A DNA stretch of 64,000 nucleotides from Dictyophora rubrovolvata (lineage: Eukaryota; Basidiomycota; Agaricomycetes; Phallales; Phallaceae), in the NCBI GenBank assembly GCA_029959195.1, contig CP114119.1, positions 372,001 through 436,000 of the forward strand, read 5' to 3'. The translations under genes were made by a program, and so were the position numbers. Of this stretch, positions 1 to 64,000 are shown piece after piece (positions within the stretch are counted from its first letter, which is position 1; each line of letters begins with the position of its first letter). Under the pieces are notes generated by a model. The model ran no database searches. It saw only the letters and a list, made by a program, of their open reading frames with translations, and had not been told where the DNA came from.

Positions 1-1735
1 GATTAGTCTTTTTGATGAACAGCACGGACAATAGTCATTTCATACACAGTGCCACTGCTGCGAGATAGTTTTCTATTGACCTGGAAACACGCTATATCAA
101 AAATCTACAGGCATTTTTTTCAGGCAAACACCCACTTATCCGAGGCGAGGAGAGCTTCTGAAGTAATATCTGACATTTTTGAAAACTGATGTGCGCGCGC
201 CAGGAGTGGTCAGGTAAGGAAGGGAATTAAAGTGTGCTCGAGGAGGAAATATGAGAAAGTAAATAGATTAGAGAGTATGATAGATGATAAAATCAATTGA
301 TGAAAAAGGGTATCGAAGCGGGGAGAATGAGTTTAATAAGGATTTAGTGGGATCAAGAACGCGGCACTGCCGCAACAAAAAAAGAATAGAGAAGAAAGGG
401 GAATACAGTGTTATTATTAGGCGTCGGTAATGACGCGTTTATATTCTATATATATCACGAAAGTCATGAAAGTCAACAAATTTATAATAGACTGAAGTAC
501 GAGGCTGAACGGAGGTCGGGGAACCGGTGTAATTAACAAAAGACGAGGATTCTGTCTCGGGCACGAGCGTTCTTCGTTGAGAACTCGACTCGGGTGAATG
601 ATGGCGTATATCAGGGTACATGCGTTCCGGAGGCTTCTGGAGGCTAATACCGTGTGCAGGGACGGAGTCCGTGGGACTCGAGACGGAACGACGATTTTTC
701 TTCATAGCTCATCGTCGTTCTCAACAACACTTGGTCGCGAAAATGAGTCTTCGGAAAAGATTCATAGATTTTGAGGCGGAAATAATATCGGCCACTTACC
801 TTTGCTTCACCGGCTTCACTGGCCGGAGTGGCAGTTTCAACATGTAATGTCCCGGTATGAACTGTGTGCATGATTGACAACCTTATTTTTTATTCAAAGC
901 ACAGGTTATGCTCGCCTGCACTGTATCAGTAATCTGGTCAGTGGACTGACTGAGTCAAATCCGGCAAATCCGGGTTATGAACGTTGAACAGTGGGATCTA
1001 GTGAGATTTAATTATGGCTCGCCACAGAACTCTTTCGAATATATATGGAATGCGGAGACACAACAGCATGACACGGGCACTCCCGATGAGAACGAAAGCT
1101 CAAGGAAGCTAAAAATAAATAACGGCAAATTTTAGAACCATCGAAAGAGTGTGTCGAGCCTGAAGGCTTGCGCCAAGAACAAAATCGAAGCTCAAAAAGA
1201 GGAAAGGTCTTCGCTGGGTGGAGACCGCACTCCCTATACTCATTCATCCACTTCCAGGACGAACTCGAGCTCGAAAATATGTCAAAGCAAACCAATTCGC
1301 TAGTACCTACCCACAAGGCATCGTGACGATGGTTTGAATTGGGATTAGAACGAGAAACAATGGCCCATTTCGCATCCATGTAAGAGTTCCGAGTCCCTCG
1401 TGTATTTTTTTGAACCGAAGTCTGTCGTGAGGTCTCTGTTAATCGACGTCGACCTGGAGGACAGGAACAGGTTGCTCAGTTTATGTAACGTGACTACGCC
1501 GAACGAGACCGAACGGCAACATTGTCGGTGTTTCAAAGTCTCATTCATTCGGCATTAACAATACATAAAAAAAATTTGTTTTGTTCTCAATTCAATATTC
1601 ACCGTCGTTCATTCAATAGCAACTCCGTCATCAGAATCTCTCTTCGCGGTTTACGTTTTCAAAGTCATTCGTAGTACATGTACATATGCATACAACACCT
1701 AGCAGCTATAGGACTTAAGTCCACATATTTCAGTC
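1..1735. other. Intergenic DNA, no supported gene
   Basis: No exon chain or recognisable domain was found on either strand. Short open frames exist, but none shows domain similarity. Positions about 505-575 resemble, in inverted orientation, positions about 59770-59850, so this stretch holds one copy of a dispersed sequence. A purine-rich stretch lies around 240-410. Confidence 0.5.
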
Positions 1736-2986
1736 TCATCGAAATCGACCCCAACCGGGAAAACTCTCGGGCTCTTTCACCCAGTCAATCCACTGCTCAA
1801 CTTTACGAGACCCTTTTTCGCCTTCAATCTCCATATACCTCACTGAGAACAGCAGAGTCTTGAATCCCCAATCTCTGAATTTTTTCTTATCGCCCAAGAG
1901 TCCCGATACCTTCATCAAATACACGTAATGCCAGAAAGAGTAAGACTCGATACCTTCCCTTGCGTTCGCTATTACCTTTTCGACAAGGGTGTCTAAAAAA
2001 GAAGTTGCGTATAGGTGGCCCACATGACGAGGAAGGCCTGGGATCATAATTTTGTCGTACACGTACTCCAAGGGGGAAGAGACCATATCTGCCGTGGCGG
2101 CGCGGCGGTCCTGATCGGAAGTCGGTGATGCCTTTTCGCAGTAATCGCATCTACATTTGAATTTGTACAGGCGTTGAAGGTCAAATTGGCGGTCAGCACG
2201 CGAACTGCAGAGATCTGTATACGCGACGGTCAGTTCTTGGCCTGCACGGATAGAACGGACAGCTTGGAGAGAAAAAGTAAAGAGATATGGATTCCAAGAG
2301 TGTTGAAGATTAGGACCGCAGCTGAGAAAAATTAAGCAACGGCCGACGGAGTAGACATGCATAGTAAGATGAAGATGTAATAACCACCTATGATTCAAAC
2401 GCGAACTTTCAAGAAAGACACCACAATAATCTTCTTTTTCTTCCTTCAATTTGAGGGAAAACGCATTCGTGGCTCTGATTCCATCAAATTCGGATACGCT
2501 ACTATCTTTCACATTCACAAGACTGTGAAGCATGGTCCAATCTCTCGGATCCATTGATTTCTTCGTGTACTGCTGAAACGGCTCGATAGCATCCACATAC
2601 ATTGTAAGTGGATATATAAGGATGGGCCGTTCAACTATGACAATTTCACCGGGGGCAATGTCTCGCGTTGCGATTACGCCTTTTCCTTTTCCTGGGATAT
2701 CACGGATGGTATATGGTGGAGGACCTTTAGGAGGTGGAAGGAGACGTGGAAGTGACGGTGGGAGCATCTCACGTATTACATTGTACACCGCGCCAACGAC
2801 ATTTTTTCCAATGCCTTCATGGTTGATGTAAGGAATATTTATGCAAATGATGTGCTGGAATTCGCTGCCACCGAACAGGATGTCCCAATCTCTCTGTTGA
2901 TCGGGCGTGAGACCTTGTGCATTGATGTTCTTTGGGGCGTCGTCCATGCGAATGAATCCAGAATATTTCTCTTCCGTGCGCGACAT
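1736..2986 (-). CDS. SET-domain protein (SMYD-like lysine methyltransferase family)
   Basis: Predicted SET-domain protein, likely an S-adenosylmethionine-dependent protein lysine methyltransferase; the substrate cannot be told. The N-terminal part of the SET fold shows GKGKGVIATRDIAPGEIVIVE, following a proline-rich linker. The core motif reads RLNHSCGPN once a 66-nt intron (2322-2387) is removed; because the intron length is a multiple of three, the unspliced frame stays open. The YTDL motif and a post-SET CxCxxC cluster (FKCRCDYC) follow, then an alpha-helical C-terminal region. I see no MYND zinc finger. I place the start at the Met of MSRTEEKYSGF (2986); an in-frame ATG also exists at 3142, and the extra 52 residues look like translated leader. 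Catalytic activity is inferred from the family. Confidence 0.85.
   Translation of the reverse strand: MSRTEEKYSGFIRMDDAPKNINAQGLTPDQQRDWDILFGGSEFQHIICINIPYINHEGIGKNVVGAVYNVIREMLPPSLPRLLPPPKGPPPYTIRDIPGKGKGVIATRDIAPGEIVIVERPILIYPLTMYVDAIEPFQQYTKKSMDPRDWTMLHSLVNVKDSSVSEFDGIRATNAFSLKLKEEKEDYCGVFLESSRLNHRWLLHLHLTMHVYSVGRCLIFLSCGPNLQHSWNPYLFTFSLQAVRSIRAGQELTVAYTDLCSSRADRQFDLQRLYKFKCRCDYCEKASPTSDQDRRAATADMVSSPLEYVYDKIMIPGLPRHVGHLYATSFLDTLVEKVIANAREGIESYSFWHYVYLMKVSGLLGDKKKFRDWGFKTLLFSVRYMEIEGEKGSRKVEQWIDWVKEPESFPGWGRFR
2322..2387 (-). other. Intron inside the SET-domain gene
   Basis: Read on the minus strand it begins GTGGTT and ends TTCTCAG. Its removal restores the conserved NHSCxPN SET motif, which is strong evidence for this splice. 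The 66-nt length is typical of basidiomycete introns. Confidence 0.9.
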
Positions 2987-3469
2987 GGCGACGTTGGGGG
3001 AAGGGAACAGACGAGATGAGTGGCAAGAGAAGATGAGAAAGTAGTTAGACGCCTCTGCCAATTTGTCCGAAAGAAGTCCACAAGAGAATGCACGTAAGAA
3101 CTCCGACTCCCAAACATAAGAATAAGATGATACGGACATCATTCAAGGCAATGTGGTCCTATCATCCGAATCGAGAACGCGATCGGCCAGCCAATTCTTT
3201 GGGCCAAGCAAATCACCTAAATATGTGTTATGCATAACCTTGTATAACCTTAACCGTAGCGTGCTCGTAGCGGCCCATTATCAAGATTATTCCAAAACGG
3301 ATTCGGAGTGTGGCAGATCGATGACTTGGCAACCAAGAAACTATGCCGAACGGCCACGTCGTCGGTGTTTCAAATTATACACTGTATAGTGTGACATACA
3401 CGTAACAAAAAGGTTGCAAGCTCAAAACAAGCCACAAGACTGAAAAAAAAAAAAAACCTCAATACAAGA

Positions 3470-4690
3470 ATGTCTTCCGTCGAAGAATCGGATGATCGCT
3501 ATATACTCAGGAGCCCTGTTTCGTCCTCCATCTATCCTTTCATCACAAGCCGCGACAAGACTCTTTCTTTGTTGTACGAGATAAACGCATCTCGACGCCC
3601 TTCAAAACGGCTTCCGGCCGAAATCCTGCTTCGAGTGAACAATGAACTACACCGTCCAAATTCTCTTTGGGAAGATATTCGGGCCACCTGGAAAGCCGGC
3701 GGACAAGAATGTGAAAATTTTTCTGATGGCGCATGTCTAACGCTTGCCGCGGAGCTAGACATAGACACGAAAAGATATTGCGCCGTCCATGAAGGACCAA
3801 CTAAAAAAGCCTCTTGGCTTGGTTCAAAATCCAACTCGATCGAAAACATATGGAGACATGTATCAGCAGCTGACATTTTGTACCGTCTGTTATGTTACTT
3901 TCCTGGGATGCACTCTAGCTTTGGAGTAGACGGGTATAAAACTGTCTGGGGAGCCCTGATTCAACATCAACCAACTGGCACGTTTCTCTTTTTTACAGAA
4001 CATAAAGCTGGTCTAGACATTAGTGCTTATTCCGGAAAACCATATTGGAATGTCGATTCTGGCGAAATAACTGCGTCGACGAAAATTCTCCGTACGGATT
4101 CTATCAAACTATTGAACGCACTTTTTGGGACGGTTGCTGGGACTCGCCGTTTTAGTTGCTACCACCCCGCTGCGGATGCCGATTATCCAACAAACGAGGA
4201 AGGCTATATTGCGGTTCCTATTGAATATTCTCGTTATCGCATTGGCGAAGACGACGACAACGACGAGGTATATCGTCATAAATGGCATCATTCTACCATT
4301 GCGAAAACAGACGTTTCATCTTTCCACTCCATTCTTCAAGGCCTGAAGTATAACACTCAAACACGGAAAATTGATCGTTTGAATGGTACCACTAATCTAA
4401 CCACCGTTATTTCTTCGGCGCTACTTCTCTATCGTCTTGTGTGCCAATACCTTCCTGAACAATGCGGACACATCGATCAAACGCCTGTGATAACCAGTGT
4501 TTGGCAGATCCAAGTCACCCATGAGACCGAAGAGTCCGTTATTTTCATGGATGACCATGGTTTGTTTGATATTCGAGCCAGTGCGGGCATTGATAAAGTG
4601 ATGGATGATGTGGATGCTTTGGTGGAAGCGCTTTGCAGCGATACCTGTCCTCATCCGTACGATGGGGTTGTGGCTGGTTGTGTGGCTTGA
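3470..4690 (+). CDS. Hypothetical protein, 406 aa, intronless
   Basis: A single uninterrupted frame of 406 codons opening MSSVEESDDRYILRS. I do not recognise the family. Residues about 35-70 (a KRLPAEILLRV stretch and a Trp-rich segment) look mildly like the start of an F-box-type region in basidiomycete proteins, but there is no convincing leucine-rich repeat after it. The middle has an acidic run (GEDDDNDEV) and the rest reads as mixed alpha/beta globular sequence. No signal peptide or membrane segment is visible. It diverges from the SET-domain gene, with about 480 bp between the two starts, so the two may share a promoter region. Length and even composition make it a likely real gene; the function is unknown. 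Confidence 0.7.
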   Translation: MSSVEESDDRYILRSPVSSSIYPFITSRDKTLSLLYEINASRRPSKRLPAEILLRVNNELHRPNSLWEDIRATWKAGGQECENFSDGACLTLAAELDIDTKRYCAVHEGPTKKASWLGSKSNSIENIWRHVSAADILYRLLCYFPGMHSSFGVDGYKTVWGALIQHQPTGTFLFFTEHKAGLDISAYSGKPYWNVDSGEITASTKILRTDSIKLLNALFGTVAGTRRFSCYHPAADADYPTNEEGYIAVPIEYSRYRIGEDDDNDEVYRHKWHHSTIAKTDVSSFHSILQGLKYNTQTRKIDRLNGTTNLTTVISSALLLYRLVCQYLPEQCGHIDQTPVITSVWQIQVTHETEESVIFMDDHGLFDIRASAGIDKVMDDVDALVEALCSDTCPHPYDGVVAGCVA

Positions 4691-5312
4691 AAAGGAGATG
4701 ATTACCATGAAGATGCACTCTTTTGTTGAGCTTTTCTCCGTTTTCGAGAAGCGTTTGTAAATTAAAATCGAATTTAAAAGAATCAGTCCTTCATGCTGTC
4801 CAGAACGTGGTTTGATATAATATTGAAAAGGCGTATTAGGGTGACTGCACAAATAAACCGGGTTCGTTATTGCTAGCAACGAATCAAAGGAAGGGACCCG
4901 GCGGAATATCGATTGCCTCAAGAATGTCGATGCGTTTTCCAATTTCCTCGTTAACAGCATACTAATCCAATTTGAAAACGAGGCAATAGCAATCCAAAGG
5001 GTTTTCTCCGCCAAAAAACGACCTGGCAGATCCTAGCAGATCCTGTTGTACTTATCAAATAAAGATGTAATACGTTTTGGGAAATAGGGACCTAAAGCTT
5101 TCCGTCGTCCATACCTTTTGAGAATAAGGAAAGTATGAAACTCATCTGTAAATAGCCCAACAGCTACCTCTTTCGGAATTGAGACATCTTCGTCGTTCTC
5201 GACTTCCTCATCGATCTGAGAAGGAAGACGTTCGTCATTAAACACGGACCAGCCGTACCGGATATTTAATGAAGCATTAATATTTTTGGAAATTTGATAT
5301 ACCATTCGTGCT
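4691..5312. other. Gene-poor stretch with an unassigned minus-strand frame
   Basis: A 90-codon minus-strand frame at 5033-5305 (contains NDERLPSQIDEEVENDED) has no recognisable family. It could be a downstream remnant of the P450 relic next to it, but it lacks the expected P450 helix I, ExxR or heme-loop motifs, so I do not join it to that gene. Confidence 0.3.
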
Positions 5313-6050
5313 TCAACCAGTCTGGAAGATGATTACTTTGCTGCCGGCCAGTAATGTTCTATTGGTAAACTCACAGAAAGGGAACATATCGACGAGAAAG
5401 CGGCCTGGTGGAGATCCCACGGAAAACCCTGCCGACATCTCGATGTGCTTCACAAAGCGTTCCGGAGTCTCTGACAAGTCTTCGCGTGTTTTAGAATAAT
5501 GACTTTCGAGTTTTGCAAGAGAGAGTGCATTCAACTGTTGATTATAAATATACCTTTCAGCGTTTTCCCCAGAGTGTGCCGTATTGCAAGAGTTCGAATT
5601 GTCGCCCGTGGAAACCCATGCTATTATGTTTTCAAGATAAAAAATATCATAGAGTCGTGAACTAATGAACAGTTGATACTAACCGCTCATTTACCATAAC
5701 GCCATAACGCCGATCTGAATAGATAGTGGACCTTTGTTTTAATAGACCAGAAATTGCTTCGTTCAAGACTATCACGGAGTCCTAATAGGGAAATCGGTAA
5801 AGTGAGAGAACAAACCATATGTATGTTTTGCTCCATTTTTCAAACCGTAAACATTCCCATGGCTTAATTGTAGGCAAATCTCGCAGGTTGCCTAATAAAA
5901 ATGAAGGCTTCGGATCCGACGGAAGGATTCGGGTTCGTTTGAAAGAAAGACTGCGACTTTTGTATATCAGCAAGAGAAAGCTCTTTGAAATGGGAAAGTC
6001 GGTCGTGGATACCAGTGCCATTATGTTCAACAACTGCGTTATGAGAGCTC
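5313..6050 (-). pseudogene. Cytochrome P450 pseudogene, N-terminal part only
   Basis: Minus-strand pieces match the N-terminal half of fungal CYP monooxygenases, heme enzymes that insert oxygen into substrates at the ER membrane. In order: a proline-rich hinge (LPSDPKPSFLLGNLRDLP), a segment ending FEKWSKTY, the NEAISGLLKQRSTIYSDR strand-helix region, a QYGTLWGKTLKG segment matching the YGxxWRxxR region in another frame, and a PPGRFLVDMFPF segment. The pieces lie in different frames, partly because of introns (one clear GTAAAT...ACATAG intron) and partly through frameshift. No helix I, ExxR or cysteine heme-binding loop follows, so the gene is truncated and surely inactive. Assignment rests on motif order and not on a search. 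Confidence 0.6.
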
Positions 6051-6103
6051 TTAGAAGATCCTACTAAGGACGAGATGGAGTCACTTGGGATACTCCCTGC
6101 CAA

Positions 6104-8822
6104 ACCAAATCATTCATATCCACAAAATTCCCATCTGCCTCCTAAGCATGCGCACCTCATAGCTCATATCATCCGCGAAAACAAACAATCGGCCTTTATT
6201 TATCACACTAGCCATGTCTACACCGTCCGGAGTCCGAGATGATCTACTAGGTAATAGGTTACCAGATACCGCTTACTTGGACACGAGTGAGAAAAGTTTT
6301 ATTTTAAAGTGGGAAATCAGAAGAGCGTCAAAAGAAGCAGCGACAACAAGCCAGAATTTCCCGAACTGCAACTTGATGACAGATGCACAACTTGTCTGAT
6401 TTCACGTTATGATTTGTTTTTGCTATTGGTAAAGGTGGCATACTCTGCGTTTCATATTTTCCTGTATTCGATCGCCGACGGATGCCAGTGCCATACTCTT
6501 CTTTGGAAGGACTGATGATTTCAAACGGTCCATGGGTATCCGCCATATTGTAACTTCAATGTAAGGCACTGAAATCATTCTGAACTGAACTGAGGATTAT
6601 TGCATGGCTGGGTATAGTAGAGGAATACAGCGGACTTAAACATGCTGTCGCAAAAATCGATTTCAGTATTCTTTGATTAATTAACCGATCAAGACACTAG
6701 TATGGATTTTTTATGGTTTATAAACCTTTAATAAGCTTTGAACTGGGAACTTGTTGTCTTCGATACCTACAACTTCGAAGAAACATTTGTAGGCCTTATG
6801 TGTGTGTATGTGTGAATCCCATAAGTCTCTGAGGGCTAGGCCCTATGTATCGAGACTCTTCCTTTGTCTTTTTCTCCTCGTCGCCTGATCTCCTGTCTTC
6901 CTCGTCTCGATAACGGGAGAAATTGTATTGTAGGTCTTATACCAAACAACATTTGTTTAAATTTAAATAACAACCAAATGAATCCGAGGATGAAAGAACT
7001 AGATATAATATGTGTAGGTAAGGCATTCCGTCTCTAAGAACAGTGCCAATATCTCTCACCTGAATAGCAATAAATAGACGACACCGTTGAGAGTGAAATT
7101 AAATTTAATCTGTCTTCCTGAGGTATGACCACCCTACATTACACGACAAGTAATTGAAAGTTAATGGAAAAGACATAGATGGAAATTGTCTTACAGGTCT
7201 AGAAACCCTCAGTTGGAGTATCTGGACTTATCGTTTCCGATTGAGCTGCCACTAAGGTGGCGGAAACGAGTATCGCGATTGAAAAGTTCAGGAGGATTTT
7301 GAAGAGATACATCTTTATGCTTAAGGATGATACCAATCGTTCTGTAAGGATCATTGACGTTTTATACACCAATGTCAGAACCGAATTTGATACCTTCGGT
7401 ACCTCGTGGTCTTGGAGTCCACGTTGGATGTCGATTTGATTGCCTAAAATTACTTCGGCGCTGTGGTATGTTTACCCCAATTGTGATGTAGTGGCTCTCG
7501 CCTGATTGACGACATGCATTATTTGATGACTACGATGAATTCCATCATGGCTCGCCTAATATAGAACAGAAGTCTTCGTTCCTGTAAATCTCAGCCAATC
7601 AACACGTCCCAAAAAAACCTTTTGTCCCCCAGTTTAGAAATTTGTCCATTGATTTACCATAAGTCGAAAAGAAAACCCACGAGTGTTGAGGAAGTTGATG
7701 TTGTAATTAGTGTATTTTGTGTAACTTCGGTGCGCGAAAATACCGGTCTATAGCAAAGAAAAATTTTTTCCCTTGGAACATGAGAGAATCTTTTTGAAAG
7801 TAAAAATGCAACCTTATACCAACATGGCAATTTTTCAAAATGATTGTAAGAGGCTCACTATGATGTCCGTTGTCAACGCTATTATACATGCCGCGGAGAA
7901 CACTTGATAATGAGTGGGAAATCGAAGTTCCTGACTACAAATTTGTAGAGCAAATGAAAACATTCTGTTTACATATAGGGATGACTCACCTGGGCACAAA
8001 AATAATGAATTATATTGCGTTCATCAAGCCGCTTGATACGGCGGGTGAGTTTCCACAGCCAAACTTTGTTTCCTTTACTAAACCAGTTCGGCTTCCATCT
8101 TTCTAATGTCGAAATTTCTCTCTTGCGTTTGAGTTTGAGTTTGGATGGTATGCCCTTTATAAGTTTCGTTAGTTGGTGATGTATGTATGTCAGGATTTGA
8201 ACGGCATCTAGTGTACATGGCGTTGTCCTTTGGGACACGACACTCAGGAAATTACGGAAAAGTTTGGTCTACGGCCCCGTGATTGATGATAATTGATGGT
8301 AGTTGAACTCGCCCCACACTTGTGACTTGTCCCACAGTTCAACTTGAAGACGTACACCAAGGGCGGCAGAAATTTTTTCTATGCGGAAACAAATTGTGGA
8401 CTGACTTTTATTCCTCACTATACACAAGAATGTCTCATTCACCCCAGCTGGGACAGGTTAACTGGCTGACGTCCACCGAAGAATCTTCCCAAGGGCCAAC
8501 AGGCTCAGCCCACTGAACCCGAAAAAAATCGGTCACTCAATTATGTAATTGTGTCACGGTGCAAGAAGAATGTTTTGTTTGAACTAAGTATAAGTAAATG
8601 CACACAAATCTACATGTAAAAAAGATGAATTACTTCACATTCCAAGGCCAGATACAAAATTTAATCTATTTAAAAGAAGTTGTCTTTGTCCAACAAGACA
8701 TTAATATGCTTCTTTCATCCGGTCAGTCATTGAGTGGGGTTGAGTCGTGTGCTGAAAGCAGGTGTTACCAACAGAAAGACCGGAATGAGAAATGCATGAA
8801 ATCACCTCATCTTCACCGTGTT
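6104..8822. other. Long gene-poor region with a dispersed repeat copy
   Basis: Short frames on both strands show no domain signal and no plausible exon chain. Positions about 6800-6860 (GT-rich run followed by a GAGGGCTAGGCCCTA core) match about 60991-61050 in inverted orientation, marking a dispersed repeat. I see nothing else that can be supported here. Confidence 0.45.
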
Positions 8823-9476
8823 TCAGAGACATACTTCAATATCACCGTCCTTCTCTGCAACGGGATTCCCCTGAGGTACAGGATTTTCATTAGTTGACAA
8901 ATGAGTCATGCCTATTTTCCGTCCGAAATCGACCAAAGACGCATGCAATCCGTTCAGGTATTCTTTGTGTGCTCTCTCGGATTCAATGGATCGGGATTTG
9001 TCTGTTTTATCTTCATCTCGATGTTTAAATTGCTCAAATTGTGCCTCCTTAAGCATGACAGCGTAGAGATTTTCCAAATGTTGTTGGGTAAGTTTCGATT
9101 TCATGATCCCAAGGAACTCTTTTGGATTAGAATTGTCAAACACAAGGAACATCCATACTTGTAACAGCACCGGGACGTCGAACAAAGGCAAAGTTGGATC
9201 CGCACACCTGAAAAGATCCAATACCAGGCTTGAGTACACAATTTTTTTCTTAGCCTGTCTGTCTTCACAACATCGAATCTTTTCCAAGCAATTGGAAAAG
9301 TGATATGCAGCATCAGGATCGCTGGAGATGACTGTGAGGAAACATTCACGGTTCTGTAGCATGAAGAGTAAAGCCATGAGAGTCAATGGGTGAAAACTCG
9401 CTATACTGCCTTTATGGGACTGGGGTTTTAACAGGCCGGCGTAGAAGTTGTCCGGACGAGGACAAATAGTGGACAC
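8823..9476 (-). pseudogene. DUF6535-type protein fragment (C-terminal part)
   Basis: The translated fragment aligns by eye with the C-terminal third of the full DUF6535 protein encoded at 52303-55592. Shared blocks include LTxxSxDPDAxxxFSxCLxxIRxC, SADPTxPxF and KSKLxQxxLENLxxVMLKE, followed by LDxLHASLxxFxRxIG. The N-terminal membrane region of the family is missing and nothing upstream supplies it. It lies directly downstream of an aspartic protease on the same strand, the same order seen in mirror image at 36321-38890, so it belongs to the duplicated arm. It is probably a truncated, non-functional copy. Confidence 0.7.
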
Positions 9477-9479
9477 GAT

Positions 9480-9976
9480 TAGCTTATGTTAATATCACCC
9501 GAGCGTCCACCCCCTCTGTCCGCATATATCGTCCCCATTAGGTCCTTTCCCATCATTTTATATTGTCTCTACTATTTGTTTGTTGTGATTAGCTCTATTC
9601 AAATTTACACACTAATACTACTTCTGTTGGAGCCAAATTTTTTTTTTTCACGAAACGAACAGAATTGCTCCTACGTTTTATGATGCGGATTTGCTGTATT
9701 GCCACGGCACTTACCAGTCCCTTACTGCTTATCCATTAACCTCTTTTAATATAACCAACAACAAAGTTAATAGTCTAAGCATGACTTTATCAAGGTTATT
9801 AGTAACAAGGCTGCATTGTGCATTGGCCGCAGACTGGCAGTTGTAGAACGGTGCGTTTCTTCCATCACCTTGAAATGTTATCTACAGCACAATTTCTATA
9901 AATAAATATACAAAATAAATTAACTGCGCTGAAAAGGATCGACCCAATATAAAAGCTACTGTATGTACTTATATAT
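9480..9976. other. Outer edge of left inverted-duplication arm
   Basis: From about 9830 rightwards the sequence matches, in inverted orientation, the region ending near 38360 beyond the second protease copy. No gene is seen. Left of about 9830 the match to the other arm is lost. Confidence 0.5.
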
Positions 9977-11866
9977 TTATATGAATGTAATTCTTTTCAT
10001 CAGTTTCATCAGTTGTTGACAATGCGTTTGGGAATAGGGATCGGGTGGACTGATGTGAAGGCCTCCAATACACATTAGGACATTTCTACGGTGTCGCCAG
10101 TTCTGCAAATCCAACGCATTTGAATTTGAGGCATTACCGTAAGAAAAAGTAATTAATTTCTTTTGAATGAAGCTAAGAGAGTGCATTGGTCAGCGATCTG
10201 ATTGGCACGTTCGGCGAATAACTTCTGTATGTGTACTCACGCATCTCCAAGAGTCCATATTTGCATGTCCTGACCACCAAGGGCACCAATGCAGTCCGAA
10301 GAACCCGGGTTAAGTTGTCCTAGGTTGAATCTAAAGAATAATGATTCATGTTAGACAGAGAGTTTGGTGTTAATAACAAATGGAATCACAGGTCAGGATC
10401 AATGCTCCATTGCTTTCCTCCCCAATCAAACGAGATATTAGGACGGGAAGCACATGAGTAAGACCAAAGGTGAGCGACTGGATCAATTTCTTTAGAACCA
10501 GGAATTTTCCCATACACTTTCGCGACATCGTCTAAGGGACCGTAAACAAAAGTCGTTCCGCTTATTTAATTTAAGTTAGAAAAAAATCCGCAAACAGCCT
10601 GAGGGTGATGGTACATACGTGTCAACGATAGTCGTAATCCCTGAAAGAACTTTTTCTGAGTTCACATTGACAGAACCATTTCCCAAGCTCTACTCGATAA
10701 AAGGAGAAACGACGGAGTGATATTCAATTTCTTCGGTTGTTAACGACTTATTCAAACCTCCGATGAAAAGGGAAGAATCGCCTTCCTCGCTGAGTATGAA
10801 GGAGAAGGAGTTGTCGAAGATTACTCCTTGCGCGAAGGCGTTGTTGACAAAGGGAACACTACCTGGTACAGACGATAAGTTAGGGGGTCTCATCCCCATA
10901 ATACTAAATTGCATAAATAGGTAAACCTTGCTGGAAAAAAATGAGGCACATACCCATCAAATGTGGCGTGAATAAACGTGTTGGATAACATGTCAGCGCC
11001 GCAGAGGAATTGATCATGAGCTATGACCCCCGCGACAACAACTAAAGGAAAAAATTACGGTTTCAAACATGTTATTTTCGAACGAACCTTTTTCACGGCA
11101 TACCTGTGTCTTTGAAAATCGGTCCCGAGGTTGTTGAGCCATCCGCGTAAGCGAGATGGAGCTCACCACCCTGGGGACTGGACGTTGAAGACATATTAGG
11201 GTCATATGTGGCTTTCCCAGTGCAAGCTGTCGAATTGCAGGAAGTAGATGGAATCCATAAGTCAGAAGAGCCAGCTAGTAATAGTAACCGGCTGTCAAGC
11301 CACTTGTAATGGAATAGTAAAAAAACGACATACTGTCAAAGTCAATTAAGAACCGTTGTTCCGGAGTACCGATAGTTATAACTCCTGCCCAGTCCGCGTT
11401 CGAGTCTTCAGCAGTCAAAGATTCGGTTTGACGACGGTGCAAGTCACTGTCAGCGACAGTTGTGTCATGTTGGACACCCTCAGCCTGAGGCTGAACCTTT
11501 GATTATAATGAATTAGACATCTCAATTTTCGATACTCGTGGTAAATTTGGATGAAATTTACCTTGCCTGCAATATTGCGTTCAAAAATCCGCTTGTTGCT
11601 CGTTTCCTATTAGATACATATCAGCATCGTTAAAATGAGTATTGTAAAGACAAAGCTTCATACGCGATTGCCCTGCGAGTACGTCTTTCGTGTCTGTCGA
11701 AATCGAAAGTACCATCTTCTCTCTTCAAAGAGCGTCGATTGATCAAGTCAATACTGATACCTTCACCACTTCTCTTGGGTGGCGAATGAGGACCAGTGGT
11801 AGTAGGACTAGCAGCCACGAAAAGAGACAACGTTAAGGCGACAAATAAAGCCGATTTGGGGAACAT
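9977..11866 (-). CDS. Secreted A1-family aspartic protease, copy 1 (altered C-terminus)
   Basis: Pepsin-type endopeptidase. The N-terminus MFPKSALFVALTLSLFVAAS is a signal peptide, followed by a basic-residue-rich propeptide. Multiple short introns interrupt the gene. The first catalytic motif DTGS is rebuilt across an intron near 11270-11335 and the second DTGT across an intron near 10560-10620; both aspartates are retained. Against the copy at 36321-38127, this copy lacks 4 bp in the last exon, so the conserved final IGFAEL strand is replaced by an unrelated frame that runs to a stop at 9977. That strand packs into the pepsin core in the family, so folding may be impaired. It is either a recent pseudogene or an enzyme with a new tail. 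Confidence 0.8.
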
Positions 11867-14800
11867 TGTCTTGTAGTCTCAGGGTAAGTTAAGACACGAC
11901 CATATCAGCAGCACACCGTGGTCTTGTTTATACTGAAGAAGACCGTCAATGGGAAGGGTCGCTTCACAGTCTCAAGGTCAAACATGTCCTTTTGCTGTTT
12001 TAGGCGAGACCGTCGGTGACATAGCCTGGGAGAGTGTAGCCGTTGGCTCATCAGATCAAAATCAATGAAAATACAATATAAAAAAAAAGTAAAAACGGGT
12101 AATCACCTTCCGTACTGTAAACATGACGGGGGGGGTTTGTAAGTTACGACTGAATAAAGCCTGGCTTTTTGAAAAAAGTCTAGATTAACGCCAGAAACAT
12201 GAATTTCAAATAGTGCAGAGCTACCAGCCTTGAATCGGGCTGTGTGCATGTAATCACCGACGTGCCTGGGCTCGAACAGGCTCGAACTTGGTGGCTTGAC
12301 TCAGGCTGTACATCCATCATACCCGCGTTCAGCCGAATACAATATGCTCAACTATTGCAGTAACGAATAGTGAAAGGAATCGCCGATGTGTAACCGCCGT
12401 GTAAGCGAGAGCGGTTAATAAGTACATTCACTTTATCGAGATAGATTCGTGATATAATCGTCATCGCATTATCTTTTGTGTTGTGCTGAAATCGACTCTG
12501 GTGATAATATTAAGTTTGGCAGAAGGCTAAAAACGGAACATAATCAATTGACATCTCGTACGGTCACGGTGTTTGCATTCGGACGGCGTAATTCCTGTAC
12601 TATTAATACCAGTTGACCGGGACCGTTGGCCGAAAACCTGTGTGCCGTGAACATAAACATAGTGTTACTGTAGCATCAATGACAAGCTTGAACATTAAGA
12701 GCTCCCAGACTCAAGTTTCTTTCCTTCTATGGAAGAATTTGTATCAATCTCGTGTTACCAAGCTGGAAGTTTACCATATATATGTACAAGACTGACGAAC
12801 GTATTAATCGGTAAGCCGGACTTGGTTTCCAGGGTCGAAAGAAATAGCATCGTAGTCGATACAAAAGGATCACAGACGAGACGTTATGGTGCGGTTCGGT
12901 ATTGTCTTAATGGGAAACATTGTCCGATGACGGCTTTCTCTAACATCGTATCTGATATTATCCGATTTGACAAGACCGGTAGGCCCCCTCAGGCTGTGAT
13001 AGAACCTCAAACCGCATGAACATTCTTCAAAGCAGATTGTTCAATACGGTACAGCTGCTCTCTGTTCATAAAAAGGAGTATTTCCATCAGAAGAAGTTTC
13101 AAAGGAGGACGAGACGCGTTTACTTACATATCTCAGTGTTTATGAGTATAGAAGACGTAACTGGATTTCTGATTCTGGCGGTCGCAGTCAAGACTCTAGA
13201 GTCAAGCAACTTGTTGTGACATATTGTCACAGGGTAAAAAAAGCTCCAACCGGCGACTTAGTACAGTGTGCTCCCTCCGTTAGAATAATTGCATTCAACG
13301 GTTCTTGTCACGACTTCACCTAACTTTTGAGTATCTATTCGTCTCATCCCACAACCAATCTCCAACGCGCACGTCGACTTTGCGATTTTACAGATCGACA
13401 GCGTACGTTTATACCTTACCTTGCCCTCAGATTCATAAACGGTGTAACTTGATTACAGGACAAGCTGAAGCTGTAAAGCTACACCGGCCGTAAAAGCTTT
13501 TTGTGGCACCCACGATGTACGGTCGACGTCAGTGGCAGCACCGGGGCGACTTGGAGGTCACTTTACATTTTCAGTCTGCAATTCTCATACAGTTCTAAAC
13601 TCATTATTCCAGTACGAAAACAAGAAGATTTTTAACGCTAAAAGTACCTCCTACCTATCGAACAACAGATCTCTTGCCGATTTGATATATAGCAGTGACC
13701 GCAGTGCTCCAGCCATTTTTACAAAAATCTCCCCAAAGCCTCTACTTGCGAATGTAAAAATAGACCTAAATTTGATGGCATTGCGACCACAAATGAGTTT
13801 ATAATCGAGTTGGAGGGAGGAAAAGAGTCTTATGGTGGTGTTTTTCACGCTTGAATCATAGGTACTGGTTGAAGGCAGTCCTATTCTCTAACTTGCCAAC
13901 ACGTCCTCAAGAGTCTCGCTTAACCGTCAGTCGAGAGGCTTTTCAGCAGAGGAAACCGCCAGTCAGGTTGACTATAAAGAAACCGAGTTTGATCAAAAAA
14001 AAGATGCATAGTAACAATGAACGATACTTGCGGTCCAAAACTGTGCTCCGAGTGTTAAAACCCAAACGAATATCTGGTTCGACGCTCAACGTCATCAGCC
14101 GCCGAGCGAATTTGTTTTGGAACAGAAGATCTTTGAAATTCAGCTCGCATTCAAGCCACATTTGATTACCCTGGACCTGTTTCATAGTCCTAACTTGAAT
14201 TATACTAGAAATAGTTGATAGCGGTGAATTCATTAGGGTGTTCTGGAAACATTAAAAGTCAGTGTGATATATCTCATCTATATCGCCCAACAATTACGTC
14301 TTCAACTTTCTCTTCCGCGTGATATTATGTTCCCTGGAAAAAGCCCTGAGCAATAGGGATGTAGTGCAATCACGCGATTCTACCAACTATCAGGGGTATG
14401 TTTCCATTAGATGATATGATGAGATGATACCAGTCACGTTATGGAAGCTATACCGCGCGGAACTATTGTCATCTCAAAAGGCTAGCTGGAGCAAATATTT
14501 CAGTTTTGCAGACGAGGAACAAATAACCTGAGTCGAGCGAGGAAACTCCTTGAACACAGTAGGGTGTAATATCCACATTTTGTAGGAAATGGCGAAAAAA
14601 GACATCCGATTTGGACAGGGTGTTCGATTCGCGGCCTAGACGAACTTGTGTCAGACCTCTCAGAATGCAGAGAGAATTTACTATGTAGTGTCTGACAAGC
14701 AGCCTCATCAACCCAATAGTATCTTGTAAAGTGTTGACATCATGTGGGGTAGAGTCTTAGAGAGATGGCCAGTAGACTCACTGACTGGCAATGCCCAGGG

Positions 14801-15371
14801 TTCGGAGTCGGATTAGAGTCGAACCTGTTTTTGAAGGGTCAGCTGAAAGGCCCGTTCTCCCAATTTTTGGTAGCTTGAAGCTGTATATAGCACGACATCA
14901 CCAGGTATGAATCTAGGTTCAAATTATTGTGAGACTGAGTGGAAATGAGGGCTGTTATTCTTTAATGAATTTCTTGCTCACGGGAGAAACGGCCCACAAC
15001 TTGAATAAAGCAGTGAAAGAACTATATAGCGCAAGTACGCTCAGAATGTGAATCTACGGTGTTGAATTTTGATCCTCGTACCATGGATTAAAAATTATTC
15101 TTGCTATTCTTGCTGGTTAACATTTTTCAAGTCAGAACGATGTAAAGTTGAAAAAACAAAACAGAAGAAAGTAGTACCCGGAGGAAAGCGAAAAAGAGTG
15201 ATGTAAGCAAATGCATGGTGTGACTCGTTGACGCGTTGACTGGTGAACTATAGTGACTGCGGAGCTCCACACGGTGCCCCGTACTACAGCATGCCAACAT
15301 CCATATCAATAACACCCCTACACACACTTTCGTTCCTCCTACCACTTGATTGAGGCCTAAAGGTATACGTC
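11867..15371. other. Non-coding DNA: rest of the left arm, then spacer
   Basis: Positions 11867-13665 are the inner part of the inverted-duplication arm; near 13300-13660 it pairs with what reads as an F-box-like remnant on the other arm. A palindrome of the form TGTGAC-N5-GTCACA lies at 13215-13231. From 13700 to 15371 I find only short frames without domain signal. Confidence 0.5.
13215..13231. repeat. TGTGAC-N5-GTCACA palindrome, copy 1
   Basis: A 6-bp perfect inverted repeat around a 5-bp spacer. The same palindrome occurs at 34910-34926 (other arm) and 40661-40677 (upstream of a dioxygenase gene). Its function is unknown. Confidence 0.6.
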
Positions 15372-15575
15372 TGTTGGTATCGGAGTCGCCGGCTAACAGT
15401 CAAATTAATATTGCGTCGTCGGCGACGACGCATTAGTTAAGTCTTAGTAAAATATTATAAATCCCGGTAGTTAGTTTTTACCTTTTTCATATTTATAATT
15501 TTGTATATAAAGCTCTATATTTCGAGCACTAAATAACAAGTTCTATCTAAACCATAACCGCTAGTTGCGACAACA
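15372..15575. mobile_element. Possible solo LTR relic
   Basis: About 204 bp bounded by TGTTG and CAACA, the usual TG...CA termini of retrotransposon LTRs, with a TATA-like TATATAAAGC motif inside and a near-perfect palindrome (GCGTCGTC-GGC-GACGACGC) at about 15414-15432. No clear 5-bp target duplication and no internal retroelement genes are seen. Treated as a fossil of uncertain family and age. Confidence 0.25.
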
Positions 15576-16014
15576 TCAATTTTGCAGGGTGTCAAAACCC
15601 TTACAAGACACGCACAGCCTACAGGGCCGGAAGTGTCGATGAACCCTCAGAAATACGATATGCCTGAATAGTTTTATTTCTTTGATTGCAGTTCAATTAT
15701 TCATTCGAATGACTACGTCTACGACCTCTTAGTAGGCTCCGAAATTGTCATGTTCCCACAGACTGGGACATGTTTGATGTCAGAATCAATCGCCGAACGT
15801 CACATCATCAGAACAGGTCTGTGTAAGCAGGTCTGTGTACGCAGGTCTTTAAGTTGAATCTCAAAGATAGGGCTATCTGTTCAAAATGTATTTAAACCAC
15901 TTCCAAACAGCCTATCTCCTCACTCATTCAAACTTCAGCCAGCGCTCGCACTCATTCTCCTCCCTCAAGCTTTTTGATTTCTCGCACCACAAATTCCAAA
16001 CCGTAAACGTCAAC

Positions 16015-16314
16015 ATGCAAGTCAGATCCGCTTTCTTTGTTACTCTTTTTTCGATTCTCTTGCTGTTTGTTGTAGCTTCCCCCAGTACGACGAATCTTAC
16101 GAGTTTTGGATTTGCTATGCCCTTTCTCAATGAATTTAAAAATTGGTTTACAGTTCTGGAGATCAATGGTGAGCTACCCAACATGTGGCCTGCAAGAATA
16201 TTCCCACGAAGTGTACCGCGCTACCTTCAGTGGCCGCTCGCTGCAAAGTTTTCGCGGCGCCTGGCTGTGTTCGTGTCGAAAAATGTAGTTGTATTGAAGG
16301 ATACATCATGCTGA
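16015..16314 (+). CDS. Small secreted protein candidate, cysteine-rich in an alternate frame
   Basis: The frame opening MQVRSAFFVTLFSILLLFVVAS is a strong signal peptide. The continuing frame reaches a stop at 16314 but carries few cysteines. An overlapping frame at about 16185-16310 encodes seven cysteines in some 35 residues (CKNIPTKC ... CKVF ... CVRVEKCSC), which looks much more like a secreted cysteine-rich protein. A short intron around 16146-16195 could join the signal exon to it, but I could not settle the splice. It lies about 170 bp left of the transposon tip. No family was recognised. Confidence 0.45.
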   Translation: MQVRSAFFVTLFSILLLFVVASPSTTNLTSFGFAMPFLNEFKNWFTVLEINGELPNMWPARIFPRSVPRYLQWPLAAKFSRRLAVFVSKNVVVLKDTSC

Positions 16315-16482
16315 ATTTGTTTGAGCGTATATCAGATGATCATAAGTGGTTTATCTTGAATATTGGTTTTGGCTACTGATTTTTAACGCAGCCTTTCCCC
16401 CAGTATATTCGTAAGCGCTCACTGGCAGTTCAATGTCATTTTTAAATTGGCTTAATATCACATATGTATACTGTTTAGTAAT

Positions 16483-16692
16483 AGGGGATGTCAGAGTAGG
16501 TCGTTTCAAGGCTGTTTCGCTGTCTGTTTCGCTGCCTGTTTCGAGATGTCGGGAATACCTCAGGAATACCACTTATCCCGTTTTAACTCTGAACACCCCC
16601 GCTGCCCGTCCGTTTCAACGACCGTTTCATGCGCCGTTTCACCAATGCATTGTACAGTTACTTATGGTGTACATTTCTGGTCAGCTCCAATT
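16483..16692 (+). repeat. Left terminal inverted repeat and subterminal motif array
   Basis: The 49-bp tip is followed by repeated copies of a GTTTC-type motif (CGTTTCAAGGC, CTGTTTCGCTG, CCGTTTCA and others) up to about 16645, then the 35-bp block (GGTGTACATTTCTGG core) that recurs inverted at the other end. Arrays of short subterminal motifs are typical transposase-binding sites in large DNA transposons; binding here is inferred. Confidence 0.8.
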
Positions 16693-16911
16693 TTGTGCCA
16701 GCCGATGACCGGCACAGGGTCTGGAGTATCCAGGATAGTTACCTATCACATCTGGTAGATCACACTGTATTTGTAGTTTAAAGTTTATGTATTTCCGTTG
16801 GCGCTATAGCCTAGTTAACTACCCTTGCATGTGAGTGGTTGTCTAACTGATGTGTGCCGCTAGTTCGATCACTTCCTTTCTATCTAGCTCCCTGATCTCC
16901 TTGGGCTCCTT

Positions 16912-18300
16912 TTGGAGCTTCCAACTTCCGAAGGCCAGCATGCCTATAATGTCTACCAGAACACTAAGACCCAAGCTAAGCGAAAGCTATATGACACTCG
17001 CCGGCATTTTGTAAGCTATTCCTGCTCTTTAATGTGGTTTCTGACTATTTGGTTTCTGACTATTTTTCAGTGTAGGGGCTTAGGTCTGGGCAAGGCCCCT
17101 GTAGATACTGCAACAATGTGTTCGGAACTCGGAATTGAAGTTTGGGTGTGTGAGCGAATAAATAAGCCATGCATCAAACGCGGTGTTTTTTTGCACGACC
17201 CAGGTCTGGAATATTTAGAAGCTGATGTCAGGAGCCGTGCACCTCCAAAATATACAACTGTCGGGAATAGCCCAAATTGGCTCCGAATTCCTGCTGAGAA
17301 GAGTGCTATTATCCAGAACCAAGAAGGTGAGTAAGCTGCTATTGCAAATTAATACAGTACTCAGCTTTTATTAGGTTCAATCCAGCTGGTGGTATTGCGC
17401 AACCTTTGTAGCAATACCGACATCCTTAAGTCAGTGAATTCTACAATTGATGAGGCTGTATATGACCGTAACAATGTCCGAGTAAGCAGTTACTATTATA
17501 TTTATCACTTATTTTTGAGAATATTACAGCCTCAGCATCCAGGCTCTTTAATTCAGGCTGGCTATAATGCTGGCTCACGAGATCCTCCAAGGTTTTTTGG
17601 ACTTGTCAATAACCTTCGGAATAAAGTAAAAAAACTGCCAGATGATGTTAGGAGAGATAAAGACTTAGATATTATTGGTGCCTTTTCACTCTTTTGGCAT
17701 CTTGTTCGTGCGCATGCTCCAGCTGAAATTATCCAGCATATTGAGGTGAAGTTAGAAGAGTTGGGAATGCCAGAGATGGCTGGGAAAGACAGTGAAGGTA
17801 TATCTGTTATTTTTTATTCCTGCCAGCTATATCTTTATTTCAGGTACATCTGGATATCAAATCACTGTAGCTGGTCAGGACTATATATTTCCCTTCGTTC
17901 ATCGGGCACCATCTGAGGGATATCTTGCTAAGGGATATATCTCGTAAGTCTAATTGTAAATTTATTTACTTTGGCTGAAGAATTTATCAGTTCAACACAT
18001 ACTGATCGTTGCTGGGCAGACTTTGCTTTTGCCTGGCAAACTGGCCACACTCAACTCACAAGCAAGCTACCAACTGGAGGTAACTTCGTAGATGTGACAC
18101 TTCAAATTATTGTTGATTCTAGTCCTGATACACTTTTAATTTTTGAACCCGAATATCTTCATGGTACTACAATATCAGTACCTGAGATTTCTCGACATGG
18201 ACTAGTTATAGCTTTTTCAACTCGTATCAAAGAAGCTTATGACCTTGCTGTAGAGAAACATAGGGCTGGTGAATCTCCACTCCTTTATCCATATAATTAG
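16912..18300 (+). CDS. TET-like 2OG-Fe(II) dioxygenase encoded by the transposon
   Basis: Exons can be set at about 16912-17010, 17071-17326, 17375-17481, 17530-17797, 17844-17943 and 17991-18300; introns are 46-60 nt and every junction keeps the frame. The protein contains a CTM-like N-terminal segment (MCSELGIEVWVCERINKPC), a PQHPGSLIQAGYNAG block, and a C-terminal double-stranded beta-helix. The likely Fe(II) ligands are the HTD in STHTDRC (17998-18006) and the His in PEYLHGTT; a downstream RHG may bind 2-oxoglutarate. By family (TET/JBP-like fungal oxygenases) the substrate would be a methylated pyrimidine in nucleic acid, but that is inference. No in-frame ATG precedes the first exon after an upstream stop, so the true start probably lies in an unseen exon. 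The stop is 19 bp from that of the convergent transposase. Confidence 0.75.
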
Positions 18301-18319
18301 TTCTATGTAATATAATATA

Positions 18320-20200
18320 TTAGTTATCTTCATCATCAGTAAAAGAAGCAATGAGACGACTTTGTTCTGTCGTTTCTGAGATATCATCATCAGTTTCATC
18401 CAGATAAGCCAACCCAAAATCTAGCTCTGTATCACTATCACTATCCAAGTTTGCCACACCTTCGTTCCTGTCTCTGTTCCTATTCCTACTTCTGTTTTCA
18501 TTCACATTCTCGTTCACATTCTCATTCCCATTTTCGTTCCCGTTCCCGTTATCGAATAAATCATCGTACATAGGAATAGATCGCATACGAACTACTTCAC
18601 CATTGTATACAGTTTCTGACTGCATGGCTAGAGTGATACCGGGTAATAAGGCCATTTTGGAATCTTCTGGCTCATATGAAAGCAGTGGAAGAGGAAGTGC
18701 GAATTGTAAGTTGATAAAAGACTCGGACATTCCAGTAAATATTTGCCAAAAATTGGATATTGATATAAGTTCGTAATTTTGACGATGGAATAATTGATCA
18801 GCATGTAAGGCAAATTCAGATGGAACTAACGATTGGACTGGATGATCAGGTGGGGCCCAAAGTTGGGCAGCTCTATTAATAAGATTATCGGAAACAGTAA
18901 CCTATTAAAGCTAGTTGAAAATTTTAAGAAATATAATATAAAAATATTCCCACCTGAAAATCCATCGAATTATCATAATTCTGAGGCTCATAGAAGATTA
19001 AATCTGGAATGCCATGGGGGAGGACTTTATTGGGATCTTTCCGACGTTTGGATTGGTTTCTTTGATCTCGGTAAATATTGAGCTCAGCTTGCAACTATGG
19101 AATTATAAGCGATCACCAAAGTAATCTAGGTTAATAAATAATTTGCCTTTGTTTCAGATTTCATAGTATTACTCACGTTTGTAAGTCATTGAGTGGATTA
19201 TACATATCTTGATTCAAACCATAGTCTAGAGCATCCTCAAACCCTGGACTCCAGTGCCGACGAATCTGACTCCACTGGATCTCAGCTTTGATATTTGTCT
19301 TTTTAGGTTTGAAGTGATGCTGTAGAGTGCCTTCTAAAGTAGGATTGAGTATCTGTCGTAAGGTAGTTTGGGCATTTGCGATACCAAAGTTTTCTGTTCC
19401 TCCATCACTTTGAGTAAGAAGAGGTACAGCTTTAAAAATATTAGAAATTGTGGGCCAAGTAGAATTAAAAAGCAACCTACCCTGTAACTCGCGTACTACC
19501 TCTAAATAGTAGTTGCAAATCAACCGTGGGTTTTTATTAGTCCACCATATCTTGGCCCAAAGTAATCGCCTACTAAAGACTTCAGTTCCTAAATGCAACC
19601 ATAGTCCAAATCGCTTCCATTTATCATGCTGATCGACTGCCCATATATAATTAACTCCAGCTGCCAGAAAAGTCTGCCACTTGAATCGTCGCATTTTTCG
19701 TTCTTTTACTAATTCAGGTGCATAATTGTGAAACCACTCCCGAATTTGTTCTCTAATGAATTTGGTCATAAAAACTATTTGTAAGGGAGAAGCTAAAGAC
19801 AAGCCTGGGTATACGAATATTTTTTTCAACACGAATGTGATCCTTGAGAGCTCTGATACCAATGTATGGATATCGTACAAGAATACTCTGAATAATATCA
19901 TTGAGTTCACCATTATTTATCATTTTTCTTGTTTGTTTAGCTGAAAATAAACCCCACTCTTTTCGTCGGTGACGATAGGTTTCTATACTATGGAGAGTTA
20001 TAGCCTAGTATCTCAGAATAAAAGTATAGCAGCTCTATCTGATTGTATAGTTAATGTCTTTGATCTTGTCCTTAATATAACGAACACCCTCTTTATCGCT
20101 TAATCCCAATTTCCATACATAAATAAGATGTTGCTGTAAGATATTATCAGGAACTGGTAAAAGAGATTAGTAAAACTTCGCTACAGTAGGTATTTTCCTT
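18320..20200 (-). CDS. Integrase-fold DDE transposase of the transposon
   Basis: Minus-strand exon chain. The N-terminal part has a helical segment (VPDNILQQHLIYVWKLG), then SIETYRHRRKEWGL and LVRYPYIGIRALKDH, which read as DNA-binding helices. The catalytic core has the first Asp in WAVDQHDKWKRFG, the second in LLTQSDGGTENFG and the Glu in KAEIQWSQIRRHW, matching the DDE triad of integrase-like cores. After a short intron come LQAELNIYRDQRN and KVLPHGIPDLIF. The tail has an Asn/Glu/Arg repeat region and an acidic end. Short introns lie near 19075-19170, 19440-19480 and 19780-19830. All triad residues are present and I see no obvious break. The start Met is not resolved. It probably cuts and pastes the element in trans at the inverted repeats. 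Confidence 0.75.
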
Positions 20201-20334
20201 ACCAGTGTTATGCTGATTTCATTGTTGTGGTATTGAAACAAGTATTATAATGGAGATAGAAATCCTCGGCCAATATTGACTGAACTACAATCGTTGACAC
20301 CTGTCTCTCACAGTATCATCCCTCTTAGATCACT
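20201..20334. promoter_or_regulatory. Putative shared promoter between transposase and kinase
   Basis: The transposase and the kinase diverge from this short gap. It is the only non-coding space upstream of both, so it should hold both promoters. No specific box was identified. Confidence 0.3.
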
Positions 20335-23194
20335 ATGCCTTTCTCAGTTGAATTTACAGAACAAACTGAAACTGTACCCTGTGGCCGTGCAAGTTGCCGT
20401 AAACTTGTTCCAAGATTTCAGTTACAGGAAGTTATAAGTGAGGCAAATGGAATGGTTAGTCGCTTCGTGTGTCCTGCATGCTATAAGTATTATGATGGAA
20501 AAACTGCTGCTGGTATGTCCATAAGTCTTTATAATTGGATAAAACAACTTATTGCTATTTAAATATAGCAAGAAATGCAGGGGCTATAGGAAGCTCTGTA
20601 ACTTTGTTCGAGCCAAGGCAAGATATTTGTGTAGGGGCAAATCTCGCTTAAAGAAGTCATAGGTTCTGAGTCTTTTACTACTATTCTGATTAAATAAACT
20701 TTTTTTATAGATGAAGCTGCACCTCCAGTTCGTGCAGTTGGGGCTGGAATATCAAACTTCCAGCAATCTTTCTCCGAACCATCTATTCATTGGGGCCCCC
20801 CTCTTGCTATCCAAAGCAATCAGTTGCAATATTCTGGAGAGCCTCAGCCACAAGTACTCGGATACAGTCTTGCCCATAGTCAGCTATCTCAGCAATTTAG
20901 TAGATATGAAGCCCGTAGCCAACAAATTCATCATTCACAAGATACATTCCCTCTTACTGTCAAACTTGCTTATTGGAGTAATAGTGAAGGAAAAGTCATC
21001 GTTATCAATGTAAGATTTATCTTATTATTAGCTTTCTAAGTATTTAGGATTATCCAGCCTGTTACCGAAACCTGTGGCCAAGTTGATATGCATATTGGCT
21101 ATACTGAGCTTTGGTCCCTTACGATTACAACGATTACTCCACGACTTGGGACTTGGTTATCAGGATTCAGCTTGAATCTAGCATTACTTGAGTTACGAGA
21201 CAAGGACTATATTGCTATCAAACTCTTACCTCGCAACTGTATCCAGCATTATTTCCTCACAAGCTCTACCTCTAAAGGGATCGTAAAACTCAAGTCTAAA
21301 AAACTAGAGTTACGACTTATTATGCCTTATATGACTTTCCTTGCAATCGAGGAGCATTTGGAGCATTTGGATTCATCTATTCAGAATGTGTACTCTTTTT
21401 CTATTACATCCACCTCGCAGACTCAGAACTCGCAATCTCAGGAGTATTCAGAAATACAATCATATGAAGGCAATGAAAAGGGAAAGGGAAAGGGAAAGGG
21501 AAAGGGAAAGGGAAAGGGAAAGGGAAAGGGAAAGGGAAAGGGAAAGGAAGAAGGAGAAGGGGAAGGGGAAGGGAAAAGAAAAGAAAAGCAGAAATCTCAG
21601 AGTGAAAGTGAAGGCGAAAGTTCAGAGAAATCATTAGTATTATATACTCCTAAAAAGGTAAGGACAATACTAGCTAAGATTAGTATTGAAGTTTAAGGTC
21701 TTTATTTCAGATAACATCTATACGAAGCACCCACCCTGAGACTAGATCAGCATCTGGTCAAACTATACTCGATATTGTAGACACTCATGAATCTCAGTCA
21801 GCAGTAATCATATCGGAAATGCAAGGACTTTCTCCTTTTAAATCTAGAACTAAGCGAAAGGTATTTTAATTCTAAGAAATATGGTTGCTAAAACTATAGC
21901 TAATTTTTGAGTATAAGGCAGCAGACTTAGATGAAAGTGATAAAAATAATAAAACTCCTCGAGAAAGAACAGCAGTTGTATTTGGGTCTCCTGACTTCTT
22001 GCTGCTGGATAATGCTCTAAAACAGCAAGCTGAATCCAGTGAAGTATTTATTAAAGCTGCTCGTAAGTTGAAATAGTATTGCAATTACTTAATCTCAAAT
22101 CTCATCTATATACTTAGTACCAATTGGAACTCTGTACCTTGTGAATGGATTTCTCATTCCAAGGCAATCATTAACCGAACTCCTTTCTAATCCCACCTTA
22201 CTTAATCCTGGCCAGTTCAAAGAAGGAGGTATCTTCGGTACTCTTGATGTCAATTTCAAGAAAATGGTCGGAGATATGTCAGGCTTGTTCAAAACTACAC
22301 ATATGGGATGCCTTCAACCAAATGATACAGGGGTCGAAGGAGGTTTTCCTTGGAAGATGAATATTGCTATAAAATGACCTTATAATTCCGAATCTAACGA
22401 TAATACTAGATCTATATTAAGCTATAAAAAAGGCCAATGAGGAAAGCCTACAACTCGGCGATATGTTTTTGGGACTGAATTGCATGAAATAATCCAGGAA
22501 ATTCGATGTCTTATTTGGGGCGATGCTTTGATGGATCTTGTTTATAAATTCATAGAACAGCAGATAAAGCAGCAAGGCCAACCCCCTTTCTTGATTCCTA
22601 CCATGCAATTTGTTTGTTTTGCTGTTATCGTGGCAAGATCTCCTGAAAACATAGCTCTTCTTGCCGAAGAATTTATTGAAGGGGACTATCTGAAGTATAT
22701 GGACAATCGTCTCCCAGTTCCTCTCAAGGATATAACTGATCCTGATGAATTATATCGTGCAAATTTCTTGGCTTTTTCCCAGCATATTCAGTGGAAGAAA
22801 ACAAAAGGAAGAGTTTTTGTAACTGATTTTCAAGGTATGTTTACCTATAATTTATTACTATACAATATTTTAAATAGCTTGCTAGGGAATGATACTTTAT
22901 TGACAGATCCTCAAATTCTTACCCATCCATAAGTTCTACAGCTAGTATTAACTAGAAAGGCAATTTTCTAAATGTATTGGATTTAGTGATCTTGGTGGAA
23001 ATCTTTTTGGGCATGGAAATATTGCAGGAAGCTTTGTTAATTTTCCGAAGGAACATATCTGCAATCAATTCTGTCAATTTTTTAATTTAGGCCCACCTGA
23101 AGAGCTGGATGGAAACGAGTCATTGACAGCAGGTGCTGGAGATAACGAGGATGTTCCTATTCCTGTTCCAGAAGAAGAATGCGAAACAATATGA
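20335..23194 (+). pseudogene. Alpha-kinase (MHCK/EF2K type) gene of the transposon, interrupted
   Basis: Exon chain: 20335-20512, 20711-21009, 21058-21657, 21711-21860, 21917-22062, 22118-22834, 22886 onward. The N-terminus has paired cysteines (CGRASC, CPAC) like a small zinc finger. A linker holds a long Lys-Gly tract from a GGGAAA repeat. The kinase domain shows SGLFKTTHMGCL and IAIK (probable ATP-binding Lys), LLTDPQI, the glycine-rich GGNLFGHGNIAGSF, and the zinc site HICNQFC near the end, all hallmarks of alpha-kinases. Two in-frame TGA codons (22375-22377, 22438-22440) and a TAA (22930-22932) interrupt it with no usable GT donor near the first two; each could come from a C-to-T change (CGA or CAA). 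A frame change or unseen intron separates 22930 from the block starting near 22960. Likely inactive as it stands. Confidence 0.7.
21475..21549 (+). repeat. GGGAAA hexanucleotide microsatellite
   Basis: About twelve in-frame GGGAAA units encode alternating Lys-Gly within the alpha-kinase linker, followed by a looser purine-rich tract to about 21600. Length variation here would not shift the reading frame. Confidence 0.9.
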
Positions 23195-23713
23195 TGTGTT
23201 TATTTGTTAATAATAGCTCTATACTTTCGATAATTTTCCTGTAGCAAAGTTTAAAAAAACTGAGATCGTTTTACAAGATATCTTGTGCCTATTATTAATA
23301 TTTATTTAACATATGGTGGTATATATAATCTAACTTATTGTATTGAAACTTGTTTGTTGGGACTCTAAAAAATCGGAAAATCCTATGGGTAGCTTAAAGT
23401 ATCTATCAAGCCGAAGTATCCCGAGCTTAAGCAAAAGTGCCGAATTGGAGCTGACCAGAAATGTACACCATAGTTACTCAAAAAAAATTTATATGATTTA
23501 TTAAAGAAATATTTCTAGAAATTCTCCTTAAAAATTCATCCCTGACCGAGAACAACCGATGGGTGAAACGGACAGCAAAACGGCTGCCGTTTCGCTCAGT
23601 TCAGTGAAACGCCTCTTGAGGCGTTTCACTCGTTTCGCCGTTTCACCAGCCATTTCACTGAAATCGAAACAGACAGCGAAATGGCCTTGAAACGGCCTAC
23701 TCTGACATCCCCT
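23195..23713 (+). repeat. Right subterminal region and terminal inverted repeat
   Basis: It holds the 35-bp inner inverted block (23443-23479), a 28-bp palindrome at 23603-23630 (AGTGAAACGCCTC, then TT, then its complement) and several GAAAC/GTTTC motifs, then the 49-bp tip ending CATCCCCT at 23713. This mirrors the left end in motif content but not in exact order. Confidence 0.8.
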
Positions 23714-24530
23714 AATGCCTTGGCCTCAAAACCTCTTCCCATGGGACAAATTTTCCTTTCTTCATGTAACATCAACTGTAGAATATCTTTTGGGTTGTAC
23801 TATGTACGAATAAATTGTTGAATGATTATTTTACACAAGTCAGTCCGGAATGGTTTTTTCACGATTCGTACTATGTAGCCAAGTCTCACGCATTCCAGCC
23901 TTCATTTCATTTTCTCCATTAAATATCCTAATTTTTTTCTCTTCATAAATCCTTTGTTTGCATCAAGTCTCGAGGTCAACTGCCGTATTAGATATTCACG
24001 ACATAAGGTCAGTGGCAGCGTCGAACCTCTAGTACACTGTGACCAACGCGTTACTGAAATCATTTAGGCTGTCCAACCTCTATATATTTATACCCACACA
24101 TCCCATCTCCCAAAACAGTCAACTATAAAAAGGCTAGCCCCATAAATTTCCCTGGATCCTCGGACACCGACGACACCAACACCAACAGCTCTGAGATGAG
24201 AAGAAACAAAAATCAAAAACAGGAACAATTTCAACAGTGCTTATTATTTATATTCTATTTCTATTTTCAGTCGGTGGCGTTTACATCATACATGTGATTA
24301 TTATTTCATGATCAATCGTAAGTCCTTCTATTATATCCGTCAATTGCGTTGTTACATGTTGTTCAGTGACTGACAGCCATGGGAGGATTAAGTACGAGGA
24401 TTGTGTGGTGCTCTCATCATATGATTTTTGAGTGAGTGAAACGAACTGTTGTAGTGGCCGGATTCAGGACTCTTTATATTATGCCTTCTATTCCATAACC
24501 TATTATTAATCCCATCTACACGCACGCACA
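23714..24530. other. Intergenic DNA upstream of the carboxylesterase
   Basis: AT-rich non-coding sequence with no supported exon. The 24080-24530 part presumably contains the promoter and leader of the following gene; a TATATATTTATA run is near 24080. Confidence 0.4.
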
Positions 24531-26531
24531 ATGCATCTCCAAATCCTCTTCCTCACACTCCTCACAACCCTCCACCTAACCAAAAGCCAAACTACAACCT
24601 CCAACAACGGAACAACAATCCAAACACAACAAGGACCCATCACAGGAACCCTCCTAATAACCCCAGATGCCCAACCCCGCGTCCGCCAATTCCTAGGGAT
24701 CCCCTATGCATCTGCCAAACGGTGGCAAGCACCCCAATTACCCCCGAAACGGAGTTCAACGTCACCTCCCCTAGACGCCTCGGGTTTCGGACCGTCGTGT
24801 CCTCAGTCGTTGACACCCGTTATAAATGAATTTTTGAGTCTTACGGGATCGGGTGGACAGGGAAGTTCGCAGGAGTCAGAGGAGTGTTTGAGTGTTAATG
24901 TTTGGGCTCCTAGCGTTGATAGACCTCAGAGTACGGCTGTTATGATTTGGATTTATGGGGGTAGTTTCACATACGGCACGGTAAGAAATAAAAATGATCA
25001 ACTTACATACATACATACACACTTACATTTACTCTATTTTTCAGACTGACTTCAACTATTATATCGGCGAAAATATCGTACGAGACAACGATGACATTAT
25101 TGTCGTTTCTTTAAATTATCGCACAAACATATTTGGACAGCCGAACGCGCCTCAGCTGGTTAACCCAACGAACTCCCAAAATTTCGGTTTATTAGATCAA
25201 AAAGCGGCCATTCAATGGGTTTCGGATAATATTGCTGCGTTTGGTGGGGATCCTGAGCGGATTATTATATTCGGAGAGAGTTCTGGTGCTATATCTGTTG
25301 ATGCGTATGCGTATGCTAATCCGGATGATACGATCGTGAAGGGTGCGCGAATAATTGTTTTTTTTTGGAATGTAGCAATGACAAATGTTTCAGGTATAAT
25401 CCAAGAATCTGGAAGGTGAGTTGTTAATAATTCATAATATGTATTTTCTTAGTCCGTTTTAAAAAAGTCTTGCTGGAAATTCAATTTTAGCACCTCAGGC
25501 ACCAGAGTCAACTTCCGTAGTTTCTTGGACTGAAGTTGCAACGTCAGTAGGCTGTGGGGATCGTAAGTCCTGAATCCTGATTCAAGCTATTTTTTACGAC
25601 CATTAAATTCCATTAGTTGCTGATCCTTTACAGTTCGCTTGTATGGGATTAATACCTTTCCAGGAACTCGAGAATGTGGTCATTGCACTGGAAGCTACTT
25701 TTGCACCAGTTCCTGATGGTCAGTACACTAAACTGTTGTCAATTCTGATAAATAAATAATTACATACTTGTAGGCATAACATACTTTGACGATACAAATG
25801 AACGATCCGCAGCTGGAAACTTCCTAAAAGTGCCTTTATTAGTGGGAAGCAACGCTCAAGAAGGGGATATATTTGTTGTCTCTCTTGAAGTTCTAGAACT
25901 TGGCGGATCAATTCCGGGTCTGACACAAGAAGGAAGTGCTGATATTACGGAGGTGATATGAAAAAAAAGTGCTGTCAATATCAATATCTAATTGGTCTGT
26001 TTGTTGTTCTACTCAGCTGTTATTCAACTGTCCGGCTAGTATAACTGCTGCGGGAAGAGTAGCAGCACAAGTTCCGACCTACCGATATCGTTACGAAGGT
26101 GACGTTTGCGTTTTTGTTACTACTTTATCATACTCACACTCGTAATGACAGCTGTATTCCCTGACATGACGAACAACCGCCCCGATCTTGGAGCGTACCA
26201 CTCATCCGAAATACCCATCGTCTTCGGAACGTACAACTCGTCCGCATTCACAGCAGCCGAACCAGCCACCAAAGTGGAAATCGCCCTCTCACAATACGTT
26301 CAAAGCGCCTGGGTAGCATTTGCGCGTGATCCCGCGAACGGACTGGCGAATGGGCCTTTTGGATGGCCTTTGTATAGTCCTAATACGACGAGTATAGCAC
26401 GGCTCGGGAGTGCTGATAATCAGACGGGAGTCGTGTTTGGTTCGAGTGAGATGTTTGATGTTGGGTGTGATGCCACGGAAGCGGAGCTGTCGTTGGTTGA
26501 AGAGGTTTTTGCTTTGACGTTTACTTTTTGA
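24531..26531 (+). CDS. Secreted type-B carboxylesterase/lipase
   Basis: Alpha/beta-hydrolase of the carboxylesterase B family, hydrolysing carboxylic esters outside the cell. Signal peptide MHLQILFLTLLTTLHLTKSQ, then the family start VRQFLGIPYASAKRWQAPQ, the SEECLSVNVWAP motif, an oxyanion-hole segment IWIYGGSF, and the nucleophile elbow FGESSGA with the catalytic Ser. The catalytic His lies in GAYHSSEIPIVFG near the C-terminus. Short introns split the gene (for example 24980-25044 and one ending near 25472 that restores GSLAGNSILAP). The acid residue is expected in the region around 25860-26040. No break is seen. The two tandem paralogues at 56568-58449 and 61344-63278 are closer to each other than to this one. 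Confidence 0.9.
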
Positions 26532-27274
26532 TGACAGGCGTGGTGCTGGTGCTGGTGCTGGTGCTGGTGCGGGTGCGGGTGCGGGTGCGGGTGCGTGTAC
26601 CGGTGACGGTGATTATTGTTGTTACACGTCTACGTGTCATTTTGTTACAAGTCAGAAAGATGCCTGAGAAGGAGGTTTGTGCGCCCGTTGTGGGAATGTC
26701 TTGGTGATTCATGCTTGTGATGAACCACGGTCCACGATGCATGGTGCAGTCATATGGACCGCAAAAGAAGATTTGGTTCCTCAAGATCGGTTACGACCAA
26801 AATGGGCCCTTGGACAGTACACACCACAGCATAATATTGCAGGGTCGAAAACGTGTAATGACATGTGCGGTCACCTGACTTAATTGCCCAACGTAATCGT
26901 CCAATAAATAAATACCACATGGACAAACAGAAACTGAAAATCAAGAAAGCCTATTTTCTGGAAACTATATATATATAAAATGAAATTTTGAGCTCGAATG
27001 TTTTTTTGACGACACAGCTTAAATCTGATTTCGGCATTTGCCATTTACAAAAAAAAGTTTTTTGGTTTTGTATTTTTTTTCTTGTTGCACGTGACCAATA
27101 GTTACAGCTATTTCGCTGTATCCGGGCGCCGAACGGCGGGTGAGGGCCAAGGCGAAAGGTTTGCGTCCAATCCGCCGCCAAACTCTCACCTTGCTCCCTT
27201 CTCCATCATCCCCATCCCCATCCCCATCTCCCCGTCAGTGGCCAGTTCAGTCCTCCCCGCAACTCAACCCAACC
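26532..27274. other. Intergenic DNA with a GGTGCT/GGTGCG microsatellite
   Basis: A GGTGCT/GGTGCG hexanucleotide tract runs from about 26542 to 26603 just after the esterase stop. The remainder is non-coding; the last 150 bp is C-rich and is probably the leader of the next gene. Confidence 0.5.
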
Positions 27275-28755
27275 ATGGCACTCGTCACACATCCTATATA
27301 TGCCAAAGACTGGTCGTTCTCCTCATCATCACCCACAACTTCTTTCGATGCGCCGCCACCGTACAGCCTCGCCGAATCCCTATCAACATCATCCCACGTT
27401 GTTCAGCCGTCATCTGCTCCCGCTGTCCAACAACCTTCGACTAATAACAACAACAGGAAAGGTTCCAACAAGAGACGCGCGCAGGAATTGGGATTAGAAT
27501 GGGATGAAGAAGATAGACGCATTTCTGTCTGGTCACATGTTGCAGCACCGTCATCATCATCATCAACAACAACATCAACAGCGACAGCATCGTCATCTTC
27601 GACCTCGACTTCGTCGACAGCGCTCACTTGCACAAATGGGAGCAAAAAGGCTAAACTGTCCGACTCAGAAGACAACAACAAAGACATCGACAGGTCTATC
27701 GCTTCAGCAGCAGCAGCAGCCTCCGTTTCTCCCAAAATGGAACACGTTCTCTTGTTCCTCGTTGATGCTTTAACAAATGTATGTGCTCCGGCGCCACAGA
27801 ACCAGTCTTCGTCTCCGTCGCCTTCCCAATTATCATTATCATTATCATCCCCTTTGCTTCTTCTTCCAGCGCCAACGTCGACGTCAACGGCGACGTCACA
27901 ATCAACTCCGTTGTTGGTTATAGAACCTGCGCCTGCGGATGATGGTGATGATGGTAAATCCAGATCTGAACCTACCCTACTCCAACCCGTACTCGTACCT
28001 GTACCCCTACCCGAATCCGAACCAGACGCAGACGTAGATACTGCGTCGCACCCACACCCATCAACACTACCACCACTATCACCAACATCACCACCACGGG
28101 TTAGACCCATAAAGTCGCTCACACTCCCGACATCGCCTCTATCAGACTCGGAAGATCGCGCGCCGTATGTGCGCAAGACGTTCGTTGTCCGACAAGCATG
28201 TGATGCGCGCACCGAGCAAAAGCTAGGTCGTTGGGTCCTCGCCAAGAATCATTTTTTAAGGTACTCCTCAACCTATTCATCTCTGACTCTTTTTTTCTAA
28301 TTCAATCTTTTAGTGTGCGTTGTTTGGACCCGAGAACGCAAAGTATTGAATGGCAACGTTCACTACGCAGTATAGGCTGGGAACCTCTCCACCCGTACTT
28401 TCAAGCGCAAGCAGAAGCGGAATTCGAAGCTGCTGCCACCGCAGCAGCGGCAGAAGTCGCCCACCATCATCATCATCATCAGCTCAACAACACCCTCTCC
28501 GAATGGATCGAAGACGATTTCGACGTCGAGTACGAAAACGAAGGTGAAAGCGAATATATCGGAGACGAAGAAGAAGAAGAATATTGGGGAAATGAAGAAG
28601 AAGAAGAAGAAGAAGAAGAAGAAGAAGAGGGAGATGTAGAGTTTGAGTTGCCGAGACAGAATGCACTTGAGGGTGTTCATACGGGTGTTTGGGATTCGGG
28701 GATTTCGCTTGCTCCGACTCCGGCAGAGCTGTCGCTTGATGACTGTCGATGCTAA
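27275..28755 (+). CDS. Ser-rich, acidic-tailed hypothetical protein
   Basis: Two exons, 27275-28260 and 28314-28755, joined across a 53-nt intron (GTACTC...TTTTAG) to give NHFLSVRCLD. The N-terminal half is Ser/Thr/Pro-rich and low in complexity, with a basic NKRRAQELGLEWDEEDRR segment and a KKAKL basic patch that could act as a nuclear signal. A conserved-looking block follows (YVRKTFVVRQACDARTEQKLGRW and IEWQRSLRSIGWEPLHPYF), then a His run and a long Glu tract. No known domain is recognised. A truncated copy of the first exon is fused into a chimeric frame at 33970-34623, minus strand. Function unknown; a nuclear location is inferred only from composition. Confidence 0.75.
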
Positions 28756-31700
28756 TACATACCTGCCTCTTTCCACCGGCGTTGGGCGCTGTACTCACCC
28801 CCTTTTTCCCCTTTCATTTATGCATTATCTATGTCTCTATGCCGTATGCCGTATGACCACCTACCTATATGTTCCCCATCTTCATTCCTTTCGTTCAGCA
28901 CAACAAGAGTACCAGCGACCCCCCTCCACCTCCAGCATTCACGGAAGACACCATTGTTTATACAGATTCTATTATTCCTTTTGGTTTTATCTATTTCTTT
29001 TTTCTTCTTTTGACTCTCTGCGCTATTATGTATTTTTTATATTATGTTACTTATTTTTTTTTGTATGTATTTTTACCGATATCATCATTACCCGCGAATA
29101 AAAAGAAGCTTTTTCTAAACTATGGTTTTTTTTAGAAAGAAGACGGTGTTGTTATTATCAATAGCATAGCTGGTGTTACTGTTATTTCTTAAGAGGTGAT
29201 TCACCTGGTCAGTGTGTCCCCGCGTACAATGGTATCGCCCACTTGAACTTTTAATGCGTCTCTCCCTTTTAGCCCGACGTCGATGATCTTGACTCTTACG
29301 CTGGCACCATTGACGTCACCAGGAAAAATTAACGTAGGGTCATTTGCTGAATTCTGACCCTCAAGTAATTGGAGGATAGCAAAATCCGCTATTTACATAA
29401 CGTATTGAAGAGTTTGGATGCATAGCACCACTTCCTGTTCACGCGCACACGGTGATGGTGCCTACGGACCCGGCACTTGAGCTTGCAATTAAGCATTAAT
29501 GCCCCGAGGGAGAGGCAAACCTAGTACTAGCCGATGTCCCCAACTCCACATTAACCCCCCCCCCCATCCAACTGGCTCGTCTCGAATTGTAATGATTTGG
29601 AGACATTGGTATTGTCCTGTTGAAGTCTAGGGGATGACTGTGATATGAACGGTGGCGAAAAACATGTTAGTTATCGTAAGAACTCACATGACAGACTCCT
29701 CTGCAATGCCTTTAATGACCGACTATTCAATTGGATCAGACAAGGAGTTGGGGACGATTTCTGAAATGCCAGAAAGAAGGAAAGTGCGTGAATAACAAGG
29801 TCTCATATTCCCAGCTAAGTAACATAAAAAACTCACCACATATTTTCTTCAAAAGCACGTCGAGTGCCTGGGTGACTAGGACGGCGTCAGCATCATCCCT
29901 GCTCAGGGTACTCGATTGTTCGTCGGTAACGGTAGTCTGATGTTGCATTGTAAGATGTATACATGTGTGCTATTCAGTTGTCCTGCGGAACCTAATGTTT
30001 TTTAAGCAAAATCTACCAAACTCGTTATCTCCACATTTACGCATGTCACAAACCTGTCAGTGTGGTATTAATGCACTGTATATCTGGGCTTTTTTTTGAA
30101 TACATTTATCGAGTTCAACCTTAAAGATTAATAAACCCTTATTTTGATCATATATACAATGCATTATGAGCCATCTTTCGAAGATTTTAATTTCTTCGTG
30201 AAGGGATCTCTGGGGGAATATACAGTCCAGGACTCGGGTGAATATTTGACTACCCTTTTCGGTGTTTCTGCGACAGTGGTAAACCCGATTATTCTGACGG
30301 GAGCGGATCCTTTGGAAATAGGTTATCTCCTTCTTGTTTCCATCTAGTACCTTTAGAGTTTCTCTTTTCCCCACCGGCGTTCAATGGGCGCTGGAGGATC
30401 CGTACCAGTGACGACGTCCATCAGCGACAAATATGAGCAGACAAACACGGTTTTCATTTACACCATTATGGCCGGCGATTCGCGATAGGCACTTTGCATA
30501 TATGTTCTCAAGGATCTTCAGGTTAGCCTAGTCGCATTCTCGAATCTAGACGCACAATACAATGGAAAGTGATTGTTGTCTTCCCAAAGCCAATGAAGCA
30601 CGGACTTGAGATGAATTGTTATTGAAAACTGGATTATGAGCAGTGGAACGGAGATTATTTAAGAATCAAGCGACAGCACTAAAATGTCATCAGAGAATTA
30701 ATTCAGATGAAATGGTACTAGTTAGATACGTACCCACTGGATACCGTCTCTTATAAACACTAATATATACATTGGAGGGGATTCGTGTTGTAGTCCTAAC
30801 CTCCATGATCTATTAAGTAAGAATCCGAAAAGAATGCTTTGGTATTAGCTGAGCATGCCGATCCTAGTAGGGCAAGAGAATTTGAAGGTCAGTGGTTGAA
30901 ATTTAAACAGTGTGCGTAGATACATACCATAAGATTCAATTGCCAGCTTGTGAGGGTAATCTACTGAGACACAATTCTTTTCAAAGAGAATATTCAGTTG
31001 CGATATCGGATTTAGGACAGTTCTGTAAAGTGGCAAGAAAATGATGGCGAGTGGAAAAATTGGCTGTTTCCCTTCCCAGCCAATAAAAAGAATTAAACGA
31101 TCAATATACATAATGCGAAAGCTAATTAAAGGTACCATGATTCGTTTGTGCAGGTTGTTGCGCGCGAAAACGCCGTACAAGGAGAAACAGTAGAAATTGA
31201 CGCTTCGGGCTTAGTACTAACCGAGCCGGAATAACCAATACTCGCACAGCCCGTCCCTCTTATATGCGCCGACATTGTGTTCCCTAAGACAATTATAAAG
31301 GCCGTGTCACGTTTTTTCTTGGTTTCACATTCCATTTTCATGTTTTCTCCCTATTTTACATTTTAATCACTCGGCGAAACCCTTTTCCTTTCTCTTAAAT
31401 TCCAATCCCCAGACCATGCATTCATTTTCCACATGGTCTTACCTCGTTTTGTTCACATTTAGATCACAAGTGTTCCGTTTTTCACTCGGACACTGAGTTA
31501 CTCATGTATATAAAATCCGCGGTTTTAAGACCAAAAATATCATCAAATTCCTTAGTTTTGTATCGCAGCTTTTCCCTCAGTCTGAAATTGAGCAAATAAG
31601 CTTTATTTCTACTCCTCTATATTTACAATTCCTATCCTACACTATTTTCCCTGACTCGCACTTATCACTTGGTTCCCTTTCCTTCCTGTTCACTCCTGTT

Positions 31701-32589
31701 GCGCACGTATCAAGGTAGACGGAGATATAAGCAACAGGAGCAATCCAGAGCCAGGACTGAAATCGAGGGAAATCAAGGAAATCAAGGATTTTGAATAAAC
31801 ATACTTTCGTACTGATGTAGACGTCGATCCATGGGAATACTTGTATCAAAGAGACAAAAAAGGACAAATGGCAGGTCTTTGGGCCGTTCCGAGGCCGCCT
31901 AACCAGACATCCTTTGCGCAACGAGTTCCGGGGTTCCGTAGAACTCCTCAAGGTGGGAAGGCCACGAATACTGGTCGAAAAAACCTATATGAATAGATAC
32001 GTAAGCATATAATCGGCGTACAGTAGTAAATTGAAAACGGATTATGTAGAGAGACACTACGCCAGTAATAGAATTCCAAAAACCCCGGAGGGTCAATAGA
32101 AAACTGATGGTTCATTTCCAGATTGCTCCTTGACCGTGGACATTGAAAGTCATCTCTCTGCGGCCCAAAGTCAATCCTTTGGGATGGAAACCAGTAAAAT
32201 AAGTTGAAGACGCACCGTCCGCTGTCATTTGTGTTTATAATAATCAAACACTGCGTATCGACGTGGATTGGATATAAACACGTCGTGCAATCACTGATTC
32301 AGAGGTATTGTTTCAGGTGACGATTCCTGAGAATAGGCTGGTCTAAAAATAGTGATAAAAGATATTCTACAAATATTCCCCACTTACAAAAAAGCAAGAG
32401 AATGTTGGTCCTCTCCTTCCATGTTACGATTTTTTTATAGTCAAGATAGGTCAGCTAGAGACGTGCATTGTCATCTGCCTCCCTTCCAACACCATCTTTG
32501 GGGTTTCTCCCCTCATAATGCCATGAGCTTCGTACGCGTGCTAATACATCTATACAATACATCTATGAATATACAGGCTTATTCTTCTT
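28756..32589. other. Long gene-poor region
   Basis: No complete gene is supported. The minus strand at about 29205-29400 has an open stretch ending VKIIDVGLKGRDALKVQVGD that reads like an exon of an unknown protein. Sequence at about 29990-30140 is related to 39510-39650, a dispersed relic beside a NACHT fragment. A poly-C run lies near 29567. Confidence 0.4.
29205..29400 (-). other. Possible orphan exon
   Basis: The minus-strand frame reads ADFAILQLLEGQNSANDP, then a hydrophobic stretch and VKIIDVGLKGRDALKVQVGD, ending at a stop near 29207. It has protein-like composition, but I know no family for it and find no partner exon, so it may be a gene relic. Confidence 0.2.
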
Positions 32590-33873
32590 CTACTCGAGTT
32601 CAGGTGGTGAATGTTGTCTCAGTACAACACCCGCTTCATTAAAAAGCGCTTCAGTCCGATCGTCTCTACAAAAAGCCCAATCAGAAAGACAGAAACCAAC
32701 TGAGGGAAACATATATACACTTTATAACTCAAATTATACACCACCTCTTTAACACCCGTCTGCACAATTTTAATCGCGCACCCTAGACAAGGACAGGTAT
32801 TACAATATAAAACACATCCTACACCGACACGTTCTCTTCCAGCTTCGAGAAGGGCATTTTCCTCTGCGTGGAGACATAAACATTCGGCGAGGTTATGGCC
32901 GGATGGAACGTTGTCGTTGCATCGTTTGCAGCCTCCTTCGTTGCAGTTTGTGAGGTTGCGTGGGGTTCCGTTGTATCTGTTAGCACATACACGCGTTGTG
33001 GAGGTTTATCTTTTTTTTTTAAAAATATAATGTTAGGGGCTGGTGCTCACCCGGTTGCGAGAATGCGACGATCGCGGACTAGAATTGCTCCGACGCGGCG
33101 TTTCATGCAGTTTGAGCGATGTGAGGCTAGAGAAGCTAAAGTCTAGAAGAAAAGAGATCAAAAACAATGCAAATGGATCCTCCCCAGATTCTCTCTTTAC
33201 CATAAAGTACGTATCCCATTTTGGACGGAGTCGTTCTTGATTTGGGAGATTGAGAGAATGGAGATGCGCGTATAGATCGGGGAGAGTTGGGAAGGTGTTT
33301 AATATCGAAATGTGAGATTGTCGGAATAGCTTGCGGAGGTGGGATGAACTTGAAGTAGCGGTAGTGGTAGTGGTAGTGGGGTGATCGTAGAATGACGCGT
33401 CGTGTTCGGCTATGAACTGTTCTAGTTCTAACTTGTGGGTTGGATATGGTTGACTGCCGGAATGATTGTAAAGCGCGAGAAATCTTTGTAGGACTATTGT
33501 GCGTACCGCAATCTGTTGAATCTGAGTAAAATAGGCGCGTCGACGCTAACGAGGAGAAAAAATGGTCTTTTGAGGAATGGATCGATCAAGGATGGAGTGG
33601 CTAGATCGCATGTTACAAAGTTGTTGAGCCAGTGTTGTGTTACGTGGTCGAGTAGAGTCTGTGGGGTTTCAAAGAGAGTTGCAGGGGTGGATGTTGAAGT
33701 TGAAGTGCTCTTAGTGTTCTGAATGGGAGTGTGTTAGAGCGCATGCTGCGATCAAGGAGTGTGTGTCTGAGTTTAACCTCTAGTCCTACTGCTTGAAAGT
33801 CGTGTTTCTCGATGAGAAATTGTTGAATGGATGATTTGCCTGCGAATTGCGTGCCTACGATTGCGATGAACAT
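32590..33873 (-). CDS. DCD1: Deoxycytidylate (dCMP) deaminase with N-terminal P-loop region
   Basis: Converts dCMP to dUMP, supplying thymidylate synthesis. Minus-strand, at least five exons. The first exon holds a Walker-A-like GTQFAGKSS (yeast Dcd1 has a related N-terminal region). Then come LLDHVTQHWLNNFVTCDL, RPFFLLVSVDAPILLRFNR, and after an intron LEQFIAEHDASF. The deaminase domain reads ASHRSNCMKRRVGAILV, ATGYNGTPRNLTNC (rebuilt across an intron), the catalytic zinc motif HAEENALLEAGRER and the CPCLGC cysteines, and ends in EALFNEAGVV after a 53-nt intron at 32666-32718. All zinc ligands and the catalytic Glu are present. The frame holds at every splice checked, so the gene looks functional. 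Confidence 0.9.
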
Positions 33874-33969
33874 GGTGAAAGGAGAGAGTCTGAGTCTGAG
33901 GGGTGTCTGGCAAGCGCGCGTCCAAACATGCTCAAACTTATCATATGTATTTGGTAGTACTTTTTGTAT

Positions 33970-34623
33970 TTACAAACTAGGTTCATATCTGGATTTTACC
34001 ATCACAGGCGCATGTTCCATAACAAACAACGGAGTTGATGGTGACGGAGCTGGAGCACATACATTTGTTAAAGCATCAACGAAGAACAAGAGAACGTGTT
34101 CCATCCCGGGAGAAATGGAGGCTACTGCTGAAGCGATAGATCTGTCGATGTCTTTGTTGTTGTCCCGGGAGTCAGACAGTTTAGCCTTTTTGCTTCCATT
34201 TGTGCAAGTGATCGCTGTCGACGAGGTCGAGGTCGAAGATGGTGGTGCCGTCGCTTTCGTTGTTGTTGTTGATGATGATGATGATGACGACGGTGCTGCG
34301 GTATGTGACCAAACAGAAATACGTCTATCTTCTTCATCCCATTCTAACCCCAACTCATGCGCGCATCTCTTGTTCGGACTCTTTCTGTTCAGCGTAAATG
34401 ATTCAGTAACGCGTTGGGCGTAGAGGTTCGACGACTTGAAGCGTATAGAAAATGAGATAAGCCTTGAAAGGTAGGAGGTACTTTTGGCGTTAAAAGGCTC
34501 TTCCGTACTGAAAATTATGGTGAATGATGAGTTTAGAGCTGTATTGACAATCGCAGACTGAAAAAGTGACCTCCAAGTTGTTTTAGTGCTGCTGTCACGC
34601 AAAAGGTTTTTACAGCCTGTCAA
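33970..34623 (-). pseudogene. Chimeric 217-codon ORF: F-box-like remnant joined to a truncated Ser-rich gene copy
   Basis: The 5' half (TGCKNLLRDSSTKTTWRSLFQSA and following) resembles the F-box-like region of basidiomycete proteins and lies in the inverted-duplication arm. From the NRKSPNKRC point (about 34385) onward it is a copy of the Ser-rich gene at 27275-28755 (ELGLEWDEEDRRISVWSH and MEHVLLFFVDALTNV are nearly identical). The copy is internally deleted after CAPAP and stops within the KSRSEP region of the parent. The result is one open frame over two unrelated sources. Whether it is expressed is unknown; it starts about 750 bp upstream of the dCMP deaminase on the same strand and ends about 100 bp from it. 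Confidence 0.6.
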
Positions 34624-34909
34624 GCTTAACAGCTCCAGCGTGTCCTGTAATAAAGTGTAAGGATCAAACCGTTCATGAATCTGAGGACAAGCTAAGGTAT
34701 TAGATAAAAACGTACGTCAGTCTTGCGTCGGTCTGCAAAATCACAAAAGTCGACGTGCGCGTTGGAGATTGGCCATGGGACAAGCAACGAATGGGGGGTT
34801 AATAATCGATTCCTAGAGGGGTTTTTGATAGAAAGTCATGAAGAAGAAGCATTGAATACAACTGAACATTTATTCAACGTCTCAGCGGTTAGTGGGAGCT
34901 TTTTTACCA

Positions 34910-34926
34910 TGTGACAATACGTCACA
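34910..34926. repeat. TGTGAC-N5-GTCACA palindrome, copy 2
   Basis: Same 6-bp inverted repeat with a 5-bp spacer as at 13215-13231 and 40661-40677, here preceded by TTTTTTACCA, a context also present at 40651. Confidence 0.6.
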
Positions 34927-36320
34927 ACGAGCTGAACCTGCGTCAGAATCAAAAAATCCAATCATGTTTTCTATATAGACACTTTATCCGTCACCTTCTT
35001 TGACACTTCTTCCGGTGGAAATACTTCTTTTAAGATGAATCCGGAGCTGCACCGTACAAATGTGCTTTGGAAAAACTATTCATGCAATTTGGAGTTATAT
35101 CACAGAATTCATCGGTCTTGTCAAACTGGATGGTACGAGTTATGACGAGACACGACGTTAGATAGAGGTCGTCGTCAAAGGATGTTTATTATTAGGACAC
35201 AAAGGTCAATACCGAACCGCAACGTAACGACTCGTCTGTTGATCCTTTTGTATCGACTATAGCTACGATGCTATTTTCTTTTGCGAACCAAATCCGGCTT
35301 ACCAATTAATACGTTCATCAGTTAGGTAGGCTTCCAGCTTGGTTTCCTTCCTAATAGCACGAGATTGACAACTTCTTTCATAGAAGGGAAGAAACGCAAG
35401 TCTGGGAACTCTTAATGGGCTGTTTCAAGCTTGTCATTGGTGCTACAGTAACACCACGTTTAGCTGATACATGCAAACTGGCTTGTTGAAATCCGATAAT
35501 GAGGTAATTTCACGGATTTGTTGTCTCATCCTTTTTCATGACTTATGTCCACAGCACACAGGTTTTCGGTCAACGGTCACTCCCGGTCAATTGGTATTGA
35601 TGGTATTGAAATTACATATGCTGTCCGGATGTAAATACCGTATTCAGAGATGTCAATTAAGTATATTCCGTTTTTTAGCCTTCTACCAAATTCAATAGTA
35701 TCACCGGGGTACATTTCAGCACGACTATGTACATACATATATCACGAGTACTATCTCGATAAAGTGAGTGTACTTACCGCTCTCGCTTACATGGCGGTTA
35801 CACACCGGCGTAATTTCATTCACTATTCGTTGCTGCAATAATCGAGCATATTGTATTCTGCACTGGTTGAACGTGGGTATGACGGCGGTGGATGTACAGC
35901 CTGAGCCAAGCCACCAAGTTCGAGCCAGGCACGTCGGTCAACCGGTCACAGCCTCATTCGACATTGGTAACTCCGTATTATTTGTAATTCAAGTTTCTAA
36001 CGTTAACTTGGCCTTTTTAAGAGCCAGGTTTCATTCACTCTTGACTTAGAAACTTCCCTTAGGCTGTCATGTTTACAGTACAGAAGGTGGTTACCCGTTT
36101 TTAATACTTTTCTTTATTGTATTTTCATCCGGTGAGCCAACGGCTACACTCTCCCATGCTATGTCACTGACGGCCCCGCCTAAAAACAGCAAAAGGACAT
36201 GTTTGACCTTGAGACTGTGAAGCGACCCTTCCCATTGACGGTCTTCCTCGGTATAAATACGGACCATGTTGCGCTGCTGACATGCTGTCGTGTCTGAACT
36301 TCCCCTAAGACTACAATACA

Positions 36321-38127
36321 ATGTTCCCCAAATCGGCTTTATTTGTCGCCTTAACGTTGTCTCTTTTCGTGGCTGCTAGTCCTACTACCACTGGTCCTCA
36401 TTCGCCACCCAAGAGAAGTGGTGAAGGTATCAGTATTGACTTGATCAATCGACGCTCTTTGAAGAGAGAAGATGGTACTTTCGATTTCGACAGACACGAA
36501 AGACGTAATCGTAGGACTATCGCGTATGAAGCTTTGTCTTTACAATACTCATTTCAACAATGCTGATATGTATCTAATAGGAAACGAGCCCAAAACAAAC
36601 AGATTTTTGAACGCAATATTGCAGACAAGGTAGGTTTCATCCAAATTTACCACGAGCATCGAAAATTGAAATATTCTAATTCATTATCATCAAAAGGTTC
36701 AGCCTCAGGCTGAGGGTGTCCAACATGACACAACTGTCGCTGACAGTGACTTGCACCGTCGTCAGATCGAGTCTTTGAATGCTGAAGACTCGGGCGAGGA
36801 CTGGGCAGGATTTGTAACTATCGGCACTCCGGGGCAGAGTTTCTTAATTGACTTTGACAGTATGTTGTTTCTATTATTATTCCATTACAAGTAGCTTGAC
36901 AGTCAGTTACTATTACTAGCCGGCTCTCCTGACCTATGGGTTCCGTCTACTTCCTGCAATTCGACAGCTTGCACTCGGAAAGCCAGATACGACCCTACCA
37001 CGTCTTCAACGTCCAGTCCCTTGCAGTTTGGTTTACTCCTCACTGCTGCGGATGGCTCAACAGTCTCGGGACCGTGTTTCAACGACACAGGTATGCCGTG
37101 AAAAAAAAAAAAAAATCCGTTTGAAAATAACATGTCTGAAACCGTGTTTCTTCCTTTAGTTGCTGTCGCGGGGGTCGTAGTTCAAAATCAACTCCTCTGT
37201 GGCGCTGACACGATAACCGGCGTTCTTACTAGGCTTACTTTTGATGGGTATGTGCCTCATATTCTTCCAGCAAAGTTTACATTTTTGATCGAATACTTAT
37301 GCAATTTGATAAAATTAGTATTATGGGATTGGGCCCACCAGAGGGTATTCCTTCCTTCGTCAGCGCTGCCTTCGCGCAAGGAGCAATCCCGGAAGATTCG
37401 TTCTCCTTCATACTCAGCGAGGACGGCGCATCTTCTCTTTTCATTGGGGGTGTTAATGGGTCGTTAACAACCGGAGAAATTGAATATCACGACGTCGTTT
37501 CTCCTTTTACCTCGTGGAGCTTGGGAAATGGTTCTGTCAATGTGAACTCAGAAAAGGTTCTTTCAGGGATTCAGGCCCTCATTGACACGTATGTACCATC
37601 ACCCTCAGGCTGTTTGCGGATTTTTTTCTAACTTAAATTAAATAAGCGGAACGACGTTAATTTACGGTCCCTCAGACGATGTTGCGAAAGTGTATGGGAA
37701 AATTCCTGGTTCTAAAGAAATTGATCCAGTCAATCACCTTTGGTCTTACCCATGTGCTTCTCGTCCTAATATCTCGTTTGATTGGGGAGGAAAGCAATGG
37801 AGCATTGATCCTGACCTGTGATTCCATTTGTTATTAACACCAAACTCTCTGTCTAACATGAATCATTATTCTTCAGATTCGACCAAGGACTAACTGGTGC
37901 TGGTTCTTTGGACTGCGTTGGTACCATTCATGGTGAGGACGGCGAGGCGTGGACCCTTGGAGATATGTGAGTATATATTCAAAAGTTATTCGCTGAAGGT
38001 GCCAATTAGAATGTTGATTAATGTACTTTCTCTTAGGTTCATGCAAAACCAATTAAATGTTTTCTCTTTCGGTAATGCCTCAAATTCAAATGCCTCGATT
38101 GGATTTGCAGAACTGGCGACACCGTAG
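36321..38127 (+). CDS. Secreted A1-family aspartic protease, copy 2
   Basis: Pepsin-type endopeptidase, about 400 residues after splicing, and the intact member of the inverted pair. Signal peptide MFPKSALFVALTLSLFVAAS and a propeptide come first. The first active-site motif is FDTGSPDLWVPS, rebuilt across the intron near 36860-36920; the second is IDTGTT, rebuilt across the intron near 37589-37646. DGIMGLGPP and SFSFILSEDGASSLFIGG are standard family blocks, and the chain ends in the expected IGFAEL strand, then ATP and a stop. About seven short introns separate the exons. The first exon is almost identical to copy 1 while flanks differ more. It is likely secreted or vacuolar. Confidence 0.88.
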
Positions 38128-38459
38128 AAATGTTCTGATGTGTGTTGGAGGTCTTCCCATCAGTCCGCCCGTTTTCCATTCCCAAAAACAACTAATGGAA
38201 AGAGTTGCATTCATATATATACAGTAGCTTTTATATTTGGCCGACCTTTAGTGCAGTTAATTTATTTTATACATTTATTTATAGAAATTATGCTGCAGAA
38301 TTTCACATATTATTAGGGTGATGGCAGAACGCATCGTTCTACAACTGCCACCAAACTGCATTCGTCAGGTTATCCTTTTGATTCATCCGTCTGTGCTTAC
38401 AAAAAAAAGGTTTTTCTGAACCTCGTATTGCGCTAGTATTTTATTCGACGACATTCGCT

Positions 38460-38890
38460 CTCATGCTTCCTTTTCGCGGACTAGAACTCGCCGCACTCGT
38501 AAAAATAAACGGGGACATCTCAACAGTGTCAAAATCAATTCAATGGCGAAAACTTTTTTTTTTTTGTAGATTATGCAGGACTCGGACAGCGGTCGAGATG
38601 GCCAAACAGGGTATAAATGTAAACACCACCTCCGCCATAGCGCCGAGATATTTCCCCCAAGCAGTACCTCGCATTCTACAAGGATACCCCGTCCGTCGAT
38701 ATATTCTGCAACGAGTCTAGGACGTATTATGCTAGATGGAACGCAGTCAAATCTCTGAACAAAATTTGGACCTTGATGGACGCCGACGTAGCTACTAGCC
38801 GTTCCCTTATTTACAGAATGCCCCGACTCACTCCTATAATTCGATGATGTTCGCAGGATCGGGTAAATGTCCTGTCGTTTAGTTGTGGCA
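38460..38890 (+). pseudogene. DUF6535-type protein fragment (middle part)
   Basis: Plus-strand pieces match the middle of the full DUF6535 protein at 52303-55592: a PKQYLAFYKDTPSVDIFCNES-like stretch, TYYARWNAV, KIWTLMDADVA and PRLTPIIR followed by CSQDRV. The pieces are in shifted frames with at least one in-frame stop, so it is broken. It sits directly downstream of protease copy 2, the mirror of the arrangement at 8823-9476, but covers a different part of the protein. Confidence 0.6.
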
Positions 38891-39590
38891 GTTGCTGTAC
38901 CATAAGGCATATCCCACCCGGCCCATGATACCCAGTCCCTGATGAAGTTCTTCTCAGATTCATCGAATAAGTGCGGAGAGAAGAGTTAGTCAAATATATA
39001 TCATTCCCTTACTGATAGCTTTGTCAATGAGTGCGCATATTTCTTTTCTTACGCCTTGTTGTTTAATAATAGCTGTTAGTGAGAATGCCGCATTTAACAG
39101 AGACAAAAATAAGACAATACCTGGCCCGAGATTTTTACCAGAACAAACCCATTCTGGTACTACTGCCATTGTGTGTTTACAGGCTTTGATGGAAGGGTGC
39201 CGACTCAAATATATTGTAGGTAAACTTTGAGTGCTTCTGAAATGATCGGGAGAAACCGTAAACGATCCACGACACAACGACGAGAATGCCCACCAGTTGG
39301 AGTTGATCTGCAGCAAGTCATGTTGCCCCATCATCATAAAGTAAAATAGCTAATTGGGGTGTGATATCCTGGGCTGGACAAGCCAAGCCAGCAAAGAACC
39401 CATTGAATTTGCGGCATACTACTACGATTCTTACCATAAATTCTTCAAAAGTGATCTGGAGGAATGTTTGAGTGAACGAACTCTCGCTGAGATTCAAATG
39501 TCCTGGCTACTCGATGCTTTTTAAACAAACAATGTCTATCAAACTCGCTATCTCCGCATTTATGTCAAATCTCTGTGACACTATATCTTT
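38891..39590. other. Intergenic DNA, no supported gene
   Basis: Only short frames without domain signal. The part from about 39510 is related to 29990-30140. Confidence 0.4.
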
Positions 39591-40030
39591 TTAAAAATTT
39601 TGAATACATTTACCGAATTCAACCTTAAATATTAATAAATCCTTCTTATGCGTCGTGAGTAAGAAGAAAGATCCATCTTTTGATTTTTTTTTGTTGAAAT
39701 ATCGAATCGATATAGAGATGTCCACGTCTTCTGCTTTTCTCAAAACCATGAATGCCAAGATGAGACCATGGAATTCAATCGACGCCAATTTGAAGGTCTC
39801 TGAGATATATGGGTTCAGGTTTGTAGAAATAGAAACTCGGAGATATGGATACTCATGAGCAGCGGAGCATAGTAGTTCGAGTAGGTTAGTGATTCCGGGG
39901 ATGTCGCATAGCTGGCGGAAACATTCATCTACACCATCGGCAGCAACTAATAAATTTCTGTCGACCTTGTTAGCACTGCGAAGGGCATTAGTAATCAAAT
40001 CCCAGAGCTGGTCGTTCTCGATCGAGTCGG
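39591..40030 (-). pseudogene. NACHT-type NTPase fragment
   Basis: The minus-strand frame reads QLWDLITNALRSANKVDRNL, then the Walker-B-like LLVAADGVDEC, a helix LLELL and a YPYLRVSISTNLNP block, which follow the usual order of fungal NACHT domains (P-loop signalling NTPases of NLR-like proteins). The Walker A half and the effector and repeat domains are missing on both sides, so this is a relic. Its downstream DNA is related to 29990-30140, suggesting a second relic there. Confidence 0.5.
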
Positions 40031-40865
40031 ATCGACTAGTTGTTAGAATCCGGCGTACTAAGCGCCAGTATCACGCCCTATACGCGTAGTACAAGCGCGT
40101 CACCTCTCCCCTAGTCGTCGTTACCGACCACTAGGGAAGAGGTGAGTAAACCATATCGATATAATAACATAACGTACTTACACACCTGTAGACTAATTAA
40201 CTTACACTAGTATATATTGAGTGTATTTTCCAGCTGCAATCACAATGGATCGGCGTAATTCTGGTCTGGAACCCGCAAGTTGAAATGCGATTGTAGGAAA
40301 AAAAGCGACGTGTGTCATCGCATTGATTAGATGCGCGGACGAAGAAATTGATGCGCCTAGATGGATCGATTATAATTGTCGGCAGAGGGTGTAAGCAACA
40401 CTAGACTTTGCCATAAACCCAACGTAATTTTCAAATGGTCTGCATAATTGTTCGTCCTATACACATTTGTCATACCAAGCTGTAGAGTGGGGATACGATT
40501 GATGGGTATTCAAATATTCAAACTTCAAGAGTTTATAAAACATGAATTCCTAGAATCTGAGAAAATCGTGAAAAAGAAGTGTTGAATGCCAACGCTAACT
40601 CCATCGGAGAACATATGGCTATGGTTGGTTGTCAATGTTTTTTTGAACCCTTTTTTACCGTGTGACAATACGTCACAGCAAACCCTGAACTGCGAGTCTG
40701 CGAACTATTTGGAGTTCCCTATGATATACGGCGCTGTAGAGGCGCTGTACGGCGTACGGAACCACATATCTCACGTGATTGCGTGTTTTCGTTGAAGTTG
40801 CCATCACAACGCTAGAGTCCCAGCATCACAGACAAAAAAAGCTAGATACCAGCACATCTTTCACC
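40031..40865. other. Intergenic DNA upstream of the second dioxygenase gene
   Basis: No exon supported. A TGTGAC-N5-GTCACA palindrome at 40661-40677 lies about 190 bp upstream of the next start codon. A TGTTAGAATCC motif at about 40036 recalls an LTR tip, but no matching end was found. Confidence 0.4.
40661..40677. repeat. TGTGAC-N5-GTCACA palindrome, copy 3
   Basis: Identical over 17 bp to the copy at 34910-34926 and preceded by the same TTTTTTACC context, though outside the inverted-duplication arms. Confidence 0.6.
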
Positions 40866-42296
40866 ATGGCTGGTATGCGTTCCATTAGGGGGCAAAAAAA
40901 GAACATCAATCGATTCTGGAACAGGCATGCATCGGGAGGCACCAAAAATGCCGTGACTAATAATACTGGTATGGTTATGGTTTTTGGAACTAACCTATTC
41001 AAGTTTCTTTTTCTCATATTCATCACAGTGACTTTCCCAACTTTTTCTGTTAAAGAAGCCATCGAGATGTTGTCCTCTGGGGGAAAACTTCATTCGTGTA
41101 AACCTGAACAGCCCTCACCACCTGATACGGTACAATACTGGGATGGGTCGGTGTTTAGGGTTGCAGCAGATCGGGATGACATTCCAGTGGTTGTCCATCT
41201 GCCTGGTCTTAATCAATCTCATACAGTAAGAATTATTGTTATTTTAGTCGGACGTTATAATGAAATTGTAGAGCAGGAACTTACAAGCACCGCCATGGAT
41301 TTAATGTATGTATGAGAACAAGTCAAAGGCGATTCGTGCTCATGCTTCAAATGCAAGGGGGAGGAACCACTTTGTTCGTGAACAACAAGGTACTATGGAA
41401 TGCGGTGTAATCAATGAGCAGGGTCATCTAGTGAGTTCATCGCGTAATTAGTCCTTCACATTATTTAAAATTTTTCATACTAGAATCATACACCACACCC
41501 TGCGTTGTCTAATACTGGGAAAACTATAAACCATTTCGACGAAATGTCAGCAGTCAATGAGGCATTTGAATGTTCCAGAGAGGCAACGAATGGGGTTCTA
41601 TCAGTTATTGATCAGGGTTGGTATGCCGTGCTGCAAGCCATCCGTGAAAAACTGAAAAGTGGGGGCGATGAAAAATTGAGAGGCGGGAACTCTGGGGCGC
41701 AGGCGCATCAAAGCTTAGATCCCAGCTTGTTACCCTCCCATACCCTCTCTTGGAACGACCTACACTCTGACCACTCGGGCTGCGCGCGGGGATGGTCCGG
41801 ATTTCATGCTACTGGCAACTATGAAGAAGGCGGAGAGCTTTGGATACCTGCGCTGAATTTGAAGCTTAGGTTCCTTCCAGGTATGTTGCCAGGCAATATT
41901 ATATATTATATATCATCACTCATGCCCAACAATCCAGGTGATTTCATACTCATACGTGGAGCCCTGCTGGAGCATGTCATATTACCGTTCAAAGGAGGTA
42001 ATCGGTATGCTGACACATCTTACCTACCAGCAGCATTTTTGAGACAAGATGAAGAAATGAACGAACGTGCACAAACAGCACCCTTATCAACTGTCCATGA
42101 TATTACCAACCGGCTATCATCAGAAGCCCAAGCTAAGAAGGATTCAGCATGCGACGAGAAGCTGAAGAAGCCAAAATCTAACAAAAAAAAGACTCATGAG
42201 AAGAGGTCAACGGTGGATCGGGTTTCACTGCATGAAATAAAACTTAAACATTTAACTGATACGCTTGACCGGCATGACAAAAAGATTGATAGTTAG
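40866..42296 (+). pseudogene. Second TET/JBP-like 2OG-Fe(II) dioxygenase gene, with one frameshift
   Basis: Starts MAGMRSIRGQKKNINRFWNR, a basic N-terminus. Introns at 40969-41028 and about 41431-41483, plus 41881-41937 (57 nt, restoring FLPGDFILIRG), fit well. The C-terminal half shows the fungal TET/JBP signature: the Fe(II) motif HSD in DLHSDHSG, ATGNYEEGGELWIPALNLKL, LPGDF, the distal His in LEHVI, and a GGNRY arginine region. A Lys-rich tail follows. Between the FPTFSVKEAIEML exon and the RAHASNARGRNHFVRE block the frame shifts at a tandem TATGTATG (about 41303-41311); removing one TATG unit would give MYENKSKAIRAH. All catalytic residues lie after the shift. It is not closely similar to the transposon dioxygenase, and no inverted repeats were found around it. 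Confidence 0.6.
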
Positions 42297-42893
42297 ACTT
42301 TCTCATAATGCGCTTATTGATTACCAGTTAGAATGTATCAATGTTATTCTATTCATCACAAACATTTGAGATTGCGTAGTATCAAGACAAACAATGGTGC
42401 TAAACGTGCAAATAAACAAATGACCTTATCACAATAGAATAGAGCCATATATATAAGACTGAAAAGACGCGTTAAACCTTGGACACCGATTTTGATAGAA
42501 CGATGGCACATGTTGGACTTGCGAGCTCTAGGGACGGGGTGGTGGTTAACGTCGATGGTGAGATTGAACGCGGTGACTTTCGCTACGTCACGCAGCTGTT
42601 GGAAATCGTGTGTATCCGTCTTTGAGTCAATAAAGCTAGGTAGGGCGCCCCAAGTTACAGACGACCAACTTCGTCCGAGTCGGGAGACGAGTATTTGATA
42701 ATCTCTGTGCAAAGATTCGCATAAAACTTAGCTACAATAAAGAATAAGTAGACATCAACCGAATGCAATTCGTATAGCAGATAACACGCGTTTGAAGCAT
42801 CTTTATAGCACATAAACGGGCGACTGAACAGTTTCCATTTGCAAGTCAACGCAGCAAAGCTTCTGCGCTTCAACGGTGTGCTTTGGACGTCCT
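42297..42893. other. Region with no clear gene
   Basis: Only minus-strand frames without clear domain signal. They may continue the relic described at 42894-43286, but this could not be shown. Confidence 0.3.
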
Positions 42894-43286
42894 TCACGCA
42901 TACAACCCTTCAAACTCGGCTCCATGAGTCCTTTCAATATTCGATTTCATCTTTCGAAAAAAGGCCAAGTCTCTCGACCCATTAAGAGGTCCCGGCCGTT
43001 CCCGAGTCTGAGAGACGAAAATGAGACTCACATAGATAAGCGGCGTCTCGAGTTGTCCATTGGCTTGGTAGATATCATGGATCAAGTTCCGAAAGTACCA
43101 CGAGAGATCAGCTTCGCTAGTCAGCGACGGAGAAAGAAAGCTTGGAGAAAGCGCTGCCGTTTGTGACCGTACGTAATACAAATGCGTCACAACTCCGCGC
43201 GCCGAGGCAATAGTGTCGTCCGGATCTAGAATTGGCAGGCAAGCTGAGAATAGCTGATAAGACGTCGATGCTGTAGCTTCGTGCAC
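42894..43286 (-). other. Unassigned 130-codon frame, faint cyclin-fold resemblance
   Basis: The stretch WYFRNLIHDIYQANGQLETP and the following IYVSLIFVSQTRERP have the spacing seen in the first helices of fungal cyclin-box proteins (PCL-like). The expected next helix with a KFLND-type motif is not found downstream. The start is ill-defined and the frame may be a gene relic or chance. I would not call a function. Confidence 0.2.
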
Positions 43287-43789
43287 TCTGATGTACCTCT
43301 AAGTGCTTTTCATGTGATTCTGCCTCTAGAGTCATTGTAAAGCTATCAATATTTCCGTTAAGTTTGAGTCTATTGAGTCTAAACGATTTATCTTTTCAAG
43401 TTTAGTACCTTTCTACTCCTATGAATGAACTTCATTGACTCATGTATTGTACATTTTGAAACCAGGTTGTATTCAGTCTTACGGACATTGACCAAGATTC
43501 AGACGTGTGCGCACGACTCAGCAGCACGAGGCGGAGTGGTGTGTAAGTTTGATCAAGCTCTCTTTCCGACTTCGGCAAATGTTTTTTTTGGTCTTTGATG
43601 ATTACAGAGCACACCACTCGGAGCGTCAATGGAATACCCTTCATAATTTTCTTCAGATCCTAATACTAGTGATATACGAAAATAAAATTAAAAGACATGG
43701 ATAAACTAAAAACACATAAAAAAAAGTTTTAGAGTTCGGACCCCGGGGGATCTCCAAAATCTCTGTCAGTTGAATCCGCATTCTCTCTT
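43287..43789. other. Intergenic DNA, no supported gene
   Basis: No exon or repeat supported; AT-rich near 43660-43720, consistent with the 3' flank of the next gene. Confidence 0.4.
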
Positions 43790-45241
43790 TCACTGTGCCA
43801 TCTTCAAAATCATCATCCCCAACCGCTTTCCCTGCCCATCCTCGTAAAGAACATAATAGTACTCGGGAAGTTCTTCATAAGCAACGTAACGGTAGCCCGG
43901 GGGCGGTCGAGGTGTGAAAGGTAGTTGAGGACGTGGTCTACCAGGGCCTGGGGGGCCGCTCGACTTCGACTGTCCAGGTTGATTATTGGATTTGGTAGGA
44001 GTAGGCTGCGTGGCAGTGAAGGGCTTTGATTCGAGTGCGGTACTGCCAGACGATGTCTCAGGAGGCTTGATGGTTTGACTGGTCGAATAGTGGCGGGGCT
44101 GAGAAGCTGATTGGGCGTTTGTACTAGGTGATGGACCTTCCTCGATCGTCGTTCCGAGTGTACCAGTGGGCTTCAATTTTTTTTCCTTCATAGACACGAT
44201 CGCACCACCATACTTAGGGAACATATAAAGCGGACCTTCAGAAACTTCAACATATTGAGTCAATTTGTTTACTACCTCGCCTGCTGCTTGTCGACGTCGA
44301 TTTGAGGAATTGGATGTTCCAGACGAATGTTTCGATCTTGAGGTAGAGCCCGATGGGCCTGTATCGTCTTTAGGTTTACGAGCTGATGTGGAAGGAGTAG
44401 CATGCGGAGAAAGAGACGGAACGGCAGTGGAACTGGATCTCAACACCAGTGTTGGAGCGGGCTGCACTGAAACCTGCGATGATGAAGCCAAGACATGGGA
44501 AGCAGAACTTTTCGTAGACGCGGGGCGTTTGGAAAATTGACTGAGATTCGCAGTACCATTGTGTGCAAAAGAGGAAAAGACGAGTGTTGGAGTAATTTTC
44601 AACTTGGTTCCCCTGCCGAAATCGACTCTGCGTCGAAACTCAGGCTGAACCGTCGATGTAAAGTTCACTGAGTTAACTGAACCATTGGAACGAAGACTGA
44701 CAACGACCGGCGAAATGTGCGATGCCTTAGATGCAAGACCCATAGAGCGGACATGTTTAGGCTTCAACGCTGGTACAAAAGCAAGATAAACGGAGTCGGG
44801 TGAACCATGAGTGGTGAACGTGAGTGCGCTAGCAGGTGCAGCTTCAGATGCTTCGGTTGTAAGACTGACGGAACGAACTGGTTTTGAATCTGGTTTTGAA
44901 TCTGGTTTTGAATCCCGAGTAGAATCGTTTGACCAAACAGGGTCTTGAAGCTTGTCCCACCACGATAGAGAGTCATTGATCGGCAGGTTGAAATCAGAAA
45001 GCCAATCCCAATCTCCCGTCATCCCAGTCCTGACAGGGAATTCGTCGAAGAAATGAAGTAGTGACGGCCCGTACCACACTGTAGTGGTAGTATTATTCGT
45101 AGAGTACTGGATTGCTGTTCCAATTCCAAATTCTAGTGAAGATGCATTTTGAGAAATTAGGAAGGAGGGGTCAATGTTGTTAGTCAAAGCATGACCCGAG
45201 GCACTGACGTTTGCGAAGAAACGGGTGAGGAAAGAAGTCAT
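43790..45241 (-). CDS. Ser/Thr/Pro-rich hypothetical protein, 483 aa, intronless
   Basis: A single frame from ATG at 45241 to the stop at 43790. Residues 1-100 are more globular (HALTNNIDPSFLISQNASS and a Trp-rich DWDWLSDFNLP stretch). The middle is Ser/Thr-rich with three tandem DSKP units near residue 110. A basic RSKHSSGTSNSSNRRRQ patch follows, then EGPLYMFPKYGG, a Pro-rich GPPGPGRPRPQLPF segment and a Tyr-rich end (YVAYEELPEYYYVLYEDG). No signal peptide or domain is recognised. Its length and uninterrupted frame support a real gene; low complexity suggests a largely disordered protein. Confidence 0.6.
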   Translation of the reverse strand: MTSFLTRFFANVSASGHALTNNIDPSFLISQNASSLEFGIGTAIQYSTNNTTTTVWYGPSLLHFFDEFPVRTGMTGDWDWLSDFNLPINDSLSWWDKLQDPVWSNDSTRDSKPDSKPDSKPVRSVSLTTEASEAAPASALTFTTHGSPDSVYLAFVPALKPKHVRSMGLASKASHISPVVVSLRSNGSVNSVNFTSTVQPEFRRRVDFGRGTKLKITPTLVFSSFAHNGTANLSQFSKRPASTKSSASHVLASSSQVSVQPAPTLVLRSSSTAVPSLSPHATPSTSARKPKDDTGPSGSTSRSKHSSGTSNSSNRRRQAAGEVVNKLTQYVEVSEGPLYMFPKYGGAIVSMKEKKLKPTGTLGTTIEEGPSPSTNAQSASQPRHYSTSQTIKPPETSSGSTALESKPFTATQPTPTKSNNQPGQSKSSGPPGPGRPRPQLPFTPRPPPGYRYVAYEELPEYYYVLYEDGQGKRLGMMILKMAQ

Positions 45242-46428
45242 AGTTGACGGGCTGGTGACGATATAAGAGTTGTTAGTTTAAAACAAAGGTGGAGATGAAA
45301 AGTACTGCTGAGCAGAGTGCGGAGGGTAGAAAGACCTCAAAATTGGTGTTGGTTGGTTGATTTGCTTCGGTAATTTTATAGGTAATTGAATGCTGGTGTT
45401 GGACCGACTTGAAAGCGGTCGTTTCTAATTCAGTCCAAAAATTCCAACAGCAGGAGCAGGAGCAGGAGAGTAGGACATTGGCCTATTCAAGTTCAACTGA
45501 TAAACTCTGTCCGTAATTGTAATCTTTCTCCTTCACTATGTGGACAAGCGAATCGCTATGCGCTTGGAGTCCTTGGATGGATGATTGTCCGCAAAATAAT
45601 GACTCCGCGTCCACACTCGCGTTTACCTATTCGTAGTTTAGGACGCAGACAAATGTCATCTGGACCGATCGATATCTAGTTGATGCTTATCTAGCGCCGT
45701 GAAAGCCCGCAAAATTGCAAGAAAAGGTCCACATACATACATTCTTAATACCAGCCACTACTTCATCCTTTAACAACTCCAAAATCAAACTTCCCCCGAG
45801 ACGACTATCATCGTATTGAGCAAGAATATGACGTTTTTTTGTTGAACGACATCTTCCGGATCATTTCAGTTTCAACTTTTTACGCTGGATCCACTGGGAT
45901 GCCGCTCCGAGTCGTGGGGTCTTTCACCGGTTTCCCGAAAGCTGACCTATAACATGTACAATCGTATGCACATGCGAGATTTTACTTGACCAACATCAAC
46001 CAACATCAACGGTCTGATCAGAACGAGTACTGCAGCGAGGTAAAAAAATCGCGGCGTCTCCGTGTCGCCGCGGCGTAATAAGCCTACGCGCGTCTACTGT
46101 CTGCCGCACCAGCCTCTGTACTGGTTGTACCCTCTGGTCAATTTCACATAAACCCAGCAACGGCGGCAGTGAGATGCAACATTGAATTACACCATGAGCC
46201 CAATTTACATTCAAGTACTCTGCATACCGTACGTCACATAAATAAAGAAACACATTCTCATTTTACCAATCATCGGAGAACACGACATTCTGAATATACG
46301 TATCATCATCGATCACCGTATCGTCCGCAAATAGTCCACCGTAACCATCGTAAACATTCGTTCGGGGAGAATTAAGATTGGGATCTCCGAATCGCGCACG
46401 ACTCCAGACAAGGCCGATTTGTGAAAGT
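45242..46428. other. Intergenic DNA, no supported gene
   Basis: Promoter-side DNA of the preceding gene, with a short CAGGAG repeat near 45450-45470 and a GCGGCG-rich palindromic patch around 46048-46076. No coding signal. Confidence 0.45.
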
Positions 46429-48594
46429 CTAACATGCACAAAGTGATAAGTTTCCTATGGAAATAATGAATGGGCAACATTCCACGCACTGGGATGGTAA
46501 ACCGTCAATTTGACGACCCCCGTATTTAACAGCTGCAGCATTGAGCCAGCCTTGGAAGAGTCTTAAAGCATCTACACATCATGTATTCAGTCAGAGAAGA
46601 ACTACTTCAAAATCCTAAAAAAGGAATTGAAAATGAACCTCTGGTTCCGTCGGGGCCGAGAAACTGGAAATGTTTTCCATATCCAACCTTTTTCACTCTT
46701 TCGCGGTACAATTTCCAGAGTTCCTCGCGGGAAGGTAAATAGGCCTTTCCAGACCATACTTTCGAAATCGCGAGCGACGTGAATTCAGCGTATGTGAATG
46801 ATTGCATGCCAAAGTTGACTACAAGATTGTCGAGGTGAGTATTAGTATTCAGATCTCAGAGCCCGTACATTACATACCATTAGTAAACGCCAGTGTCGGA
46901 TTGTCAATATAGAACACATCCAAATGCAACGACCGCACATGACTCCCATCCGAAATAATAGGCTGAAGATGGTCTTCAGGTACCTCTCCGTCCCGTCCAA
47001 GACTGGGATCATGGTACTCAGGGAGAAAAGGGAATGTATAGCGATACCCCGTGGCGAAGAGGACGTGGTCGATGCCGTAGATGACAGTACCGTTGGAAAG
47101 CTCAATACCTGTGTCTTGAATGGAAGATTTTGGGGAGTGGAATCGTTTGATTTCGGGGACGATGGTGGTGTTGAGGGGAAGGCGGCGGATGTAATCTGCG
47201 AGTGTGGGGACATCGCGGTCGGGATCTGGATACATATTTATATACGTGTGAGTTAGTAGAGAAAGTAGAGTGAGTTGAGCTAGTGTTCGCCTCACTGGTT
47301 CTGGGCTATAGAGAGCGTTAATGAGCATTATCGCGATAGAGGAGTGGAAATGGCATACTCTAATCGACTGGTAGATTTTCGATGCAAAAGGGTTAATTTC
47401 GCGAGAAATTTCACCACCGCTGGTCTATAACCCATACACGTTGGTATCAAAAAGGAGTTTTGGGAAATGACCTACAGCAGCACCGACGATGAGCACAGTT
47501 TTACCTTCAAACTTCTCTGGACGACGGTACTGCCTCGAATGCGAGATGCCCTCTGGAAAGTGTTGATCCCAGTTGTCGAGCCCCTCGATATCAGGAATAT
47601 TTGGGGCATTATAACGACCGGTTGCAATAAGGACGCCGTCGAAATTCTACCTTTTTATATTAACTCCCAGTAACGTTACCGTAAAACTTGGAGAAAAGGG
47701 ACGAACATGCTTGTTCCACGTCGCGCGCGTAACACCATCTGAAAGCTCAACAACATTCTTAGTCGTCAATGTCCATCCAACCTGGTTGTTATTCTCGTCA
47801 AGACGTTTCTCGACAAGCTCCACACGGGTATTGTAGGAAATGTTGGGGTTATTGTCATTAGTGTTGAGACCATGCCAGGAGGCGAATGCGCGGAGGTAGC
47901 GACCGAGCTTGGCATTGGGAAGCGCTGCATGTCGTTAAATAAGGGAAGAAATTAATTACATATGCTGAAGAATACATACACCATTCAGTATCCTGAGGCC
48001 ACGGGAACTCCCGAATCTGTTGAATGGGCTGTGCATACTCATTAATCTTGTTATTCAACATATTCCACCCCAAAAAGAAAGACCCACAGCAGGCGCATTG
48101 GACGTTAAACCATACCAGACGGGCTTTGGAGCCCTATGGGCACGACGAACAAAGCTTCCGAACGTGCGATTCTTGTATTCCTCGACGTAAGGCAACTCGG
48201 CGTTCTTAGGAGGAAGCGAAGGCTCGTAATCTCCAGTGGCAATATTTGCATTCGGTACAGGTGCATCGACGGGGATTTCGTCGGTGTAATGCCAGTTTCC
48301 TCCAGGAAGATGGTCGCGTTCGAAAATGTGAACTTCATAGCCGTCTTTGGAAAGTTCGCGATAAGCGATGAGACCGCTGTGATTGTCAATGCGCATTATT
48401 GTGCGGGAAACTTAGAAGCAGTGGGAACATGTATACCCAACACCGGCGCCGATAACAGCGACCTTCTTCACTGGCCATTTGAGCTCGTAGGCTTGTTTGG
48501 GTGAAACAGTTGACTCGTCATCGTAAGGGTATATGAATGGGACTTGAGAAGAGGCCACGAGTGGCGCTGCAATAAGTAAGAGTTGTAATCGCAT
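46429..48594 (-). CDS. Flavin-containing monooxygenase (FMO-like)
   Basis: NADPH- and FAD-dependent oxygenase family. Starts MRLQLLLIAAPLVASSQ, a signal-like leader. The FAD-binding motif VAVIGAGVGGLIAYREL is rebuilt across an intron (GTATAC...ATCACAG). Then come FERDHLPGGNWHYTDE, REFPWPQDTEW, and a mid-region block GRYNAPNIPDIEGLD. The FATGYRYTFPFLP motif of this family follows, then NPTLAFTN joined by splicing to FGMQSFTYAEF, and a last exon LFQGWLNAAAVKYGGRQIDG ending at 46429. Several short introns were inferred; junctions checked at the first and last introns keep the frame. The second nucleotide-binding motif (VGAAVGHFP region near 47470) lies at an intron I did not resolve. Substrate unknown; a detoxification or secondary-metabolism role is only inferred. 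Confidence 0.82.
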
Positions 48595-49948
48595 CCTCCA
48601 GATATTTGTTAACTCCTATAATGAAACCAAGTTTAAATCCCAGTGAACGGTCACACCATCACCGAGGATTCTTTCCAATGAATGACGACTTGCGTCATTG
48701 AACGTGATCCTGAACAAATCCGATATAATCCGGATCCTATCTCAATCTGATTGGCCTAGAACGTAATTTGTCTGCTTCTATCTTAACTATCTTGACTTCG
48801 TGTTGATTTCTAACCCAGTCTGACTGATATTTTCACATCTTCGCTTTCTCTGAATTTAATTGCAAAGAATCCGCTCAGCTTTGTCATAAGTCGTAGAAGC
48901 AGGGGGTAAAAGGAGTGAGAAGATGAAAAAGTAGCTGGCGAAGCTCTGTACAGCTAGTGTTTTTCAAAAGAACATTTCAGTCAACATTAGCGATGAAGGA
49001 CATGTCAATAACACGTACCTCATTGCGGGCCGCATGGAGCCATCACCCATGAGGACTTCTTTTCATCTCCGTTTGTGAATCTGCGTTGAGTTGAGCAACC
49101 AACAAAATAATGGCTACCTCTCTCAAAGTTGTCATAATGCACTTTGATCTTTTCGCGTAGGTATTGAACTAGTGTTTGCCGGGGGCGACTGTGTGGTCAA
49201 TTTGCTTATATAAACTCCTGTGCACACACAAATGAACAAACGAATGCCGGAAACACACGCAATTCGCATGTCCTTGTCTACCTTGTCTAATGTCCGAATA
49301 TGTGAGTCAGTTACGAAGAATCCGAAATGAGTCCGATGAAGTAATTGCCAATTCAGTGGCAAACACATACCAGCCTAGTCAGAATCAACACACTAGCATC
49401 CCCCAAAATAGTCTAGAGGTTTACTATGTCAAATTAAGAAGCTCAAGTTCACCATATCAAAACTGAAAATCAAGACTCAGTGTGAATTAAGACACGATGC
49501 TGGAGACGGTAGTAGTACGTACTACGCCACGGTAAATTTACGTAAGCAATGCAATTTTCTCTTTTGTTCTGCGATGATCTAGGTTTTGACAAGCTGCGTG
49601 CATCGCCAACAATGCTGTTTATTATGTGCTATTGTACGAGGACAAGAATCATGGGGAAATCTCGCCGGATAATAAAAGAACAAGAAGCGAGTGGATTTTA
49701 AAAATGGACAACAATAAGGAGCTCTAGTGTGGCACGACAATAGCGGCGCTTATTTAGCCGGTTGCACAACGAAGAGCCTGCCCAGCTTAAAAAGCTCGAT
49801 GAAAACCGCAACCTTTCTGTCTTCTCACATTCCCTCATATCGTCAAAAGGCTGAGCCTTTTCTGATAATAATCTCTCTCTTTCTCTTCTGACTTGATCCG
49901 GAATCCGAGCCTCCTCTCTCCCTCTAACTCTCACTCTCTAACCTAACA
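48595..49948. other. Intergenic DNA, no supported gene
   Basis: Divergent promoter region between the monooxygenase (-) and the aspartic protease (+). The last 100 bp is CT-rich (TCTCTC runs near 49870-49940), a common leader feature of highly expressed fungal genes. Confidence 0.45.
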
Positions 49949-51669
49949 ATGCATCTCGCTGGCTCGTTTGCATACTTGCTTGTCGCTGTCCTTCTCAGCC
50001 CACTCGTTTCTGGTGCACCAATGGCAAGATCGAAACCCCGTACTCTGACCATGCCCATTCGCCCTTTACGTCGCCTCGATAGTACCGGCGACCCCAGTGC
50101 CGTGCGTTTTTCTTGACGCCGTATACCATTACATAACACCACTCACTCTTTCCTTTAGGTCTATGGAAGAATTGTACAAAACGCTCAAAGTCGACATAGG
50201 CAGATTACCACAGCTAGTCAACAATCTAGTGTGACTAAACGGTATAACGTCCCTATTGACGAACTGGACGCTTTCGTAGCCAACGCTCAGCAACTTAATG
50301 AGCTAGACGCCGCCTCGTCAAATGACTCTTCTAGCGCAGGAGTGTCGCCTTTAGATATTCAGGCTGCTATTCACGGAGGTGTTACTAATCCAAATGTCGC
50401 ACCTTCCGCTTCGAATTCCATCGGATTGGGTATTGTAGGGCCCGATACTGGATGTAAGAAATATTCTCCGTTATTCTCGTGTGTTTAGTGTTTTAATTTC
50501 GTTTTTTTATCATTAGATGTTGCGATTGTTCAAATTGGCACTCCCCCACGTCCGTTCAACGTTCTTATGGATTCTGGTTCAGCAGATTTCTGGGTCGGGA
50601 GCGAAACTTGCCAGGATGAAAGTGGCGGTGGAGGTAAGAAAAATATTTACAAATAAAGCGATTATTATTCATGTTCTTTCCTGTAGGCTGCGGCAATCAT
50701 CCATTCCTCGGTTCCCAATCTAGTTCAAGTTTCGTCGCGTCTCAGCAAACTTTCAACGTGACATACGGCACAGGGAACGCTGCCGGCAACCTAGCTCAGG
50801 ATAACGTCGTCCTCGCTGGTCTATCGCTCCCAAGTCACGCCTTCGGTGTCGCCCACTTTGAATCAGCCAACTTCGTCCAAGCCAGCTTTGACGGTCTTAT
50901 GGGTTTAGCCCAATCTGGTCTTTCAACCCAAAAAGTGCCAACTCCGGTTGAAGCTCTTGCTTCAGCGGGAACTATCGAACAGGCTATTGTCGCTTACAAA
51001 ATCCCGCGTTTGGCTGATGGCACCAATGATGGAGAGATCACATTCGGTGGTTTAGATCCTGCTAAATTCAAAAGCAACACGCTTGTTCAGGTTCCGAATG
51101 TCAACCAGGTTGGCTTTTGGGAGGTCGATATTGGTGCTGTCTCGGTTAATGGTCAAAATCTCAACTTCCAAGGTCAAACCGCTATCTTGGATACCGGCAC
51201 CACTTTGTTCGTTGCTCCCCCTAACGTGAGTCCATTTCTTATTCCCTCGATCTCTTTTTTGGTGTAAACATGTTTTTCATGGCTTAGGTCGCGAGTGCCA
51301 TCCACGCTCAAATCCCCGGAGCGGCTCAGTCGGGAAACGGTTTCACCGTCCCCTGCACAACGAATGCATCCGTCGCATTGACAATCGGCGGTTCTACCTG
51401 TACGTCTTCTCTTTCTCCCATAAATAAAGTTGAAAAAATCCATCTAAATTGCTGTTTTCCCGTCATTTTAATTCTTAGTTGCAATCGACCCTCGCGACCT
51501 CGCATTTTTACCGGTAGACCCTAACCAACCCGCTGGAACCTGTCAATCAGGTATCGGATCCAGCGGTTCCCAATCCAACCAATGGCTAGTCGGTGATACA
51601 TTCTTGAAGAACGTCTACTACGCCACGAATGTTAACGACAATATCATTTTACTCGCTGAACTCTCCTGA
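49949..51669 (+). CDS. Secreted A1-family aspartic protease (third gene)
   Basis: Pepsin-type endopeptidase with signal peptide MHLAGSFAYLLVAVLLSPLVSGAP, a long propeptide, and catalytic motifs MDSGSADFWVG (first Asp, in DSG form) and ILDTGTTLF (second Asp). The flap region reads FNVTYGTGNAAGNLAQD and the fold block is DGLMGLAQSG. Five introns of about 50-60 nt are visible (near 50103-50158, 50453-50516, 50634-50686, 51225-51288, 51399-51479). The C-terminus has WLVGDTFLKNVYYATN, ending ILLAELS before the stop. It is not part of the inverted duplication and is clearly divergent from the 9977/36321 pair. All key residues are present. Confidence 0.9.
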
Positions 51670-52302
51670 TGGAGCGGCGTATCATATTGATCTTTATTAT
51701 TATTCATATATTCCTACACGGCTGCTTGTTGATCATTATGGACTTTCGCTGGACATATTAGACGTGGAATAATTGATGTACGTGTATGAATAAGGATTTC
51801 GTGTATACATTACATTACATAGATCGAATATAATACATAGGAGGGGCGTTTATTTGGTGAAAAACTTAGGGTGACGCAAAGCGTCGGCACGTACATGTTA
51901 GCGGTCTTATCTAAAGCTCCTTATAATTTATGCATGGGTATAAATTTCCTGAGTAGTTCGTGATCCATCCGATAGGCTCACTAGCGTCAACCATCCGAAA
52001 CTAAGAAATCCTGAAAACAGATCATATTTTCTGACTCAATTATGACTCATTATGTCTCGTCATTTTTTCCCTTTTTTGTAAACACCTAAAACATGTAAAA
52101 ACCCCTCTTGTATGCTACTAGTACCTTTTCCCTCAGACTTCGAATTCACGAAAATTCAAAACTCTCATTCGCAAATTTCTATCGACTTTACACCTAGCAA
52201 GATATCTTTGATCACGGTATCCGACATAATTCAGCCTACACAACCAAAAAAAAAAGAATCCAGAGGGTTATTTATAGTACATACTCATCCAGACCAGAGC
52301 TA
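51670..52302. other. Intergenic DNA between convergent genes
   Basis: 3' flanks of the protease (+) and the DUF6535 gene (-). AT-rich; no exon or repeat supported. Confidence 0.45.
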
Positions 52303-55300
52303 CTAACCAGGTGCCTTCGACCATACAGACTCGAGCGCGTTTTTTATCCGGTTGGCTGTTGAATGAAAACCTGTGTACTGTAAAAAATGTGTTTAGTTAT
52401 AGAAAATAATTAGAGGATTTTATGAAATTACCTCATTCTCGTCAAGTTCAAACTCCCGTCGACATGCTTCAGTATCATCATCCCTTCTCGCTGCGCTCCC
52501 ACTGACAAACGTAGAATTTCCGGCAGTTGACTCAAGTTTTGGCCAGGCAGTGCCTATTATTCGTCTAAACTCTCCGAGAGATGCATGTAATCGGTCGAGG
52601 TATGTTAGATGTGCTTGTCGGAAACTAAAGGCGTCGCTTGTATCGTTGCTTCGATATATAGTTTCTTCTTCCTCGAATTTAACCTCCTTGAGCATGACAA
52701 CAAAAAGATTTTCCAAACGTAGCTGGTTAAGCTTTGATTGTATGACCATAAGAAACTCTTTCGCGTCAAAATGAAGCACAAGGAGTATCCAAGCTTGGAC
52801 CAGTATCGAGTCATCATTGACAAACCATGGCATAGTCGGATCCGCAGACATGAAGAGTGTCATTAGGCTCGGGTAAACATAATCTCCTTTAATCCGTTCA
52901 TATTTACAGCGCCGAATGTTTTTGAGACATTTCGAGAAATTGGATCTTGCATCGGGATCGTTAGAAAGAATTGTGAGCAAAGACGCGCGACTCTGTGGCA
53001 TGAATAACAGTGAAACTATGGGAGCTGAGACATCCACCCGATCCTGCGAACACCATCGAATTATAGGAGTGAGGTCGGGGCATTCTGTAAAAAGAAAACG
53101 GCTAGCTACGTCGGCGTCCATCAGGGACCAAATCTTGCTCAGACACAATATTGCGTTCCATCTAGCATAATGCGTCATAGACTCGTTCCAGAATGCATCG
53201 ACAGACAAGATATCCCTGTGGAATGCGAGGTAATGTTTGGGGGAAATGTCTCGGTTTCCAGAAGAAAGCGACCAATGGAATTTCCGAAACAGCTGTTCTA
53301 AGGACTCTTGTCTTTGTCTTTCATCTGCGATGATTGTTTGTTCTGATGTAAGATTACGATAGACGGAGACAACAAGGAGATAATGTGTTTCGACAGATCT
53401 GATCTCGGAGGAATAATCGGGTTCAACACCTTTGTAGAAACAACGGAAAAGGTAGTCAAAAATCCACTTCCTCTGTTCCGGGGTACCGAAGGATACGATG
53501 CCCGTATTATTTGTGGGTATGCGTGAGGGATCAGAGTCCCAGTTAAATGGATCTAGTTCAGCGTATGTGAGAATATGCGCCACCAATGTCGCATCTTTTG
53601 ATGCCTTTTCGAAAACACGATGCCATATGGCTAGCGGGAACTTGAGAGTGTCGTCATTGGAGGCATCCTTCAGAACTTGAATGTAGTCTCCATTACATAT
53701 GCTTTTGACGATACGGCAATAACTTTGATTTTCCATTTCATCCAATTGCCTGCTGTCTTCATCGGAGAGCTTTTGGAGGCGATCCCAGTGGTAGATGAGG
53801 CCTGACTGGAGATCCAGACACAAACCATAAAACAGATCATTAAGATTAGTTTCATCGACATTCGAAGCCCAGAACAATTGAAGTAGAATCAGCGTGGCTT
53901 CTTGAGCGGGAGCTGGATGCACAGATATACCCTGTGCGATAATCCGGCGAACGCTTGGGTTAGAAGAGATCGCGCAAAGCCAATAAAGAGCCTTGCAATC
54001 AAGGGAAACCACCCCCTCTTTAATGGCTTCATTTATATTATCCTCCCTCCAGTTGATGAAACCATTGGTCGATATATAGCCCCGAAGATGCTGATGTGTA
54101 CGGCTAAGCCATGTAATTAGTTTGCGCAATGTTCTATTAAATGGATTGAAAAGATATCGGGGGGGCCGCCAGACAGGAAATGGGATCCTCTCTTGGAATA
54201 TAACCTTCCAATAAGAGATCTTTTTTCGGTATGAGACCCTGCAATTCAAAATCCTTTGTCGAAATTTATCCTTCGCCATTAAGCCAAAGCCACGAAAGAT
54301 TGCTGACAGGAAATAATATACATTGCCAGCATATATGGTCAATGAGCTTGTATATGGGCAATCCGGGTACCGAATAGGTAATATCACAGAGATGAAATAC
54401 AAAGCATAGGTAATGCCAGCAATGACGACGATGACCCAGGCAATTCGAGGATCCAATGGAAAAAGGAAAATGATAACGCCCGCGAGGAAAACACCGAGTG
54501 CGAGATGTAGGAGAATCGGAAGAAGATCGATAATGAGACTGACTTTCCACAATTCGAGCCCTTGGAAACGGAAGTGTCTGACTCGTGCTTTGTTGAGAGC
54601 TGTTCCAGAAATGGCTGACATATAATAACACAGCCACTGCTTAGTGAGGACGGCAATTAAAGCGGTTGATAAACTGATCGCCAGACTCGTAAACCATAAG
54701 CCGTTTACTAGAAATGCATTCGTCGAAGGTCGGAATGGGGAGTTAGGAGTTAATGTAGAGTTAAGGATGTTGGTTATCGGGGTGCCACTGAATTGCGCAA
54801 GCTGAACTTGGGCTATTTGGAAGAGCAAGGATGCAGAAACTTGGGTATAATCCTGTTGAAGGCTTTGGGACGCTTGAGAGATGAATGTCGTTATAACACC
54901 CGAAAATAAACCGGCCTAAGTAAAGTAATAAGCTTCAAAAATAATCTCATAGCAACAAGTAGCATACGAAAACGAGGAGAACATCTACAGTCTCTTTCCA
55001 TCCTTCCACCTTCTCACGATCATAGACATCGGCTTCATCGAGATATGTCAGCCAAACACGAGCATTATCAGCTAACTCCTCTCCATGCCGATCACGAGGA
55101 TACTTCTGCTCATAGTCAAAACGATTATTTGCTTGAAGACCATTGCATTAAATGATGAAGATAAACAAAAAGGCTGAAAATGCTCACAGTAAGTCTTAGG
55201 CAATACGGTTTTTGTCAATCCAAAAAGCGTCTTGCGCAAAGCTTGAATTTCTTCTGTATGGTCCGAGTTACGCTCTGGAGAATGTATTAGTATAAGTGAT

Positions 55301-55592
55301 AATCGTTTATTATGAAAAAACGGGGAAAATCACTTAAGAGCTCGTGGAGAAGAGCCTGTATTTCTATGTCGCCATCTTTCGCGGACTCCACGATTTCAGG
55401 CCGCGCTCTCCCTTCGTTCATGGGTGTCGGAGGCAATGTGGATGAGAACATTTGGTTATAGTAGAAATACGAGGCACCTTCGCCATTAGAAAAGTCACCA
55501 TGGTTTATAGAAGGCCTTTTCGAAACGCTTGGGCTCGGGCTATAGCCACAATTTTGCCTTGCAGATTCGAGTTGCTCTTTGTCCTGATTCAT
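52303..55592 (-). CDS. DUF6535-domain membrane protein, full length
   Basis: Large basidiomycete protein family of unknown function. Exons on the minus strand: 55334-55592, 55188-55274, about 54970-55136, 52432 to about 54915, and 52303-52377; introns checked at 55275-55333, 55137-55187 and 52378-52431 keep the frame. After a Ser/Pro-rich N-terminus comes the DUF6535 region: WLTYLDEADVYDREKVEGWK, then membrane segments beginning AGLFSGVITTFISQ and SLAISLSTALIAVLTKQWL, then LLPILLHLALGVFLAGVIIFLF and WVIVVIAGITYALYFISVIL. A long cytosolic, helix-rich C-terminal region follows. About 1000 residues overall; no break seen. Fragments of a paralogue lie at 8823-9476 and 38460-38890. The role is unknown. 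Confidence 0.8.
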
Positions 55593-56567
55593 AGTAGTCG
55601 CTGAGATATGTGAAAAGGGTAGAAAGGTAGTTTCCTGCCAATTAACAAAAAAATGCACAAGAGAGCAAGGTCCAGGAGAAGGAAAGAAATGGGTGTCTGC
55701 GATGTGAACAAGCAGTGCACCACCTCGTTTATATTTGCACTGCAGTGTTTTGACGCGTGTGAATAGTCCAACAAATTTAGTAATTAGATACCGTGACAGA
55801 ATTCCGAAGAAAATGGTCTTCTAAAAGGATTACCGAATTGCAGTCTCCAGCGCGTATTCGTTTCGCCCTGACTCCCGAGAAGCAGTGCCAATAGCTCATA
55901 CATACTAATGACATTATTGTCCATTTTTGGTTATGGTACTTTGAACGCTGACATTTCTTCTCACAGTAAAAAGGTAATCTTAAGAAACAATATTTGCGAC
56001 GCACTTTTATTTCACTTAGGGAATTGAACACTTGGTAGCTGAGCGTCTTTCATTTGTCGCAAAAATCTTAACGCCCTAATTAATGTAAGCGAACTGATCA
56101 ATCTAACAAGCTTGATAAACGGTTTATGTTAAAGCTTGTTAGAACCTTCCTGTCTCGTCTCGCTCCCTGTGATGATGTCCGTGGTAGGTTGGGGTCGAGC
56201 TGTGCTCGGAACGCGGAACAAGATCGCCAGCCCACACTTTGAACGACGGAAATGGATTGGTGGTAAAGGACGTAACGTCTGCGATGATGTGGGAGCACAA
56301 ACGGCACGATGGGGAACTCGGACGTTGGTGCCGTGCCGGCACCTGCCTCTTGATCAGTTCGCTTAATAAATTAGGGCGTTAGGATTTTTGCGACAATTTT
56401 TGGCAGACTGGGCTGCCTGACACCAGCGGTTCTTCAAAAATTGATTTGCTTACTATAGCCGTTCAAAGTAAAGTCTGAATCTTCAACTTTCACAATAATA
56501 TTAAACGTGAAGTCTATTTACATAACTACAACAAATGTCTACTGAACTTAACAATCATTACAAAAAC
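55593..56567. other. Spacer with MITE-like insertion and edge of the tandem duplication
   Basis: From about 55930 the DNA resembles 61070 onward (a TTCTTC...AAAGGTAATCT...ACAATA block), marking the downstream edge of the tandem esterase duplication. The MITE-like element at 56054-56396 interrupts this similarity, which resumes near 56430 (CTTACTATAGCCGTT). Confidence 0.5.
56054..56396. mobile_element. MITE-like element with about 47-bp terminal inverted repeats
   Basis: Left end TTGTCGCAAAAATCTTAACG (56054 on) pairs with the reverse complement of the right end (56350-56396) over about 47 bp, including ACGCCCTAAT and GCGAACTGATCAA, with few mismatches. The 343-bp interior has no coding capacity that I can support. 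No convincing target duplication was seen. It is absent from the equivalent place in the other duplicated copy near 61160. Non-autonomous; the transposase source is unknown. Confidence 0.65.
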
Positions 56568-58449
56568 CTAAGCCCCACCCGCCCCACATCCAGAATCATA
56601 CAAATCCCCACTCGTAAACGAAATACCAGTCGCATTTAACGAACCTCCAAGAATGGCAAGTGTGTCGGTTTGTGGATTATACTGTGGCCATCCAAGATTT
56701 ATAGGTCCTTGAGAAGGATCACGGGCAAAAGCGACCCAGGCAGATTGGACAAATGCAGATAATTGGTTTTCGGCCATAGAAGGTGGAGGACCAAAACTCT
56801 GCAGAGAGGCTGTTCCGAAGACGATGGGAACTTCGCAGGAGTGGTATGCACGTAGATCGGGACGGCTGGACACGTCGGGAAATACGGCTAGTGGAATTTT
56901 TAGTAAATTTTTTGAGTAATTAAAAATTATAGTTATACCATCATAACGGTATCTGAACGTAGGTACTCCCGCTTTTGCACGGTCTGAGGCCGTACTTCCT
57001 GCGGGACAAGAAAATATGAGCTGGAGATGTATGTAAATTAAATGATGACACAACAATGAATAACAAGATCTAACCTCGGTAATCGCATCACTACTTAATG
57101 GAATGTCACTGTCAAGCAGCTCGTCCGCTACAACAAAAATGTCGCCTTCATTATTATTGTTCCCCACCATAAGAGGGACTTTCAAGAAGTTTCCTGTCGC
57201 AGACCGAGAATCAAAATCCGTGAAAAAGGTGATACCTGGGCAGTAGAGTTAGAATAATTTTCCTTAGGTGCTTAAATCTTACCGTCTTGGACGGCGACGA
57301 AATCAAAAGAATTCAACATAGCTGCCATAACTGCGCTCTTCAGTGTACTTGCTGAAGTTTTTTTCATACAGTTAAATTGATCAGTGTTTGCATCTAAAGC
57401 AGAATTAGTGTGTGGCTGGCAAACATACTATGTTAGCTTACTGGTTCCGCAACCAACGGTATTCGCGACTGCGTTCCAGGCTTGTGCATTGAACGGTGCA
57501 CCAAAATTCGTCAAAAATGAGGGTATTCCTACCAAACTTTGAGAATGGAAGTTAGTCTCCCAAAAAAAGACATGAATACTTCGTAGCCTACCTCCCAGAT
57601 TGTTGAATTACTCCTTCCAATGCGAGCAAGAATTAATCTTTCGTGATTTGATTTCTCGTTAGAAATGCTCACCTTTTACTCTTGTGTCATTTGGATGTGA
57701 AAATGTGAACGCGGCGGACAATGCACTACCTGCGCTCTGTCCGAATATGGTGATTCGATTTGGATCTCCTCCAAAAGATGCGATGTTATCATAGACCCAT
57801 TGGATGGCTGCATCCGCGTCCAAAGCACCAAAGTTTTGACTATACGATTGGTTGACTAGCTGAGGAGCACCTGGAAACCCGAAAATGTTTGTCCGATAAT
57901 TGATGGTGATCAATAGCACATCGTCATTGTTGTTGACAAGAAATTGTCCTTGGTAAATATTGGTATTACTCTATAGGGATGACCTTTCAGCCTATAAATG
58001 AATTGGCAACTTGGCAAAAAGAAACTCACGGTTCCAAATTGGTAACCGCCTCCATACATATAAATCATGACCGCAGTGTTTTGCGTCCTCTCGAGTGCTG
58101 GTGCCCAAATGTTCAAGCTCAAGCATTGCTCTGACTCTGTGACAGTTTGATTTCCTTGGCCAATTAGAATCAAAAATTCTCCATTCAATCCAGCGACGTC
58201 TTGAATACACGAATCCCCAAACTGCGTGGCCTTAAAAGTAGAATGACGAAGGGATGGAGGTTGCGGCGGTTTCCATCTAACAACAGAGGCGTAAGGAATT
58301 CCCAGGAATTGGCGAACTTTCGGCGTAATGAGGGTACCAACAACGGGTCCCTGCTTAGTTTGCACTCTTAAGCCATCATGTTTGGAGGCTGAAGTGTGGA
58401 TTTGTGCGACAAAAGATATAACAGACACGAGTAAGCCAAGAGCCTTCAT
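56568..58449 (-). CDS. Secreted type-B carboxylesterase, tandem copy A
   Basis: Alpha/beta-hydrolase acting on carboxylic esters. Minus strand, several short introns. Signal peptide MKALGLLVSVISFVAQIHTSAS, then VRQFLGIPYASVVRWKPPQ, SEQCLSLNIWAP, an oxyanion-hole stretch YMYGGGYQFG, and the nucleophile elbow FGQSAGSALSAAF with the active Ser in GQSAG. The C-terminal His is in LRAYHSCEIPIVFG. An intron near 57385-57440 (GTAAGC...CTTTAG) restores VGCGTNANTDQFNC. The end GAGGA differs from copy B, which continues further. The downstream and upstream flanks are shared with copy B, so the pair arose by a duplication of roughly 3.2 kb or more, period about 4.8 kb. Confidence 0.88.
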
Positions 58450-59860
58450 ATATGATTGAATAGACGGACGGGGTACAGCGTTCAAGATTAGACCTGAGAA
58501 ACTTTCAGACGAGAGATGAGGGGAATAACATCCCACCGTCAATTTATGTCTCTTTTATAGAATGACACGAGTGGTAAAATATGTGTTAGCATACCTAAAG
58601 AATAACGGCTAGGCACACATTAATAAAAGGGATAAAAGAAACTAGATTAATAAAGGAACGTACCTCACATGAGTGAGGAAATAGGCGCTATCATAGGGCG
58701 TAACTACTATATACGACTAACGCCTCTTGTACCTTGCTTCTTCAGCAATTGAGTCTGGAATGTTTGAATGAACGATTGGATAATAAAGGTCAACTGCGTC
58801 CAGTGGGACGGCGTCCACGTCATATCGATTTGCAAATTGTGTAAGACGTCCTGCAAAAAATGATCCGTTGAGTATGATTATTGATCGCGAAGAAAGCCTA
58901 CATTCTCGGTGTAAATTATCTCAAGATCTCAAGGCCAGTGCCAATTTTTTTGAAGGTTGCTTTGCTCGAGAACAGGATGGTTGGCGTGACGGTGAATTCT
59001 TTCCGGGGTTTGCCGTAGTGTTGCGTAAGATTTTTTCCTCACTACGAACCACGCTCTCCATACTAGACTCTGTCTCAACTCCGGATTCGAAATATAAAAT
59101 GCACGCATTCCGATTTGCTAGTGAGAAGTGATATTAAAAATCCTTAATGTAGTCTCACTAGTTTTTGAATGGTAAGCCCCTGGTTTATGATAAATTGCAT
59201 TCCTAGCTATGGATATTTGACATCCTTCCAAGATCCGATTGAGCGTGACCTTCGGTTTATGCGGTGGGCAGTCCATGAAGATTGATTACCTGGATAATAC
59301 CACAAATCTAACCGTGTTGAGAGCGGGAACGACTTAGGAAGAAAAAGCACCGGTGTTCGGCAGACCAACGACAACCGCTGCTCTCGGGCTGAGCACATGG
59401 TACATTCCGTATCGAAACAGCTCGATGCGAAACCTCCGTATACACAGTGCCTGTATACATATCTTGCTAACCACTCATAGGACTCGACGCTCCGGTTTAG
59501 AAACAAAAAGGGGCATTCAATAGCGTGCGATATTGGCACTACATGCTAAACAAATAGGCACTTAATTTTGATTAACAATCGTATTTCGGTAACTCTACTT
59601 TTAAAAGACCATTTCCTTCAGAATCCTGTCGCGGTATATATTCATGAATTGTGTTGAGGACTTTGTTGAAGTTCCCGCTGTTCGCCGTACCCGCTCAATG
59701 GCACACTCAAATTTAAAAACCGTAACGAATCGCCGTTCTAGATACCCTTGCCATCATTTACGCGAATTGAGGTCTCAACGAACACCGCTCGTCAGGTTTG
59801 TGCCCGAGTCAGAATCCTCGTCTTTGGTAGTGACACCGGTTCTTCGGCCCCCGTTCACCC

Positions 59861-59930
59861 TATCTCGACATTAGCTGCCTTGTCTCGACATTAGCAGCAC
59901 TGTCTTGACATTAGCTGCCCTGTCTCAACC
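59861..59930 (+). repeat. 20-bp tandem repeat, about 3.5 copies
   Basis: Units TGTCTCGACATTAGCAGCAC and close variants start at 59861, 59881, 59901 and 59921 with an exact 20-bp period; the last is partial. Confidence 0.85.
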
Positions 59931-60055
59931 GGAGCTACTAGTGGCACAAACGCTTATTATCTTACTCCTCATGAAGTTTGAGCTCACTTCGTCCTGTCTA
60001 GGAAAGCAAAGGAATGTGGATCATTGAAATTTCAATTAGTTCATTTTGATCGAGA

Positions 60056-60385
60056 TTGTCCAATTATCCTCCAGTAACCTTATTATCAATAGTTCGTCAT
60101 GGTTACTTTCGTAGGATCAGAATTCCTTTGGATGAAACCCTATCTAGGGAATTAGGTATGATTCTGGCGAGGTGGAACATAACAAAACACGACAAAATAC
60201 CAAACGTGCGCACTTTCTCCTTTGCTCCATATCGTCTAACTTCTGCATTGGCGTTCCAAAAGTTATCCCACCATCCTATCATTGTACTGCAACTAAAAAC
60301 GACGATGCTAGAAGAAACTTCTTCACATATGAAAAAACTTGACAATAGGAACAGTCCAAATGACGTTGTGGAAGGGGTTTATTAA
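60056..60385 (+). other. Unassigned 109-codon frame
   Basis: Open frame with mixed composition (SIVRHGYFRRIRIPLDETLS and HHPIIVLQLKTTM segments). No domain is recognised and no exon partner is seen; it could be a gene relic or chance. Confidence 0.15.
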
Positions 60386-61343
60386 TACCCGGGCTTGAAT
60401 CACGATACTCCAGTTAGTGCTGAAGAATTCTTCTCTCCTTATGGGAACGTGAAGTGGACACTCCCAACGTCCGCATACTTTTCATGGCCAGAGATCACAC
60501 AAAGATCAGCATTTGATTAGCCAACGAACATGACATCGCCCGAGGGTGGTCAATCTTATAATTATGAAACACATTCCAGTAATCGTAGGTTCATTTATTA
60601 TCAATTGCTTCAATTTTTATCAACACGAAAAAAGCTTAGCAAAAGCAAACCTAAATATTTATGTCGATTGCCACTACATTAGCTCCGTTGCTTTCATCAC
60701 TGCATGACACAAGCAAATGATCGCTTTAATTACGAGTTGGAGAGGAAATAGCCGACAACGCTCGCATTTGGTTGACTTAATACCTTGTCGACGAGCCCGA
60801 GGCGTAAGACCGGGATAAGGTTGAAGAATAGGAAAGCACAGTGGATGTTCTCCTAGTTTTTGTATGTGGAGTTACAAGTATTGCTCGTAAATAATTTTCA
60901 AGCTCATTGGTGGTTTAATCTCAACTTTCAAGTAGCAGGATAATACCAAAGTTTCTCATCTTTACTCTTTGAAACACGAACTGCCGAGGTAAAAGTCTCG
61001 ACGCATAGGGCGCGGCCCTTAGGGACCTATAAGATTCACACACACATACACCATGATACTAATACCTTTTCTTGGTCGTGATAACTTGAACACTGATATT
61101 TCTTCTTACGGAAGAAAGGTAATCTAAAAAAACAATAATTTGCGAACGACGCTCGCCTCTAAAAACTGATTGGCTTACTATAGCCGTTTTTGTTTTCTAA
61201 GCATCCAAATGATAACAGAATGTTGACGTGGATAAGAAGGTCGCAATGCATTGAAAAATATCGTTGTTTCTTTTGCGAATGGTGATAATTGCGTCATTTA
61301 TTGGACCCAGTATGATAAAACGAAATATCGAATTTAACCCGTA

Positions 61344-63278
61344 TCAGAAGATACTTTCCAGAGCATTAAGAAGATCAATAGCAATAGTGCCTAAAGCCTC
61401 GCTTGCGCCACATCCAGAATCATACGAATCTCCACTCGTAAACGAAATACCAGTCGCATTTGACGAACCTCCAAGAATGGCAAGTGTGTCAGTTTCCGGA
61501 TTATATCGTGGCCATCCAAGATTTACAAGCCCCTGAGAGGGATTACGGGCGAAAGCAACCCATGCGGATTGGACAAATGCGGATAATTGGTTTTCGGCAG
61601 TAGTGGGTGGGCCAAAAGGCGAGAGAAAAGCTGTTCCGAAGACGATGGGAATTTCGGAGGTGTGGAATGCACGGAGATCCGAACGGCTAGAAATATCGGG
61701 AAATACAGCTGGTGGGGTTTTATTAGTAAAGTTTGGGTAATTAAGAATTATAGTTATACCATCATAACGGTATCTGAACGTAGGCACACCGGCTTTTACA
61801 CGGTCTGAAGCCGTACTTCCTGCAGGACAAGAAAATACGACCTGGAAATGTAAATTAACTGATTACACAACAAGGAGTAGCGAGATCTAACATCGGTAAC
61901 CGCATCACTTCCTAAAGTAGTCAAAAAGGGAATGTCGAAACCAAGGTCAAGCTGCTCTGCCTCTACAACAAAAATGTCGCCCTCATTTCTAGTGTTCCCC
62001 ACCATAAGAGGGACTTTTAAGAAGTTTCCTGCCGCAGACCTGGAATCAAAATCCGTGAAAAAGGTGATACCTGGGCATTCGAGTTAGATCAATTCTGCTT
62101 AGGTGTTTAAATCTTACCGTCTTGAACGGCGACAAAATCAGGAGAATTCATAACTGCGCTCTTCAGTTTACTTGCTGAAGTTCCTTTCATACAGTTAAAT
62201 TGATCAGTGTTTGCGTCTAAAGCAGAATTAGTGTGTGGCTGGCAAACATATGTTAGCTTACTGGTTCCACAACCAACGGCATTCGCGACTGCGTTCCAGG
62301 CTTGTGCATTGAACGGTGCACCAAAATCCGTCAAATCTGAAGGTAATCCTACCAAACTTTTGAAAAAGAGGTTAATCTCCCAAAAAAAAAAAAAGACACG
62401 AATGCATTATAGTCTACCTTCCAGATTCTTGAATTACTCCTTATGCCAGTGCGAGCAAGATTCAATCTCTCATGATTTGTCTTCTGTTTAGAAATACCCA
62501 CCTTTTACTCTTGTATCATTTGGATGCGCAAATGTGAACGCGGCAGACAACGCACTACCTGCGCTCTGTCCAAATATGGTGATTCGATTCGGATCTCCTC
62601 CAAAAGATGCGATGTTATCAGAGACCCATTGAATGGCTCCATCCACATCCAAGGCACCGAAGTTCTGACTTTGAGATTGGTTGACTAGCTGAGGAGCACC
62701 TGGAAACCCGAAAATGTTTGTCCGATAATTGATGGTGACCAATAGCACATCGTCATTGTTGTTGACAAGAAATTGTCCTTGGTAAATATTGGTATTGCTC
62801 TATACGAATGATCTTTCAATCTTTAAATGAATTAGCAACTTGACAAAAAGATATTCACGGTTCCGAAATCGTAACCGCCTCCGTATATCCAAATCATAAC
62901 CGCGGTATTTTGCGTCCTATTAAGTGCCGGTGCCCAAATGTTCAAGTTCAGGCATTGCTCTGACTCCGTGACAGTCTGATTCCCAAGACCAATCAGACTC
63001 AAAAATTCTCCATGCGATCCACCGAGGTCTTGAATACACGAATCCCCAAACTGCGTTGCTTGAAAAGTAGAATTACGAACGGATGGAGGTTGCGGCGGCT
63101 CCCATCTAACAACGGATGCATAAGGAATTCCCAGGAATTGGCGAACGTTCGGCGTAATGAGAGTACCAGCAACGGATCCCTGCTTAGTTTGCACTGTTAG
63201 ACCATCATCTTGCGAAGCTGAACTGCGGATTTGTGCGACAAAAGATATAACAAACGCGAGTAGGCCAAGTGCCTTCAT
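61344..63278 (-). CDS. Secreted type-B carboxylesterase, tandem copy B
   Basis: Close paralogue of the gene at 56568-58449, same exon plan. Signal peptide MKALGLLAFVISFVAQIRSSAS, VRQFLGIPYASVVRWEPPQ, SEQCLNLNIWAP, WIYGGGYDFG as oxyanion-hole region, and the nucleophile elbow FGQSAGSALSAAF. The C-terminal His is in LRAFHTSEIPIVFG, and TSGDSYDSGCGASEAL near the end matches copy A, after which this copy runs about 16 residues longer (GTIAIDLLNALESIF). No break seen. Differences between the copies are scattered, indicating a duplication that is not brand new. Probably secreted and redundant with copy A. Confidence 0.88.
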
Positions 63279-64000
63279 TTTCGATGCGGCGGACGGGTAC
63301 AGCGTTCAAAAATTGGACGTGTCACGGAGAAAAGGTTCAAACGAGGGGTGAACGGAATAGCATCCCACCGTCAATTTATGTCTCTTGCGCCTTTTTTTCT
63401 CACTTGCATATCTTGCTTCTTCAACAAATCGAGTCCGTGGAACATTTGTATGGAGGCGTATGTTTGATGGAATAGGCGATTGGACAATAAAACCAACTGC
63501 GTGACACGTTCACATCATATTGGTTTGCAAGCTGTGTAAGATGTCCTGTCAGAAATACTCCTTTGATTGATATGATTATTGATCGCGATGAAAGCCTACA
63601 TTCTCGGTAGGAATTTCAAGGCTAACAAGCTCCAAGACTCAACGACTCGAGACTCCGAGAGAGTGCAGGATTGTTGCCAGTTGGTGTGACGTAACGCGGT
63701 AAATTCCCTCCGGGGTTTGCCGTGGTGAAGTTGCGTAAGATTTTTTCCCCACTCACTGCGAATCACGCTCAAACAGTCTACCGGACGTCTCCATACTAGT
63801 TTCTACTACTTCTTTGATTCAATCTTGATTTCTGTTGCCACGAAATAATGATACTATGGAACGGAAATATCAAATACACGATTAATTGACTGACCTCGGA
63901 CTGGTTGTTGAACCCATTTGCTTATGAGAAGTGGATATCAGAAATCCTAGATGGAGACTTGCAGCCTTTTCCACGTATGAAAGATGACTAAGTAACATTT
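63279..64000. other. Upstream flank of esterase copy B
   Basis: Matches 58450-59150 with small indels (for example the ATGATTATTGATCGCGA block at about 58876 and 63571), so the duplication extends to or beyond the window end. No other gene supported. Confidence 0.55.

Follow-up and report, generated by a model that had tools for sequence, protein, structure and literature searches.

The 64-kb window of agaricomycete DNA analysed here contains an element of 7,233 bp (positions 16482-23714), which is bounded by long terminal inverted repeats and encloses three genes in the order oxygenase (+), transposase (-) and alpha-kinase (+), so that transposase and kinase lie on opposite strands. The left repeat (16482-16531, + strand), which opens with TAGGGG, and the right repeat (23665-23714, - strand), which closes with CCCCTA, are each 50 nt in length and are complementary to one another at 47 of these 50 positions (94%). 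An 18-base piece of the tip matches the window twice, once on either strand and in both cases with 0 mismatches; no further site is present in the window when up to three mismatches are allowed, and 0.01 such sites are expected in shuffled sequence. Further in, a second, subterminal pair of inverted repeats of 30 nt (inner left arm 16663-16692, + strand; inner right arm 23443-23472, - strand) is 100% complementary. The space from the outer to the inner arms is occupied at both ends by arrays of a GTTTC motif. The left cluster (16499-16644, + strand) holds seven motifs in a single orientation, which follow one another in steps of 11-12 bp inside each of two groups, while the right cluster (23561-23697) holds eight motifs, GTTTC or GAAAC, in both orientations. 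The motif was picked post hoc, once the sequence had been read. Its density is 2.5 per kb within the interior of the element and 2.7 per kb outside the element, and rises to 33 per kb over the 211 bp at the left end and to 29 per kb over the 272 bp at the right. Arrays of this kind would suit binding sites for a transposase.

The precise boundary of the element depends on which base is taken as the start of the tip. If the tip starts at A16483, AAT is found directly outside both ends, as the original prediction had it. However, the tips are still complementary one base beyond A16483, and an element that begins at T16482 has TA..TA ends (TAGGGG..CCCCTA), for which no target-site duplication is seen and with which the AAT flanks are lost. 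A scan of this one degenerate copy over offsets of -3 to +3 and lengths of 2-10 matched only AAT (3 bases) and TA (2 bases), and returned no 6-bp duplication in any register tried. Given the base composition of the window, the probability that three bases match by chance in one of three registers is 0.038. Because of this figure, and because the complementarity continues one base outward, AAT is weak evidence for a target-site duplication.

The middle gene (18320-20004, - strand) is predicted to encode a DDE transposase with an integrase core. It is modelled in one phase as five exons (20004-19815, 19774-19481, 19429-19177, 19125-18954 and 18901-18320), all of its introns being of the GT-AG type; the N-terminus, upstream of 20004, lies outside this model. 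Three joined exons match the integrase core PF24764 with an E value of 3.4e-4, the score of 20.8 bits lying below the curated cut-off of 26; the unspliced pieces give no integrase match at E up to 1. The candidate catalytic residues, picked by eye, show a D-58-D-40-E spacing. A match in the PDB sequences to designed SAKe repeat proteins (residues 4-38) was rejected, its score being inflated by summed weak repeats, and the PDB sequence matches that rank below these designs are at chance level only. A single-sequence AlphaFold2 model of a piece of the transposase that includes one translated intron (pLDDT 40) is too poor for fold comparison. Exon 4 carries two in-frame stops. Among possible introns of 40-200 nt, none of the GT-AG type would remove both; two of the GC-AG type, of 138 and 192 nt, would do so. 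As modelled, the transposase gene is broken, and this copy of the element is therefore probably non-autonomous.

The alpha-kinase gene (20336-23194, + strand; exon structure partly resolved) matches PF02816 with 51.1 bits against a cut-off of 21.3 when its two stops are read as X, and the downstream stop-free piece alone scores 43.1 bits. The best solved relative is eEF2 kinase, which is a weak match (E 0.011). The N-terminal region of the product contains cysteines, and the product also has a repeat rich in Lys, Gly and Glu. TGA interrupts the frame at 22375 and at 22438, and the reading frame shifts near 22930, at what is either an apparent frame break or an intron. Judged from its reading frame, this gene is also probably broken. 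The stronger proposition that it is surely broken is weakened by six candidate introns able to skip both TGA codons (four GT-AG and two GC-AG, 81-198 nt), which are longer than the introns of the oxygenase model (46-60 nt by its coordinates). The in-frame stops in the transposase and kinase genes were absent from the original prediction.

The first gene (16936-18300, + strand) can be modelled as six exons (16936-17010, 17071-17326, 17375-17481, 17530-17797, 17844-17943 and 17991-18300) with five GT-AG introns and 371 open codons; no start codon was found for this model, and the left limit of its first exon is arbitrary. By eye, the last exon encodes H-T-D and, later, an H ahead of GTT with an R 11 residues further on. 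The order H-x-D...H...R is that of 2OG-Fe(II) oxygenases, and the four residues (His, Asp, His, Arg), again judged by eye, fit a double-stranded beta-helix oxygenase both in order and in spacing. At the profile and sequence level no match to TET/JBP or any other 2OG family was found: Pfam (E up to 10, HMMER filters on) returned no family at all, PHROGs and NCBIfam gave no credible match, and the PDB sequence matches are at chance level only. Relatives were likewise not found in phages by tblastn, and none was confirmed in viral contigs or in prokaryote genome contigs. A single-sequence AlphaFold2 model restricted to the last exon (mean pLDDT 46) is too poor for fold comparison. TET proteins are divided into AG, PE and PU types with conserved residues of their own (Kojima, 2025, PMC12730594): counted from the first His, AG-type proteins carry Asp at +11 and either Gly or Ser at +5, and in PE-type proteins HxE replaces HxD. 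The present motif is HxD, not HxE, and by an ungapped count the +5 and +11 positions are W and A. Taking motif and context together, it is reasonably likely that the first gene encodes a TET-like 2OG-Fe(II) oxygenase.

The original prediction had described one mobile element with matching inverted tips and three genes of different function, and in these respects it is supported by the analysis. The alpha-kinase is confirmed by its Pfam match, and the assignment of the transposase to the integrase-like group, as opposed to KDZ, agrees with both the PF24764 match and the catalytic spacing. Measured against Pfam profiles, the kinase lies above its cut-off and the integrase core below; the putative 2OG-Fe(II) oxygenase shows the residue pattern and no family match.

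In the interior of the element CpG is depleted to about half of the level around it. The interior contains 137 CpG dinucleotides, compared with a mean of 246 over 200 shuffles (lowest 217), and its observed/expected ratio of 0.56 compares with 0.92-1.11 in ten outside windows of equal length, some of them overlapping. Among 1-kb windows, the 219 outside have a median ratio of 1.02 and the 23 inside one of 0.52, and the outside windows with a GC content under 0.41 (n = 24) have a median of 0.935. The lowest 15 of 252 such windows all fall within the element. The deficit covers all three genes and ceases at the two ends of the element, which retain CpG (observed/expected 1.04 and 1.18). A methylated past of the element would explain this pattern, and selection or an older composition are possible causes. 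A clean history of methylcytosine deamination was considered and rejected: the index (CpA+TpG)/(ApC+GpT) agrees with it, at 1.31 inside and 1.06-1.20 outside, yet the observed/expected values of CpA and TpG, 1.02 and 1.05 inside, do not exceed those found elsewhere in the window (1.06 and 1.09). Because neither dinucleotide is raised inside, the CpG deficit does not amount to a clean mark of deamination.

Outside the element, tblastn of the 64-kb window gave nothing below E 2.8 that would indicate a related element. No relatives of the transposase, oxygenase, kinase or tips were confirmed in viral contigs, which are not fungal genome sets and are uninformative on copy number. Domains were surveyed in nine of the 26 open reading frames of at least 170 amino acids in the window. 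These include a SET-domain protein, two carboxylesterase pieces, an aspartyl protease, a flavin-monooxygenase-like piece and a DUF6535 protein (PF20153, E 8e-42), and three of the nine gave no domain match. DUF6535 is known almost exclusively from Agaricomycetes, in line with the host class.

The original prediction held the three-gene unit to be undescribed, which proves not to be so. TET/JBP genes occur in 11 transposon lineages, and in all TET-positive families of one of these, IS3EU, the TET/JBP gene is reported between the transposase and alpha-kinase genes, the latter two being oppositely oriented (Kojima, 2025, PMC12730594, cited here from part of its text). The combination was thus already in print in December 2025; among the literature matches listed, which cover few subscription journals, there is no further report of the three genes together. 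TET-positive IS3EU elements are recorded from seven species of Pucciniales (Puccinia and Melampsora) and from Tuber indicum (PMC12730594). The present element shares with them an alpha-kinase, a predicted integrase-like DDE transposase and a putative TET/JBP-type gene within a single element, as well as long inverted repeats, ends of the TA..TA type and the opposed orientation of transposase and kinase. The end sequences are also similar, with TAYGG..CCRTA in the rust elements (PMC12730594) and TAGGG..CCCTA here.

The differences concern gene order, oxygenase motif, target-site duplication and host class. TET-positive IS3EU elements have the TET gene in the middle, whereas here the transposase lies between the oxygenase and the kinase, and the oxygenase has HxD, not the HxE of the PE type, and is without the AG-type residues. 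The rust elements make 6-bp duplications (PMC12730594), and in the present element none is found. The host is an agaricomycete, whereas the part of the text of Kojima (2025, PMC12730594) that was available lists no TET-positive IS3EU from this class. The TET-positive elements that this source names for Agaricomycotina are Kyakuja, Zisupton, EnSpm, Plavaka and Helitron2. Such elements resemble the present one in agaricomycete host and putative TET-type oxygenase but belong to different transposon lineages; Kyakuja, for example, has 7-bp duplications and CA..TG ends and is without inverted repeats (PMC12730594). IS3EU as such is recorded in the agaricomycetes Phlebopus and Ganoderma. Complete IS3EU families are invariably bounded by TA..TA and in most cases make 6-bp duplications (PMC10045372). 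With the IS3EU/GingerRoot superfamily the present element shares the ends and, as predicted, an integrase-like core, whereas the usual duplication is missing; the word kinase does not appear in PMC10045372.

Collectively these features indicate that the stretch from 16482 to 23714 is almost certainly a transposon. The alternative, that a transposase relic happens to lie beside two host genes inside unrelated inverted repeats, could draw on the fact that a single copy is seen and that its transposase gene is broken, but it is very improbable and was rejected. It would have to account for the rarity of the tips, of which 0.01 are expected by chance, for a second and perfect inverted pair, for GTTTC arrays at two ends, for a CpG deficit that runs across three genes and stops where the element stops, and for the published precedent of the same three kinds of gene together in IS3EU (PMC12730594). 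What kind of transposon this is can be stated with good, though lesser, confidence: it is probably IS3EU-like. Strict membership of IS3EU is not claimed because a 6-bp duplication was sought and not found. It is rather unlikely that the element belongs instead to another integrase-like superfamily with AGGGG..CCCCT ends, a true 3-bp AAT duplication and the same cargo, so that it would be IS3EU by resemblance only. The exact AAT on both sides speaks for such a placement, as does the 3-bp duplication made by most bacterial IS3 members, the IS407 and IS2 subgroups excepted (PMC10045372). Against it, three matching bases are expected by chance in 3.8% of cases, the complementarity one base outward restores TA..TA ends, and an alpha-kinase partner is reported for IS3EU itself (PMC12730594).

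The identity of the first gene allows an alternative that is compatible with an IS3EU-like element, namely that it encodes an unrelated transposon accessory protein in which HTD...H...R arose by chance. This is unlikely, if less so than a separate superfamily. The empty searches of Pfam, PDB, PHROGs and NCBIfam would be expected of such a protein, and neither the AG-type residues nor the PE-type HxE is present. The fit of the four residues, in order and spacing, to a double-stranded beta-helix oxygenase favours an oxygenase instead. Moreover, PE-type TET proteins are themselves weakly detected, the nearest TET homologue of solved structure being matched by HHpred with an E value of only 1.4, and TET is the recorded third gene of elements of this type (PMC12730594). 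The reading that we prefer, and hold to be likely, is that the locus represents one degenerate copy of a cut-and-paste DNA transposon that is IS3EU-like and carries an alpha-kinase and a putative TET-like oxygenase.

For such a transposon the following mechanism can be proposed. The integrase-type DDE transposase would recognise the ends by their GTTTC motifs and cleave the DNA at the TAGGGG tips, moving the element by cut-and-paste. The oxygenase would most likely oxidise methylcytosine on or near the element and in this way oppose its silencing; in the available part of Kojima (2025, PMC12730594), the function of transposon TET genes is described as being without experimental validation. The kinase would probably phosphorylate a host chromatin factor, a translation factor or the transposase, and among the literature matches listed, with few subscription journals covered, none assigns the alpha-kinase partner a function in transposition. 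Most simply, transposase and alpha-kinase would form a core to which the oxygenase gene was added at a different place from that seen in the published elements, and a different place would mean a separate capture. It is conceivable, and we suggest it tentatively, that an agaricomycete IS3EU-like lineage, independent of the elements in rusts and truffle, took up a TET-like oxygenase from outside the AG, PE and perhaps PU types on the opposite side of the transposase.

If this were true, the alpha-kinase and the transposase would be a stable core and oxygenase capture a recurrent add-on, representing convergent recruitment of demethylases by transposons exposed to CpG methylation. The finding of the same kinds of gene in another order would argue for repeated independent capture, and hence for real selection to escape methylation. 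A DNA-demethylase-like enzyme borne on a transposon is a possible eukaryotic counterpart of the anti-defence genes of phages. A second, differently arranged lineage would also mean that the alpha-kinase gains weight as a working part of the element. Alpha-kinases are described as having undergone a large expansion in rusts and as missing from Microbotryomycetes (PMC4469406), a distribution that would fit their carriage on transposons.

Within the alpha-kinase gene of the IS3EU-like element, an array of GGGAAA-like units (window 21480-21580) encodes a run of Lys-Gly and Glu-Gly. The N-terminal region of the kinase (20336-20512) carries two cysteine pairs and weakly matches the zinc domain ADD_ATRX, with a score of 15.2 bits that falls below the cut-off of 25.7; this match, if real, would fit chromatin targeting.

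Several duplicated segments lie elsewhere in the window. One inverted pair, 9835-12656 and 35543-38350, spans approximately 2.8 kb at 82% identity and is adjoined by a weaker pair (12654-13659 and 34466-35462; 66%). Inverted copies of approximately 350 bp with 86% identity, at 27452-27795 and 34046-34389, sit inside serine-rich frames of similar appearance. A direct duplication of approximately 2 kb is found at 56570-58554 and 61394-63386 (85% identity), the first copy of which contains an ORF matching carboxylesterase (PF00135); a further carboxylesterase ORF starts at 24510, near the element. A DUF6535 protein (PF20153, E = 8e-42) is encoded on the reverse strand at 52423-54915, and parts of its gene are matched at the DNA level by 38643-38871 and 9030-9365, which suggests that decayed relatives are present within the window.
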